A program made the position numbers and the translations under genes. From positions 1 through 33,900 of the IMG/VR virus record IMGVR_UViG_3300047481_002822: a stretch of 33,900 nt of DNA; one strand, written 5' to 3'. Below the pieces are notes generated by a model. The model was not told the DNA's origin, searched no databases, and saw only the letters and a list, made by a program, of their open reading frames with translations. The DNA is from a virus. Every line of letters begins with the position of its first letter. The first letter of the stretch is position 1. Below are positions 1 to 33,900 of the stretch, in pieces.

Positions 1-267
1 GCCGTACAGGTGACCGAAGACGAGGTGGTAGTACTCGTGGGTGAGGACGCCACGTACCTCCCACTGCGACAGCTTCGAGAAGAAGTCCGGATTCCACAGG
101 AGGGTGAGTTCGTCGGTCTTCTCGTTGTAAGCCACAGCAGCAGTGGGAAGCTGCTTCGTCGGCGACTTGTGGATGTGCCGGCTCAGCTCCGCGAAGAACG
201 GATTGTCCTGGAGGAAGCTGATCAGGTGCCGGTCGAGGTTGAAGTCGGTTTCACAGTTTTCGTACAT
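1..267 (-). CDS. VWA-like metallopeptidase, N-terminal part (cut by window edge)
   Basis: The first 89 codons of a gene that runs off the left edge. The reading frame starts at ATG 267 and stays open to base 1. The product contains NPFFAEL near residue 20, PTAAVAYN near 46-53, WNPDF near 62, and then a zinc-peptidase motif HEYYHLVFGH (HExxHxxxxH) near residues 78-87. This order matches the N-terminal metallopeptidase domain of the DUF2201/VWA-like proteins, which usually pair with MoxR AAA ATPases; such an ATPase lies at 27228..28349. A promoter with a 6-nt gap to the ATG precedes it, so the gene looks leaderless. The C-terminal half cannot be seen, so the VWA domain is inferred. Confidence 0.72.
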   Translation of the reverse strand, partial: MYENCETDFNLDRHLISFLQDNPFFAELSRHIHKSPTKQLPTAAVAYNEKTDELTLLWNPDFFSKLSQWEVRGVLTHEYYHLVFGHLYG

Positions 268-273
268 GGTAAC

Positions 274-302
274 ATCCTATCACATCGTGGAGGCACATTG
301 CA
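274..302 (-). promoter_or_regulatory. Promoter of the metallopeptidase gene (-35 TGCAAT, -10 TAGGAT)
   Basis: On the - strand, TGCAAT (297-302), a 17-nt spacer, TAGGAT (274-279), then exactly 6 nt to the ATG at 267. It belongs to the window-wide promoter family and predicts a transcript that starts at the A of the ATG. Confidence 0.7.
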
Positions 303-338
303 TCCAGAACGAGGAATAAATATTCAGGAGATCTCCAC

Positions 339-1148
339 CTACATGGGATCCGCACAGCAACGAAGTCCCTGTTGATAGAAGGCAAAAGATTCATTGTGGA
401 TCCTCGTGGAAGGTCGGCACCGAGTGCGTACCACGGACCAGTACCCACCTTTCAGGATAGACCGATAACCAGACTTCCGAGTGGAACTTGTCCATTCATC
501 CACGTTACCTGTCATGTCGTGTACCCCGAACGGGCTCACACACCTCTCCATCGTTCCGCTAGGAACTCCCTGCCACAACCGGAGAAGCTCCTCTCCGCGC
601 TTCGATGGATTCTGTAGCGCATCAACATCAGGTGCGATCCACTTGTGATCGATGTTGCAGGCCGTTGCATCCCGCTCGTAACCGTAGGGATACGGTAACC
701 CTTCCTCACCTTCGCAGGCGAATGTCCACTCCTCCTCGGTGCACAGGCGCTTTCCTTCATGTTCGCACGTTCTCTTCGCGGAGTACCAGTCGATGAACAC
801 CACGGGTGTGGCCCCCACCTCGTTCGGAAACTCATACGTATCCATGCAGAAGTCCATCTGGTGGCGTTTTCCTTTTAGGCCATCGGTAACCTTGAGCCAT
901 TTCTCCCGATTAAACCTGGCGCACCTGGCGGGGAACTGGGTGGAGATCCACTCGTCGCAGGTGGCATCCTGTAGCACCTCCACTATATCGGATCCTGCAG
1001 GAAGTGCCGCACCTCGTACACGCATGGTGCCACCCGGGCAACTCTTTGCCCGTAGAAACTCTAAATCATTTGGATCGGGATCCGTGAGCAGGAATGCCCC
1101 CGTGAGCAGGAAACCGACAGAACCCTTCGCAATCGTGGAAATCAACAT
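339..1148 (-). CDS. Formylglycine-generating-enzyme-like (SUMF1/FGE-sulfatase) protein, probably exported
   Basis: 269 aa from an ATG with a strong Shine-Dalgarno (GGAGGAGTGAATG). Residues 5-21 are hydrophobic and resemble a signal peptide or anchor. The body shows the FGE-sulfatase fold signature in order: a substrate-side segment with paired Cys, TPVVFIDWYSAKRTCEH, GKRLCTEEEWTFACEG, YPYG, DMTGNVDEWT, KGGYWS, and a C-terminal GLRCC. The family contains formylglycine-generating enzymes but also many non-catalytic or lectin-like relatives. The two-Cys copper site of true FGE cannot be confirmed here, so enzyme activity is uncertain. It is the last gene of the ligase operon (promoter at 3711..3739). 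Such proteins are rare in phages; a surface or lectin-like role is as likely as sulfatase maturation. Confidence 0.8.
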   Translation of the reverse strand: MLISTIAKGSVGFLLTGAFLLTDPDPNDLEFLRAKSCPGGTMRVRGAALPAGSDIVEVLQDATCDEWISTQFPARCARFNREKWLKVTDGLKGKRHQMDFCMDTYEFPNEVGATPVVFIDWYSAKRTCEHEGKRLCTEEEWTFACEGEEGLPYPYGYERDATACNIDHKWIAPDVDALQNPSKRGEELLRLWQGVPSGTMERCVSPFGVHDMTGNVDEWTSSTRKSGYRSILKGGYWSVVRTRCRPSTRIHNESFAFYQQGLRCCADPM

Positions 1149-1178
1149 TCACTCCTCCTCTGGAAATGCATCCTTCAT

Positions 1179-1580
1179 TCATCGTGGCCGCCCGTTGGGG
1201 CGAAAGATGGGCTCGCACACCTTTCCGAAGAAGGCCAACTGCCATTCCCTCCAGGCGGAGAAGAGATCGGCCCCCGCTTCATCAACCACGGGAGCGAGCT
1301 GGTGGCCTGCATAGGAAGCTCGGTAGTGCTTGCCCGTTGAAATAAACTCCATTGGATCATCCGCGATCCACTCCCTAGTTTCGAGGCCCATCCTGTTGAA
1401 GTTGTAATCCACGATCACGAGGAGGCGTGTGATGAGTTCCCGCTTGTCGATCCGCCCCGCCATGAAATCCATTGCATCGTGGACGGAAACCACCTGATCC
1501 CCCGGCGCGAATTCGTAATCCGGGAAACCACCCGGTAGGTTTGGTTTCGGGTACTTCTCCTTCGGATCACTGCATCCCAT
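1179..1580 (-). CDS. Hypothetical phage protein, 133 aa
   Basis: Not recognised. The ATG at 1580 overlaps the last codons of the ligase C-terminal gene (stop at 1567-1569), so the two are translationally coupled. The product is acidic and aromatic, with HDAMDFMAGRIDKRELITRL near residues 34-53 and two or three Trp in its C-terminal half. Residues 2-4 (GCS) follow the start directly and do not form a lipobox. It lies between the ligase and the FGE-like gene in the same transcription unit. Confidence 0.75.
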   Translation of the reverse strand: MGCSDPKEKYPKPNLPGGFPDYEFAPGDQVVSVHDAMDFMAGRIDKRELITRLLVIVDYNFNRMGLETREWIADDPMEFISTGKHYRASYAGHQLAPVVDEAGADLFSAWREWQLAFFGKVCEPIFRPNGRPR

Positions 1581-2193
1581 CGAGGTACGCCTCCCCTGCC
1601 GCGATCACCTTGGGATCCACATCACGTGGATCGCGAACTCGACAGAACACGGGGAATCGCACCTTGCCCTCGCTCGTGAGGCCATCGGGGGTGAGGGGAT
1701 CGGGCTGGCCCTCCACCTCCACGATCTTGCCAATCCACGAATCGGGATCGATGGAGATCTCCGCACGGATCTTGTCGTTGTAACCACCACCCACCTTCGT
1801 CACCACACCGTTGGGCATCACCACGAGGAATCCACCCCACAGGCCTTCACGCTTGGAACCACGGTTGCCCTCATAGTGGCCCACGATCACCCCCTCATAG
1901 GTGCTCACTGGCTTCAACTTCATCACCGAATCGGAGCGCTTGAAGATGTAGGGAGAACCGAGCTTCTTCACCATGATGCCCTCGAAGCCACCCTCGATGG
2001 CCTTACCGTAGGCCTTGAAGAGGGTATCCTGATCCTTCGCGGTGATGCCGCCAACCTGAACCACATGGTCAGATCCGACCTGCTCCACCAATTCCTTGAC
2101 GAGTTCGAGGCGGTCCTCAAGGGGAGAATCGTTGGCCTGATCGCGCCAATCATCGAACACCATCGCATCGAACACATGAAAATTAATAGCCAT
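1567..2193 (-). CDS. ATP-dependent DNA ligase, C-terminal fragment of a split gene
   Basis: 208 aa from ATG 2193. It begins inside the adenylylation domain at FHVFDAMVFDDW (residues 5-16, motif IIIa), then has motif IV EGIMVKK (71-77) and motif V MKLKP (91-95), followed by an OB-fold region (about 96-208). It lacks the nucleotidyl lysine, which is on the separate upstream gene 2984..3703. Together the two parts make about 447 aa, close to the T4-type ligase length. An open TTG at 2211 would add six residues, but MAINFHVFD is the natural junction. Its first four or five codons are AT-rich like the inserted endonuclease; then the gene returns to GC-ending codons. Function needs association of the two chains, which is inferred. 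Confidence 0.9.
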   Translation of the reverse strand: MAINFHVFDAMVFDDWRDQANDSPLEDRLELVKELVEQVGSDHVVQVGGITAKDQDTLFKAYGKAIEGGFEGIMVKKLGSPYIFKRSDSVMKLKPVSTYEGVIVGHYEGNRGSKREGLWGGFLVVMPNGVVTKVGGGYNDKIRAEISIDPDSWIGKIVEVEGQPDPLTPDGLTSEGKVRFPVFCRVRDPRDVDPKVIAAGEAYLDGMQ

Positions 2194-2200
2194 AGCTTTC

Positions 2201-2926
2201 TTATACCTCAATATGCTTCCAGGTTACACCGGATACGATCTTAAAAATCGCATTGTATCCTTGCTGATATTTCTCGCAAAGAAGATTTACAGCATTTGTT
2301 TTATTGCAAGAATCACGTAAGATCGCGTATTCTTTTTTGATCTGGCGAACCGATTCATCGTTCAGAGTTGTTCGCCAGCAATTTTCGCCTCTTTGAGGCG
2401 AAATTCTACCAGTGTTAGAAATCGCAGCTTTCATGCGCATTTCTTTCTTTTTGGAATCAGGCATATTGCGAAGAGATTCTCTAATCTTTTCAGAAACTGC
2501 TTTTACGAAGTTCGGATCATTCATCCGAATCTTTGCTCGTTTTGAAATACCTTCAGCAATTTCCGGGTGATCTCGGTGTGTTCTCTTAAGCCCATCAGAA
2601 ATATTTTTCTTTTGTTCATCTGTGGGAACCCAGCCAGCTGCGCCATCACCCCCGATTGTGAAGTTGCATGCAACTTCTTTATCTGCAAGATCATCATGAT
2701 AAAACGTATGATGTTCTTTGATCATCAAAATTTCTTGATCAAAACATTCTTTTTCAGATGTTGATGAGAAAACAACTTCTCTTCTGAGGCCAAATGTTTT
2801 TCGAATGTGCTTGTGTTTCTGATTTCTTTCAGGATTTCTTGTGCGAAATTCATTGCCTTTACCAACGTAAAAGGCTCTTGGAATTTCCTCCGTGGTCCAG
2901 TCAACATAGGTGTGAAAAATTGTCAT
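2201..2926 (-). CDS. GIY-YIG homing endonuclease
   Basis: 241 aa from ATG 2926. The N-terminus carries a divergent GIY-YIG core: TYVDW (6-10) in place of GIY, FYVGKG (19-24) in place of YIG, Arg28, and a downstream Glu near residue 60. Residues about 115-175 hold a NUMOD3-like DNA-binding repeat pattern (SDGLKR, SKRAKI, SEKIRESLR), followed by a possible HTH. The gene is far more AT-rich than its neighbours, a sign of recent arrival. It ends 7 nt before the ligase C-part start. A Shine-Dalgarno AAAGGTGG lies too far upstream (about 17 nt) unless the hairpin at 2927..2940 forms. Confidence 0.85.
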   Translation of the reverse strand: MTIFHTYVDWTTEEIPRAFYVGKGNEFRTRNPERNQKHKHIRKTFGLRREVVFSSTSEKECFDQEILMIKEHHTFYHDDLADKEVACNFTIGGDGAAGWVPTDEQKKNISDGLKRTHRDHPEIAEGISKRAKIRMNDPNFVKAVSEKIRESLRNMPDSKKKEMRMKAAISNTGRISPQRGENCWRTTLNDESVRQIKKEYAILRDSCNKTNAVNLLCEKYQQGYNAIFKIVSGVTWKHIEV

Positions 2927-2940
2927 GCATATAAATATGC
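2927..2940 (-). promoter_or_regulatory. Hairpin between Shine-Dalgarno and ATG of the GIY-YIG endonuclease
   Basis: GCATAT-TT-ATATGC, a perfect 6-bp stem, directly abuts the ATG. The Shine-Dalgarno AAAGGTGG lies just upstream of the hairpin. Folding would bring it next to the start codon, as known for the split ribosome-binding site of T4 gene 25. Confidence 0.45.
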
Positions 2941-2983
2941 ACCACCTTTAGTTTTAGGCAGAGATTGGAACGTAGATATGAAA

Positions 2984-3703
2984 TTACTTCTTTTTAAGAA
3001 CACCTGATGCAGTGCTGTTCCACGTTCCATCCTCATCAAGAAGCTCTCCATCAAGTACAAAGTTGTCCCATGGAGATTTTTCAAGAGCTCGTTTAACTTC
3101 CTGAACACCAGGAGAATCAATGGGAGAACCGCTGCGCGTGAACATCGTGACCTCACCGTTGCGCTTGATCGCGATGCAACGGAGACCATCGAGCTTCGGT
3201 TCGACACGAACAGGATAGGCGACCGGTTCCGCGATCACGATGCCCTTGCCTGCCTCGTGGCGAGACTCGAGAGATTCCGCGAGCTGAACAGAGAACTTGG
3301 CGATTGCACCAGGCCAGGTCTTGTCGACCAGGGATTCCGAAGCACCTACACGAAGGTTGCGGAGGAGGATGCGGGTGCACCACTTGGCCTGACGTGCATC
3401 GAGGCCGGTGAAGAACGATTCTACGGCAGCTTTGGCAGCATTACCCGTGAGCTTACGGGTGGCGAGGTCGTTGTGGAGGAGATCGAGGAAGGACATGATC
3501 GCCCCGTCGTCCGAGACCGTCGCCGCGGGGAGCGGCTTTGGAGCCTTGAACTTGTTGACGTAGAAGTTGGTGTAGGGATCGCCGACTGCGACGAAGACCT
3601 GCTTCAGCAGCTTCTTGCTGGTGTTTCGTCGGAGGACTTCTTCCTTGAAGAGACGGGAGTTGTCAGATTCCAGGGATTCGAGGATGTCAATGACGGATTC
3701 CAT
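2984..3703 (-). CDS. ATP-dependent DNA ligase, N-terminal fragment of a split gene
   Basis: 239 aa from ATG 3703; GTG codons at 3709 and 3712 are alternatives, but the promoter places the transcript start close to this ATG. Residues 1-150 form the helical N-terminal domain of T4-type ligases (RILLRNLRVGA near 111-121). Motif I is EPKLDGLR with the adenylated lysine at K170; TRSG follows, and motif III is VLDGELLDEDG near 215-225. The chain ends at SGVLKKK where the endonuclease is inserted; the next codon is TAA. Codons from about 3130 down to 2984 end mostly in A/T, unlike the rest of the gene, suggesting co-conversion from a donor. Motifs IIIa-V are on the downstream gene 1567..2193. Confidence 0.9.
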   Translation of the reverse strand: MESVIDILESLESDNSRLFKEEVLRRNTSKKLLKQVFVAVGDPYTNFYVNKFKAPKPLPAATVSDDGAIMSFLDLLHNDLATRKLTGNAAKAAVESFFTGLDARQAKWCTRILLRNLRVGASESLVDKTWPGAIAKFSVQLAESLESRHEAGKGIVIAEPVAYPVRVEPKLDGLRCIAIKRNGEVTMFTRSGSPIDSPGVQEVKRALEKSPWDNFVLDGELLDEDGTWNSTASGVLKKK

Positions 3704-3710
3704 GTTCACC

Positions 3711-3739
3711 ACTATACACTCTTCAGGTGGGACTTTGCA
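3711..3739 (-). promoter_or_regulatory. Promoter of the ligase operon (-35 TGCAAA, -10 TATAGT)
   Basis: TGCAAA (3734-3739), 17-nt spacer, TATAGT (3711-3716), 7 nt to ATG 3703. The -35 box directly abuts the stop codon of the upstream gene (3740-3742). Confidence 0.75.
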
Positions 3740-4468
3740 TTAGCCGATGCGTTTGATTGCACACAGGTACAGAGGATTCTCGGGGATCGTGACTGAATAC
3801 TTCTTGTATTTGGGAGACCGACCGGACCCGTCGTTGAGATCGAACTCGTACTTGCCAGGTTCCACTTTGATCTTAGAGAATCTCTCGCGATCAAACGTCC
3901 TCCCTTTGCCGCCGAGTCGCAATCCTCGGCGAAGCTCTGGCATCTGCCATCGGATGTGCTTGCTGATCTCGTCACACGCAGCGTCGTATTTTCTCTTCAG
4001 ATCTCTGGCGATTCTTTCGTCATTGTTGAGGATCTGAATCTGGATGGGATATCCCGCCATCTCGTGGATTTCGCCCATCATCGCCGCGAGCGCAGACAGA
4101 CATTGAGCGCGCTCGACCATTTCTGCGACGTTTGCGTTCCATCTGGAAGAAACTCCGGACGTCATCTTCAACTGATAGACCTTCCAGACATTTCCCATAG
4201 GATCTGTCTTTTCAGTTTCGTCCGTAGTCCACCGAAGCGTGACGTCTGCGACAGCCTGATAGTATCTGTCAGATACGGTGTTCTGCAGTCTGAGATCCAG
4301 TCTGATCTCCTTGTCGTCAGGATTGTCAGCGAGGAACAGCTTGCTGAGATCCTCGTACTTTGGTTTGTCGAGGAACTTACAGACTTCGTGCTGCAAGATC
4401 TTCTGGATCACTAAGCGTGAAATGATCTTCTTCGTGTCTTGACGACTATTTTCCGCTGTAGTACTCAT
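3740..4468 (-). CDS. Hypothetical protein, 242 aa
   Basis: Not recognised. ATG 4468 (MSTTAEN) is preceded by GGGAGATGAGAAGC; the frame is open further upstream but would overlap the Cys-rich peptide gene. The protein is soluble and charged, without signal peptide. Visible segments are a helical N-terminus (IISRLVIQKILQHEVCKFL), a central YQLKMTSGVSSRWNANVAEM, an alanine/methionine-rich helix (CLSALAAMMGEIHEMA), and a basic C-terminal part (RRGLRLGGKGRTFDRERF). No catalytic motif is evident. It ends immediately before the ligase promoter. Confidence 0.75.
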   Translation of the reverse strand: MSTTAENSRQDTKKIISRLVIQKILQHEVCKFLDKPKYEDLSKLFLADNPDDKEIRLDLRLQNTVSDRYYQAVADVTLRWTTDETEKTDPMGNVWKVYQLKMTSGVSSRWNANVAEMVERAQCLSALAAMMGEIHEMAGYPIQIQILNNDERIARDLKRKYDAACDEISKHIRWQMPELRRGLRLGGKGRTFDRERFSKIKVEPGKYEFDLNDGSGRSPKYKKYSVTIPENPLYLCAIKRIG

Positions 4469-4475
4469 GTGCTTC

Positions 4476-4682
4476 TCATCTCCCAGTCGCAGCATAGCAT
4501 CGGATTTTCGTATCCTTGTCCTTGATGAAACCGCACCACGATGCACTGCCTGTAGAAGTGGCATAACACATCATGCGGGTGTCGTGATCGCCAATCAAGG
4601 CACACGAAGCTGTACTTGCAGTTGCGTTGCTGCTAAAAATCATGACCAGAAGGAGAACGAAATTCCTCATGGTCATGATCAT
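4476..4682 (-). CDS. Small exported Cys-rich protein with duplicated motif
   Basis: 68 aa from ATG 4682; ATGs at 4676 and 4670 are alternatives. A signal peptide (MRNFVLLLVMIFSSNATAS) precedes a mature part of about 45 residues that contains two copies of a short module, CALIGDHDTRMMCYA and CGFIKDKDTKIRCYA, each with two Cys. The Cys pairs suggest disulfides after export. The partner is unknown; it sits directly downstream of a secreted transglycosylase, which suggests a periplasmic or cell-wall role, but this is inference. Confidence 0.65.
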   Translation of the reverse strand: MIMTMRNFVLLLVMIFSSNATASTASCALIGDHDTRMMCYATSTGSASWCGFIKDKDTKIRCYAATGR

Positions 4683-4690
4683 AAAACGCC

Positions 4691-4710
4691 TGTGTGCTAA
4701 TTTGCACACA
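4691..4710. repeat. Perfect hairpin upstream of the Cys-rich peptide
   Basis: TGTGTGC-TAATTT-GCACACA: 7-bp stem, 6-nt loop, located between the transglycosylase stop (4720) and the peptide start (4682). It has no U-run on the - strand and could tune translation or RNA stability. Confidence 0.4.
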
Positions 4711-4719
4711 CTCCTGTGC

Positions 4720-5295
4720 TTAAAGTTCGCAGCTGTTTGCCTCACGAACGTAGAACGACGATAGACTTGTAAAGTTGCAAGTGAAAATCTTTTGACTGTC
4801 TACACGAGACTTCACATGTGATCTCACTCTCTTGTAAGTAGAGTATTCATGTCGTGCCGCGTACGAACCCTTACTAGGGTCACCAGACGTGTAACATCTG
4901 AATGCAGCAGTTGCTTCAGGTGTCCTCTGCCAACAAGCGTCTAAGACGTGGAGTGCCAGCTTAAGCTGAATCTTTCTGTTGTTGCAAATTTCAGTTCGCT
5001 TGTAGCCCTTCCAGTTAGGACCTCTCATCACCTGACCGAGGCCGACGGATTTGCCGCCGTCTCCTGAGACTTTGCAGTTCTCAACGTCACGTCTGAGTGC
5101 TGATTCTCCTACTGCGATCGCCGCGAGCATAGGCAAAGCATCTTCTTGCTTGAGGTTGCTCTTCAGAGTTCCACTCTGGAATTCATCATTTACGACCGAG
5201 ACCATGTCTTCTGACACAACTCTGAGCCGATCTTGGCTGACGCCGGGCAGTGTTACTTGTAAAGCCAGCATCAGTGCGATAGCTAAATTAGTCAT
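4720..5295 (-). CDS. Secreted lytic transglycosylase-like (SLT) protein
   Basis: 191 aa. The start is ATG 5295 with AAGGAG 11 nt upstream. An N-terminal signal peptide (about residues 1-18) precedes a lysozyme-like fold: AIAVGESAL places the catalytic Glu at E64, and GKSVGLGQVM (about 80-89) is the SLT GLGQ motif. Four Cys follow (ENCKV, ICNN, DACW, RCYTSG), fitting an exported enzyme. It would cleave peptidoglycan glycan strands. A second, unrelated muralytic enzyme is encoded at 8478..9197, so this one may act in entry or in cell-wall remodelling rather than final lysis. Confidence 0.75.
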   Translation of the reverse strand: MTNLAIALMLALQVTLPGVSQDRLRVVSEDMVSVVNDEFQSGTLKSNLKQEDALPMLAAIAVGESALRRDVENCKVSGDGGKSVGLGQVMRGPNWKGYKRTEICNNRKIQLKLALHVLDACWQRTPEATAAFRCYTSGDPSKGSYAARHEYSTYKRVRSHVKSRVDSQKIFTCNFTSLSSFYVREANSCEL

Positions 5296-5413
5296 TATCT
5301 ACATTTCTCCTTGTGAGCTCCCTAAAGACACAGGGTGACTCAAGAGGTCACATTTGTCTCCAAGGAGTCCTCTAACTATACTCGGCGACAAAATTTGTAA
5401 ACCTTGAAGATCA

Positions 5414-5770
5414 TCAGAGATCTTGCGTGGACGTGCTGGTCTTTCTCTTTTTCTTCTTGGGTGTCTCGTCCTGTGGAATTTCTAACGTGTCTTCCTCGGG
5501 GGTCAAAATTTCTGTTGTCGATTCAGGAAGTGGGTTGAGAACAATCACGCCTTCAGTCGGAGATGAGACTTCATGAGTCATGGGTGAACCCATGGCCTTG
5601 TGAAATTGTTCCTCGCTTGGCGGAACTACACCAATGGAAGAGCACCTCTCAACTAGCTTGTCGTAAGTGACAATCCCGGTGTCAACCAAAAATTTTTCCA
5701 GTGTGGACCTCTTCTTCCTCAAGAGGTCAAGGAGAGAGACCCTTGACAGGCTTTTTGTTTGCAGTCTCAT
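5414..5770 (-). CDS. Hypothetical protein, 118 aa, lysine-rich tail
   Basis: Not recognised by function. ATG 5770 has SD GGAAGG. The N-terminal 60 residues are helical and conserved-looking (SRVSLLDLLRKKRSTLEKFL, then VTYDKLVERC). The middle is Pro/Glu/Thr-rich and probably disordered, and the C-terminus is strongly basic (KKKKRK). It follows the HTH gene 5776..6084 with a 5-nt gap and belongs to the sigma operon. The 118-nt interval between it and the transglycosylase (5296..5413) is non-coding. Confidence 0.7.
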   Translation of the reverse strand: MRLQTKSLSRVSLLDLLRKKRSTLEKFLVDTGIVTYDKLVERCSSIGVVPPSEEQFHKAMGSPMTHEVSSPTEGVIVLNPLPESTTEILTPEEDTLEIPQDETPKKKKRKTSTSTQDL

Positions 5771-5775
5771 AAAAG

Positions 5776-6084
5776 TTACCTTCCGATTTGCTGAATATAT
5801 TTGTCTTCAGCCTCTAAAGTGTGTAATATACTACAAATTGCGTTTTGGAACTTCGGCGTCTTGATGATGCTGTCTATCTTGTGTTCTGGGACTTCCACGT
5901 CCCATCCATCGATGATGGCTTCCGCAAATTTTCTCATGACTCTGAGGACGTAGTTTCTTGCAGAAGAATGGTTCATCTTAAAACCAATTTCCGTCATCAT
6001 ATCTGCGATTTCCCTGTAGTTCACGCCTTCATCGAGACCGACGGTAGCGTACTCAGACTTTTTTTCGGAGCTCTTCTTATTCAT
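5776..6084 (-). CDS. Small HTH protein resembling sigma region 4.2
   Basis: 102 aa. ATG 6084 has SD GGAAGG 9 nt upstream. The N-terminal half contains NYREIADMMTEIG followed by MNHSSARNYVLRVMRKFAEA, the helix-turn-helix layout of sigma region 4.2 (xxEIAxxx...S..RxxxxxAxxKL). The rest is an acidic helical tail. It lies two genes downstream of a sigma factor that has no region 4.2, so it may supply the -35-binding or flap-binding part in trans; this is inference. Alternatively it is an independent DNA-binding regulator. Confidence 0.65.
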   Translation of the reverse strand: MNKKSSEKKSEYATVGLDEGVNYREIADMMTEIGFKMNHSSARNYVLRVMRKFAEAIIDGWDVEVPEHKIDSIIKTPKFQNAICSILHTLEAEDKYIQQIGR

Positions 6085-6310
6085 TTTTCAAATTCCTTCC
6101 GAGACCTTGACGAAAGCTTAAAGGTGAGAACCTCATGCTCTGTAGACTCTCAAGTCTTGTGTTTAAGTCCTGCTCGAAGCCTACTTTGTCTTCGAGCAGT
6201 TTTTCTTGACCCTGGGAGATGTCTGTAAGGACCTTTTCAATGTTGTCAAGTCTGTACTTAAAGTACAACGATGTTGCCAGCAGCGTGACAAATGAAAAAA
6301 CTTCCAACAT
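6077..6310 (-). CDS. Small membrane protein with coiled-coil
   Basis: 77 aa from ATG 6310 (SD AGG, 7 nt), chosen over an in-frame ATG inside the sigma gene end. One transmembrane helix (residues about 2-17, MLEVFSFVTLLATSLYF) is followed by a charged coiled-coil (LDNIEKVLTDISQGQEKLLED). It overlaps the HTH gene by 8 nt and starts 4 nt after the sigma stop, so the three are translated together. The role is unknown; a membrane-tethered regulator is possible. Confidence 0.65.
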   Translation of the reverse strand: MLEVFSFVTLLATSLYFKYRLDNIEKVLTDISQGQEKLLEDKVGFEQDLNTRLESLQSMRFSPLSFRQGLGRNLKNE

Positions 6311-6314
6311 GTTT

Positions 6315-7127
6315 CTACCTGAGCGGAACACCCTTTTTCAGGGCAGCTAATTCTTCTTCAGAAATCCTGTAAGACTCATCGACGACTTCATGTTCATCAA
6401 AAAGACCGAACCGCAATTTGAGGATTGCAGATTCTTTGTCAGACAAGTTCGATAGAACGCATCGGACAATGTCCATTAACTCTTTGGAAGATACGTTATA
6501 GAAAGGATCGTTTCTACCGTCAGTGTCCTCAAGTTTTTCTTCAAGCGTCCCGCTGTCTGGATCGGAAGAGATCGTTTGACTTAGAGAAACTACGTTATTT
6601 CCACTCGCGAGAGTGGCCTTCACTACAGTCTCAGAAGCATCTACGAGTGTCATTAGATCCTCTTGCGTAGGATCAGACCCAGTAAGTTCCTTGAACTCCT
6701 GAGATGCCTGTATTAGTTTTCTCTGAATTCCTGCGGCATGAGCAGGAAGACGAATCATCCTCTTCCGCTTCAGGACGTGTTGGCTAATCGCCTGCTTGAT
6801 CCACCACGTGGCATAGGTGGAGAATCGAAAACCCTTCTTGTAATCGAAGCGCTCGATCGCCTTGAGGAGACCGAGGTTGCCCTCCTGGATGAGGTCCTCC
6901 AGCGGAATGTTGTGACCTTTCTGCTTCTTTGCGATGGAGATGACGAGCCGCAGGTTACTCTCGATGAGCTTCTTGCGCGCCTTCTCAGCTGCGCTACCAC
7001 CAGACTCGTACTGCTGAAAAAGCGTGACTACGTCAGGATGCTTAAGCTGCGGGAAAGCCTTAAGGTCATTTAAATAAGCACTGATGGTGCCTCCCGTTTC
7101 AGTGGAGGACTTTTTGGAAAGGTTCAT
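6315..7127 (-). CDS. Sigma-70-family factor lacking region 4.2
   Basis: 270 aa from ATG 7127 (SD AAGGAAAAGGG); a TTG at 7172 is a weaker alternative. Region 1.2 is at about 12-45; region 2 contains DLIQEGNLGLLKAIERFDY (78-96) and the 2.3/2.4 helix FRFSTYATWWIKQAI (100-114); region 3.0 is RMIRLPAHA (123-131). Region 4.1 is recognisable (LSDKESAILKLRFGLFD, 228-244), but the protein then ends in SEEELAALKKGVPLR with no 4.2 helix-turn-helix. A short HTH protein two genes downstream could complement it, as gp33 complements gp55 in T4. It probably redirects RNA polymerase to phage promoters. Confidence 0.9.
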   Translation of the reverse strand: MNLSKKSSTETGGTISAYLNDLKAFPQLKHPDVVTLFQQYESGGSAAEKARKKLIESNLRLVISIAKKQKGHNIPLEDLIQEGNLGLLKAIERFDYKKGFRFSTYATWWIKQAISQHVLKRKRMIRLPAHAAGIQRKLIQASQEFKELTGSDPTQEDLMTLVDASETVVKATLASGNNVVSLSQTISSDPDSGTLEEKLEDTDGRNDPFYNVSSKELMDIVRCVLSNLSDKESAILKLRFGLFDEHEVVDESYRISEEELAALKKGVPLR

Positions 7128-7186
7128 TTGCCCTTTTCCTTTTTGCTTCTGTAAGTTATTTTCTTTGTTCAAATCGTTTATGTTTT

Positions 7187-7549
7187 TCAGTTATAAGAAG
7201 ATTGTTCTGCTTCGTCGTGCGACGAGGAGAAATCACCGTAGTATGCGTCAGGATTGTTTCGAAGATATTCCGAGTGCATCGATCTGCGAGTGTTGCGAAT
7301 CTTGAGTTCTCGCTGGACGTAGCAGATCTCGACCTCCCAAGAAGTCAGATCGTCAGTGTAACGAGAAGCCTTCTCACGTTCGTTCTGTAGATAAGCATGT
7401 GCACGTTCCAGAGACTCGTCATCGTAGCAAGAAAGAGCATCCATGTTGATAACGTCCGGATGTTGTACGTCCTTCCTGTTGTAAGTGCTGCTCTTGTTGC
7501 TCTTCTTGAAGTTCGAGGTTTCCTTCTTCGCGATCATGTTCATGTTCAT
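7187..7549 (-). CDS. Hypothetical charged protein, 120 aa
   Basis: Not recognised. Start ATG 7549 (ATGs at 7543 and 7537 equally possible; the repeat ATGAAC makes the choice uncertain). The N-terminus is basic and Ser/Asn-rich. The middle is helical (DESLERAHAYLQNEREKA) and the end acidic, Ser/Tyr-rich (YYGDFSSSHDEAEQSSYN). It lies between the cREC gene and the sigma gene in one - strand operon. Confidence 0.55.
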   Translation of the reverse strand: MNMNMIAKKETSNFKKSNKSSTYNRKDVQHPDVINMDALSCYDDESLERAHAYLQNEREKASRYTDDLTSWEVEICYVQRELKIRNTRRSMHSEYLRNNPDAYYGDFSSSHDEAEQSSYN

Positions 7550-7599
7550 GTTCTTTCTTAGTGTTTTGTGATGTTGATGAGTTGACGTTGAGTTACTGC

Positions 7600-7974
7600 T
7601 TATTGTGGTTGTAGGTTGTAAGGAATCCAAGCTACTTTTATTTTTCTAGATTTGAGGTCGGACACCATGTTGGTCGCTCCCAACGGATTGACGCTGTGCA
7701 CGATCACCTCACCGGGAAGGCGTTCATCGTGTAACTCACACACTCGAATCGCGGCGTGTTGTCCTGTGAAGAATTGCATGTCACCCCACCCGTCCAGGTA
7801 GGAATCACCAGGACCCAGGTCGTGATCGAGGTGGATCAGGTCCCACGGAGAACCACTCTCGAGTTCACGAACGAATTGGCTGTAAGTCTCCACGTGGACC
7901 ACCTCATGCCCTCCGTAGAACTCGGCGAACGCATCGTGTCTCACCTGCTCGTCATCGAGGATCAAGATTCGCAT
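7600..7974 (-). CDS. Cyclic-phosphate processing receiver-domain (cREC) protein
   Basis: 124 aa from ATG 7974, overlapping the deaminase stop by 13 nt. It is a receiver-like alpha/beta domain: MRILILDDEQ with the paired acidic residues D7/D8, LIHLDHDLGPGD in place of the phospho-acceptor strand, then HSVNPLGATNM and a final basic strand. This matches the family named cREC, proposed to process cyclic phosphates at RNA ends and often found in phages and RNA-repair settings. There is no output domain or kinase nearby. RtcB at 21105..22325 seals RNA with 2',3'-cyclic phosphate ends, which makes an RNA-repair role plausible but unproven. Confidence 0.75.
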   Translation of the reverse strand: MRILILDDEQVRHDAFAEFYGGHEVVHVETYSQFVRELESGSPWDLIHLDHDLGPGDSYLDGWGDMQFFTGQHAAIRVCELHDERLPGEVIVHSVNPLGATNMVSDLKSRKIKVAWIPYNLQPQ

Positions 7975-8324
7975 GCGATCACTCCCCATTCGTTGGGTCC
8001 GATGGTGTACACGATTCGAGAAACGCCTGCGATCCGCAACCTGCGTTCACATCCTCTGCACGGTTTCGCCATCGCCCAGGAACCATCCCTGCGTGCCACT
8101 CGTGCAACCCACACTGTGGAACCAGGGGTCAACTTTCGGGCGAGACGTGTCTCGGCGTGGTGATTGCGCTCAAAGGTGGCCTCAGGTGCTGGGATGTTCC
8201 TCGAGGAAACGAAGACTCCATCGGCGCGAAGGCCCACGGCACCGAGCAGAAAAGTTCGGGCATCCTTGCTTCCACTGATCGCAGTAGAAGCTGCCTCGGC
8301 TAACATCTTTTTGTCTGAAGCCAT
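7962..8324 (-). CDS. Cytidine/deoxycytidylate-deaminase-like zinc enzyme
   Basis: 120 aa. It has the deaminase signature H56-A57-E58 (NHHAETRLARKL) and P88-C89-x2-C92 (KPCRGCERRL), so the zinc ligands H, C, C and the proton-shuttle Glu are all present. The length is in the range of small CDA-fold enzymes. The substrate (dCMP, free cytidine, or a base in nucleic acid) cannot be told. First gene of the operon that leads through cREC to the sigma factor; its promoter is at 8337..8365 with a 12-nt leader gap. Confidence 0.8.
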   Translation of the reverse strand: MASDKKMLAEAASTAISGSKDARTFLLGAVGLRADGVFVSSRNIPAPEATFERNHHAETRLARKLTPGSTVWVARVARRDGSWAMAKPCRGCERRLRIAGVSRIVYTIGPNEWGVIACES

Positions 8325-8336
8325 GTTGGTACTCTC

Positions 8337-8365
8337 AGTATAACCATTCTGAGATCACCTTTACA
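8337..8365 (-). promoter_or_regulatory. Promoter of the deaminase-cREC-sigma operon (-35 TGTAAA, -10 TATACT)
   Basis: TGTAAA (8360-8365), 17-nt spacer, TATACT (8337-8342), 12 nt to ATG 8324. The 112 nt between this site and the divergent endolysin start hold no gene. Confidence 0.75.
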
Positions 8366-8477
8366 CTGGTTGACAGGTTAAAAGACAAAGTTGATTGGCA
8401 AATTCCAAACAACAAAGTGAATTTACACCACGAAGAAGACACGTACAAATTTTTTCATTATTCGATACTTAGAGATC

Positions 8478-9197
8478 ATGAATGATAAACTCGTAACTTC
8501 GCTCAATGGTCTTCAGTTCATCGAAAAGTGGGAAGGTTGCATCCTCACCCCGTACAAGGACGTTGCTGGTCTCCGCACTATCGGCATCGGCTACCTCATC
8601 AAGCCCACTGACAACTTTCCAGACGGTGTGGCGATCACCAAGGAGAAGGCGTACGACCTCCTCCGTGAAGAGGTGAAGAAGTGTGAGGACTCGATTAAGA
8701 GAAACATGAAGGTCCAACTCACCCAGAACATGTTTGATGCCCTTGTCTCATTCGGTTTCAACTGCGGAGTTGGGGTGTACTCAAACTCAGGTGTTGCCCG
8801 CGAGACAAATGCGAGCAACTTCGCAGGTGTTCCAGAGCGTCTCCTCGACTGGTGCAAGGCCACGATCAACGGCAAGAAGGAGATCGTCCCAGGTCTCTAC
8901 AACCGACGCAAGGACGAGGGAGAGCTGTTCCTTCGTGGAACAGGAATCAGCCCAGTCTGGTCTCCTGAGATGGCTGCGACGATGGCGGCTCTTGGAGTTC
9001 CTTGGACGAAGACTTCCCTCTCGGATGCACAGACCAAACTCGCGAAGCTCGGTCTCTATAAGGGCAAGGTAGACGGTATCTGGGGACCTGGTACGAACAG
9101 CGGTCTTGTCACGTTCGCCGGCCAGAAGAACGTGAAAGTCGGTGACCTCTCCAAGGGAGCCCCTCAGGCACTCCTTGACGAACTCAAGAAAGTCTAA
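8478..9197 (+). CDS. Endolysin: T4-type lysozyme (GH24) with peptidoglycan-binding domain
   Basis: 239 aa, one of three + strand genes. The N-terminal lysozyme domain has the catalytic triad spacing E19-x8-D28-x5-T34 (EKWEGCILTPYKDVAGLRTIG), identical to T4 lysozyme, and a GVGVYSN-type core. The C-terminal part (about 178-239) is a PG_binding_1 repeat (LAKLGLYKGKVDGIWGPGTNSG). No signal peptide is visible, so release would need a holin, which is not identified here. A GATACT box lies 8 nt before the ATG. The stop overlaps by 4 nt the stop of the convergent FmdB-type gene. Confidence 0.95.
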   Translation: MNDKLVTSLNGLQFIEKWEGCILTPYKDVAGLRTIGIGYLIKPTDNFPDGVAITKEKAYDLLREEVKKCEDSIKRNMKVQLTQNMFDALVSFGFNCGVGVYSNSGVARETNASNFAGVPERLLDWCKATINGKKEIVPGLYNRRKDEGELFLRGTGISPVWSPEMAATMAALGVPWTKTSLSDAQTKLAKLGLYKGKVDGIWGPGTNSGLVTFAGQKNVKVGDLSKGAPQALLDELKKV

Positions 9198-9388
9198 GAC
9201 TTCTTAGAACCGTAATTATCTGCGGCCCAACCGCCTCCCTTCAGGACGAATGCAGTACCTCCTGAAATGAGGCGGTTGCTGCATTCTACCTTGCAGGATG
9301 GGCAAGGGGTGTGTGGTTCGTCTTTGATGGATTGAATTGTCTCGAACTCGTTCTCACAGACTAGACACTTGTAATCGTAGGTTGGCAT
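9194..9388 (-). CDS. FmdB-family zinc ribbon protein
   Basis: 64 aa, the usual length. MPTYDYKCLVCENEFE followed by CPSCK gives the CxxC...CxxC zinc ribbon of the FmdB/CxxC_CXXC_SSSS family, with the Gly/Ser-rich tail typical of it (FVLKGGGWAADNYG). It is the last gene of the unit that starts at the 10901..10929 promoter and includes the tRNA genes. Its function in phages is not established; a nucleic-acid-binding role is likely. Confidence 0.9.
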   Translation of the reverse strand: MPTYDYKCLVCENEFETIQSIKDEPHTPCPSCKVECSNRLISGGTAFVLKGGGWAADNYGSKKS

Positions 9389-9401
9389 GACTGTACCTAT
9401 G

Positions 9402-9474
9402 TGGAACCGACCGGGGACGATCCGGTAACCTCGAAATTAAAAGTTTCTTGCTCTACCAATTGAGCTACGGTTCC
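9402..9474 (-). tRNA. tRNA-Lys (anticodon UUU)
   Basis: Cloverleaf: acceptor GGAACCG/CGGTTCC, D stem GCTC/GAGC, anticodon loop CTTTTAA (UUU), T stem ACCGG/CCGGT. Discriminator A; CCA is not encoded. Oddities are an A-G mismatch at 27-43 and a T loop ATCGTCC in which T54 and A58 are swapped. Confidence 0.85.
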
Positions 9475-9547
9475 GTGGCGGTTACTCATCGACCTGATGT
9501 TCCTTGGTCGCTTTCACCTACAAGAAATTGTCACGAAGGAACGCGTG

Positions 9548-9590
9548 CTCAGAAATTCAGTTTTCTGAGTGTGCGGGTTTATATAAACCC
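9548..9590. repeat. Two tandem perfect hairpins between tRNA-Lys and tRNA-Ser
   Basis: CTCAGAAA-TTCAGT-TTTCTGAG (9548-9569, 8-bp stem) and the 16-nt palindrome GGGTTTATATAAACCC (9575-9590). They fill the spacer between the two tRNAs and may guide tRNA processing or stop transcription; neither is followed by a clear U-run. Confidence 0.45.
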
Positions 9591-9592
9591 TG

Positions 9593-9679
9593 CGGAGAAA
9601 GAGGGATTCGAACCCCCGGTACCCTTCCGAGTACGGCGAGTTTCAAGCTCGCTGCCTTAAACCTCTCGGCCATTTCTCC
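9593..9679 (-). tRNA. tRNA-Ser (anticodon UGA)
   Basis: Class II tRNA: acceptor GGAGAAA/TTTCTCC, anticodon stem GCGAG/CTCGC with loop CTTGAAA (UGA), long variable arm, T arm with GTTCGAATC. Discriminator G; CCA is not encoded. Confidence 0.93.
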
Positions 9680-9688
9680 AATTGCTAC

Positions 9689-10297
9689 TCATTCATACAG
9701 TTCAATGAACTTTTTACCGTATTTTTGTGTAACATAATCTAATATACTTTTCATATCATCTTCGTACAAGACTTTAACGTCAGGATTTGCTATCAATTTT
9801 GCTTCCCATTGTGGTGTCTTGAATCCTTTTATTTCTACAAGAATTCCATCTACTAAAAAATCTGGGATGTAGTTTCTTATTTCTCCTGACCACTCATATG
9901 TCCTTCGTTCCGAATTTCGTTCGATCTTGATAGAGTGATCAAGACAAAAGATAACATAAGCTAACTCCCAACTACTATCACAGAAGAATCCTTTATACCA
10001 ACCTTTTTTGCCTCTACCGGAACCCTCAACATATCCACCAAGTTTTTTCTTCTTGGCAAGATCCGATAATTTCTGTTTGAATTCTTCAGTATGTGTACAG
10101 CCCTTCAAACCCGTCAGTCCCTTGTTCCAGGACTTAAATCCTGTTTTTCCTTTGTTCCAAGGAATCGAACCTTTCTTTTGACCAGCTTTTTCTGAGTGAG
10201 GAAATTTCACTTTTTCAGGATTCATCTTGCAACACAACTGATGTGCTGCTAATGATCCTTTGTTATTGATTTCTCTATCACAAAATTTACAATTCAT
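9689..10297 (-). CDS. Homing endonuclease: zinc finger, NUMOD3, PD-(D/E)XK nuclease
   Basis: 202 aa. Modules in order: a CxxC...HxxxC zinc finger (MNCKFCDREINNKGSLAAHQ, 1-20), NUMOD3-type repeats (IPWNKGKTG and SWNKGLTG, then EEFKQKLSDLAKK), and a Vsr-like PD-(D/E)XK nuclease core (SSWELAY, then IPDFLVDGILVEIKGF near 143-158, with catalytic D and E-x-K). It is strongly AT-rich compared with its surroundings and sits between tRNA-Ser and tRNA-Asn, a favoured niche for free-standing endonucleases. Its start codon lies within an 8-bp stem (10293..10317). Confidence 0.85.
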   Translation of the reverse strand: MNCKFCDREINNKGSLAAHQLCCKMNPEKVKFPHSEKAGQKKGSIPWNKGKTGFKSWNKGLTGLKGCTHTEEFKQKLSDLAKKKKLGGYVEGSGRGKKGWYKGFFCDSSWELAYVIFCLDHSIKIERNSERRTYEWSGEIRNYIPDFLVDGILVEIKGFKTPQWEAKLIANPDVKVLYEDDMKSILDYVTQKYGKKFIELYE

Positions 10298-10317
10298 GAT
10301 CTTAACTATATCATGAA
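10293..10317 (-). promoter_or_regulatory. Hairpin sequestering the endonuclease start codon
   Basis: TTCATGAT-(9 nt)-ATCATGAA: a perfect 8-bp inverted repeat whose 3' arm contains the ATG at 10297. The loop holds the weak Shine-Dalgarno TTAAG. Similar hairpins silence early transcripts of T4 homing endonucleases such as I-TevI. Confidence 0.5.
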
Positions 10318-10346
10318 AATCAAGACTGTACCGTTAAACCAACAAA

Positions 10347-10589
10347 TTACTTCCTAAACTCTAACTTACCTTCTGCTTCTGCAATGATCATTGCTTCAAT
10401 ATATTCGAGGTGAGAATCAGCACCTGGAATCTCATGTCTCCTTCGAGTGATGTTCTCTTGAATCTTGAGGATCTCAGACTTTGACTGTGGGCATGTGACT
10501 TTCTCACCTGGTTTGAGATTGTCGAGAGCCCTACGAAGTTCAGGTAATGGTGTTTCGGCTTTTGTGTCTGCGTTGTTTACTCTTGCCAT
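10347..10589 (-). CDS. Hypothetical protein, 80 aa
   Basis: Not recognised. ATG 10589 (MARVNNADT), 13 nt after the 3' end of tRNA-Asn, with AGG upstream; a longer frame would run into the tRNA. It is a charged, helical protein (LPELRRALDNLKPGEKVTCP, then SHLEYIEAMIIAEAEGKLEF). The tight tRNA spacing implies co-transcription with the tRNA. Confidence 0.65.
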   Translation of the reverse strand: MARVNNADTKAETPLPELRRALDNLKPGEKVTCPQSKSEILKIQENITRRRHEIPGADSHLEYIEAMIIAEAEGKLEFRK

Positions 10590-10601
10590 GATTTGCCTGT
10601 G

Positions 10602-10673
10602 CTCCGACTCCTGGGATCGAACCAGGGACAATCGAGTTAACAGCTCGAGGTTCTGCCTCTGAACTAAGTCGGA
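10602..10673 (-). tRNA. tRNA-Asn (anticodon GUU)
   Basis: Acceptor TCCGACT/AGTCGGA, D stem GTTC/GAAC, anticodon stem TCGAG/CTCGA with loop CTGTTAA (GUU), T arm CCTGG-TTCGATC-CCAGG. Discriminator G; CCA is not encoded. Confidence 0.94.
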
Positions 10674-10708
10674 ATGTGTCGTAACACTACAACAATTTCT
10701 TCAATTGT

Positions 10709-10894
10709 TCAAATATCTTCATCCATGTGGAAGCCGATCTGTTTCTTCGCTCCCGGAGATTCTCTCAGTTCATCGATGGCGTGAATCACGCCGATAACCG
10801 CAGCACCGAGCTTGAGGAATGCAACAGTTCTCGGCGATCTAAGGATCTCCCAGGCTGTCCTCTTCATCTTCGAGATGTCTCTCATGTTGAACAT
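10709..10894 (-). CDS. Small basic protein with hydrophobic segment, 61 aa
   Basis: Not recognised. ATG 10894 is 6 nt from the -10 box of its promoter, so the message is predicted leaderless. The N-terminus is basic (MRDISKMKRTAWEILRSPR); residues 24-40 form a hydrophobic helix (VAFLKLGAAVIGVIHAI), followed by a charged tail. It may be membrane-associated. It opens the transcription unit that carries tRNA-Asn, Ser and Lys. Confidence 0.7.
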   Translation of the reverse strand: MFNMRDISKMKRTAWEILRSPRTVAFLKLGAAVIGVIHAIDELRESPGAKKQIGFHMDEDI

Positions 10895-10900
10895 GATGTA

Positions 10901-10929
10901 ACTGTAACTTGTTCGAGTCGTAATTTACA
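10901..10929 (-). promoter_or_regulatory. Promoter of the tRNA-Asn/Ser/Lys unit (-35 TGTAAA, -10 TACAGT)
   Basis: TGTAAA (10924-10929), 17-nt spacer, TACAGT (10901-10906), exactly 6 nt to ATG 10894. The -35 box overlaps the TAA stop of the ORF 10925..11089. Confidence 0.78.
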
Positions 10930-11089
10930 CTTCAGGAGTCTCTTCACCTTCAGCTGCAGCTTCTGCAGCTGCATCGGCAGGAGTCGCCCCCTTCGTCTTG
11001 AACCCGATGTACTCCTCGGGATCATCGGTACCAGTATCCGAAGACGTCTGTGCCTCGATCCACTTCGTAGGGATAGAATCCTTTGACAT
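10925..11089 (-). CDS. Possible small acidic protein, 54 aa
   Basis: ATG 11089 to TAA 10925. N-terminus MSKDSIPTKWIEAQTS, middle DDPEEYIGFKTKG, and an Ala/Glu-rich tail. It overlaps the preceding small gene (11022..11180) by 68 nt in another frame, so one of the two may be partly spurious, or a frameshift could join them. The codon use and the promoter overlapping its stop argue that the 3' end is real. Confidence 0.45.
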   Translation of the reverse strand: MSKDSIPTKWIEAQTSSDTGTDDPEEYIGFKTKGATPADAAAEAAAEGEETPEV

Positions 11090-11180
11090 CAGTAGGATCA
11101 GACGTGATACCGGGACCAGAGGGACTCTCAGCGATGACTCTTCGGATGAGCTTTCGGAGCTCAGAGATCCGAATCTTCAT
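11022..11180 (-). CDS. Small MKIR-type phage protein, 52 aa
   Basis: ATG 11180 overlaps the end of its paralogue 11161..11340. It begins MKIRISELRKLIRRVIAES, nearly the same as the upstream paralogue, then GFYPYEVDRGTDVFGYWYR at the end. The helical basic N-terminus is shared with 11161..11340, 22362..22832 and 22834..23118. The function is unknown; short N-terminal helices like this occur on many phage proteins and could be an interaction or scaffold-targeting tag. Confidence 0.6.
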   Translation of the reverse strand: MKIRISELRKLIRRVIAESPSGPGITSDPTDVKGFYPYEVDRGTDVFGYWYR

Positions 11181-11340
11181 CGTCGTCCTCTTCGACTCCC
11201 AGGCCACCATGTTCCATCGAGTGGACCTCGTCATCGTCGACGGGTTCTGCAGAACCCGGATACCAACGCCCAGGCACCCATCCCTGTTCAAGGATTGTCT
11301 CGCGGATTATTCTTCTTAATTCAGATAGGCGAATCTTCAT
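11161..11340 (-). CDS. Small MKIR-type phage protein with acidic tail, 59 aa
   Basis: ATG 11340 to TGA 11161. The N-terminus MKIRLSELRRIIRETILEQG is the shared basic helix; then GWVPGRWYPGSAEPV, and an acidic tail (EEDDDEDSDL). It overlaps its paralogue 11022..11180 by 20 nt, so the pair looks like a tandem duplication that diverged. It starts 5 nt after the virion gene 11346..11744. A TAGGAT box lies 7 nt before the ATG, without a matching -35. Confidence 0.65.
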   Translation of the reverse strand: MKIRLSELRRIIRETILEQGWVPGRWYPGSAEPVDDDEVHSMEHGGLGVEEDDDEDSDL

Positions 11341-11345
11341 GGCAT

Positions 11346-11744
11346 TTATCCTACACCAGGATGTCCGTTTGATCCTGTCAGCGGAAGAAAATTCTTTGCG
11401 GGGATCGTCGTGAGTCCGCAGAAGAGTTGATAGTCAACGCGAGTTCCGTAAGAACACGAGACATAGAAGACCGTTGTTCTTATGTCGTGGTGAACAGTGT
11501 CACCCTGGTCGAGGGTGATGTAATTGCCAACAGCTGGATCGAAACCCCGCTCTGTGAAGGACAGACAGATCTTGTCGGCTGCATTTGCTCCTCTGTTACT
11601 GATGTTGATGAACTTTGTGACGAAAGGAAACTTGTGCTTCTGCACCTCCCCATTCGAGATGATCGAAGATGTTAGGTACGGAAGTGCCGACACCTGATAC
11701 GCCGGCGCAAAATACTCACCGTTACTGGGCCAGTTGAGACTCAC
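11346..11744 (-). CDS. Predicted virion structural protein, 132 aa
   Basis: 132 aa from GTG 11744 (GAGG 12 nt upstream). All-beta pattern with hallmarks of a small phage structural family: LPYLTSS, FPFVTKFINISNRG, an even spread of Thr/Asn/Gly, and the C-terminal PLTGSNGHPGVG, all of which recur in structural proteins of large marine and freshwater phages. No signal peptide. It is divergent from the fibre-like gene 11772..13328, sharing only 27 nt with it, so both are probably late virion genes. Confidence 0.6.
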   Translation of the reverse strand: MSLNWPSNGEYFAPAYQVSALPYLTSSIISNGEVQKHKFPFVTKFINISNRGANAADKICLSFTERGFDPAVGNYITLDQGDTVHHDIRTTVFYVSCSYGTRVDYQLFCGLTTIPAKNFLPLTGSNGHPGVG

Positions 11745-11771
11745 GCGGATAAATATCCTCGAGGCAGATTT
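11745..11771. promoter_or_regulatory. Divergent start region with shared Shine-Dalgarno palindrome
   Basis: Between two divergent starts. The palindrome CCTCGAGG (11757-11764) supplies GAGG to both strands: 7 nt before ATG 11772 (+) and 12 nt before GTG 11744 (-). GATAAATA on the + strand just upstream resembles the T4 late box TATAAATA. Confidence 0.45.
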
Positions 11772-13328
11772 ATGTCAGGATTTACATCTCTCGGTAAAAA
11801 ATCATCTGGTGGTGCTGGTGGAGGTTCTCTCAACGCGAACTCGACAGGTCCGTTTGGGACTTCACTGGTGTCGGAACCAAGTGCCACAGCGCAGGGAGCA
11901 TTCACGTTTGGGCTAAACACGTCCACGTGGACTGCGACAGTTTCGGGAACAGGAGCCGATGCTCAGACAAGTGAGGGCACACTCACACTCACGAGCGGAA
12001 ATGAGACAGACAGTTCAACCACAGTGAGGTTGTCTCGTGGCATCCGTTACAGGGCAGGCCAAGGATCCATGGTGAGACTCACTGCAATTTTCAATGATGC
12101 AGGTCAGGCGGACAACCTGCAACTCGCGGGGATGGGCAACAGGGAATCTGGTTACTTCTTCGCGATGAGTGGAAGCAACTTTGGAATTCTTCACCGTGAG
12201 AAATCAACTGTCGATGTGAGGAAGTTCACGATCACATCGCCTCCCGCAGGTTCCGCAACTCTCACACTGAACCTAGACGGTAATGCCGTAAGTGTTCCCG
12301 TGGTAGGAGGTTCATCTGCGAGCCAGACCGCGTACCAAATGACTGTGTCCGGCAGCTTCAACAATGCAGGATCAGGATGGATTGCAGAAGCGCATGGTTC
12401 AAGTGTGTACTTCGCATCACTGATCCCAGGACCCTATGGTGGAACTTTCTCGTTACTCAATGGTGTATCTGACATCGCGACTGTGACGAATCCAACACCT
12501 GGTGTGCTACCTACTCAAACGTTCATTCCACAGTCTTCCTGGAACATCGATCCCATGAATGGATCAGGCACATCAAGATTCACGCTTGACACATCGAAAG
12601 GCAACGTGTTTGGAATAGGCCTACAGTACCTCGGGTATGGTAACGCGTTCTTTTCAGTGGAGGATCCGGAGACAGGTCTGCTCACACCGTGTCACATGAT
12701 ACGTAATTCCGGAGCGAGGACCACACCTGTTGTGAAGGACCCACACATGTCGGCGATGTGGCAGGCGATTAACAGTGGTTCACTCTCATTAAACATCACA
12801 TTGAAGGGAGTTTCGGCTGCAAATTTTGTGGAAGGAAAGATACTGCGTAACGTGGGTCCGAGCTTTTCGCTCACCGCGGAGAGGACAGGCGTCAATGACG
12901 TGGGAAACGTCATCACACCAATCTTCACAATACGAGCAAATTCGATACACAAAGATAGAATCTGTTTTGGAGAGATAGATCCATTTAATCTTACCGTTGG
13001 ATCAGACACAGGAAATGCTTCCTCTACGACGCTCTTGACGGTCTACATCTATAAGAATGCAGATCTTGGAGGACCAGTCAGCTTCATAGATGTCGACAGT
13101 AATCGCTCTATATGCTCTTACGATACGACAGCGACAAGCGTGTCGACGACTTCACGAACTCAGTTGCTAAAATCACTCGTGCTTGCTGCAAATGACAGTG
13201 CGATTCTCGATCTTGCAAATGAAGACTTCTACCTGTGCAACGGGGAGACGCTCACAGTAGCAGCCAAGTGTAACAAAAACAACACGTCAGATGTGATTGC
13301 CTCGATATCTTGGTACGAAGACCAGTGA
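11772..13328 (+). CDS. Large beta-rich virion protein, fibre/adhesin-like
   Basis: 518 aa. The N-terminus is Ser/Gly-rich and probably disordered (KKSSGGAGGGS). Residues about 30-170 resemble the N-terminal module of large-phage tail proteins (TVRLSRGIRYRAGQGSMVRL, then GYFFAMSGSNFGILHRE). The middle is Ser/Thr/Gly-rich beta-repeat; the C-terminal 150 residues form another beta domain (NITLKGVSAANFVEGK, then ASISWYEDQ). The composition and length fit a tail-fibre, tip or collar adhesin. It is on the + strand alone, divergent from a second virion gene, with SD GAGG 7 nt before the ATG. Receptor or exact position in the particle cannot be told. Confidence 0.7.
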   Translation: MSGFTSLGKKSSGGAGGGSLNANSTGPFGTSLVSEPSATAQGAFTFGLNTSTWTATVSGTGADAQTSEGTLTLTSGNETDSSTTVRLSRGIRYRAGQGSMVRLTAIFNDAGQADNLQLAGMGNRESGYFFAMSGSNFGILHREKSTVDVRKFTITSPPAGSATLTLNLDGNAVSVPVVGGSSASQTAYQMTVSGSFNNAGSGWIAEAHGSSVYFASLIPGPYGGTFSLLNGVSDIATVTNPTPGVLPTQTFIPQSSWNIDPMNGSGTSRFTLDTSKGNVFGIGLQYLGYGNAFFSVEDPETGLLTPCHMIRNSGARTTPVVKDPHMSAMWQAINSGSLSLNITLKGVSAANFVEGKILRNVGPSFSLTAERTGVNDVGNVITPIFTIRANSIHKDRICFGEIDPFNLTVGSDTGNASSTTLLTVYIYKNADLGGPVSFIDVDSNRSICSYDTTATSVSTTSRTQLLKSLVLAANDSAILDLANEDFYLCNGETLTVAAKCNKNNTSDVIASISWYEDQ

Positions 13329-13577
13329 TCATGTGGGATCGCAGTTGTCTAAGTGAACCCAGCCAATCTTCTGATTTCCGGTGAGAACCATGCGGTACAG
13401 GTTGGGGTTGAGCCGCTTCGGTCTCTTCGGATGGTTAGTAGCGAGCACGATCATCAATTGATGCTTATCCAGCTCGTCCACCTCGCTGTTGAGATCCTCG
13501 TCCCAAACGTGAACGTGACTAAACTTCGCCCGAATGAGAGAACCCACAGGCAACGCTTGTCGAGCATCCCAGGCCAT
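13329..13577 (-). CDS. KOW/SH3-like small protein, 82 aa
   Basis: ATG 13577 (MAWDARQ) overlaps the previous stop as TGATG; a longer frame to 13646 would overlap that gene. It shows the family layout: PVGSLIRAKF at the start, a middle strand QLMIVLATN, then YRMVLTGNQKIGWVHLDNC. About 15 genes in this window share this beta-barrel-like pattern. Its stop abuts that of the fibre gene in a TGATCA. Function unknown. Confidence 0.65.
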   Translation of the reverse strand: MAWDARQALPVGSLIRAKFSHVHVWDEDLNSEVDELDKHQLMIVLATNHPKRPKRLNPNLYRMVLTGNQKIGWVHLDNCDPT

Positions 13578-13816
13578 CAGCAAGTAATCTTCACGGAGTA
13601 GGGACAATTCACGCTCATGCAAGTTCCACCGGGTTCCACACCGCACTGGGGGCAGTTGCTCACAGGACGGGTCAGGAGAGTATCTGGGATCGATGGCAAC
13701 TGTATATGTCGATCGGCGAGCGAAACCTTATTTCGGAGCGCATCCAGCTTAAACTCCAGATCCTCAATCCTCCTCAGCAGATCCTTCTTCTTGATCTTCT
13801 TCTTATTCTCACCCAT
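13577..13816 (-). CDS. Coiled-coil zinc-ribbon protein, 79 aa
   Basis: ATG 13816 (MGENKKK) with SD AAGG; an ATG at 13831 is possible. A Lys-rich N-terminus and coiled-coil (LLRRIEDLEFKLDALRNKV) are followed by a Cys cluster CPQCGVEPGGTCMSVNCPY that should bind zinc. The Cys spacing (CxxC, then a second Cys group) resembles short phage zinc fingers. It is coupled by TGATG to the KOW-like gene downstream. Confidence 0.65.
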   Translation of the reverse strand: MGENKKKIKKKDLLRRIEDLEFKLDALRNKVSLADRHIQLPSIPDTLLTRPVSNCPQCGVEPGGTCMSVNCPYSVKITC

Positions 13817-13842
13817 GATCACACCTTCCATTTCTTGAGAAT

Positions 13843-13871
13843 ATTCTACACGGTTTCTGGTCCACTTGGCA
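13843..13871 (-). promoter_or_regulatory. Promoter of the 13.6-13.8 kb pair (-35 TGCCAA, -10 TAGAAT)
   Basis: TGCCAA (13866-13871), 17-nt spacer, TAGAAT (13843-13848). It overlaps the end of gene 13846..14064. The gap is 11 nt to ATG 13831 and 26 nt to ATG 13816. Confidence 0.55.
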
Positions 13872-14064
13872 CCGCCTGCACCACGGAGTAGATGTGCAGT
13901 TCGTTGAGCAACTTCTCGATCTTGCCCTCACGATTGAGGAACACGGAATAGGTGCACGGCCCTGCGTAGATCCGCCCAGGCAGGAGACAGGGATCGATGC
14001 TTACCATCAGTTCGTGCGCCCCGGTCCTCCGTTGCGTTACGAGCACAAGATCTCCGGGGCGCAT
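13846..14064 (-). CDS. KOW/SH3-like small protein, 72 aa
   Basis: ATG 14064. It opens with the family signature MRPGDLVLVTQ, then PGRIYAGPCTYSVFLNREGKIEKLLNELH. GAGG ends 1 nt before the ATG, too close for a good Shine-Dalgarno, while a -10-like GATACT sits 8 nt upstream. Its second half resembles the end of the neighbour 14077..14460 (VFVDREGRI against VFLNREGKI), so the two are probably paralogues. Confidence 0.65.
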   Translation of the reverse strand: MRPGDLVLVTQRRTGAHELMVSIDPCLLPGRIYAGPCTYSVFLNREGKIEKLLNELHIYSVVQAVPSGPETV

Positions 14065-14072
14065 ACCTCATA

Positions 14073-14101
14073 AGTATCACAACTCTTCCCGTGGGATCAC
14101 A
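14073..14101 (-). promoter_or_regulatory. Candidate promoter (-35 TGTGAT, -10 GATACT)
   Basis: TGTGAT (14096-14101), 17-nt spacer, GATACT (14073-14078), 8 nt to ATG 14064. Same spacing as the main family but weaker boxes; it lies in the tail of gene 14077..14460. Confidence 0.4.
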
Positions 14102-14460
14102 CGAAAACCCCAGGTATGGTAGCCATCCCGGATCCGCCCCTCTCGATCCACGAACACACCGTGCTTCGGCATGCCCTGCAGTTCACCGAGGTACAACACC
14201 ACCTCACCCGGCCGGAAGTGGGAGAACACCGTGTGCTCATCCGGGTTGGGGTAGTACACGGTGAGGGTATTGGGCGGAACCTTCACAGTGAAGTGGGTGG
14301 GCCTCAACTGCCCGCTGGGATCTGGTACCTCGAGGTTGAAGGCATCCCGTAGGTGTGGGTGTTGCACAGCCTCGATCTCGGCGATATCGGGCCACGAGGC
14401 CACCGCCTCCTCCGCGTACGGGCCCTTGTAGAGGTTCGGAAACTTCGATTCGAAGTTCAC
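14077..14460 (-). CDS. KOW/SH3-like protein with N-terminal extension, 127 aa
   Basis: GTG 14460 overlaps the previous TGA as GTGA; a longer frame upstream lies wholly inside that neighbour. Residues 1-60 are a distinct domain (FESKFPNLYKGPYAEEAV). The C-terminal part has the family signature FRPGEVVLYLGELQ and GVFVDREGRIRDGYHTWGF. It is the last of four coupled genes starting at 15437. Function unknown. Confidence 0.65.
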   Translation of the reverse strand: MNFESKFPNLYKGPYAEEAVASWPDIAEIEAVQHPHLRDAFNLEVPDPSGQLRPTHFTVKVPPNTLTVYYPNPDEHTVFSHFRPGEVVLYLGELQGMPKHGVFVDREGRIRDGYHTWGFRVIPREEL

Positions 14461-14696
14461 TTCTTCTTCCCCATGATCGCGGTTGCGGGGTAGGCCTGTG
14501 CCTCTGTAACCTCCATCTCGATCACCTCCCAGAAGGGCGAGATGGGAGCCTTGTTGTTCTCCGCCCACATGGTGAGGTGGGCCTTCAATTGGCCCAGCTT
14601 CATCCACACCTTGCCACCATCCTCATCCCACGTGGGATTGTTTCCACCGGAGGAGTACTTGCCCGTGCTCATATCACGCAGCTTGTAGAACTTCAT
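14457..14696 (-). CDS. Hypothetical phage protein, 79 aa
   Basis: ATG 14696 (MKFYKLRD) overlaps the previous stop as TGATG; two GTG codons upstream are less likely. It shows FYKLRDMSTGKYSSGG, WDEDGGKVWMKLGQLKAHL and WEVIEMEVTEAQ, a compact alpha/beta pattern that recurs in phage genomes without known function. It ends in a basic tail (GKKK). Confidence 0.65.
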   Translation of the reverse strand: MKFYKLRDMSTGKYSSGGNNPTWDEDGGKVWMKLGQLKAHLTMWAENNKAPISPFWEVIEMEVTEAQAYPATAIMGKKK

Positions 14697-15010
14697 CACC
14701 ACTTCCTCATCTTCTCGAGAGAATCATCCAACAGTGCCCGGATCCGATCGTAATCGTGCGGGTTCAACATCACGGTATCGTAGTGCCCGTACCGCTCGGT
14801 GCGCTTGAACACGTACTTCACTGCGAGCCACACCCGCTTCCACCAGGGAAGCCAGTGGTTGAGGGGAACCGAGATGGAGATGTGGCCCATCTCCTCATCC
14901 ACCTCGAACCGCACGTTGTGATCGAAGGTGGAGCAGGTGCACTCGAACCGGTGGAAGTTGTCACTCCGGATGTATGAACCCGAGATTCCTTCTGTGCTAG
15001 AATTTAACAA
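14696..15010 (-). CDS. Conserved-type phage protein, 104 aa
   Basis: No ATG fits; TTG 15010 with GGAG exactly 6 nt upstream is the best start and overlaps the previous stop by 14 nt. A CTCSTFDHNVRFEVDEE segment leads to WKRVWLAVKYVFKRTERYGHYD and then LNPHDYDRIRALL. This order (Cys pair, beta strands, Trp-rich VKYVF, RYGH) is a recurring small phage protein pattern. Function unknown. The TTG start suggests low translation. Confidence 0.6.
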   Translation of the reverse strand: MLNSSTEGISGSYIRSDNFHRFECTCSTFDHNVRFEVDEEMGHISISVPLNHWLPWWKRVWLAVKYVFKRTERYGHYDTVMLNPHDYDRIRALLDDSLEKMRKW

Positions 15011-15437
15011 GTTGATCTCCAAAGTAATCCTCCAATCTCTCCAGCTCAATCTCCAACTCAGGACACCGCTCCCACTTGGAACGCTCACGGGACCAGAACT
15101 GGATCACCCGTAAATCGATGCAGTTCATCGTGTGCCCCGCAAGGCAGCAACCTGCATTGGGCGGATCTCCATAGTGCAGCTCCTTCAACCGTGAGGGAGC
15201 GGAGAGGGGCTCCAAACGATCGCCGTTCCAGTGACAGGAATACTCCCACCAGTTCATCTCCACATCAAACTCGTGGCAACAACTCTGGCACGCGATGCGA
15301 AGGAGGACAACCTCCCGGGCATAGGGGTTGGCGCTCTCAGTGGGTGCGAACTCGCACCATCGAGGAACACCGTGGGCATCCCACCACAGGGGTGGTTCCG
15401 AAATGCGTGAGAGGATATCTTTGTAATCGGGTACCAT
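14997..15437 (-). CDS. Conserved-type phage protein with Cys cluster, 146 aa
   Basis: ATG 15437 with SD GGAGGTGCA directly upstream. It starts DYKDILSRISEPPLWWDAHG, followed by GVPRWCEFAPT and RIACQSCCHEFDVEMNWW, a likely zinc site. A second Cys/His group (AGCCLAGHTMNC) precedes a charged helical end. Similar proteins occur in many large phages without an assigned role. First of four overlapping genes (15437 down to 14077). Confidence 0.7.
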   Translation of the reverse strand: MVPDYKDILSRISEPPLWWDAHGVPRWCEFAPTESANPYAREVVLLRIACQSCCHEFDVEMNWWEYSCHWNGDRLEPLSAPSRLKELHYGDPPNAGCCLAGHTMNCIDLRVIQFWSRERSKWERCPELEIELERLEDYFGDQLVKF

Positions 15438-15446
15438 TGCACCTCC

Positions 15447-15475
15447 ATCCTAATACAGGATTCATTCAGGTTACA
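15447..15475 (-). promoter_or_regulatory. Promoter (-35 TGTAAC, -10 TAGGAT)
   Basis: TGTAAC (15470-15475), 17-nt spacer, TAGGAT (15447-15452), 9 nt to ATG 15437. The -35 box overlaps the last codons of gene 15466..15738. Confidence 0.6.
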
Positions 15476-15738
15476 TCAGGTTGCACTTCTTCTAATTCAT
15501 CGGAGAAACACACACCCATTCCATTGGGAGTAAGCACCTTGATCCACTGCGCGTGCTTCATGATGTTGGTGGATCGGATCGCAACCACGATCCCAACCTG
15601 GTGTGGCCCGAAGGGAACATCCTTGTAATCCTTCTCGAGGATCTCGCTCCAAGAAGATTCCTCATCATCCCCCACGAGCATGTCGGGAGGATCGAGGTAT
15701 ACCCTCACGCTAGATGTTACAAGTGATCCTACTTTCAC
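15466..15738 (-). CDS. KOW/SH3-like small protein, 90 aa
   Basis: GTG 15738 with AGAGGTAA 8 nt upstream. Family signature: MKVGSLVTSS at the start, GPHQVGIVVAIRS in the middle, WIKVLTPNGMGVCFSDELEEV near the end. An acidic insert (VGDDEESSWSEIL) separates the first two strands. It follows the related gene 15766..16029 and is probably a duplicate of it. Confidence 0.7.
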   Translation of the reverse strand: MKVGSLVTSSVRVYLDPPDMLVGDDEESSWSEILEKDYKDVPFGPHQVGIVVAIRSTNIMKHAQWIKVLTPNGMGVCFSDELEEVQPDVT

Positions 15739-15761
15739 GTGTGATCTTACCTCTAAGGGTA

Positions 15762-15790
15762 AGTATCACTCTACGGGATCAACGTTCCAA
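15762..15790 (-). promoter_or_regulatory. Weak candidate promoter (-35 TTGGAA, -10 GATACT)
   Basis: TTGGAA (15785-15790), 17-nt spacer, GATACT (15762-15767); overlaps the stop region of 15766..16029 and leads to GTG 15738. The -35 box departs from the TGCAAA family. Confidence 0.3.
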
Positions 15791-16029
15791 TCACCGATCC
15801 AGCCCCAGTGCCCGTTGGGCACGAGGAGCCTCAACCATCCATCCTCTCGCGTTTCCAGAACGATGCCGGTAGAACCACGAGCCCAGGGTGGGCCGAATTC
15901 TCCAATGATCTCACCCACCGCCACTGTTCGAGCGGGATCACGTGGAAAGAGGTAAACTGATTCGTTGTCAAAACTCGGCCGTACGAGTTCTCCGGGATAG
16001 AATCGCTTGTTGTTTCTTCTTGGGGCCAC
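15766..16029 (-). CDS. KOW/SH3-like small protein, 87 aa
   Basis: GTG 16029 is the first usable start; an ATG at 16037 is in another frame. It has the fullest family signature: FYPGELVRPSF, then GSTGIVLETREDGWLRLLVPNGHWGWIGDWNV, cut here to its main points G-I-V-L and GWxxxxNV. Such Gly-turn, hydrophobic-strand, Gly-Trp ends are typical of SH3/KOW barrels. The Shine-Dalgarno is poor (GAGAGG about 16 nt away), so the start is uncertain. Confidence 0.65.
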   Translation of the reverse strand: MAPRRNNKRFYPGELVRPSFDNESVYLFPRDPARTVAVGEIIGEFGPPWARGSTGIVLETREDGWLRLLVPNGHWGWIGDWNVDPVE

Positions 16030-16053
16030 AGGTACATGTAACTATCCTCTCAT

Positions 16054-16593
16054 TCAGGTTGCTATACCGAGATTCACGAGCCTGTTCTCGGCAAGTTGCT
16101 CCTCACTCGGTTCCTCGAAGCCCAACTTGGCCAACTTGGAATCTCGAGCGATCGCATTGATCTGGCAGGAGATGTTGCGGGGCAGGTAAACGTGCCCACC
16201 TGCGCCCTCGATCGCCTCGATGAAATTTACGAGTGAGGTTCCTGCCGGAATTGGGCGAGCATCATCCTTTGAACCCCAGCCATCGGGAACGAGCCATGCC
16301 ACACATCCGCGGTTGATGCCCTGCACGCTCCAGGCAGAGTTACTTCCCGCTAGATCCGCAGGAGTACTGTAGGGCCCATCCCAGGCCACCTTCACGAGGT
16401 GGTGGGGCACGCTCTGCCCATCCACTCTGTGATCAGAGTACGGTTCATCCGCGTTGTGCTCGTAGGGGGCATCATTCCAATCATCACCCCACTGAGCCTC
16501 CAGTTCGATCGATGTGAACCACGCGAAGCGATCCCGCGGGCACACGTAGCACAGCTTCAAATCTCCGATGGGAGCTTCCTTATCGTTGATCAC
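16054..16593 (-). CDS. Conserved-type phage protein, 179 aa
   Basis: GTG 16593 with AGAGGT 6 nt upstream, overlapping the previous TGA as GTGA. Visible blocks: LCYVCPRDRFAWFTSIELEA near residues 14-33, WGDDWNDAPYEHNADEPY near 35-52, CVAWLVPDGWGSKDDARPI near 97-115, and a helical C-terminus ending in the window's typical LAENRLVNLG. The Trp/Asp-rich core suggests a compact domain found in other phages. No function is known. Confidence 0.7.
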   Translation of the reverse strand: MINDKEAPIGDLKLCYVCPRDRFAWFTSIELEAQWGDDWNDAPYEHNADEPYSDHRVDGQSVPHHLVKVAWDGPYSTPADLAGSNSAWSVQGINRGCVAWLVPDGWGSKDDARPIPAGTSLVNFIEAIEGAGGHVYLPRNISCQINAIARDSKLAKLGFEEPSEEQLAENRLVNLGIAT

Positions 16594-17483
16594 TTGGTAC
16601 CTCTGTTCATCACATCCTTCACCACATTCATCCTATCGTAATCATCGAGCAACATCGAAGCCTTCAGGGCGATCCCGGGCTCGAGGCTGTAGATGAACAT
16701 CTTCACGAACCTCTGCACCTCGTGCTTCGTGATGGGGCGATCCCACCGCTTGAGGGTGCCATCCTTCACCGCCTCGAAGGCATCGAACACGAGGTTCACG
16801 AATCGATCCTCATCGCTCGTGCGGAGCCTGCGGTACAAGTGCTTCGATGCCCACTTCTTCACCCGCCACAGCAGGTTGGGCTTGCTCCACAGATCGATTC
16901 CGATGGCACGTGCTTCCTCGAGCTCCAACCACTCGGGCGGAGTGAGGATCGATTCGGGCAGGAGTGCCACCTTCGCGTTGGTGAGATCGAAACCGCTCAG
17001 CACATCCTCGAGGGCTCCGTTCACCCTCGTGATGAATTGGTACCTACATTGATCGTAGGTTACTTCCTCCGCGTATCCTGCTGCTGTGGTTTCGCGGTGC
17101 GCACGTTCTCCAAAGGCCTTCATCACCGATCCAAGTGCAGCTCGTGCAGCAACCTCGTTGGGAAAGAAGAAATCAACATCACCCACTGCACCCCTCCACT
17201 TCCAGTGCGTGGATGCCTTGCCTGATGGATGTGGTGGAGCTGCATGCACCAACTCCGTGTAGCTCTCGAGGGCGCGCCAGGATGATTCCCGCCTCCACAC
17301 GGGATAGATGTTGAGCTCTCCGCGGGAAGATGCATCGAGGGCGGCCACCATCCGGGCGAAGCCACCTGCGATGTAACCACCGTGATCCCACACGATCTTG
17401 AAGGCAGTGGCCTGGCTGGAGGTGATGCCTCCACCGATGAGTGCCTCAGGAAACCAGGAGCTCTCTCGAGATTGTAGGCTCAT
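16590..17483 (-). CDS. Nucleotidyltransferase-like (Pol beta fold) protein
   Basis: 297 aa. YIAGGFARM (residues 38-45) is the GG[FS] motif of Pol-beta-type nucleotidyltransferases, GDVDFFFPNE (101-110) gives the paired catalytic carboxylates D102/D104, and SGFDLTNAKVALL (about 163-175) supplies the third Asp. A long helical C-terminal region (KPNLLWRVKKWASKHLYRRL) would bind nucleic acid. Substrate and nucleotide are unknown; tRNA- or RNA-end modification fits with the phage's tRNAs and RtcB, but this is inference. ATG 17483 overlaps the previous stop as ATGA. Confidence 0.65.
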   Translation of the reverse strand: MSLQSRESSWFPEALIGGGITSSQATAFKIVWDHGGYIAGGFARMVAALDASSRGELNIYPVWRRESSWRALESYTELVHAAPPHPSGKASTHWKWRGAVGDVDFFFPNEVAARAALGSVMKAFGERAHRETTAAGYAEEVTYDQCRYQFITRVNGALEDVLSGFDLTNAKVALLPESILTPPEWLELEEARAIGIDLWSKPNLLWRVKKWASKHLYRRLRTSDEDRFVNLVFDAFEAVKDGTLKRWDRPITKHEVQRFVKMFIYSLEPGIALKASMLLDDYDRMNVVKDVMNRGTK

Positions 17484-17671
17484 CCCTCCACCTCCACGAA
17501 CTCGCTGAGATCGATGATCGCATCGAGATCACCACCCCTCCGAATGTAATCGAGCCCGCCATCGGTGAAGATGGCCTTGCACTCACACCACACGAAATCG
17601 TGCGTGTGCCGGGATTCGATCACGGTGTTGCACTTGGCACACCGGGCCACGTTGCGAACGAGCTTCTGCAT
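17480..17671 (-). CDS. DUF7695-type zinc protein, 63 aa
   Basis: Layout CAKCNTVIESRHTHDFVWCECKAI, shortened here to its points: CxxC, ESxHxHDF, CxC, then DGGLDYIRRGGD. This is the compact zinc-binding pattern of DUF7695-type proteins seen in phages and bacteria. ATG 17671 is exactly 6 nt from its -10 box, so the message is predicted leaderless. It is coupled by ATGA to the nucleotidyltransferase-like gene. Confidence 0.8.
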   Translation of the reverse strand: MQKLVRNVARCAKCNTVIESRHTHDFVWCECKAIFTDGGLDYIRRGGDLDAIIDLSEFVEVEG

Positions 17672-17675
17672 GTTG

Positions 17676-18380
17676 TTATCCTACACCACTGGTGGTGCAC
17701 ATTACATCTCCGTTGATCCACGTGAGCCGCCCGAGCGAATCCGATTGGGCAACTCGCATCCGCCCCTCGTTCTCGATGATGTAGATCGAGGGAGGAAAGA
17801 AGGAGCGCGAGCCCCGCACATCACGGATGGAATCGAGGTATAGCTGCAGCCGATCTCGCAGGGCACGTTCGAGGATCCGCTCGTAGGTTCCTGCACACCC
17901 ATGGTAGAGGCTTGCCTTCCGTTCGAGGAGCCCGATCTCTCGCCCGCCTTCCTCGTACTTCATCACGGTGAAATCTTGGTGCTTAAGATCGCCCTCGAGT
18001 GCCCTGCGAGCCAGATACACCGCATCATGGTGGGAGAATCCATCATCGTTGCACCGGATCACCCAATCGCGTTCCGTGAAGATGTAGAGATCGTGGTTCA
18101 CATCGAGGCCACGTGCAGCTCGTGCGGAACGAATCGCATCCCAGAATGAGTTGTTGGCAACCTCCCACTTGGCCCACAGCTGTGAAGTTCTCCGCTCGAG
18201 GCTCCGCCAATCGAGCACCTTCTTGGGATCCGCACCGGGATTCCCAGCTCCGCGGGCGTTCGTGGTTTGCACGCGGCATGCCTTCATGTACTGGATCTTA
18301 TCCGCCTTCGTTGCTTTCCGCCACATCTTGAAGGGCGGATCGTACGCAGGAGAGTACTGATCGATGTTGAAGTGTTTCAC
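17676..18380 (-). CDS. Hypothetical protein, 234 aa
   Basis: Not recognised. ATG 18380 overlaps the stop of the zinc-finger gene 18377..18715. It is charged and aromatic: YSPAYDPPFKMWRKATKADK at the start, DWRSLERRTSQLWAKWEVAN, then NHDLYIFTERDWVIRCNDDG, and a C-terminal SIYIIENEGRMRVAQSDS that looks like a beta hairpin. No catalytic motif is evident. Its last codons overlap the -10 box of the promoter at 17678..17706. Confidence 0.7.
   Translation of the reverse strand: MKHFNIDQYSPAYDPPFKMWRKATKADKIQYMKACRVQTTNARGAGNPGADPKKVLDWRSLERRTSQLWAKWEVANNSFWDAIRSARAARGLDVNHDLYIFTERDWVIRCNDDGFSHHDAVYLARRALEGDLKHQDFTVMKYEEGGREIGLLERKASLYHGCAGTYERILERALRDRLQLYLDSIRDVRGSRSFFPPSIYIIENEGRMRVAQSDSLGRLTWINGDVMCTTSGVG
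17678..17706 (-). promoter_or_regulatory. Promoter of the DUF7695/nucleotidyltransferase unit (-35 TGTAAT, -10 TAGGAT)
   Basis: TGTAAT (17701-17706), 17-nt spacer, TAGGAT (17678-17683), exactly 6 nt to ATG 17671. The whole promoter lies in the coding tail of 17676..18380. Confidence 0.7.
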
Positions 18381-18715
18381 AGCTTGCCTTTGTGATTCAT
18401 CGCACCGGATTGCGTAACGGTGCGGAAGTTGATGCCCGGGTTAACGGAGAGGTGGGAGCCGAGTTGGCACTCCTTGCCTTTGTGGAGGCCGGAGTTGTTG
18501 GCCCAGAACGATTTGTACTGCTCACGATCAGCTTTGTTGTTGAACGCCAGGATCGCGATGGAGGCCATCTTGCCATCACCGGAGGCAACACCGAGGTACC
18601 GAGGAACATCCTCACCGGTGCACTCGGGGCACTCGTTGATGCGCCCGCCCGCGCGCTTCTTCGCAGGGGAATCGGTATCGAACGTGCCTTCGCAGTGGAT
18701 GCATTCGCGGATCAT
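18377..18715 (-). CDS. Zinc-finger phage protein, 112 aa
   Basis: An N-terminal CIHCEGTFD...CPECTG zinc ribbon (residues 5-33) is followed by RYLGVASGDGKMASIAILAF and a charged helix (DREQYKSFWAN). The C-terminus (GSHLSVNPGINFRTVTQSGA) is polar. The layout recurs in phage genomes without known role. ATG 18715 has SD AGAGG 6 nt upstream and a 35-nt leader from its promoter, unlike the leaderless units. Confidence 0.7.
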   Translation of the reverse strand: MIRECIHCEGTFDTDSPAKKRAGGRINECPECTGEDVPRYLGVASGDGKMASIAILAFNNKADREQYKSFWANNSGLHKGKECQLGSHLSVNPGINFRTVTQSGAMNHKGKL

Positions 18716-18750
18716 GGAAACCTCTTGGGGTTGGTGGGTTGAACAACTAC

Positions 18751-18779
18751 AGGATATAACATCTCACCTCAACTTTGCA
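18751..18779 (-). promoter_or_regulatory. Promoter (-35 TGCAAA, -10 TATCCT)
   Basis: TGCAAA (18774-18779), 17-nt spacer, TATCCT (18751-18756); TATATC 2 nt upstream is an alternative -10. It serves ATG 18715 with a leader carrying AGAGG. No gene lies between 18716 and 18847. Confidence 0.6.
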
Positions 18780-18847
18780 CTGGGAGAGATCATCTGCGAT
18801 CGCACAGGATTAATCGTGGGGGTGGGATGGTGGAAACCTCACCCGAA

Positions 18848-19156
18848 TTAAAACGAATATTCTGGGATGGCATCCGATAGGGCGAGATCCATCTCCTGGA
18901 ACCGGAGGGGGATGCAGTATCGGGAGAACATCTCGCTCCTCCCCGCAGAAACATCCAAGATCATCGGCGCTCCGTCGTGATCCATGCGGAGGATCTTGAA
19001 GTGGTACCATGCCTCCGCGATCCGCCCCTCCTGCCTCACATCGAGGATGAAGTAGAGATCGAGCTTCAGGTTCTCGCGGTGGATGGGTGGGATCCCCACG
19101 GGATCCACCATGAACATGTCGCCAGGTTTGAGTTCACGTGCGTAGATAGACAACAT
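18848..19156 (-). CDS. KOW/SH3-like protein, 102 aa
   Basis: ATG 19156, 2 nt after the stop of the membrane protein 19159..19416. Signature: ARELKPGDMFMVDPVG at the start, then LDLYFILDVRQEGRIAEAWY and FKILRMDHDGAPMIL as later strands. It is weaker than other members and longer at the C-terminus (DLALSDAIPEYSF). Function unknown. Confidence 0.6.
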   Translation of the reverse strand: MLSIYARELKPGDMFMVDPVGIPPIHRENLKLDLYFILDVRQEGRIAEAWYHFKILRMDHDGAPMILDVSAGRSEMFSRYCIPLRFQEMDLALSDAIPEYSF

Positions 19157-19158
19157 GT

Positions 19159-19416
19159 TCAATCCGTGTGAATCCACCAGGCAGTGAGCAGCCCGATGGG
19201 GAAGCCAACAAAGGTGCAGAATCCCCACCAGCCGTGCCATCCCCAGAAGGCCGCACCCGTGAAGATGTTGGCCACTGCCCACGCGAAGGATCCAACACCG
19301 AAGGTGCAGAAGGGAATGATGAACGTGAGGGTGAGGAACCAAGCGAGAACCCGTGCCAACCCCGGAAAGAGGTAGGAGATGGCCAGGGCAACGATCATCA
19401 CGATGAGTAACGGCAT
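19159..19416 (-). CDS. Small integral membrane protein, 85 aa
   Basis: Three or four hydrophobic helices (LLIVMIVALAISYLF; VLAWFLTLTFIIPF; FAWAVANIFTGAAFWGW; FVGFPIGLLTAWW) fill nearly the whole chain. No soluble domain. It could be a holin-like or membrane-remodelling protein, but lacks specific features of a holin family. ATG 19416 is exactly 6 nt from the -10 box, so the message is predicted leaderless. Confidence 0.7.
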   Translation of the reverse strand: MPLLIVMIVALAISYLFPGLARVLAWFLTLTFIIPFCTFGVGSFAWAVANIFTGAAFWGWHGWWGFCTFVGFPIGLLTAWWIHTD

Positions 19417-19422
19417 GCCCCT

Positions 19423-19451
19423 ATGTTACCACAGGGAGGGTGCACTTTTCA
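19423..19451 (-). promoter_or_regulatory. Promoter of the membrane-protein unit (-35 TGAAAA, -10 TAACAT)
   Basis: TGAAAA (19446-19451), 17-nt spacer, TAACAT (19423-19428), exactly 6 nt to ATG 19416. The -35 box overlaps the stop of the 28-aa gene 19449..19535. Confidence 0.6.
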
Positions 19452-19535
19452 CTTCTTCTGCCAGTGCACTCTCACGTGAACCAGAGCGAACACCGCCAAA
19501 CCTGCGAGGATCCAGAGGAGTCCCGATTCGCTCAC
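19449..19535 (-). CDS. Membrane microprotein, 28 aa
   Basis: GTG 19535 overlaps the previous TGA as GTGA and has SD GGAGAGGA 5-8 nt upstream. The product is one transmembrane helix (LLWILAGLAVFALVHV) with a basic C-terminus (HWQKK). The overlap, Shine-Dalgarno and hydrophobic composition together support a real gene in spite of its size. Confidence 0.55.
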   Translation of the reverse strand: MSESGLLWILAGLAVFALVHVRVHWQKK

Positions 19536-19807
19536 TTGTCCTCTCCCTTCACGAGTGCATCCTTGAATCGAAGATCCAGTGCATTCGGGCGGGATTTACG
19601 TTCCTCGTAGTACTCCTTGAACTCGGCTGCTACGAGGGCGCATCGAGCGCGGTAACGTAACTCGGTTGCGGTGCTCTCATCATTGAGGATACACCACTTC
19701 CAATCGTGATCATGGTGCCTTCGCACGAGGTACCACATGGCCTCTGCGATCGATTCAACCAACTTCTCGGGCATCTTGTTATCCAGCATGGGCTCACCTG
19801 CTTCCAT
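19532..19807 (-). CDS. Hypothetical helical protein, 91 aa
   Basis: Not recognised. ATG 19807 with GAGG 7 nt upstream. Mostly helical and charged: KMPEKLVESIAEAMWYLVRR, HDHDWKWCILNDES, then YRARCALVAAEFKEYYEERK. Part of the unit that begins with tRNA-Tyr. Confidence 0.65.
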   Translation of the reverse strand: MEAGEPMLDNKMPEKLVESIAEAMWYLVRRHHDHDWKWCILNDESTATELRYRARCALVAAEFKEYYEERKSRPNALDLRFKDALVKGEDK

Positions 19808-19816
19808 AACTATACC

Positions 19817-20089
19817 TCACTTGGCAGCTTCGTTGCGCGGAGTTCCGAATCCGTATTGAATTCCGAGGGCATCACAGCATCCGTGGCACCGTTGTGCGTG
19901 CAACCGCGTGAAGATGCCGGGAGGCTGGAATCGAGATGCCCTCCCGCACAGAGCGGTGGCATCTGTACCTCCCTCCTCCACGAAGGGAAGGGGCCACGAT
20001 CCATCCTCACCGAGAATGTCGGGAACGCAGTGTAGCTTCTTGCCACTCGCGGAGCGAACCCAGGCCCAGTGATCAGTGGGCTTGCTCAT
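19817..20089 (-). CDS. Hypothetical Cys/His-rich protein, 90 aa
   Basis: ATG 20089 overlaps the end of 20073..20327. HWAWVRSASGKKLHCVPDI at the start; DGSWPLPFVEEGG and TALCGRASRFQPP in the middle; FTRLHAQRCHGCCDALGI near the end. The Cys/His groups probably bind one zinc. Not assigned to a family. Confidence 0.65.
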   Translation of the reverse strand: MSKPTDHWAWVRSASGKKLHCVPDILGEDGSWPLPFVEEGGTDATALCGRASRFQPPGIFTRLHAQRCHGCCDALGIQYGFGTPRNEAAK

Positions 20090-20327
20090 TCGCCTTCTCC
20101 TTCACCTGCTCGGAGCTCTTCATCAAGGCGGCCGTGCCTGCGAGGAAACCTTCCCTGTGCGCGTATCTGCGCACCTTCGAGATGAGACCTGCCAATGCGA
20201 TCACATCGGAATCCATGGCCTCTTCCATTTCGCCTCGCTCCACCCAATCCTGTTGCAGGCCGGTGAGGGAGTGAAAGTAGAAACGTGCGGCTTCCTCACG
20301 ATCTTCCTTTGTAATGTACTCTTTCAT
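20073..20327 (-). CDS. Hypothetical protein, 84 aa
   Basis: ATG 20327 (MKEYITKEDREEAARF) overlaps the previous stop as ATGA; a frame reaching to 20414 lies inside the membrane-protein gene. The product is helical with two amphipathic segments (AARFYFHSLTGLQQDWVE; DVIALAGLISKVRRYAHR) and a charged end. No family recognised. Confidence 0.65.
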   Translation of the reverse strand: MKEYITKEDREEAARFYFHSLTGLQQDWVERGEMEEAMDSDVIALAGLISKVRRYAHREGFLAGTAALMKSSEQVKEKANEQAH

Positions 20328-20545
20328 TTCGTAACTCCTGCCGCGATGATCATGCATGGAACCGTGATGGGCCACGCCAGGCCGAGGAGGATCCCGATGG
20401 GCCAACCCAACCAACCAAGCTTGTAGTTGCGGGTACGCGGATTCGTTTCCAGGAGTGCACCTGCAACGGCACCGGTGAACCAGGTTGTACCCATGGCGGT
20501 GATGATGTAGATCGCAGCGAGAATGGCATCTGTGATGTAGATCAT
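20324..20545 (-). CDS. Small membrane protein, 73 aa
   Basis: Two transmembrane helices (ITDAILAAIYIITAMGTTWF, then IGILLGLAWPITVPCMIIAA) separated by a short basic loop (ETNPRTRNYKLGW). SD AGGAAGGAATAAA before ATG 20545. It follows tRNA-Ser at about 30 nt and is co-transcribed with the tRNAs. Function unknown. Confidence 0.65.
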   Translation of the reverse strand: MIYITDAILAAIYIITAMGTTWFTGAVAGALLETNPRTRNYKLGWLGWPIGILLGLAWPITVPCMIIAAGVTK

Positions 20546-20576
20546 TTTATTCCTTCCTGTTGGCGTTTGTTATCGG

Positions 20577-20661
20577 CGGAACGTGCAGGATTCGAACCTG
20601 CGGTGGTGCTACCCACGGCTGTTTAGTAAACAGCTGCCATTAACCGCTCGGCCAACGTTCC
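20577..20661 (-). tRNA. tRNA-Ser with anticodon ACU
   Basis: Class II tRNA: acceptor GGAACGT/ACGTTCC, anticodon stem GCTGT/ACAGC with loop TTACTAA, variable stem GTGG/CCAC, T arm with GTTCGAATC. The loop gives anticodon ACU, reading AGU, where bacterial tRNA-Ser normally has GCU. Discriminator G; CCA not encoded. If A34 were changed to inosine it could also read AGC and AGA. Confidence 0.85.
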
Positions 20662-20670
20662 TGAGATGTG

Positions 20671-20753
20671 TGGAGGGTGAAGGATTTGCACCTACGAAGG
20701 CATAAGCCGCGAAATTTACAATTTCGTCCCGTTGGCTACTTGGGTAACCCTCC
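20671..20753 (-). tRNA. tRNA-Tyr (anticodon GUA)
   Basis: Class II: acceptor GGAGGGT/ACCCTCC, anticodon stem CGAAA/TTTCG with loop TTGTAAA (GUA), variable stem GGC/GCC, T arm GTAGG-TGCAAAT-CCTTC with one non-canonical pair. Discriminator A; CCA not encoded. Confidence 0.88.
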
Positions 20754-20765
20754 GAATGTGAGAGT

Positions 20766-20794
20766 AATATACACCACCCTCACGGAATTTTACA
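20766..20794 (-). promoter_or_regulatory. Promoter of the tRNA-Tyr/Ser unit (-35 TGTAAA, -10 TATATT)
   Basis: TGTAAA (20789-20794), 17-nt spacer, TATATT (20766-20771). Predicted start about 6 nt upstream of the tRNA-Tyr 5' end. Confidence 0.78.
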
Positions 20795-20796
20795 CA

Positions 20797-20934
20797 TCAG
20801 GGGAGTGCATGGAGAAATCCGAGAGTAACTGCTGAGATCGCGAGGATCGCGTACTTACCATCGAACGATTCGGTGCAGCTTCCCGCCACCATCGCGAGCC
20901 CGATCACTCCGATCGCAGCACGTTGCCGCCTCAC
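20797..20934 (-). CDS. Small membrane protein, 45 aa
   Basis: GTG 20934 overlaps the previous TGA as GTGA. Two hydrophobic stretches (AAIGVIGLAMVAG; YAILAISAVTLGFLHAL) flank a short polar loop with one Cys (GSCTES). The region around that Cys faintly resembles a lipobox but lacks the usual Leu. Last gene of the RtcB unit. Confidence 0.5.
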   Translation of the reverse strand: MRRQRAAIGVIGLAMVAGSCTESFDGKYAILAISAVTLGFLHALP

Positions 20935-21101
20935 TGCCCATCCCCGAAGAACTGCGGCTTGTGGAGGCCATCCTTGAACTCCTCACGGGCCCGCTCGAGC
21001 TTGCGGGCGTGGTAGAACAACCCGAACCTGTAGAGGCCCACGTAACCTCCCGCGATCACGGCACCCATCACGCACATCATCATCAAATCATCGAAACTCA
21101 T
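20931..21101 (-). CDS. Small single-span membrane protein, 56 aa
   Basis: ATG 21101, 3 nt after the RtcB stop, with SD GAG. An N-terminal hydrophobic segment (MMMCVMGAVIAGGYVGLYRF) is followed by a charged tail (KLERAREEFKDG). Coupled to 20797..20934 by GTGA. Unknown function. Confidence 0.55.
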   Translation of the reverse strand: MSFDDLMMMCVMGAVIAGGYVGLYRFGLFYHARKLERAREEFKDGLHKPQFFGDGQ

Positions 21102-21104
21102 CTC

Positions 21105-22325
21105 TCAACCTTTCACGCAGATGAACTGCTTTAGAGTGTGAACAACATCTACCAGATCGGCCTGCGCGGCCATCACAACATCGATATCCTTGTAGGCACC
21201 AGGCGTTTCATCGATCACTTCCTTATCCTTCCTGCACTCCACCCCCTCCGTGGCAGCACGGTGATCCGCCAGGGTGAACGTTTTGGAAGCCTCAGCCCTG
21301 CTCATTTTTCTTCCTGCTCCGTGGGAACAAGAGCAGAAAGATTCCTTGTTTCCCTTGCCTCTCACGATGTAGGATCGCGCCCCCATGGAACCCGGGATGA
21401 TCCCGAGTTCCCCTGCCTTCGCAGAAACTGCACCCTTGCGGGTTACCCAGTAGTTCTTACCGAAGTGATTCTCCCTGGAGATGTAGTTGTGGTGGCACTC
21501 GATGGCCTCATCCTCGAGGCGGAAATCGGCCCTAATGGTTTTCACCATCGCTCGAACCACATCATCCATCATGATGGATCGGTTCTGAAGGGCGTAATCC
21601 TGCGCCCAGGCAACGGCCTCCACGTAATCGGCGAAGTACTGTGATCCCTCCGGTAGGTAGGCGAGATCGTGGTTGGGTAGGGAGATGTACCATCGTTCCA
21701 TCTCCTCCTTCGCTTTCTCGATGAAGTAGGATCCGATCCGGTTACCCACACCCCGCGAACCAGAGTGAAGCATGATCCACACGCGATCCTCCTCATCGAG
21801 GCACAGTTCGATGAAGTGGTTGCCCGAGCCCAGCGTACCCAGGTGTTCGGCCGTTGCACCGTTGCGCCCATGGAGTTTCGAGTGTTTCCCAACGATGGCC
21901 TCCCAACCTGGGGCCAACCAATCGCTCCACACCCTCCCAACGCGTTCTGGCACGTTCTTCCATCGGCCTCGATCGTTCGGGCCACCGTTATCCGTTCGCC
22001 CGTGGGGCACGGCCCGCTCGATGGCGGCCCGCACATCGGAGAGATTTCCCGGGAGATCGTGGGAGGTAAGCGAGGTTCTCACTGCATTCATACCACATCC
22101 GATATCCACCCCCACCGCGGCCGGAACGATGGCTCCGATCGTGGGAATCACGGATCCAACCGTTGCCCCCGTTCCCACATGAACATCCGGCATCACGGCC
22201 ACATGCGGGCCGATGAAGGGAAGGGCGGCCACACCCTCCAACTGATCGATCGCGCCCCTTTCAACGGGAACTCCATCCACCCACATCTTGATTGGGCGGG
22301 AACCGGGCTTCGAGATAACTTCCAT
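21105..22325 (-). CDS. rtcB: RtcB-type RNA ligase
   Basis: 406 aa, near the 408 aa of E. coli RtcB. All key sites are visible: PDVHVGTGATVGS (46-58), DIGCGMN with Cys77 for metal binding (74-80), GTLGSGNHF (163-171), SGSRGVGNRIG (188-198), CHHNYI (277-282), and CSCSHGAGR with the guanylated His335 (331-339). It joins RNA 2',3'-cyclic phosphate or 3'-phosphate ends to 5'-OH ends using GTP and Mn. In a phage it most likely repairs tRNAs cut by host anticodon nucleases; the five phage tRNAs and the cREC protein support this. Leaderless promoter at 22332..22360. Confidence 0.97.
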   Translation of the reverse strand: MEVISKPGSRPIKMWVDGVPVERGAIDQLEGVAALPFIGPHVAVMPDVHVGTGATVGSVIPTIGAIVPAAVGVDIGCGMNAVRTSLTSHDLPGNLSDVRAAIERAVPHGRTDNGGPNDRGRWKNVPERVGRVWSDWLAPGWEAIVGKHSKLHGRNGATAEHLGTLGSGNHFIELCLDEEDRVWIMLHSGSRGVGNRIGSYFIEKAKEEMERWYISLPNHDLAYLPEGSQYFADYVEAVAWAQDYALQNRSIMMDDVVRAMVKTIRADFRLEDEAIECHHNYISRENHFGKNYWVTRKGAVSAKAGELGIIPGSMGARSYIVRGKGNKESFCSCSHGAGRKMSRAEASKTFTLADHRAATEGVECRKDKEVIDETPGAYKDIDVVMAAQADLVDVVHTLKQFICVKG

Positions 22326-22331
22326 GCTCCC

Positions 22332-22360
22332 ATCCTACAACGGTGGGAGGTAACTTTGCA
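22332..22360 (-). promoter_or_regulatory. Promoter of rtcB (-35 TGCAAA, -10 TAGGAT)
   Basis: TGCAAA (22355-22360), 17-nt spacer, TAGGAT (22332-22337), exactly 6 nt to ATG 22325. It fits between rtcB and the end of 22362..22832. Confidence 0.8.
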
Positions 22361-22361
22361 C

Positions 22362-22832
22362 TCAACCGCTCGAAGTTGCCTTGCCGAGATTTGCATTGAT
22401 CTGTGCCATCAGCTTCTTCTTCGTGCCCTCGGGATCCGAATCCACGGTTTTTGCTGCGGCCGAGAAGGCTGAACCGATCAACCCGAGATCCTTGTTCATC
22501 TGCCCGAGCGAACCGAGGCCACCGGAGATGAATCCGTTGATGATCGCGTGAGCGATTCCCACAGCATCTGTGGGTTCCTCGGATGCTGGCAGTGCGGTTT
22601 GCATCTTGTTCACATCGGAGGAGATCCTCTCCGCCAAACCGGAGAACAGCTTGGCGATCGCAGCGAAACCTGCGGATGCCTTCACGTTGCTGCCAGATTC
22701 CTCACCGGAACCGATCGCGGATTTGATCGCATCGAGGAGCCCCTCGCGGAGCATCTCCTGGCGGAGTGCCTCCCTCTGCTCTCTGAGCACTTCCTCACGG
22801 ATGATCCTACGCAAGTGCGATTCGGCGTTCAT
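22362..22832 (-). CDS. MKIR-type helical phage protein, 156 aa
   Basis: ATG 22832 (MNAESHLRRIIREEVLREQ) with SD AAAGG; an ATG at 22850 lies inside the previous gene. The start is the shared basic helix of the MKIR-type family; it continues with a helical, Ala/Gly-rich body (AIAKLFSGLAERI; GIAHAIINGFISGGLGSLG). The end is Lys/Ala-rich. It may be a scaffold- or membrane-associated protein; no family is recognised. Confidence 0.6.
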   Translation of the reverse strand: MNAESHLRRIIREEVLREQREALRQEMLREGLLDAIKSAIGSGEESGSNVKASAGFAAIAKLFSGLAERISSDVNKMQTALPASEEPTDAVGIAHAIINGFISGGLGSLGQMNKDLGLIGSAFSAAAKTVDSDPEGTKKKLMAQINANLGKATSSG

Positions 22833-22833
22833 A

Positions 22834-23118
22834 TCAACCTTTCTTTTCATGACCTTGAACTTTCATGAGAGCTTTCAACACTGCACCTTTGTCACCAACG
22901 CTGGAAGCATCTATTATGGCCTCGAGGAGGCCTGCAAGCTCGCGAGCATTATCTATCTTCTTGATCGATTGCATCACTCCCTTGCTCTTGGCCATCATCT
23001 CGAGCACCCGCTTTGAATCCACTGTGGCCTCGTGCTTCGAGTGGAGGTTCTTCAACTGCTCCGTTTCGAGCTCTTCCCGAATAATTGATCGGAGTTGTTC
23101 CTCTGTTAGCTTCACCAT
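22834..23118 (-). CDS. MKIR-type helical phage protein, 94 aa
   Basis: ATG 23118 (MVKLTEEQLRSIIREELE) opens with the same basic helix as its neighbour. The rest is helical: SKRVLEMMAKSKGVMQSIKK, then LAGLLEAIIDASS. A -10-like TATAAT lies 7 nt before the ATG, but no -35 of the main family is found. Its stop sits 1 nt before the downstream start (TGATATG). Confidence 0.6.
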   Translation of the reverse strand: MVKLTEEQLRSIIREELETEQLKNLHSKHEATVDSKRVLEMMAKSKGVMQSIKKIDNARELAGLLEAIIDASSVGDKGAVLKALMKVQGHEKKG

Positions 23119-23263
23119 GCGGGTAATTATACCCTCGAAAACCGTAGGGGCAGTTTCTACACCCATTTTTACAACATTTTCCTCGGGCCAAAAGAAACGA
23201 GGAGGAGAACACAAGGTTCCCCTCCCCATCCCACTCGTAATCTACTCCTTCAACCAGCTCCAC
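22949..23263 (-). CDS. DUF5522-type protein with out-of-frame extension
   Basis: GTG 23263 to a stop at 22949. Residues 1-42 form the conserved module (VDYEWDGEGNLVFSSSFLL, then ARGKCCKNGCRNCPYGF) of the small DUF5522 family, whose members usually stop soon after CPYGF. Here the frame stays open for about 60 more residues, overlapping gene 22834..23118 by 170 nt in another frame. Either a stop codon was lost, or a frameshift is present, or the overlap is real. The Shine-Dalgarno is poor. Confidence 0.5.
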   Translation of the reverse strand: MELVEGVDYEWDGEGNLVFSSSFLLARGKCCKNGCRNCPYGFRGYNYPHGEANRGTTPINYSGRARNGAVEEPPLEARGHSGFKAGARDDGQEQGSDAIDQEDR

Positions 23264-23349
23264 GAGGGTTAAATATCGCTCCCATCACGAGAGATGTGAG
23301 GATGTTTGCGAACCCTAAACAGAAGAGGTTGAAGGTGATCATGCAATTT

Positions 23350-24123
23350 CTACCATGCTCGGGCGGCAAACCTCCGCCCATACGAGTGCCCAGAGTATTC
23401 GATTGCTTGCGTTACGTGTCCAGTGTAGTTAGCCCCCTTGTTCCAAGCGGTGCATCCGTAGGTTGCAGGATTCCACCAGTTGGAATCACCATCGCACCAC
23501 TTTCCTGCAGAAGCTTTACCGAGTGTGGAGTGGTACGCAACCGCACCATCATCCTCACCTGGAAGTGTTGGCGAAGTTACTGCAGCTCCGAAGAAACTGC
23601 CCCACGTGCCCGTGCCGAGGGGCTCCGATTTAGAACCGCCGCCATGGAAGGTGCTCACTGTGGTGTTGTGTGAGAAGGAACGGGCCGCATTTACCTGTAA
23701 ATCGTAGGTGAGTTGATCCGGTTGCGCGATGGATGCTAGCTCCGAACCACCTTCAGCCGAAGAACCAGCCACAACTCTCTGAAACCTGCTGCCACCGTAA
23801 AGGTAAATGACTCGTGCTGCAATGAGGCAACCTGCCGAGTGGCATCGAACTACGGAACCGCTGGGAAGCCCGTTGTAGAATGCTGCCACAACGGTGTTGC
23901 TGGTGACAACCCTCGAGGATCCGTCCCAGTTGAAGGCCTGCTTCAGTTTGCCATCCGCGTTGGCGGTTGCGAGATTGATGCCTGAATCCACCCAGTAACC
24001 GTAATCTTGATTGTAGCCTCGAGGACGAGTGTTTCCGGGATCTCGGCCGTGCACGTATACATCGGCATGGGCGGCTGCGGAGGTTGCGAGAGCGGTTGCG
24101 ATGATGATGTTCTTGATGTTCAT
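23350..24123 (-). CDS. Secreted alpha/beta-hydrolase (lipase/esterase-like)
   Basis: 257 aa from ATG 24123 (SD AAGGAG 6 nt upstream). A clear signal peptide (MNIKNIIIATALATSAAAHA, residues 1-20) precedes an alpha/beta-hydrolase core: VYVHGRDPG at the oxyanion strand and RCHSAGCLIA with the nucleophile elbow C-H-S-x-G (Ser96). Likely acid and base are in GEDDGAV and YTGHVTQ. The usual first Gly of GxSxG is Cys, so the assignment is somewhat tentative. Exported by the Sec route, it could act on envelope lipids during entry, lysis or superinfection exclusion. Alone on its own promoter. Confidence 0.75.
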   Translation of the reverse strand: MNIKNIIIATALATSAAAHADVYVHGRDPGNTRPRGYNQDYGYWVDSGINLATANADGKLKQAFNWDGSSRVVTSNTVVAAFYNGLPSGSVVRCHSAGCLIAARVIYLYGGSRFQRVVAGSSAEGGSELASIAQPDQLTYDLQVNAARSFSHNTTVSTFHGGGSKSEPLGTGTWGSFFGAAVTSPTLPGEDDGAVAYHSTLGKASAGKWCDGDSNWWNPATYGCTAWNKGANYTGHVTQAIEYSGHSYGRRFAARAW

Positions 24124-24175
24124 GATAACTCCTTGCGGGTTTGTGTTGCTGAATCCACATGCGTGGAACTCTTCT

Positions 24176-24239
24176 AATATACTATGCTGTATTGATGCCT
24201 TTACACTCGGTGCATCCAAAAAAATCACTGCACTCGGTG
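24176..24239 (-). promoter_or_regulatory. Promoter of the hydrolase with nearby direct repeats
   Basis: TGTAAA (24200-24205), 18-nt spacer, TATATT (24176-24181). The 9-bp repeat CACCGAGTG occurs twice (24204-24212 and 24231-24239), starts 27 bp apart, one copy overlapping the -35 box; it is a possible operator. Confidence 0.55.
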
Positions 24240-24243
24240 GGAG

Positions 24244-24429
24244 CTATTTCCACGGAGTGCAGCTTATCCACCCGCGGGCCCTTAACGGCTTACGCTCTAC
24301 AGTGCGGTGGAAACACTTCCCTGCACACCGAATCACACGGTTATGTGGCACGCAGGGCAGCCTCCCCTTGTTTTCCTGGGGAACAGGATCCGGTGGGAGT
24401 TCATCCCCTACATTTGCGCCCGGAAACAC
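24244..24429 (-). CDS. Possible small Cys/His protein, 61 aa
   Basis: GTG 24429 to TAG 24244. It has CVPHNRVIRCAGKCFHR, a CxxH...CxxxCxH group that could bind zinc, and a basic end. It is the only plausible frame in the 24124..24462 interval, has no good Shine-Dalgarno and may be spurious. Confidence 0.3.
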   Translation of the reverse strand: MFPGANVGDELPPDPVPQENKGRLPCVPHNRVIRCAGKCFHRTVERKPLRARGWISCTPWK

Positions 24430-24462
24430 TAGCCAGTGAACGATCTCTGGCGCGTACTTGAG

Positions 24463-24756
24463 TCAGGCGATCCCGACCTTCGCTCCGCGAGGCGGGAGGC
24501 ACGCAATTTCGTTTAGATGCTCAGTGACATCGCCCTCAGTGAGGTGACCGATCACATCGTTTGTGACAGGCGTGTCGTACACTAGTTCCCCACCATGCAT
24601 GACGGCAAGCTCGTACAACCCTTTGCTACCACCGTATGTGTGCTCTCCCCGAACAACGGATGCTGTGTAACCGTTAGGAAATTCCAGGCGAGCGGCAACA
24701 CCGTTGTCCCAGGAGCGAGGCGAGAACTTCAAATCCGAGAAAGAATAATTCTTCAT
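24463..24756 (-). CDS. Conserved-type phage protein, 97 aa
   Basis: ATG 24756 with AAGG 6 nt upstream. It follows a pattern seen in many T4-like phages: FSDLKFSPRSW, then ARLEFPNGYTASVVRG, GGSKGLYELAVMH and YDTPVTNDVIGHLTEGDV. The order and spacing make a conserved small domain likely; no function is known. Confidence 0.75.
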   Translation of the reverse strand: MKNYSFSDLKFSPRSWDNGVAARLEFPNGYTASVVRGEHTYGGSKGLYELAVMHGGELVYDTPVTNDVIGHLTEGDVTEHLNEIACLPPRGAKVGIA

Positions 24757-24762
24757 GATGCC

Positions 24763-24885
24763 TTACTTTCTTTTCTTACCAATCTTAGAAATGTGTGCTT
24801 CTTTGATGAGGAATACTGCGGGTATTGCGAAAGTAGCATAGGCTCCTACCGCGAACAGAAGAGATTGTACCATGTTTACGATCAT
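24763..24885 (-). CDS. Single-span membrane protein, 40 aa
   Basis: ATG 24885 overlaps the previous stop as ATGA. One hydrophobic helix (QSLLFAVGAYATFAIPAVFLI, shortened to 20: SLLFAVGAYATFAIPAVFLI) and a basic tail (KIGKKRK), so the C-terminus should stay in the cytoplasm. Function unknown. Confidence 0.6.
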   Translation of the reverse strand: MIVNMVQSLLFAVGAYATFAIPAVFLIKEAHISKIGKKRK

Positions 24886-25229
24886 GCTCCGATAACTAAT
24901 CGCGACCTGCTCTCGATTTCCGATTTCGTGTAGAGCTGTGACGTGTGCAGCACCAACTCCTTCGGGCGATCGTGGAAGGTGCGCACTCGGTAGAAGCCTC
25001 CACCTACATCCTCCAGCACGATCACCGCATAGCAATCGTGGAAGCACACATGAGGCCCGAAGGGATACATGAGCACCTCACCGATTCTCCGCTCGACGGG
25101 AACATCGATCTCGATCTCCGGTTCCTCGGGAGGAGGCAGGGGCTGCGGTTGAACCCCACCCCGCCGGTGGAGGGCATATGCCCCTGCTGCGGTTGCGAGG
25201 GATGCCACGAACGTTATCTCTGCGATCAC
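24882..25229 (-). CDS. Membrane-anchored KOW/SH3-like protein, 115 aa
   Basis: GTG 25229 with a textbook SD GGAGG 5 nt upstream; longer frames upstream overlap the previous gene. An N-terminal helix (EITFVASLATAAGAYAL) anchors it, followed by a Pro-rich linker (QPQPLPPPEEPEIEI). The C-terminal part looks like the KOW-type family: GEVLMYPFG, CYAVIVLEDVGGGFYRVRTF and ELVLHTSQLY. Confidence 0.65.
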   Translation of the reverse strand: MIAEITFVASLATAAGAYALHRRGGVQPQPLPPPEEPEIEIDVPVERRIGEVLMYPFGPHVCFHDCYAVIVLEDVGGGFYRVRTFHDRPKELVLHTSQLYTKSEIESRSRLVIGA

Positions 25230-25282
25230 TGAATCCTCCGTGTTTCCCAGTTGTTGATCGATTCCATCGTGCCGAAACCACC

Positions 25283-25690
25283 TCACGCTGGATAGAAGAG
25301 CTTTCCGATATCGTAGGTGATGAACCGCTTCCCACCGATGAGGAAGGAGTGGCGGAGGACACGTGTGAGGTTGCCGTTCTTGGATATCTCCTCCACCCGC
25401 ACCGTGCCCATGTAGATGGCAGGAGTTCCCGGAGGAAACAGCGGGGAATCGAAGGCGGAGTACGCAACGTACGGAAACTCGTGGGGAGTGTAGCCCGCAG
25501 CAACGTACCGCTTGTCCTCGGAGATCCGGCAGTGGGTGAACCACAGCCTGCCGATCTCCATCCCCTCCTTCAACGATTGGGAGTTGATGTACTCATCGAG
25601 AGGCCTCTCGGGAACGAGGGGATGGGGAGGTGTGATCTTCTTCTCCAGCTTCGCCTCGGGGCTCCAGTTAACCTTGCGAATCTTCCTCAT
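25283..25690 (-). CDS. KOW/SH3-like protein, 135 aa
   Basis: ATG 25690, exactly 6 nt from its -10 box, so predicted leaderless. Basic N-terminus (MRKIRKVNWSPEAKLEKK). Strand-rich C-terminal half with PPGTPAIYMGTVRVEEIS and GGKRFITYDIGKLFYP, the pattern shared by the other small barrel-like proteins. Role unknown. Confidence 0.65.
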   Translation of the reverse strand: MRKIRKVNWSPEAKLEKKITPPHPLVPERPLDEYINSQSLKEGMEIGRLWFTHCRISEDKRYVAAGYTPHEFPYVAYSAFDSPLFPPGTPAIYMGTVRVEEISKNGNLTRVLRHSFLIGGKRFITYDIGKLFYPA

Positions 25691-25696
25691 GTTCCT

Positions 25697-25725
25697 ACCC
25701 TACCACGGCGGGAGGGAAGTTTGCA
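25697..25725 (-). promoter_or_regulatory. Promoter (-35 TGCAAA, -10 TAGGGT)
   Basis: TGCAAA (25720-25725), 17-nt spacer, TAGGGT (25697-25702), exactly 6 nt to ATG 25690. Confidence 0.78.
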
Positions 25726-25726
25726 C

Positions 25727-26062
25727 TCAGTTGGGCTTCGCAGCAGGAATCACATGTTCCTGGCAGATCGAGCAGGAGCACACCCGCTTGCCCACATAGG
25801 GCACAGAATCATCGCGATCCACGTTGAACACGGGCCCGTGGTACTCCATCCCCCACACCTGCCGCCTGCCGGTCCAAGATCGCCACAGAACTTGCGTGGA
25901 GGGGATCCACTCCCCATCGGCCACCTCCACCAGGAGCCCGTGGTGCGGGATGATCTCATCGGTGGGGAGGGGAGCTGCTGGGAGCGGGAATGTATCCTCC
26001 AACTGCTTCGCAACTTCCTCGAAGAAACTGGCTGCTGCGGATTGCTTCGTGTTCTCGTTCAT
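25727..26062 (-). CDS. Hypothetical protein, 111 aa, with C-terminal Cys/His group
   Basis: ATG 26062, exactly 6 nt from its -10 box. Helical N-terminus (ASFFEEVAKQLEDTF), then a strand-rich middle (HHGLLVEVADGEWIPS; RRQVWGMEYHGPVF), ending in CSCSICQEHV, a possible zinc site. The middle resembles the KOW-like proteins faintly. No family assigned. Confidence 0.65.
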   Translation of the reverse strand: MNENTKQSAAASFFEEVAKQLEDTFPLPAAPLPTDEIIPHHGLLVEVADGEWIPSTQVLWRSWTGRRQVWGMEYHGPVFNVDRDDSVPYVGKRVCSCSICQEHVIPAAKPN

Positions 26063-26068
26063 GGTTCC

Positions 26069-26097
26069 AACCTATCACCTTGATTCACAGGTTTACA
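26069..26097 (-). promoter_or_regulatory. Promoter (-35 TGTAAA, -10 TAGGTT)
   Basis: TGTAAA (26092-26097), 17-nt spacer, TAGGTT (26069-26074), exactly 6 nt to ATG 26062. Confidence 0.72.
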
Positions 26098-26331
26098 CAG
26101 AGATAATCACAGATGGAAAACGTGTAACCCCTCGGAATGTTTTTTCCGAATATTCAGAGGTCAAAATAAGTGAGGCCGGACCACCCATAATTTCAGGGCA
26201 TACCGGCCTCGAGGTTACTGCCTCCACGGTCCAAGGAGATTTCACCTACGCATAATTAGCGGATCCTGCGCGTGGTACGCAGTGGACCATCCTATCATAG
26301 TTCCGCCCTGAACCCACGGAGCGGAAAGAAT
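26098..26331. other. Non-coding interval with two hairpins
   Basis: No gene is supported here. GAGGCCGG-(23 nt)-CCGGCCTC (26172-26210) is an 8-bp perfect stem. A second short stem, TCGGAA/TTCCGA around 26134-26150, lies closer to the promoter. It may hold a terminator for the upstream operon or a small RNA; I see no further signal. Confidence 0.4.
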
Positions 26332-26667
26332 TTAGGAATTCACAGCATTTCGCATGGGAACCACAACCTTTTCTAGGAGCTTACCGAGCACGATCGTCTT
26401 GCGTGCGTTCTTCTGAGTCCTCGTGGGAGATTCAGCACCGATGCCGAGGGACGCCTTCAGGTACTTCCGTCCGGCCCGCTTCGCGTTCATCTCGGCGGCA
26501 AACTTGCGCCACATCTTGCGAAACTTACGCTTCGCGATGCGTGCCTCTTCGGGTGGAAGATCCGCGAGGATCCTGTTGTAATCGAAGTAGATCTTCTTGA
26601 TGGGGACGATGCCCAACTGGTGGGAGACGGTCTCCAGGAAGAAGTTTCTTACGATGTCGTGTGTCAT
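26332..26667 (-). CDS. Hypothetical basic protein, 111 aa
   Basis: ATG 26667 overlaps the metallopeptidase stop by 4 nt. Highly basic and helical (EEARIAKRKFRKMWRKFAAE; AKRAGRKYLKASLG), so it may bind nucleic acid. Last gene of the AAA ATPase unit. Not recognised. Confidence 0.65.
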   Translation of the reverse strand: MTHDIVRNFFLETVSHQLGIVPIKKIYFDYNRILADLPPEEARIAKRKFRKMWRKFAAEMNAKRAGRKYLKASLGIGAESPTRTQKNARKTIVLGKLLEKVVVPMRNAVNS

Positions 26668-27218
26668 TCGTCTTCACTTTCGGGTTTGAAAGTACCAGGT
26701 TTGAGTGTCCATTTGATGTAGGACCTGATGCACTTGAGTCGAAGTGCGTCGAAGTGGTCCCTGTCTATTCTCAAGTCGAGTCGCTTTGCCAACTTCCAGC
26801 CTCGGTGCCACGCCTCCAACTCCTCCTCGAGGCACGAGACCCTGTGGTGGAAAGTCTTCGTGACTTCGGGATCGGACTGTGGGTAACCCATGCCGAATCT
26901 GTCGTGATCATCGTTGACTCCGATGAGGTGGTGACCACACTCGTGGAGGAGGACGGAGACCTGGTTTCGTGTGGAGAGTCGGCTGGATATGATTATCTCT
27001 TTTGACTGAGAGTGATAAGTTCCGTTTGGTTTCTTGGCGAAGGTCACCTTGAGTTTTCGTTCCTTGCACCAGTCCACAAGTTTTGAAAGGTCTGAAATGG
27101 CGAGGACTTCGAGTGCCCAAGCGAGCTCGCTCTCTTTGTTAGAGGGGGCCGCGACGTGGGCCCGACAGTACCGGGCCCACGCGCGTTCCTTCCAGACTTC
27201 AAGTTCGAATTCCCGCAT
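26664..27218 (-). CDS. Zinc metallopeptidase-like protein (HExxH)
   Basis: 184 aa. SVLLHECGHHLIGVND (about 91-106) carries HExxH, and EEELEAWHRGWKLAKRL (about 130-147) supplies the downstream Glu ligand typical of gluzincin/ImmA-like phage peptidases. The N-terminus is helical and the end acidic. It sits between a MoxR AAA ATPase and a basic protein; AAA ATPase plus metallopeptidase pairs are known in phages, though their target is unknown. ATG 27218 follows the ATPase stop by 9 nt. Confidence 0.7.
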   Translation of the reverse strand: MREFELEVWKERAWARYCRAHVAAPSNKESELAWALEVLAISDLSKLVDWCKERKLKVTFAKKPNGTYHSQSKEIIISSRLSTRNQVSVLLHECGHHLIGVNDDHDRFGMGYPQSDPEVTKTFHHRVSCLEEELEAWHRGWKLAKRLDLRIDRDHFDALRLKCIRSYIKWTLKPGTFKPESEDE

Positions 27219-27227
27219 GGGGGAACC

Positions 27228-28349
27228 TCACTTGTCGCCCGTCTTCTTCTTGTTGTTCGTCGAGGACAGAGCCTTGATGGCCGCGTCGGCGGAGACACCG
27301 AAGGACTCGAGAATGCCTTCCACGCACCACTTGTGGATCTGCTTCGCGAGCTCGAGGTTCTCGGTCCCGCTGCCTTGCGTCAGCTTCGACCAGCACGCCA
27401 CACGGAGCTCTCCAGGCAAGTCCTTCATGAAGTCCTGCAGGTTCTTGCCCTGCTTGTCGTCGAGGGTCTTGAGGTTCTTCGTCACGTAGTCCGTCACCTT
27501 CTCGATGAGGATGTTGTGCTTCTCCGTGCCGAGCTTGTTGACCTTCTTCTTCACCTTGGCGTAGCCGTTGATCACGTCGGCACCGCTGACTTGGTAGTCG
27601 ATGGTCTTCGCGAACGAGTGGAACGCGATGGTGGCCTCGTTGCCGACGTAGCCACGGCAGAGCGGGTAGAAGATGGGGCTGTCGGGCTTGTCCACCACGT
27701 CCGCGATGGTGAGAGCATTGGACAGACGCTCCCACGAGCGGCGACTCGGCGTCACCTTGCCGGGCTCCGAGTCCTTGGGACAGTCGAGCCACTTCTCGTT
27801 GCCGGCGATGAAGTCGGTGACGATGTCGGCGACGTGGCCGTCGCGGGCCCACAGGACCCAGTCCTCGACGGTCGGTTCGAGGTCGATCGTCCAGAAACGA
27901 TCGAGCAATGCGGGATCCATCTCGTTGACGGTGTACGCCGCCGAGTTGTTGACGGCCGCGAAGACGCGGGTCTCCGAGTGGAGCTTCCAGCCGTTGAGCT
28001 CGCGATCGAGCACGACCTGGAAGGCAGCCTGCATCACCTCCGGCGTGGCTCGGTTGAGCTCGTCGAGGAACAGGGCGACGGGGATCTCGCACGCCCGCTT
28101 GTACCAGTCGGGCGGATTGAAACGAGTCACCTCGCCGTCGGTGGAGGGAAGGCCGACCATGTCGCCTTCGGTCATTTGACTGAGGCGGCGGTCGATCACG
28201 GGCAGCTTGAATGCAGATGCCACCTGGCGAACGACCTGGGACTTGCCGATGCCGTGTGGACCACGGAGGAGGACAGAGGTGTCCACGGGAAGCACTTCGG
28301 CGACGGTGAGAAAGGTCTTGATCGACATGGAGGTAGAGCTGTTCGACAT
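27228..28349 (-). CDS. MoxR-type AAA+ ATPase
   Basis: 373 aa. Walker A is GPHGIGKSQ (30-38), Walker B ALFLDELNRA with D97/E98, and sensor 1 lies in RVFAAVNNS; DPALLDRF contributes the arginine finger region. The C-terminal half is helical. MoxR ATPases usually act as chaperones for VWA-domain or metal-loading partners; the metallopeptidase at 1..267 is of the usual partner type. ATG 28349 has SD AGGAG 6 nt upstream and a 25-nt gap from its -10 box, so this unit has a leader. Confidence 0.92.
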   Translation of the reverse strand: MSNSSTSMSIKTFLTVAEVLPVDTSVLLRGPHGIGKSQVVRQVASAFKLPVIDRRLSQMTEGDMVGLPSTDGEVTRFNPPDWYKRACEIPVALFLDELNRATPEVMQAAFQVVLDRELNGWKLHSETRVFAAVNNSAAYTVNEMDPALLDRFWTIDLEPTVEDWVLWARDGHVADIVTDFIAGNEKWLDCPKDSEPGKVTPSRRSWERLSNALTIADVVDKPDSPIFYPLCRGYVGNEATIAFHSFAKTIDYQVSGADVINGYAKVKKKVNKLGTEKHNILIEKVTDYVTKNLKTLDDKQGKNLQDFMKDLPGELRVACWSKLTQGSGTENLELAKQIHKWCVEGILESFGVSADAAIKALSSTNNKKKTGDK

Positions 28350-28374
28350 GGGTTCTCCTGGTGTGTTGGATCTT

Positions 28375-28403
28375 AGTTTAACTTATTGACGGACCACTTT
28401 GCA
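28375..28403 (-). promoter_or_regulatory. Promoter of the MoxR unit (-35 TGCAAA, -10 TAAACT)
   Basis: TGCAAA (28398-28403), 17-nt spacer, TAAACT (28375-28380), 25 nt to ATG 28349; the leader carries AGGAG. Confidence 0.75.
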
Positions 28404-28432
28404 CTAGTGTCTTCCACCAGCATCGCCTGTGA

Positions 28433-29062
28433 TCACTCGGCGAGTTTCTCGAGGTTGCGAGGTTCGACCCACGTGCCGTTCGCCTCGCGGACCTGCCAGT
28501 TGTCCTCGTCCTTCACGAGGACGCCACCGGTGTTGGCCGACACCCAGGCGACGCGGCCGGTCGTGCCGACAGGCACCTTGCGGCCGCGGGCGACGACGAC
28601 GCGGTCGCCCTTCACGAAGGAACGACGCTTGTAATCGATCTCGCTGATGGCGGAGCGAAGCTCGTCGAGCTGCTTCACGATGGGACCGCCGATGCAGCGG
28701 TAGGCAGCGCTCGACCCGAGCGGGTCGGGCGTGCCGCGGCGATGGTCGTACCTGCTGTGACGGGGATGCACCCCGGACTTCTTGCGAGAAGCCTCGGTGC
28801 ACGCAGGGTTGGTGCACGAGCCGAACTCGGCGCAGGACCCGTCCATCATGTCGAGGGTGTCCCACACGACGATCCAACCGCGGCCCCAGCAGGTCTGGCA
28901 GCCGTCTGCTGCCGCGAAGGCCGCCGCGAGCGATGCCCGGATGTCCGTCGCGACGCCGTTGAGGAAATCGGAGAGCCGATCGCGCTCTGCTTCGAGCTCG
29001 AACTGCACATCCGCGAGGGTGACGGGGAGGTCGAGCTTCTTCGTGGACTTCTTCGTAGCCAT
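28433..29062 (-). CDS. Zinc-finger protein with C-terminal KOW-like domain
   Basis: 209 aa from ATG 29062, exactly 6 nt from its -10 box. A basic start (MATKKSTKKLD) is followed by a helical region, a Cys cluster (CQTCWGRGW, then CAEFGSCTNPAC) and, at about 153-205, the KOW-like end: KGDRVVVARGRKVPVGTTG, RVAWVSANTGGVLV, WVEPRNLE. It is the longest and clearest member of the window's KOW-like set and links it to nucleic-acid-binding folds. Confidence 0.75.
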   Translation of the reverse strand: MATKKSTKKLDLPVTLADVQFELEAERDRLSDFLNGVATDIRASLAAAFAAADGCQTCWGRGWIVVWDTLDMMDGSCAEFGSCTNPACTEASRKKSGVHPRHSRYDHRRGTPDPLGSSAAYRCIGGPIVKQLDELRSAISEIDYKRRSFVKGDRVVVARGRKVPVGTTGRVAWVSANTGGVLVKDEDNWQVREANGTWVEPRNLEKLAE

Positions 29063-29068
29063 GGTCTT

Positions 29069-29097
29069 AGTATAACTCACTGTCTACCAACTTTGCA
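29069..29097 (-). promoter_or_regulatory. Promoter (-35 TGCAAA, -10 TATACT)
   Basis: TGCAAA (29092-29097), 17-nt spacer, TATACT (29069-29074), exactly 6 nt to ATG 29062. Confidence 0.8.
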
Positions 29098-29104
29098 CAA
29101 CACC

Positions 29105-29134
29105 AGTGAATTTTTTCGCTTGGAAAATTCCACT
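29105..29134 (-). terminator. Hairpin downstream of the MazG unit, terminator-like
   Basis: AGTG-G-AATTTT and AAAATT-CACT form a 10-bp stem with one bulge around a short loop. It overlaps the stop codon of the microprotein 29133..29213 and lies just upstream of the next promoter. It may be bidirectional. Confidence 0.45.
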
Positions 29135-29213
29135 ACTTGAAGGAGTGGATAACCGCTGCCAGCGCGAAAAAACCTATGACGAGGCCTGACAAGAAGAGAG
29201 CTGCGTGCAACAC
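29133..29213 (-). CDS. Possible membrane microprotein, 26 aa
   Basis: GTG 29213, out of frame within the MazG-like gene tail, to TAG 29133. One hydrophobic helix (ALFLSGLVIGFFALAAVI) and a short basic end (HSFK). No clear Shine-Dalgarno; the hydrophobicity and location before a hairpin are the only support. Confidence 0.4.
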   Translation of the reverse strand: MLHAALFLSGLVIGFFALAAVIHSFK

Positions 29214-29743
29214 ACAATAAGTAGGTTGCTCACTTTCTCTCCAAGACGTTGCTTTGCGAGAAGTTCATCGACGACTTTTTCGTCTTCTCGATTGACGGCA
29301 GGCAAAGCTTCCTGTATGGCGAGAAGTTTCCGCTGAAGTTCTTCGGCTCGAGCGAGTTCCTTGTAGTATCGACTCTCCATCTCGGTGCTCTGCTGTACGG
29401 CCTTGTTGTACTTGTCCTCGAGGTCTGTTTGAGGCTTGACAGTCTCTAGGCGAGACTTGAGTCTCGTCAGCTTCTTAGACATTTCATCTGTCACGAGGTC
29501 GACTCCGACGACCCGCGCTGCACACATCACCATCACGAGCACGTCGGCTATTTCAGAAGCGACGGCGCGGACGTCGAGCGTGCGAGATCGAGAGTGCTGC
29601 AGAGCAACGATCAATTCCGCGCATTCCTCGATCGTCTTGTTGAGCTGAGCGTCCTCGCCCCACGCTTTGATCGTCGTCTCGGCGACGTGGTAGGCACAGA
29701 CTAAGTTGTCGAAGAGCTTTAATTTTGCTGTCTCGTCTTGCAT
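29174..29743 (-). CDS. MazG-like nucleotide pyrophosphohydrolase with coiled-coil tail
   Basis: 189 aa from ATG 29743; an upstream in-frame start (29785) would precede the promoter. The N-terminal 100 residues have the MazG/all-alpha NTPase motif: KTIEECAEL (E39, E40, E43) and VASEIADVLV (E64, D67), the four metal ligands. Residues about 105-170 form a coiled-coil (QQSTEMESRYYKELARAEEL). It would hydrolyse NTPs or dNTPs; phage MazG proteins may also act on (p)ppGpp. A 10-nt gap from the -10 box. Confidence 0.75.
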   Translation of the reverse strand: MQDETAKLKLFDNLVCAYHVAETTIKAWGEDAQLNKTIEECAELIVALQHSRSRTLDVRAVASEIADVLVMVMCAARVVGVDLVTDEMSKKLTRLKSRLETVKPQTDLEDKYNKAVQQSTEMESRYYKELARAEELQRKLLAIQEALPAVNREDEKVVDELLAKQRLGEKVSNLLIVCCTQLSSCQASS

Positions 29744-29753
29744 GGCTGCTGTA

Positions 29754-29782
29754 AATGTAACATCTGGTGGCCACGAATTACA
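29754..29782 (-). promoter_or_regulatory. Promoter of the MazG-like gene (-35 TGTAAT, -10 TACATT)
   Basis: TGTAAT (29777-29782), 17-nt spacer, TACATT (29754-29759), 10 nt to ATG 29743. Confidence 0.6.
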
Positions 29783-29876
29783 CACTGTGACACTAAGTAT
29801 TTGTAAAATATCGTGTGTGAATCAAATTGAGTTATGGGCGATTAGTTACTTTAAAGACACACCCATGGAGATCATG

Positions 29877-30563
29877 ATGCGCAAGTTCTTCAAACATATA
29901 CTAGTAACGGCTTTCGTCATGTCCTTCATAGGATCGATAAGCGCCTCGGAACAGGTCAGAGACCCAGAAAAGACGAAGTTGATCGACTCAAGAGCGATGA
30001 TTCAAGATGATTTCAGTGGGCTCGAGACGACACCCATCGTGAAGGCTTTCGTCACGTGGATGGAAGAGACGCAGGGTGACATCTTGATAATGCCTCCCAC
30101 AGACAACGACGGCATGTTCTTCGATCTCGCAATGAAGGGCGATTCTGGAGTTGTAAAGGTCTTTGACATGGACCTGCAGGCAGACGCTAGCAATCCTGAC
30201 CCGTGGTCGAAGGGTTGCCGTCACACGTTCTACCTCATAAGAATCACCTCGAGCAATCCTGTTGTAAAAGCTCTCGATGGAGAGAACAGAGAGATCCTCG
30301 CGTTCACCTTCACGGGTTGCACTTTTAAATTCATCGCGGTCGTGGCGGATCGCATGCGAGACGAAGACATGATGTACACGACGATGCTTCACGAACTGGG
30401 TCACATGTGGGGTCTACCCGACAACAAGGACGGCAAGACCTCCATAATGAACGGATCGTGGCCGGGGTCTAAGTGCATCACGAAGAAAGACCTGCACGAC
30501 GTGTACGACAAGCACAACAAGACCGGCATGGAACCCAAAGACAGAGGCTGCGGGTCCAAGTAA
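29877..30563 (+). CDS. Secreted metzincin-type zinc protease
   Basis: 228 aa from ATG 29877, 6 nt after GGAG. A signal peptide (MRKFFKHILVTAFVMSFIGS, then ISAS) leads to a catalytic HELGHMWGLPD with His172 (HExxHxxGxxD, the snapalysin-like variant with Asp as third ligand) and a Met-turn SIMNG with M191. Cys near GCRHT, TGCTF, SKCIT and GCGSK should form disulfides. Secreted metzincins are unusual in phages; possible targets are envelope proteins or capsular material. It is alone on the + strand, so perhaps late. The stop lies 2 nt from that of a convergent gene. Confidence 0.85.
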   Translation: MRKFFKHILVTAFVMSFIGSISASEQVRDPEKTKLIDSRAMIQDDFSGLETTPIVKAFVTWMEETQGDILIMPPTDNDGMFFDLAMKGDSGVVKVFDMDLQADASNPDPWSKGCRHTFYLIRITSSNPVVKALDGENREILAFTFTGCTFKFIAVVADRMRDEDMMYTTMLHELGHMWGLPDNKDGKTSIMNGSWPGSKCITKKDLHDVYDKHNKTGMEPKDRGCGSK

Positions 30564-30565
30564 AT

Positions 30566-30736
30566 CTATGGCTCGACCTTTGTGAGCAGAGAAGTCTTCA
30601 CAATTTTTACTTCGTCACCGAAGAGGACACGTGCGTAAGAGCCTTCGTACTGAACATAGGCAGTTAAGCCCAGCACAGTTCCTGGTGTCGAATTGTCTTT
30701 TGTGGTGACGAAGTCACCTTGCTTTAGGTGCATCAT
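30566..30736 (-). CDS. KOW/SH3-like small protein, 56 aa
   Basis: Start chosen at ATG 30736 (MMHLKQGDF); ATG 30772 is an alternative with more overlap. Family pattern: LKQGDFVTTKD, TPGTVLGLTAYVQY and ARVLFGDEVKIV, closing SLLTKVEP. It overlaps the related gene 30714..31046 and ends 2 nt from the metzincin stop. Unknown role. Confidence 0.6.
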   Translation of the reverse strand: MMHLKQGDFVTTKDNSTPGTVLGLTAYVQYEGSYARVLFGDEVKIVKTSLLTKVEP

Positions 30737-31046
30737 TGAAATCACTGCAGAGGTCAAAATCGTCATTGACATTCTCTAAAAGTCCGGCGTGAACGATTCC
30801 TACGAGACCTCGTTCGAAGAGGATCTGCACGTAGTGGAACAGGATGTTGTCCTGTCTGTCTGTGAAGTTGTTGAGGACGATTCCCATCTCTCCTCCCGTG
30901 ACAGTGAATGCAACGTTGGCGAATGAGAAATTGCTTGAAGCGGCGTATGCATTCACCTTGTCGTTGGCTCGACGTACCGTCACCAAGTCACCCGTCTGTA
31001 GGCGGGGTATGACACGCAGGGAGGGTCGAGGCGGAATGCTGTGCAC
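30714..31046 (-). CDS. KOW/SH3-like protein, 110 aa
   Basis: GTG 31046. Basic N-terminus (HSIPPRPSLRVIPR), then the family pattern: LQTGDLVTVRR, GGEMGIVLNNF, ILFERGLVGIVHAGLLENV. A polar C-terminal tail follows (DDFDLCSDFND). The start is uncertain: no Shine-Dalgarno, and the upstream TATGAT abuts the GTG. Confidence 0.6.
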   Translation of the reverse strand: MHSIPPRPSLRVIPRLQTGDLVTVRRANDKVNAYAASSNFSFANVAFTVTGGEMGIVLNNFTDRQDNILFHYVQILFERGLVGIVHAGLLENVNDDFDLCSDFNDAPKAR

Positions 31047-31088
31047 ATCATAGATATTCCGCTCTCAAACTTTGACGATTGAACCGGA

Positions 31089-31373
31089 TCAGTTCGATCC
31101 TTCGATCTTGGTCGATTTCTCTGTGAAGAGACTCTTAAGTATGTCAACAGACGACTCACGAGGAGGAGGAACTGCGGCGCCTTCGTCCACGTACTGTCTC
31201 TCAGCAGTTTCCAAGATCACAGCGGCGAGTATCGCATCGACTGCTTCTGCGCTGAGCCTCAAATTCACGAGTTCTGCTGTGATCTTCTTCACGGACTGTT
31301 GTCTTAGGGGCGTGAGTGAACTCATGATCGCCATCATCGCTGCCTGTGTCACTGAATTGTCTGCACTGCTCAT
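31089..31373 (-). CDS. Hypothetical helical protein, 94 aa
   Basis: ATG 31373 (MSSADNSVTQAAM), 7 nt from its -10 box; a longer frame lies inside the previous gene. Helical: TPLRQQSVKKITAELVNLRL and EAVDAILAAVILETAERQY, then a charged tail (PPPRESSVDILKSLFTEK). Not recognised. Confidence 0.65.
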   Translation of the reverse strand: MSSADNSVTQAAMMAIMSSLTPLRQQSVKKITAELVNLRLSAEAVDAILAAVILETAERQYVDEGAAVPPPRESSVDILKSLFTEKSTKIEGSN

Positions 31374-31380
31374 GTTGTAA

Positions 31381-31410
31381 ATAGTACCACTTTTGAGAGT
31401 GCACTTTACA
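31381..31410 (-). promoter_or_regulatory. Promoter (-35 TGTAAA, -10 TACTAT)
   Basis: TGTAAA (31405-31410), 18-nt spacer, TACTAT (31381-31386), 7 nt to ATG 31373. The -35 box overlaps the TAA stop of 31406..31639. Confidence 0.62.
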
Positions 31411-31639
31411 AGACAATCTCTCGCAAATGGACCCGAGGAGTCCAACCGTATTTTCCGTTGTGAAATAGCACGAGCAACTCTCCGTAGTAAGTGCCGTTCT
31501 TTGGATCACCGACCTCCAGGACGATTCCGTACGTCCCGTTGAAGACCCAGAATGAGTGCTGTGCTGCAATCGGTTCTATGAAGACGTTGACTTTATCGGA
31601 CAGATCACTTGCAGTGATGATGAGTGATCCGACCTGCAT
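31406..31639 (-). CDS. KOW/SH3-like small protein, 77 aa
   Basis: ATG 31639. Clear family member: MQVGSLIITASD, FNGTYGIVLEVGD, GELLVLFHNGKYGWTPRVHL. A GGAGG lies about 14 nt upstream, inside the end of the microprotein 31647..31721. Last gene of the unit from 32489. Confidence 0.72.
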   Translation of the reverse strand: MQVGSLIITASDLSDKVNVFIEPIAAQHSFWVFNGTYGIVLEVGDPKNGTYYGELLVLFHNGKYGWTPRVHLREIVL

Positions 31640-31646
31640 ACGTCAT

Positions 31647-31721
31647 TCAGAGCCTCCAAAATAGGTATTCCTCTCCGAACAACAAGACGAGACAGAAAAT
31701 CACACCGAGACTGATGATCAT
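31647..31721 (-). CDS. Membrane microprotein, 24 aa
   Basis: ATG 31721 directly follows the previous stop (TGAATG) with GAGG 7 nt upstream. One hydrophobic helix (MIISLGVIFCLVLLF) and a short end (GEEYLFWRL). Its coupling and Shine-Dalgarno make it more credible than its length suggests. Confidence 0.5.
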   Translation of the reverse strand: MIISLGVIFCLVLLFGEEYLFWRL

Positions 31722-31916
31722 TCAGGAACCTCGACGTTGCAATACCTCACAGTTTCTGTCGAGCGCGAGGAACTTCTTCGCCCCTCGGCCCAGGTCTGTA
31801 AAGACCCTCAACCAACCCGTGTCTCCGCCTCCTTGAGACATGACCTTCTCGACGACGAGCGCTACAGCCACTGTCTTGTCAGGCGCCAGCCACAGAATGA
31901 GGTCACCCACTTCCAT
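31722..31916 (-). CDS. KOW/SH3-like small protein, 64 aa
   Basis: ATG 31916 with GAGGA 6 nt upstream, overlapping the previous gene by 14 nt. Family pattern: MEVGDLILWLAPD, VAVALVVEKV, GDTGWLRVFTDLG, NCEVLQRRG. Function unknown. Confidence 0.7.
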   Translation of the reverse strand: MEVGDLILWLAPDKTVAVALVVEKVMSQGGGDTGWLRVFTDLGRGAKKFLALDRNCEVLQRRGS

Positions 31917-32103
31917 GGGGAATCCTCGACACCCACGTCGGATCAGAGTGGACGATCGTTCCGTCGTCGAGGCGCAAAACGTACCTGATCACACCGGGGT
32001 CAGAGCGAGCTTCGCTGTAGGATTCGACGAATCCTCGTCGACAACCAAACAACCAGCCGGTGGATCCTATGGGAAGCAGCGGCCTAACGGGTCCGTGCCT
32101 CAA
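31903..32103 (-). CDS. KOW/SH3-like small protein, 66 aa
   Basis: TTG 32103 is the only start before the conserved part, and lies inside the end of the previous gene; confidence in the start is low. The body shows FGCRRGFVESYSEARSDPG, YVLRLDDGTIVHSD and WVSRI, the family pattern shifted toward its second half. Confidence 0.55.
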   Translation of the reverse strand: MRHGPVRPLLPIGSTGWLFGCRRGFVESYSEARSDPGVIRYVLRLDDGTIVHSDPTWVSRIPHGSG

Positions 32104-32350
32104 CCTTCGTCACCACGATGGAAGGATCCGTGACACCGTCTTGACCGAGGGCGACAACGTAGGAGTGTCTGTTCTGACCCGCGGTACCGCTGTTGCGGTT
32201 GACCCACTTGACCTCGGGTCGATCCAACTTAAAGTCGTCGACTGCCGCCATCGCTTCTTGCAGTGTCTCGTGCGTGCCGAGGTCCAACACTCCGCCGCTC
32301 TTCATCTTGACTGTCACACGGAACTTCTCTGTCGTGTCGAAGTTAGTCAT
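32084..32350 (-). CDS. Hypothetical protein, 88 aa
   Basis: ATG 32350 overlaps the microprotein stop. Strand-rich: EKFRVTVKMKSGGVLDLG, THETLQEAMAAVDDFKL, then a polar C-terminal half (NSGTAGQNRHSYVVAL). Not recognised. Confidence 0.65.
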   Translation of the reverse strand: MTNFDTTEKFRVTVKMKSGGVLDLGTHETLQEAMAAVDDFKLDRPEVKWVNRNSGTAGQNRHSYVVALGQDGVTDPSIVVTKVEARTR

Positions 32351-32489
32351 TCTTGTTGCGATCCTTCAGTTGTGCGTAGTAGGCGGCAGCAAGCGCCACT
32401 GCAGCCACGACGCCATAGATGAGGAGGCCGCTGACGGCCCAGACAAACCATGCTGGTGGGACTTCGTGGATGGGTACGGATTGCTGCAT
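32343..32489 (-). CDS. Single-span membrane protein, 48 aa
   Basis: ATG 32489, exactly 6 nt from its -10 box. A short N-terminus (QQSVPIHEVPPAW), a hydrophobic helix (FVWAVSGLLIYGVVAAVALA) and a charged end (KDRNKND). First gene of the unit down to 31406. Confidence 0.62.
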   Translation of the reverse strand: MQQSVPIHEVPPAWFVWAVSGLLIYGVVAAVALAAAYYAQLKDRNKND

Positions 32490-32495
32490 GAGAAT

Positions 32496-32524
32496 ATACT
32501 AAACCGGTACTAGGAGTATTTACA
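32496..32524 (-). promoter_or_regulatory. Promoter of the 32.5-31.4 kb unit (-35 TGTAAA, -10 TAGTAT)
   Basis: TGTAAA (32519-32524), 17-nt spacer, TAGTAT (32496-32501), exactly 6 nt to ATG 32489. Confidence 0.75.
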
Positions 32525-32554
32525 ACAATATATTCCTTGTGTCACCTGGGGTGA

Positions 32555-32716
32555 TCAGAGCTGTATCCACTCACATGTGGCGGTATCGAACGCGATGGCG
32601 TTGATCGTGTCCTCACCGTGGGCCTCGACCTCCGGCAGGACCGGAGGGAGCTGAAGCTCGAGTTCGAGCTGCGTGTACTTCACCTCTTGCTTCTTCTTGA
32701 CGTCGACGTGGACCAT
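32555..32716 (-). CDS. Hypothetical acidic protein, 53 aa
   Basis: ATG 32716 with SD AGGAGG 7 nt upstream. MVHVDVKKKQEVKYTQLELE, then a strand-rich acidic body and a final DTATCEWIQL. Not recognised. Second gene of the unit from 32955. Confidence 0.6.
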   Translation of the reverse strand: MVHVDVKKKQEVKYTQLELELQLPPVLPEVEAHGEDTINAIAFDTATCEWIQL

Positions 32717-32736
32717 GGAGAGCCTCCTGTGAGTAA

Positions 32737-32955
32737 CTATGCTGTGACTTCGACCAAGTTGTCGCGAAGGACCCAACCGCTTCGTCCGAAGTCCCAGGAC
32801 ACGAAGTACGAGCTAATCCTCGGGTTGTACGTGAGCACGACGCCGAGTGAATCAACTGGAATGTTGCGGACAAATTTTCCGCGAGAGTCGCAGAGACCAG
32901 CGTAGTCGCGCGCGACGGAGACGAGGTCACCGGGGTCGAATCTTTCTTTCGTCAT
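32737..32955 (-). CDS. KOW/SH3-like small protein, 72 aa
   Basis: ATG 32955, exactly 6 nt from its -10 box. Clear family member: ERFDPGDLVSVARDYAGL, VDSLGVVLTYN, FGRSGWVLRDNLVEV. Unknown role. Confidence 0.72.
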   Translation of the reverse strand: MTKERFDPGDLVSVARDYAGLCDSRGKFVRNIPVDSLGVVLTYNPRISSYFVSWDFGRSGWVLRDNLVEVTA

Positions 32956-32961
32956 GGTCCT

Positions 32962-32989
32962 AGTATAACCTGTTCTTCACGACTTTGCA
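32962..32989 (-). promoter_or_regulatory. Promoter (-35 TGCAAA, -10 TATACT)
   Basis: TGCAAA (32984-32989), 16-nt spacer, TATACT (32962-32967), exactly 6 nt to ATG 32955. The -35 box lies 1 nt from the stop of 32991..33158. Confidence 0.75.
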
Positions 32990-32990
32990 C

Positions 32991-33158
32991 TCAGTAGAAG
33001 CGAGACTCCAGAGCCTCGATGATTCGGTCCTGGAGCCGGACGAGACGGTTGTACTCCTCCCCGCCTAGGTCGACACCGATGTCTTCCCGCATCCGTTCGC
33101 GGACGACATCAAGACCTTCGAGGATCAACTTCAATTCGGGGCGAGTGAATTCGTTCAT
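32991..33158 (-). CDS. Small helical protein, 55 aa
   Basis: ATG 33158, exactly 6 nt from its -10 box, to TGA 32991. Helical and charged (LKLILEGLDVVRERMREDIG; YNRLVRLQDRIIEALESRF). Not recognised; a short coiled-coil is likely. Confidence 0.65.
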   Translation of the reverse strand: MNEFTRPELKLILEGLDVVRERMREDIGVDLGGEEYNRLVRLQDRIIEALESRFY

Positions 33159-33164
33159 GGTTCT

Positions 33165-33193
33165 ACCCTATCACTTTGAGATTGAAATTTGCA
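33165..33193 (-). promoter_or_regulatory. Promoter (-35 TGCAAA, -10 TAGGGT)
   Basis: TGCAAA (33188-33193), 17-nt spacer, TAGGGT (33165-33170), exactly 6 nt to ATG 33158. Confidence 0.78.
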
Positions 33194-33226
33194 CTGGTGT
33201 GGCGACAAACTAACAGTCGTTGAAGT

Positions 33227-33246
33227 TGAAGTTTTTTGAGACTTCA
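33227..33246 (-). terminator. Hairpin overlapping the stop of the membrane-protein gene
   Basis: TGAAGT-CTCAAAAA-ACTTCA: 6-bp stem, A-rich loop, starting in the TGA stop at 33244. It separates this gene from the next promoter; terminator function is inferred, as the U-run is weak. Confidence 0.4.
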
Positions 33247-33894
33247 GCGCGCGCGCCGTCGCTCGAAGGCCCACTTGGCAAGATCCCATGCGCCGACCGC
33301 CCCCGAGAGGGAGCACCACGTCGCAGGGCCGGCGTGGGCACCGAAGAAGTAGTGGTTCGCGGCGCATGTCGAGGCGAACAAGAGTGCCGTCACCCACGCC
33401 CCGGTCATGGCCATGGCAACGATCGACGACGCGTAGACGAGCATCCCGGCGTGCGTCAGTGACGACGCGGAAAGGTGCCACGCGATGTGACCGAACGGCC
33501 CGATCGATGTCCCGGTGTAGGAGTCACAGAACCACCACGAGCACCGCCCTGGGCCGACAGCGAGGACCGGGAGAAGGAGCGCGGCGAACGCTGCGTAGAG
33601 TAACCACGCCCCGATGCGGAGTCGGGTTTGCCGAAACCACCAGGATCCGGCCCGCTCCTCCTCCGCGATTCCAAGAAAGAGCATCGGCTGGAGGGCGAAC
33701 AGGACCACCATCGCCCACATCGAGGCCGCGGACTGAACGCACGCCCCGCCGCCAGCATCGAAGGCCGCATACTGCCAGACCTCGATCGACTCGACGACTG
33801 CCAGACTTGCTAAGAAGCCGGCTCGCCATGGCTTCCTCTTGTACGCCATGCGCGCTGCGGCCCCTGCACACCCGATTCCAAACACAGCAGACAT
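33244..33894 (-). CDS. Multi-pass membrane protein, 216 aa
   Basis: About six hydrophobic helices (FGIGCAGAAARMA; FLASLAVVESIEVW; MWAMVVLFALQPMLFLGIA; GAWLLYAAFAALLLPVLAV; HAGMLVYASSIVAMAM; WVTALLFASTCAANHYFF). Paired aromatic and Cys residues (GRCSWWFCDSYTG) sit in a loop, and the tail is basic (FERRRAR). No family is recognised. The ATG at 33894 is 6 nt from the window end, so its promoter is not visible. Confidence 0.7.
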   Translation of the reverse strand: MSAVFGIGCAGAAARMAYKRKPWRAGFLASLAVVESIEVWQYAAFDAGGGACVQSAASMWAMVVLFALQPMLFLGIAEEERAGSWWFRQTRLRIGAWLLYAAFAALLLPVLAVGPGRCSWWFCDSYTGTSIGPFGHIAWHLSASSLTHAGMLVYASSIVAMAMTGAWVTALLFASTCAANHYFFGAHAGPATWCSLSGAVGAWDLAKWAFERRRAR

Positions 33895-33900
33895 GGTTGG

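Follow-up and report, generated by a model that had tools for sequence, protein, structure and literature searches.

A phage ATP-dependent DNA ligase encoded in two pieces on either side of a homing-endonuclease-like gene

Introduction

How does a phage DNA ligase come to be encoded by two separate reading frames with an endonuclease-like gene between them, and could the two products still act as one enzyme? This question was raised by the DNA of an uncultured phage, available as the IMG/VR record IMGVR_UViG_3300047481_002822, which was analyzed whole (33.9 kb, listed as linear and as a probable fragment; hereafter, the window). Homing endonucleases are known to have left phage genes in pieces, the affected enzymes being ribonucleotide reductase, topoisomerase, and DNA polymerase (PMC2988022). 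A preliminary description of the window had proposed a ligase split by a GIY-YIG endonuclease, whose pieces would have to assemble.

Organization of the ligase locus

All features of the locus lie on the minus strand. The N half of the ligase (3703-2984, 239 aa) comprises the alpha-helical N domain, motif I with the lysine K170 in EPK(170)LDG, and motif III with DGE at 218, and it ends in SGVLKKK-TAA. The C half (2193-1567, 208 aa) starts at its own ATG at 2193 and carries motifs IIIa (FHVFD), IV (EGIMVK), and V (KLKP) followed by the OB domain (Pfam PF14743, OB_2, 4.9e-8); Pfam A_M also matches this half, and the N half gave matches to DNA_ligase_A_N/A_M near the cut-off. The PHROG profile of ATP-dependent DNA ligases, phrog_114, was matched by the N half over positions 88-316 (1.1e-47) and by the C half over 327-504 (3e-44). 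The two halves thus take up the profile consecutively and once, as expected of a single ligase rather than a duplicated one. The motif set of ATP-dependent ligases (I, III, IIIa, IV, V, and the OB domain) is complete, although distributed over two ORFs, and the assignment of motifs to each half in the preliminary description was borne out. The two-piece ligase would be expected to seal nicks via lysyl-AMP.

Between the halves lies a homing-endonuclease-like gene of low GC content (2926-2201, 241 aa), with a GIY-YIG-type N part and a helical C-terminal tail. It is preceded by a non-coding leader of 57 nt (2983-2927) and followed by 7 nt (2200-2194), so that non-coding DNA between the halves adds up to 64 nt, in agreement with the earlier estimate.

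Intact and split relatives

Alignment to intact relatives had been proposed beforehand as a check on the split. Searches with the two halves retrieved about 50 related IMG/VR contigs in which the ligase runs uninterrupted through the split point, and the split in the window was thereby confirmed. The closest intact ligases were 88-95% identical to the C half of the window, the nearest being those of contigs L018 and L023 (94-95%). L018 reads ...SASVVMSHKTAKDDSGMILNVFD... where the window has ...STASGVLKKK-stop / start-MAINFHVFD..., and the cut was placed by alignment between motifs III and IIIa, inside the catalytic domain as originally described. No GenBank phage matched the window at the nucleotide level, and GenBank ligases were only about 30% identical. 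Phages phiM9, ORM_20, and VPMS1 were considered as candidates for an endonuclease beside a ligase and were rejected, their ligases being whole.

Two further contigs presented the split at the identical codon. In L070 (IMGVR_UViG_3300042691_053859), which is AT-rich, the junction reads ...STISNAMTKK-stop, followed by an endonuclease 62% identical to that of the window and then by MGMNYHIFD. In L015 (IMGVR_UViG_3300009161_005892) the endonuclease is absent; its junction reads ...STASGVLKKKI-stop, with 53 nt between KKK and the ATG, and continues with MAIKFHIFD. In the alignment, all three split ligases lacked an identical set of six residues from the loop that separates motif III from motif IIIa. 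They also share an insertion of two residues a short way upstream of the break and retain all catalytic motifs. An intact frame in about 50 relatives together with an identical split in L015 and L070 indicated that the split is not due to chance.

Two other contigs presented breaks in this region. In L051 (about 3990-4110), this ligase loop has lost one base, which produces a TAG with an in-frame ATG for the C part directly behind it, and the junction reads KKGKDD-stop, MIFHVFD; this reflects an assembly error, or else the ligase loop was split a second time, independently. The 42 kb contig L013 starts inside the ligase C half (1-450, 97% identical to the window), and the assembly break at its start may conceal another split copy.

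Sequence exchange at the junctions

In sliding comparisons the window ligase was about 80-99% identical to its nearest relatives almost throughout. From about 3120 to the break, and over the first 18 nt or so of the C half, identity to close intact relatives dropped to about 50%, and in this same tract identity to L015 climbed to 74-81%. Inspection at the base level placed the crossovers near 3120 and 2176, with identity to L018 resuming at GTGTTCGATGCG. The upstream tract (3120-2987) thus takes in some 134 nt at the end of the N half, where identity to L015 is about 78% and GC drops from 59 to 42%, and the downstream tract (2193-2176) about 18 nt including the new start codon. At the protein level, a stretch of 50 columns at the break was common to the three split ligases and was found in no intact one. 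Outside this shared stretch the ligases of the window and L070 were only 21-50% identical over much of the gene.

Co-conversion is the signature left in flanking DNA by endonuclease-driven gene conversion (PMC2988022). As judged from the identity and composition profiles, the donor tracts flanking the insert in the window are a co-conversion scar of homing: the endonuclease would have carried flanking ligase sequence along, and the ends of both pieces would accordingly be donor sequence. The insertion in the window appears to be recent, its flanks being 80-99% identical to intact relatives.

The endonuclease-like gene

The window endonuclease did not match any Pfam or PHROG family at the cut-off, including the Pfam GIY-YIG models. 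Its L070 homologue matched phrog_314, annotated as 'homing endonuclease' (7.8e-10). Six residues (Y7, Y20, G22, R28, E65, and N88) were invariant in the endonuclease alignment (A7) and correspond to GIY-YIG catalytic residues by position only, the first motif reading YVD and not GIY. A distant relative presented NUMOD3 repeats and a weak match to the LEM-3 GIY-YIG model (0.0016, below its cut-off), and annotated phage homing endonucleases were about 30% identical to the window protein by tblastn. A single-sequence scan of IMG/VR and the genome contigs searched returned no endonuclease relatives. The AlphaFold model of the protein (pLDDT 52) was too poor for use, and no credible match was obtained among solved structures. 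On the basis of the phrog_314 match of the 62% identical L070 homologue and of the conserved Y/YVG/R/E/N positions, we assign the window protein to the GIY-YIG type with moderate confidence. The earlier proposal of a GIY-YIG endonuclease as the cause of the split thus holds up as to the cause and less firmly as to the family: that it is a homing endonuclease is favoured by the L070 homologue and by the co-conversion tract, and the family assignment stands without a Pfam GIY-YIG match to the window protein itself. The protein presumably cuts DNA.

A second endonuclease-like gene occurs in the window at 9689-10297 on the minus strand (phrog_15427 endonuclease, 1.5e-9), between tRNA-Ser and tRNA-Asn, a placement reminiscent of SegB among the T4 tRNA genes.

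Conserved leader, relic, and expression signals

The leaders of the window and L070 aligned with a score that was reached by 0 of 5000 shuffles, TTCCAAT (2970-2964) and AAAGGTGGT (2949-2941) being kept in both, and a scan of IMG/VR with the leader pattern gave L070 as the sole match. The last endonuclease codons, ACC TGG AAG CAT ATT GAG G, are likewise kept between these two phages. The 53-nt gap of L015 contains the leader heptamer TTCCAAT and the 24-mer ACTTGAAATCACGTTAAGGTATAA, which agrees with the last endonuclease codons at 18 of 24 positions; none of the other positions scanned across eight related loci, 167,288 in all, agreed as well (next best, 16), and five of the six differences are transitions. 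When the ribosome-binding part was left aside the match was weaker (11/16, equalled by 63 of 167,416 positions). That the L015 gap is a relic of the endonuclease leader and last codons is therefore well supported, though not proven. Such a relic would mean that insertion of the endonuclease preceded its loss and that the split, once made, was retained; the split would thus have outlived its cause.

Each ligase piece has its own start and its own stop. In the window, a GAGGT within the last endonuclease codons (2209-2205) is the likely ribosome-binding site of the C half; its 11 nt distance to the ATG is longer than ideal. GAGG(T/A) or AAGGT was present 8-11 nt before the C-half ATG in the window, L070, and L015, and this conserved combination of ATG and ribosome-binding site suggests independent initiation of the C half. 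RNA folds of the leader and junctions were no more stable than shuffled sequences, and promoter and terminator scans remained at chance level.

Structure, selection, and ligase content

The AlphaFold model of the intact L018 ligase (pLDDT 87.5) matched the Prochlorococcus Lig (6rar_I, Z 25.9) and T4 gp30 (6dt1, Z 24.1). The break maps between residues 235 and 242 of this model, in or beside its least confident loop (228-237), which is flanked by the strand with motif III (213-221) and the strand with motif IIIa (243-252). According to the model, a break at this loop should let both sides of the fold still pair, which makes non-covalent assembly the most likely mode.

Compared with L018, the nearest intact ligase, dN/dS was about 0.1 in both halves, similar to pairs of intact ligases, with much of the divergence behind this value predating the recent insertion in the window phage. 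In each of three relatives of 298, 187, and 205 kb a single ATP ligase was found, and NAD ligases were absent. With a single ligase per large relative, loss of the phage's only ligase would be a cost unless a host ligase took its place; the window being a 33.9 kb fragment, another ligase elsewhere in this phage is possible.

Other genes in the window and its relatives

Downstream of the split ligase, the window encodes a formylglycine-generating-enzyme-like protein (FGE-sulfatase, 339-1148, minus strand; Pfam 1.1e-21) with a signal-like start, and a similar-looking protein lies downstream of the split ligase of L070 (2891-3658). A phage sigma-70 factor with regions 2 and 3 (6315-7172, minus strand) is also found near the ligase in L015 and L016. 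An RtcB RNA ligase (21105-22325; phrog_1075, 2e-148), a cREC cyclic-phosphate receiver domain protein (7600-7989; Pfam 1.5e-10), and five tRNA genes (at 9401-10673 and 20575-20753) possibly form a tRNA repair set.

Four ORFs of the window start with a similar motif, e.g. MKIRLSELRRIIRE (11022-11340, 22362-22850, 22834-23229), and similar ORF starts occur in L072 (MRISIRDLRLLIEQ) and L070 (MLRTYIRELIKE); the common motif is perhaps a targeting or packaging tag. About nine small ORFs on the minus strand (13849-16041 and 30569-32976) have a GDLV/GSLV-like start, with a later GW motif in several, and look like a paralogous family.

Discussion

We consider it likely that homing made a ligase gene in pieces whose two halves assemble. 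A homing endonuclease gene would have invaded the ligase gene where it encodes a flexible surface loop separating motif III from motif IIIa. Double-strand-break repair would then have brought in the endonuclease along with flanking ligase sequence of the donor on either side. The donor tract would have brought the stop of the first piece along with the loss of the six loop residues, and the new ATG of the second piece along with a ribosome-binding site inside the last endonuclease codons, so that a single homing event could make a ready-made two-piece ligase. Polypeptides of 239 and 208 aa would then be translated separately from one mRNA and would associate without a covalent link, Lys170 of the first meeting motifs IV and V of the second. 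By analogy with NrdA of phage Aeh1, such assembly is the most likely mode. The presence of the split in two other phages, one of them apparently since rid of the mobile gene, suggests that the two-piece ligase still works.

The split ligase might instead be dead, the phage using a host ligase or another phage ligase and the halves having yet to decay. The insertion in the window is recent enough for decay not to show, and the fragment covers part of the genome. We nevertheless regard this as unlikely, given that the ligases of L015 and L070 differ widely from that of the window and from each other with motifs and frames intact, that the L015 split persists even without an endonuclease, and that the large relatives have a single ligase.

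The remaining alternatives would restore a full-length ligase. Recoding, by a ribosomal frameshift or by a translational bypass like that of T4 gene 60, could fuse the halves at least in L015. There the gap contains no stop in the -1 frame, which is that of the C half, and ATC, the codon just ahead of the N-half stop, is also codon three of the C half. An open stretch of 90 nt in another frame is, however, fairly often expected by chance, and the window and L070 would need about 790 nt including a whole gene to be skipped, with mismatched take-off and landing codons. Signals for bypass or frameshifting were weak and limited to L015, with none matching those of gene 60 in the window or L070, and the conserved ATG and ribosome-binding site point to independent initiation; recoding is thus very improbable. 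Even less probable is a self-splicing group I intron with the endonuclease ORF inside, whose excision would yield the full ligase. Group I introns often house homing endonucleases, and the window and L070 resemble each other at the nucleotide level in the leader and at the 3' end. The insert nevertheless gave no Rfam match to group I or II introns, whether at gathering cut-offs or with the limit relaxed to E=10. Non-coding DNA amounts to only 64 nt, the 53-nt gap of L015 is too short for a ribozyme, and the split genes lack the six residues that joined exons should encode, in line with the earlier judgement against an intron. Rejoining of the proteins by split inteins is hardly credible at all. 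In 'fractured genes' split inteins lie at the break with a free-standing endonuclease between them, outwardly the same gene order; work on that arrangement is cited in PMC10448857. The alignment contradicts this reading, because ligase residues run right up to the end of the N half and from the very start of the C half, with none to spare for intein parts, and no Pfam or PHROG intein model matched the window proteins.

The preferred reading, a homing-made ligase in two assembling pieces, has parallels in other phages. In Aeromonas phage Aeh1, nrdA is split by mobE and the pieces form an active enzyme (Friedrich et al. 2007, as cited in PMC2988022). The parallel in gene layout drawn in the preliminary description is apt, since in both cases a homing endonuclease gene lies within an essential gene of nucleotide or DNA metabolism, leaving two coding regions and no intron. 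Endonuclease family and target both differ: the Aeh1 endonuclease is of the HNH type, and the target here is a DNA ligase, in which the cut separates motif III from motif IIIa within the nucleotidyltransferase domain. Activity of the assembled pieces was demonstrated for Aeh1, whereas for the window ligase it is predicted. Gene 43 (DNA polymerase) of Aeromonas phages 25 and 44RR is likewise split, with an endonuclease in one and a short untranslated gap in the other (PMC2988022). The order of events was left open there by the review, whereas the L015 gap, with its sequence resembling the last endonuclease codons, points to the endonuclease first and its loss later. T4 gene 39/60, a topoisomerase split by mobA (PMC2988022), is another phage DNA enzyme split by endonuclease insertion. 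The T4-type ligases (T4 gp30 and Prochlorococcus Lig) share domains and motifs with the window ligase, but are single chains. We found no report in the open-access literature searched of a DNA ligase as such a split target, or of a nucleotidyltransferase cut between active-site motifs by homing. Three points are new here: a ligase as the target, a split that recurs at one and the same codon, with donor flanks, in three divergent phages, and a stage that lacks the endonuclease but keeps a likely relic of it.

Together with its ligase flanks, the endonuclease may constitute a portable split cassette, delivering in one step ends adapted for a two-protein ligase (loop removed, stop, start codon, and ribosome-binding site), after which the two-piece ligase could persist even when the endonuclease is deleted; we consider the chances of this about even. 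If true, this would be a naturally split DNA ligase with an active site shared between two chains. The natural break point also suggests a division site for two-part ligase designs. The phages compared form a before, during, and after series, namely an intact ligase, a split with the endonuclease, and a split after endonuclease loss, which allows a test of whether the split is tolerated or even favoured by itself.
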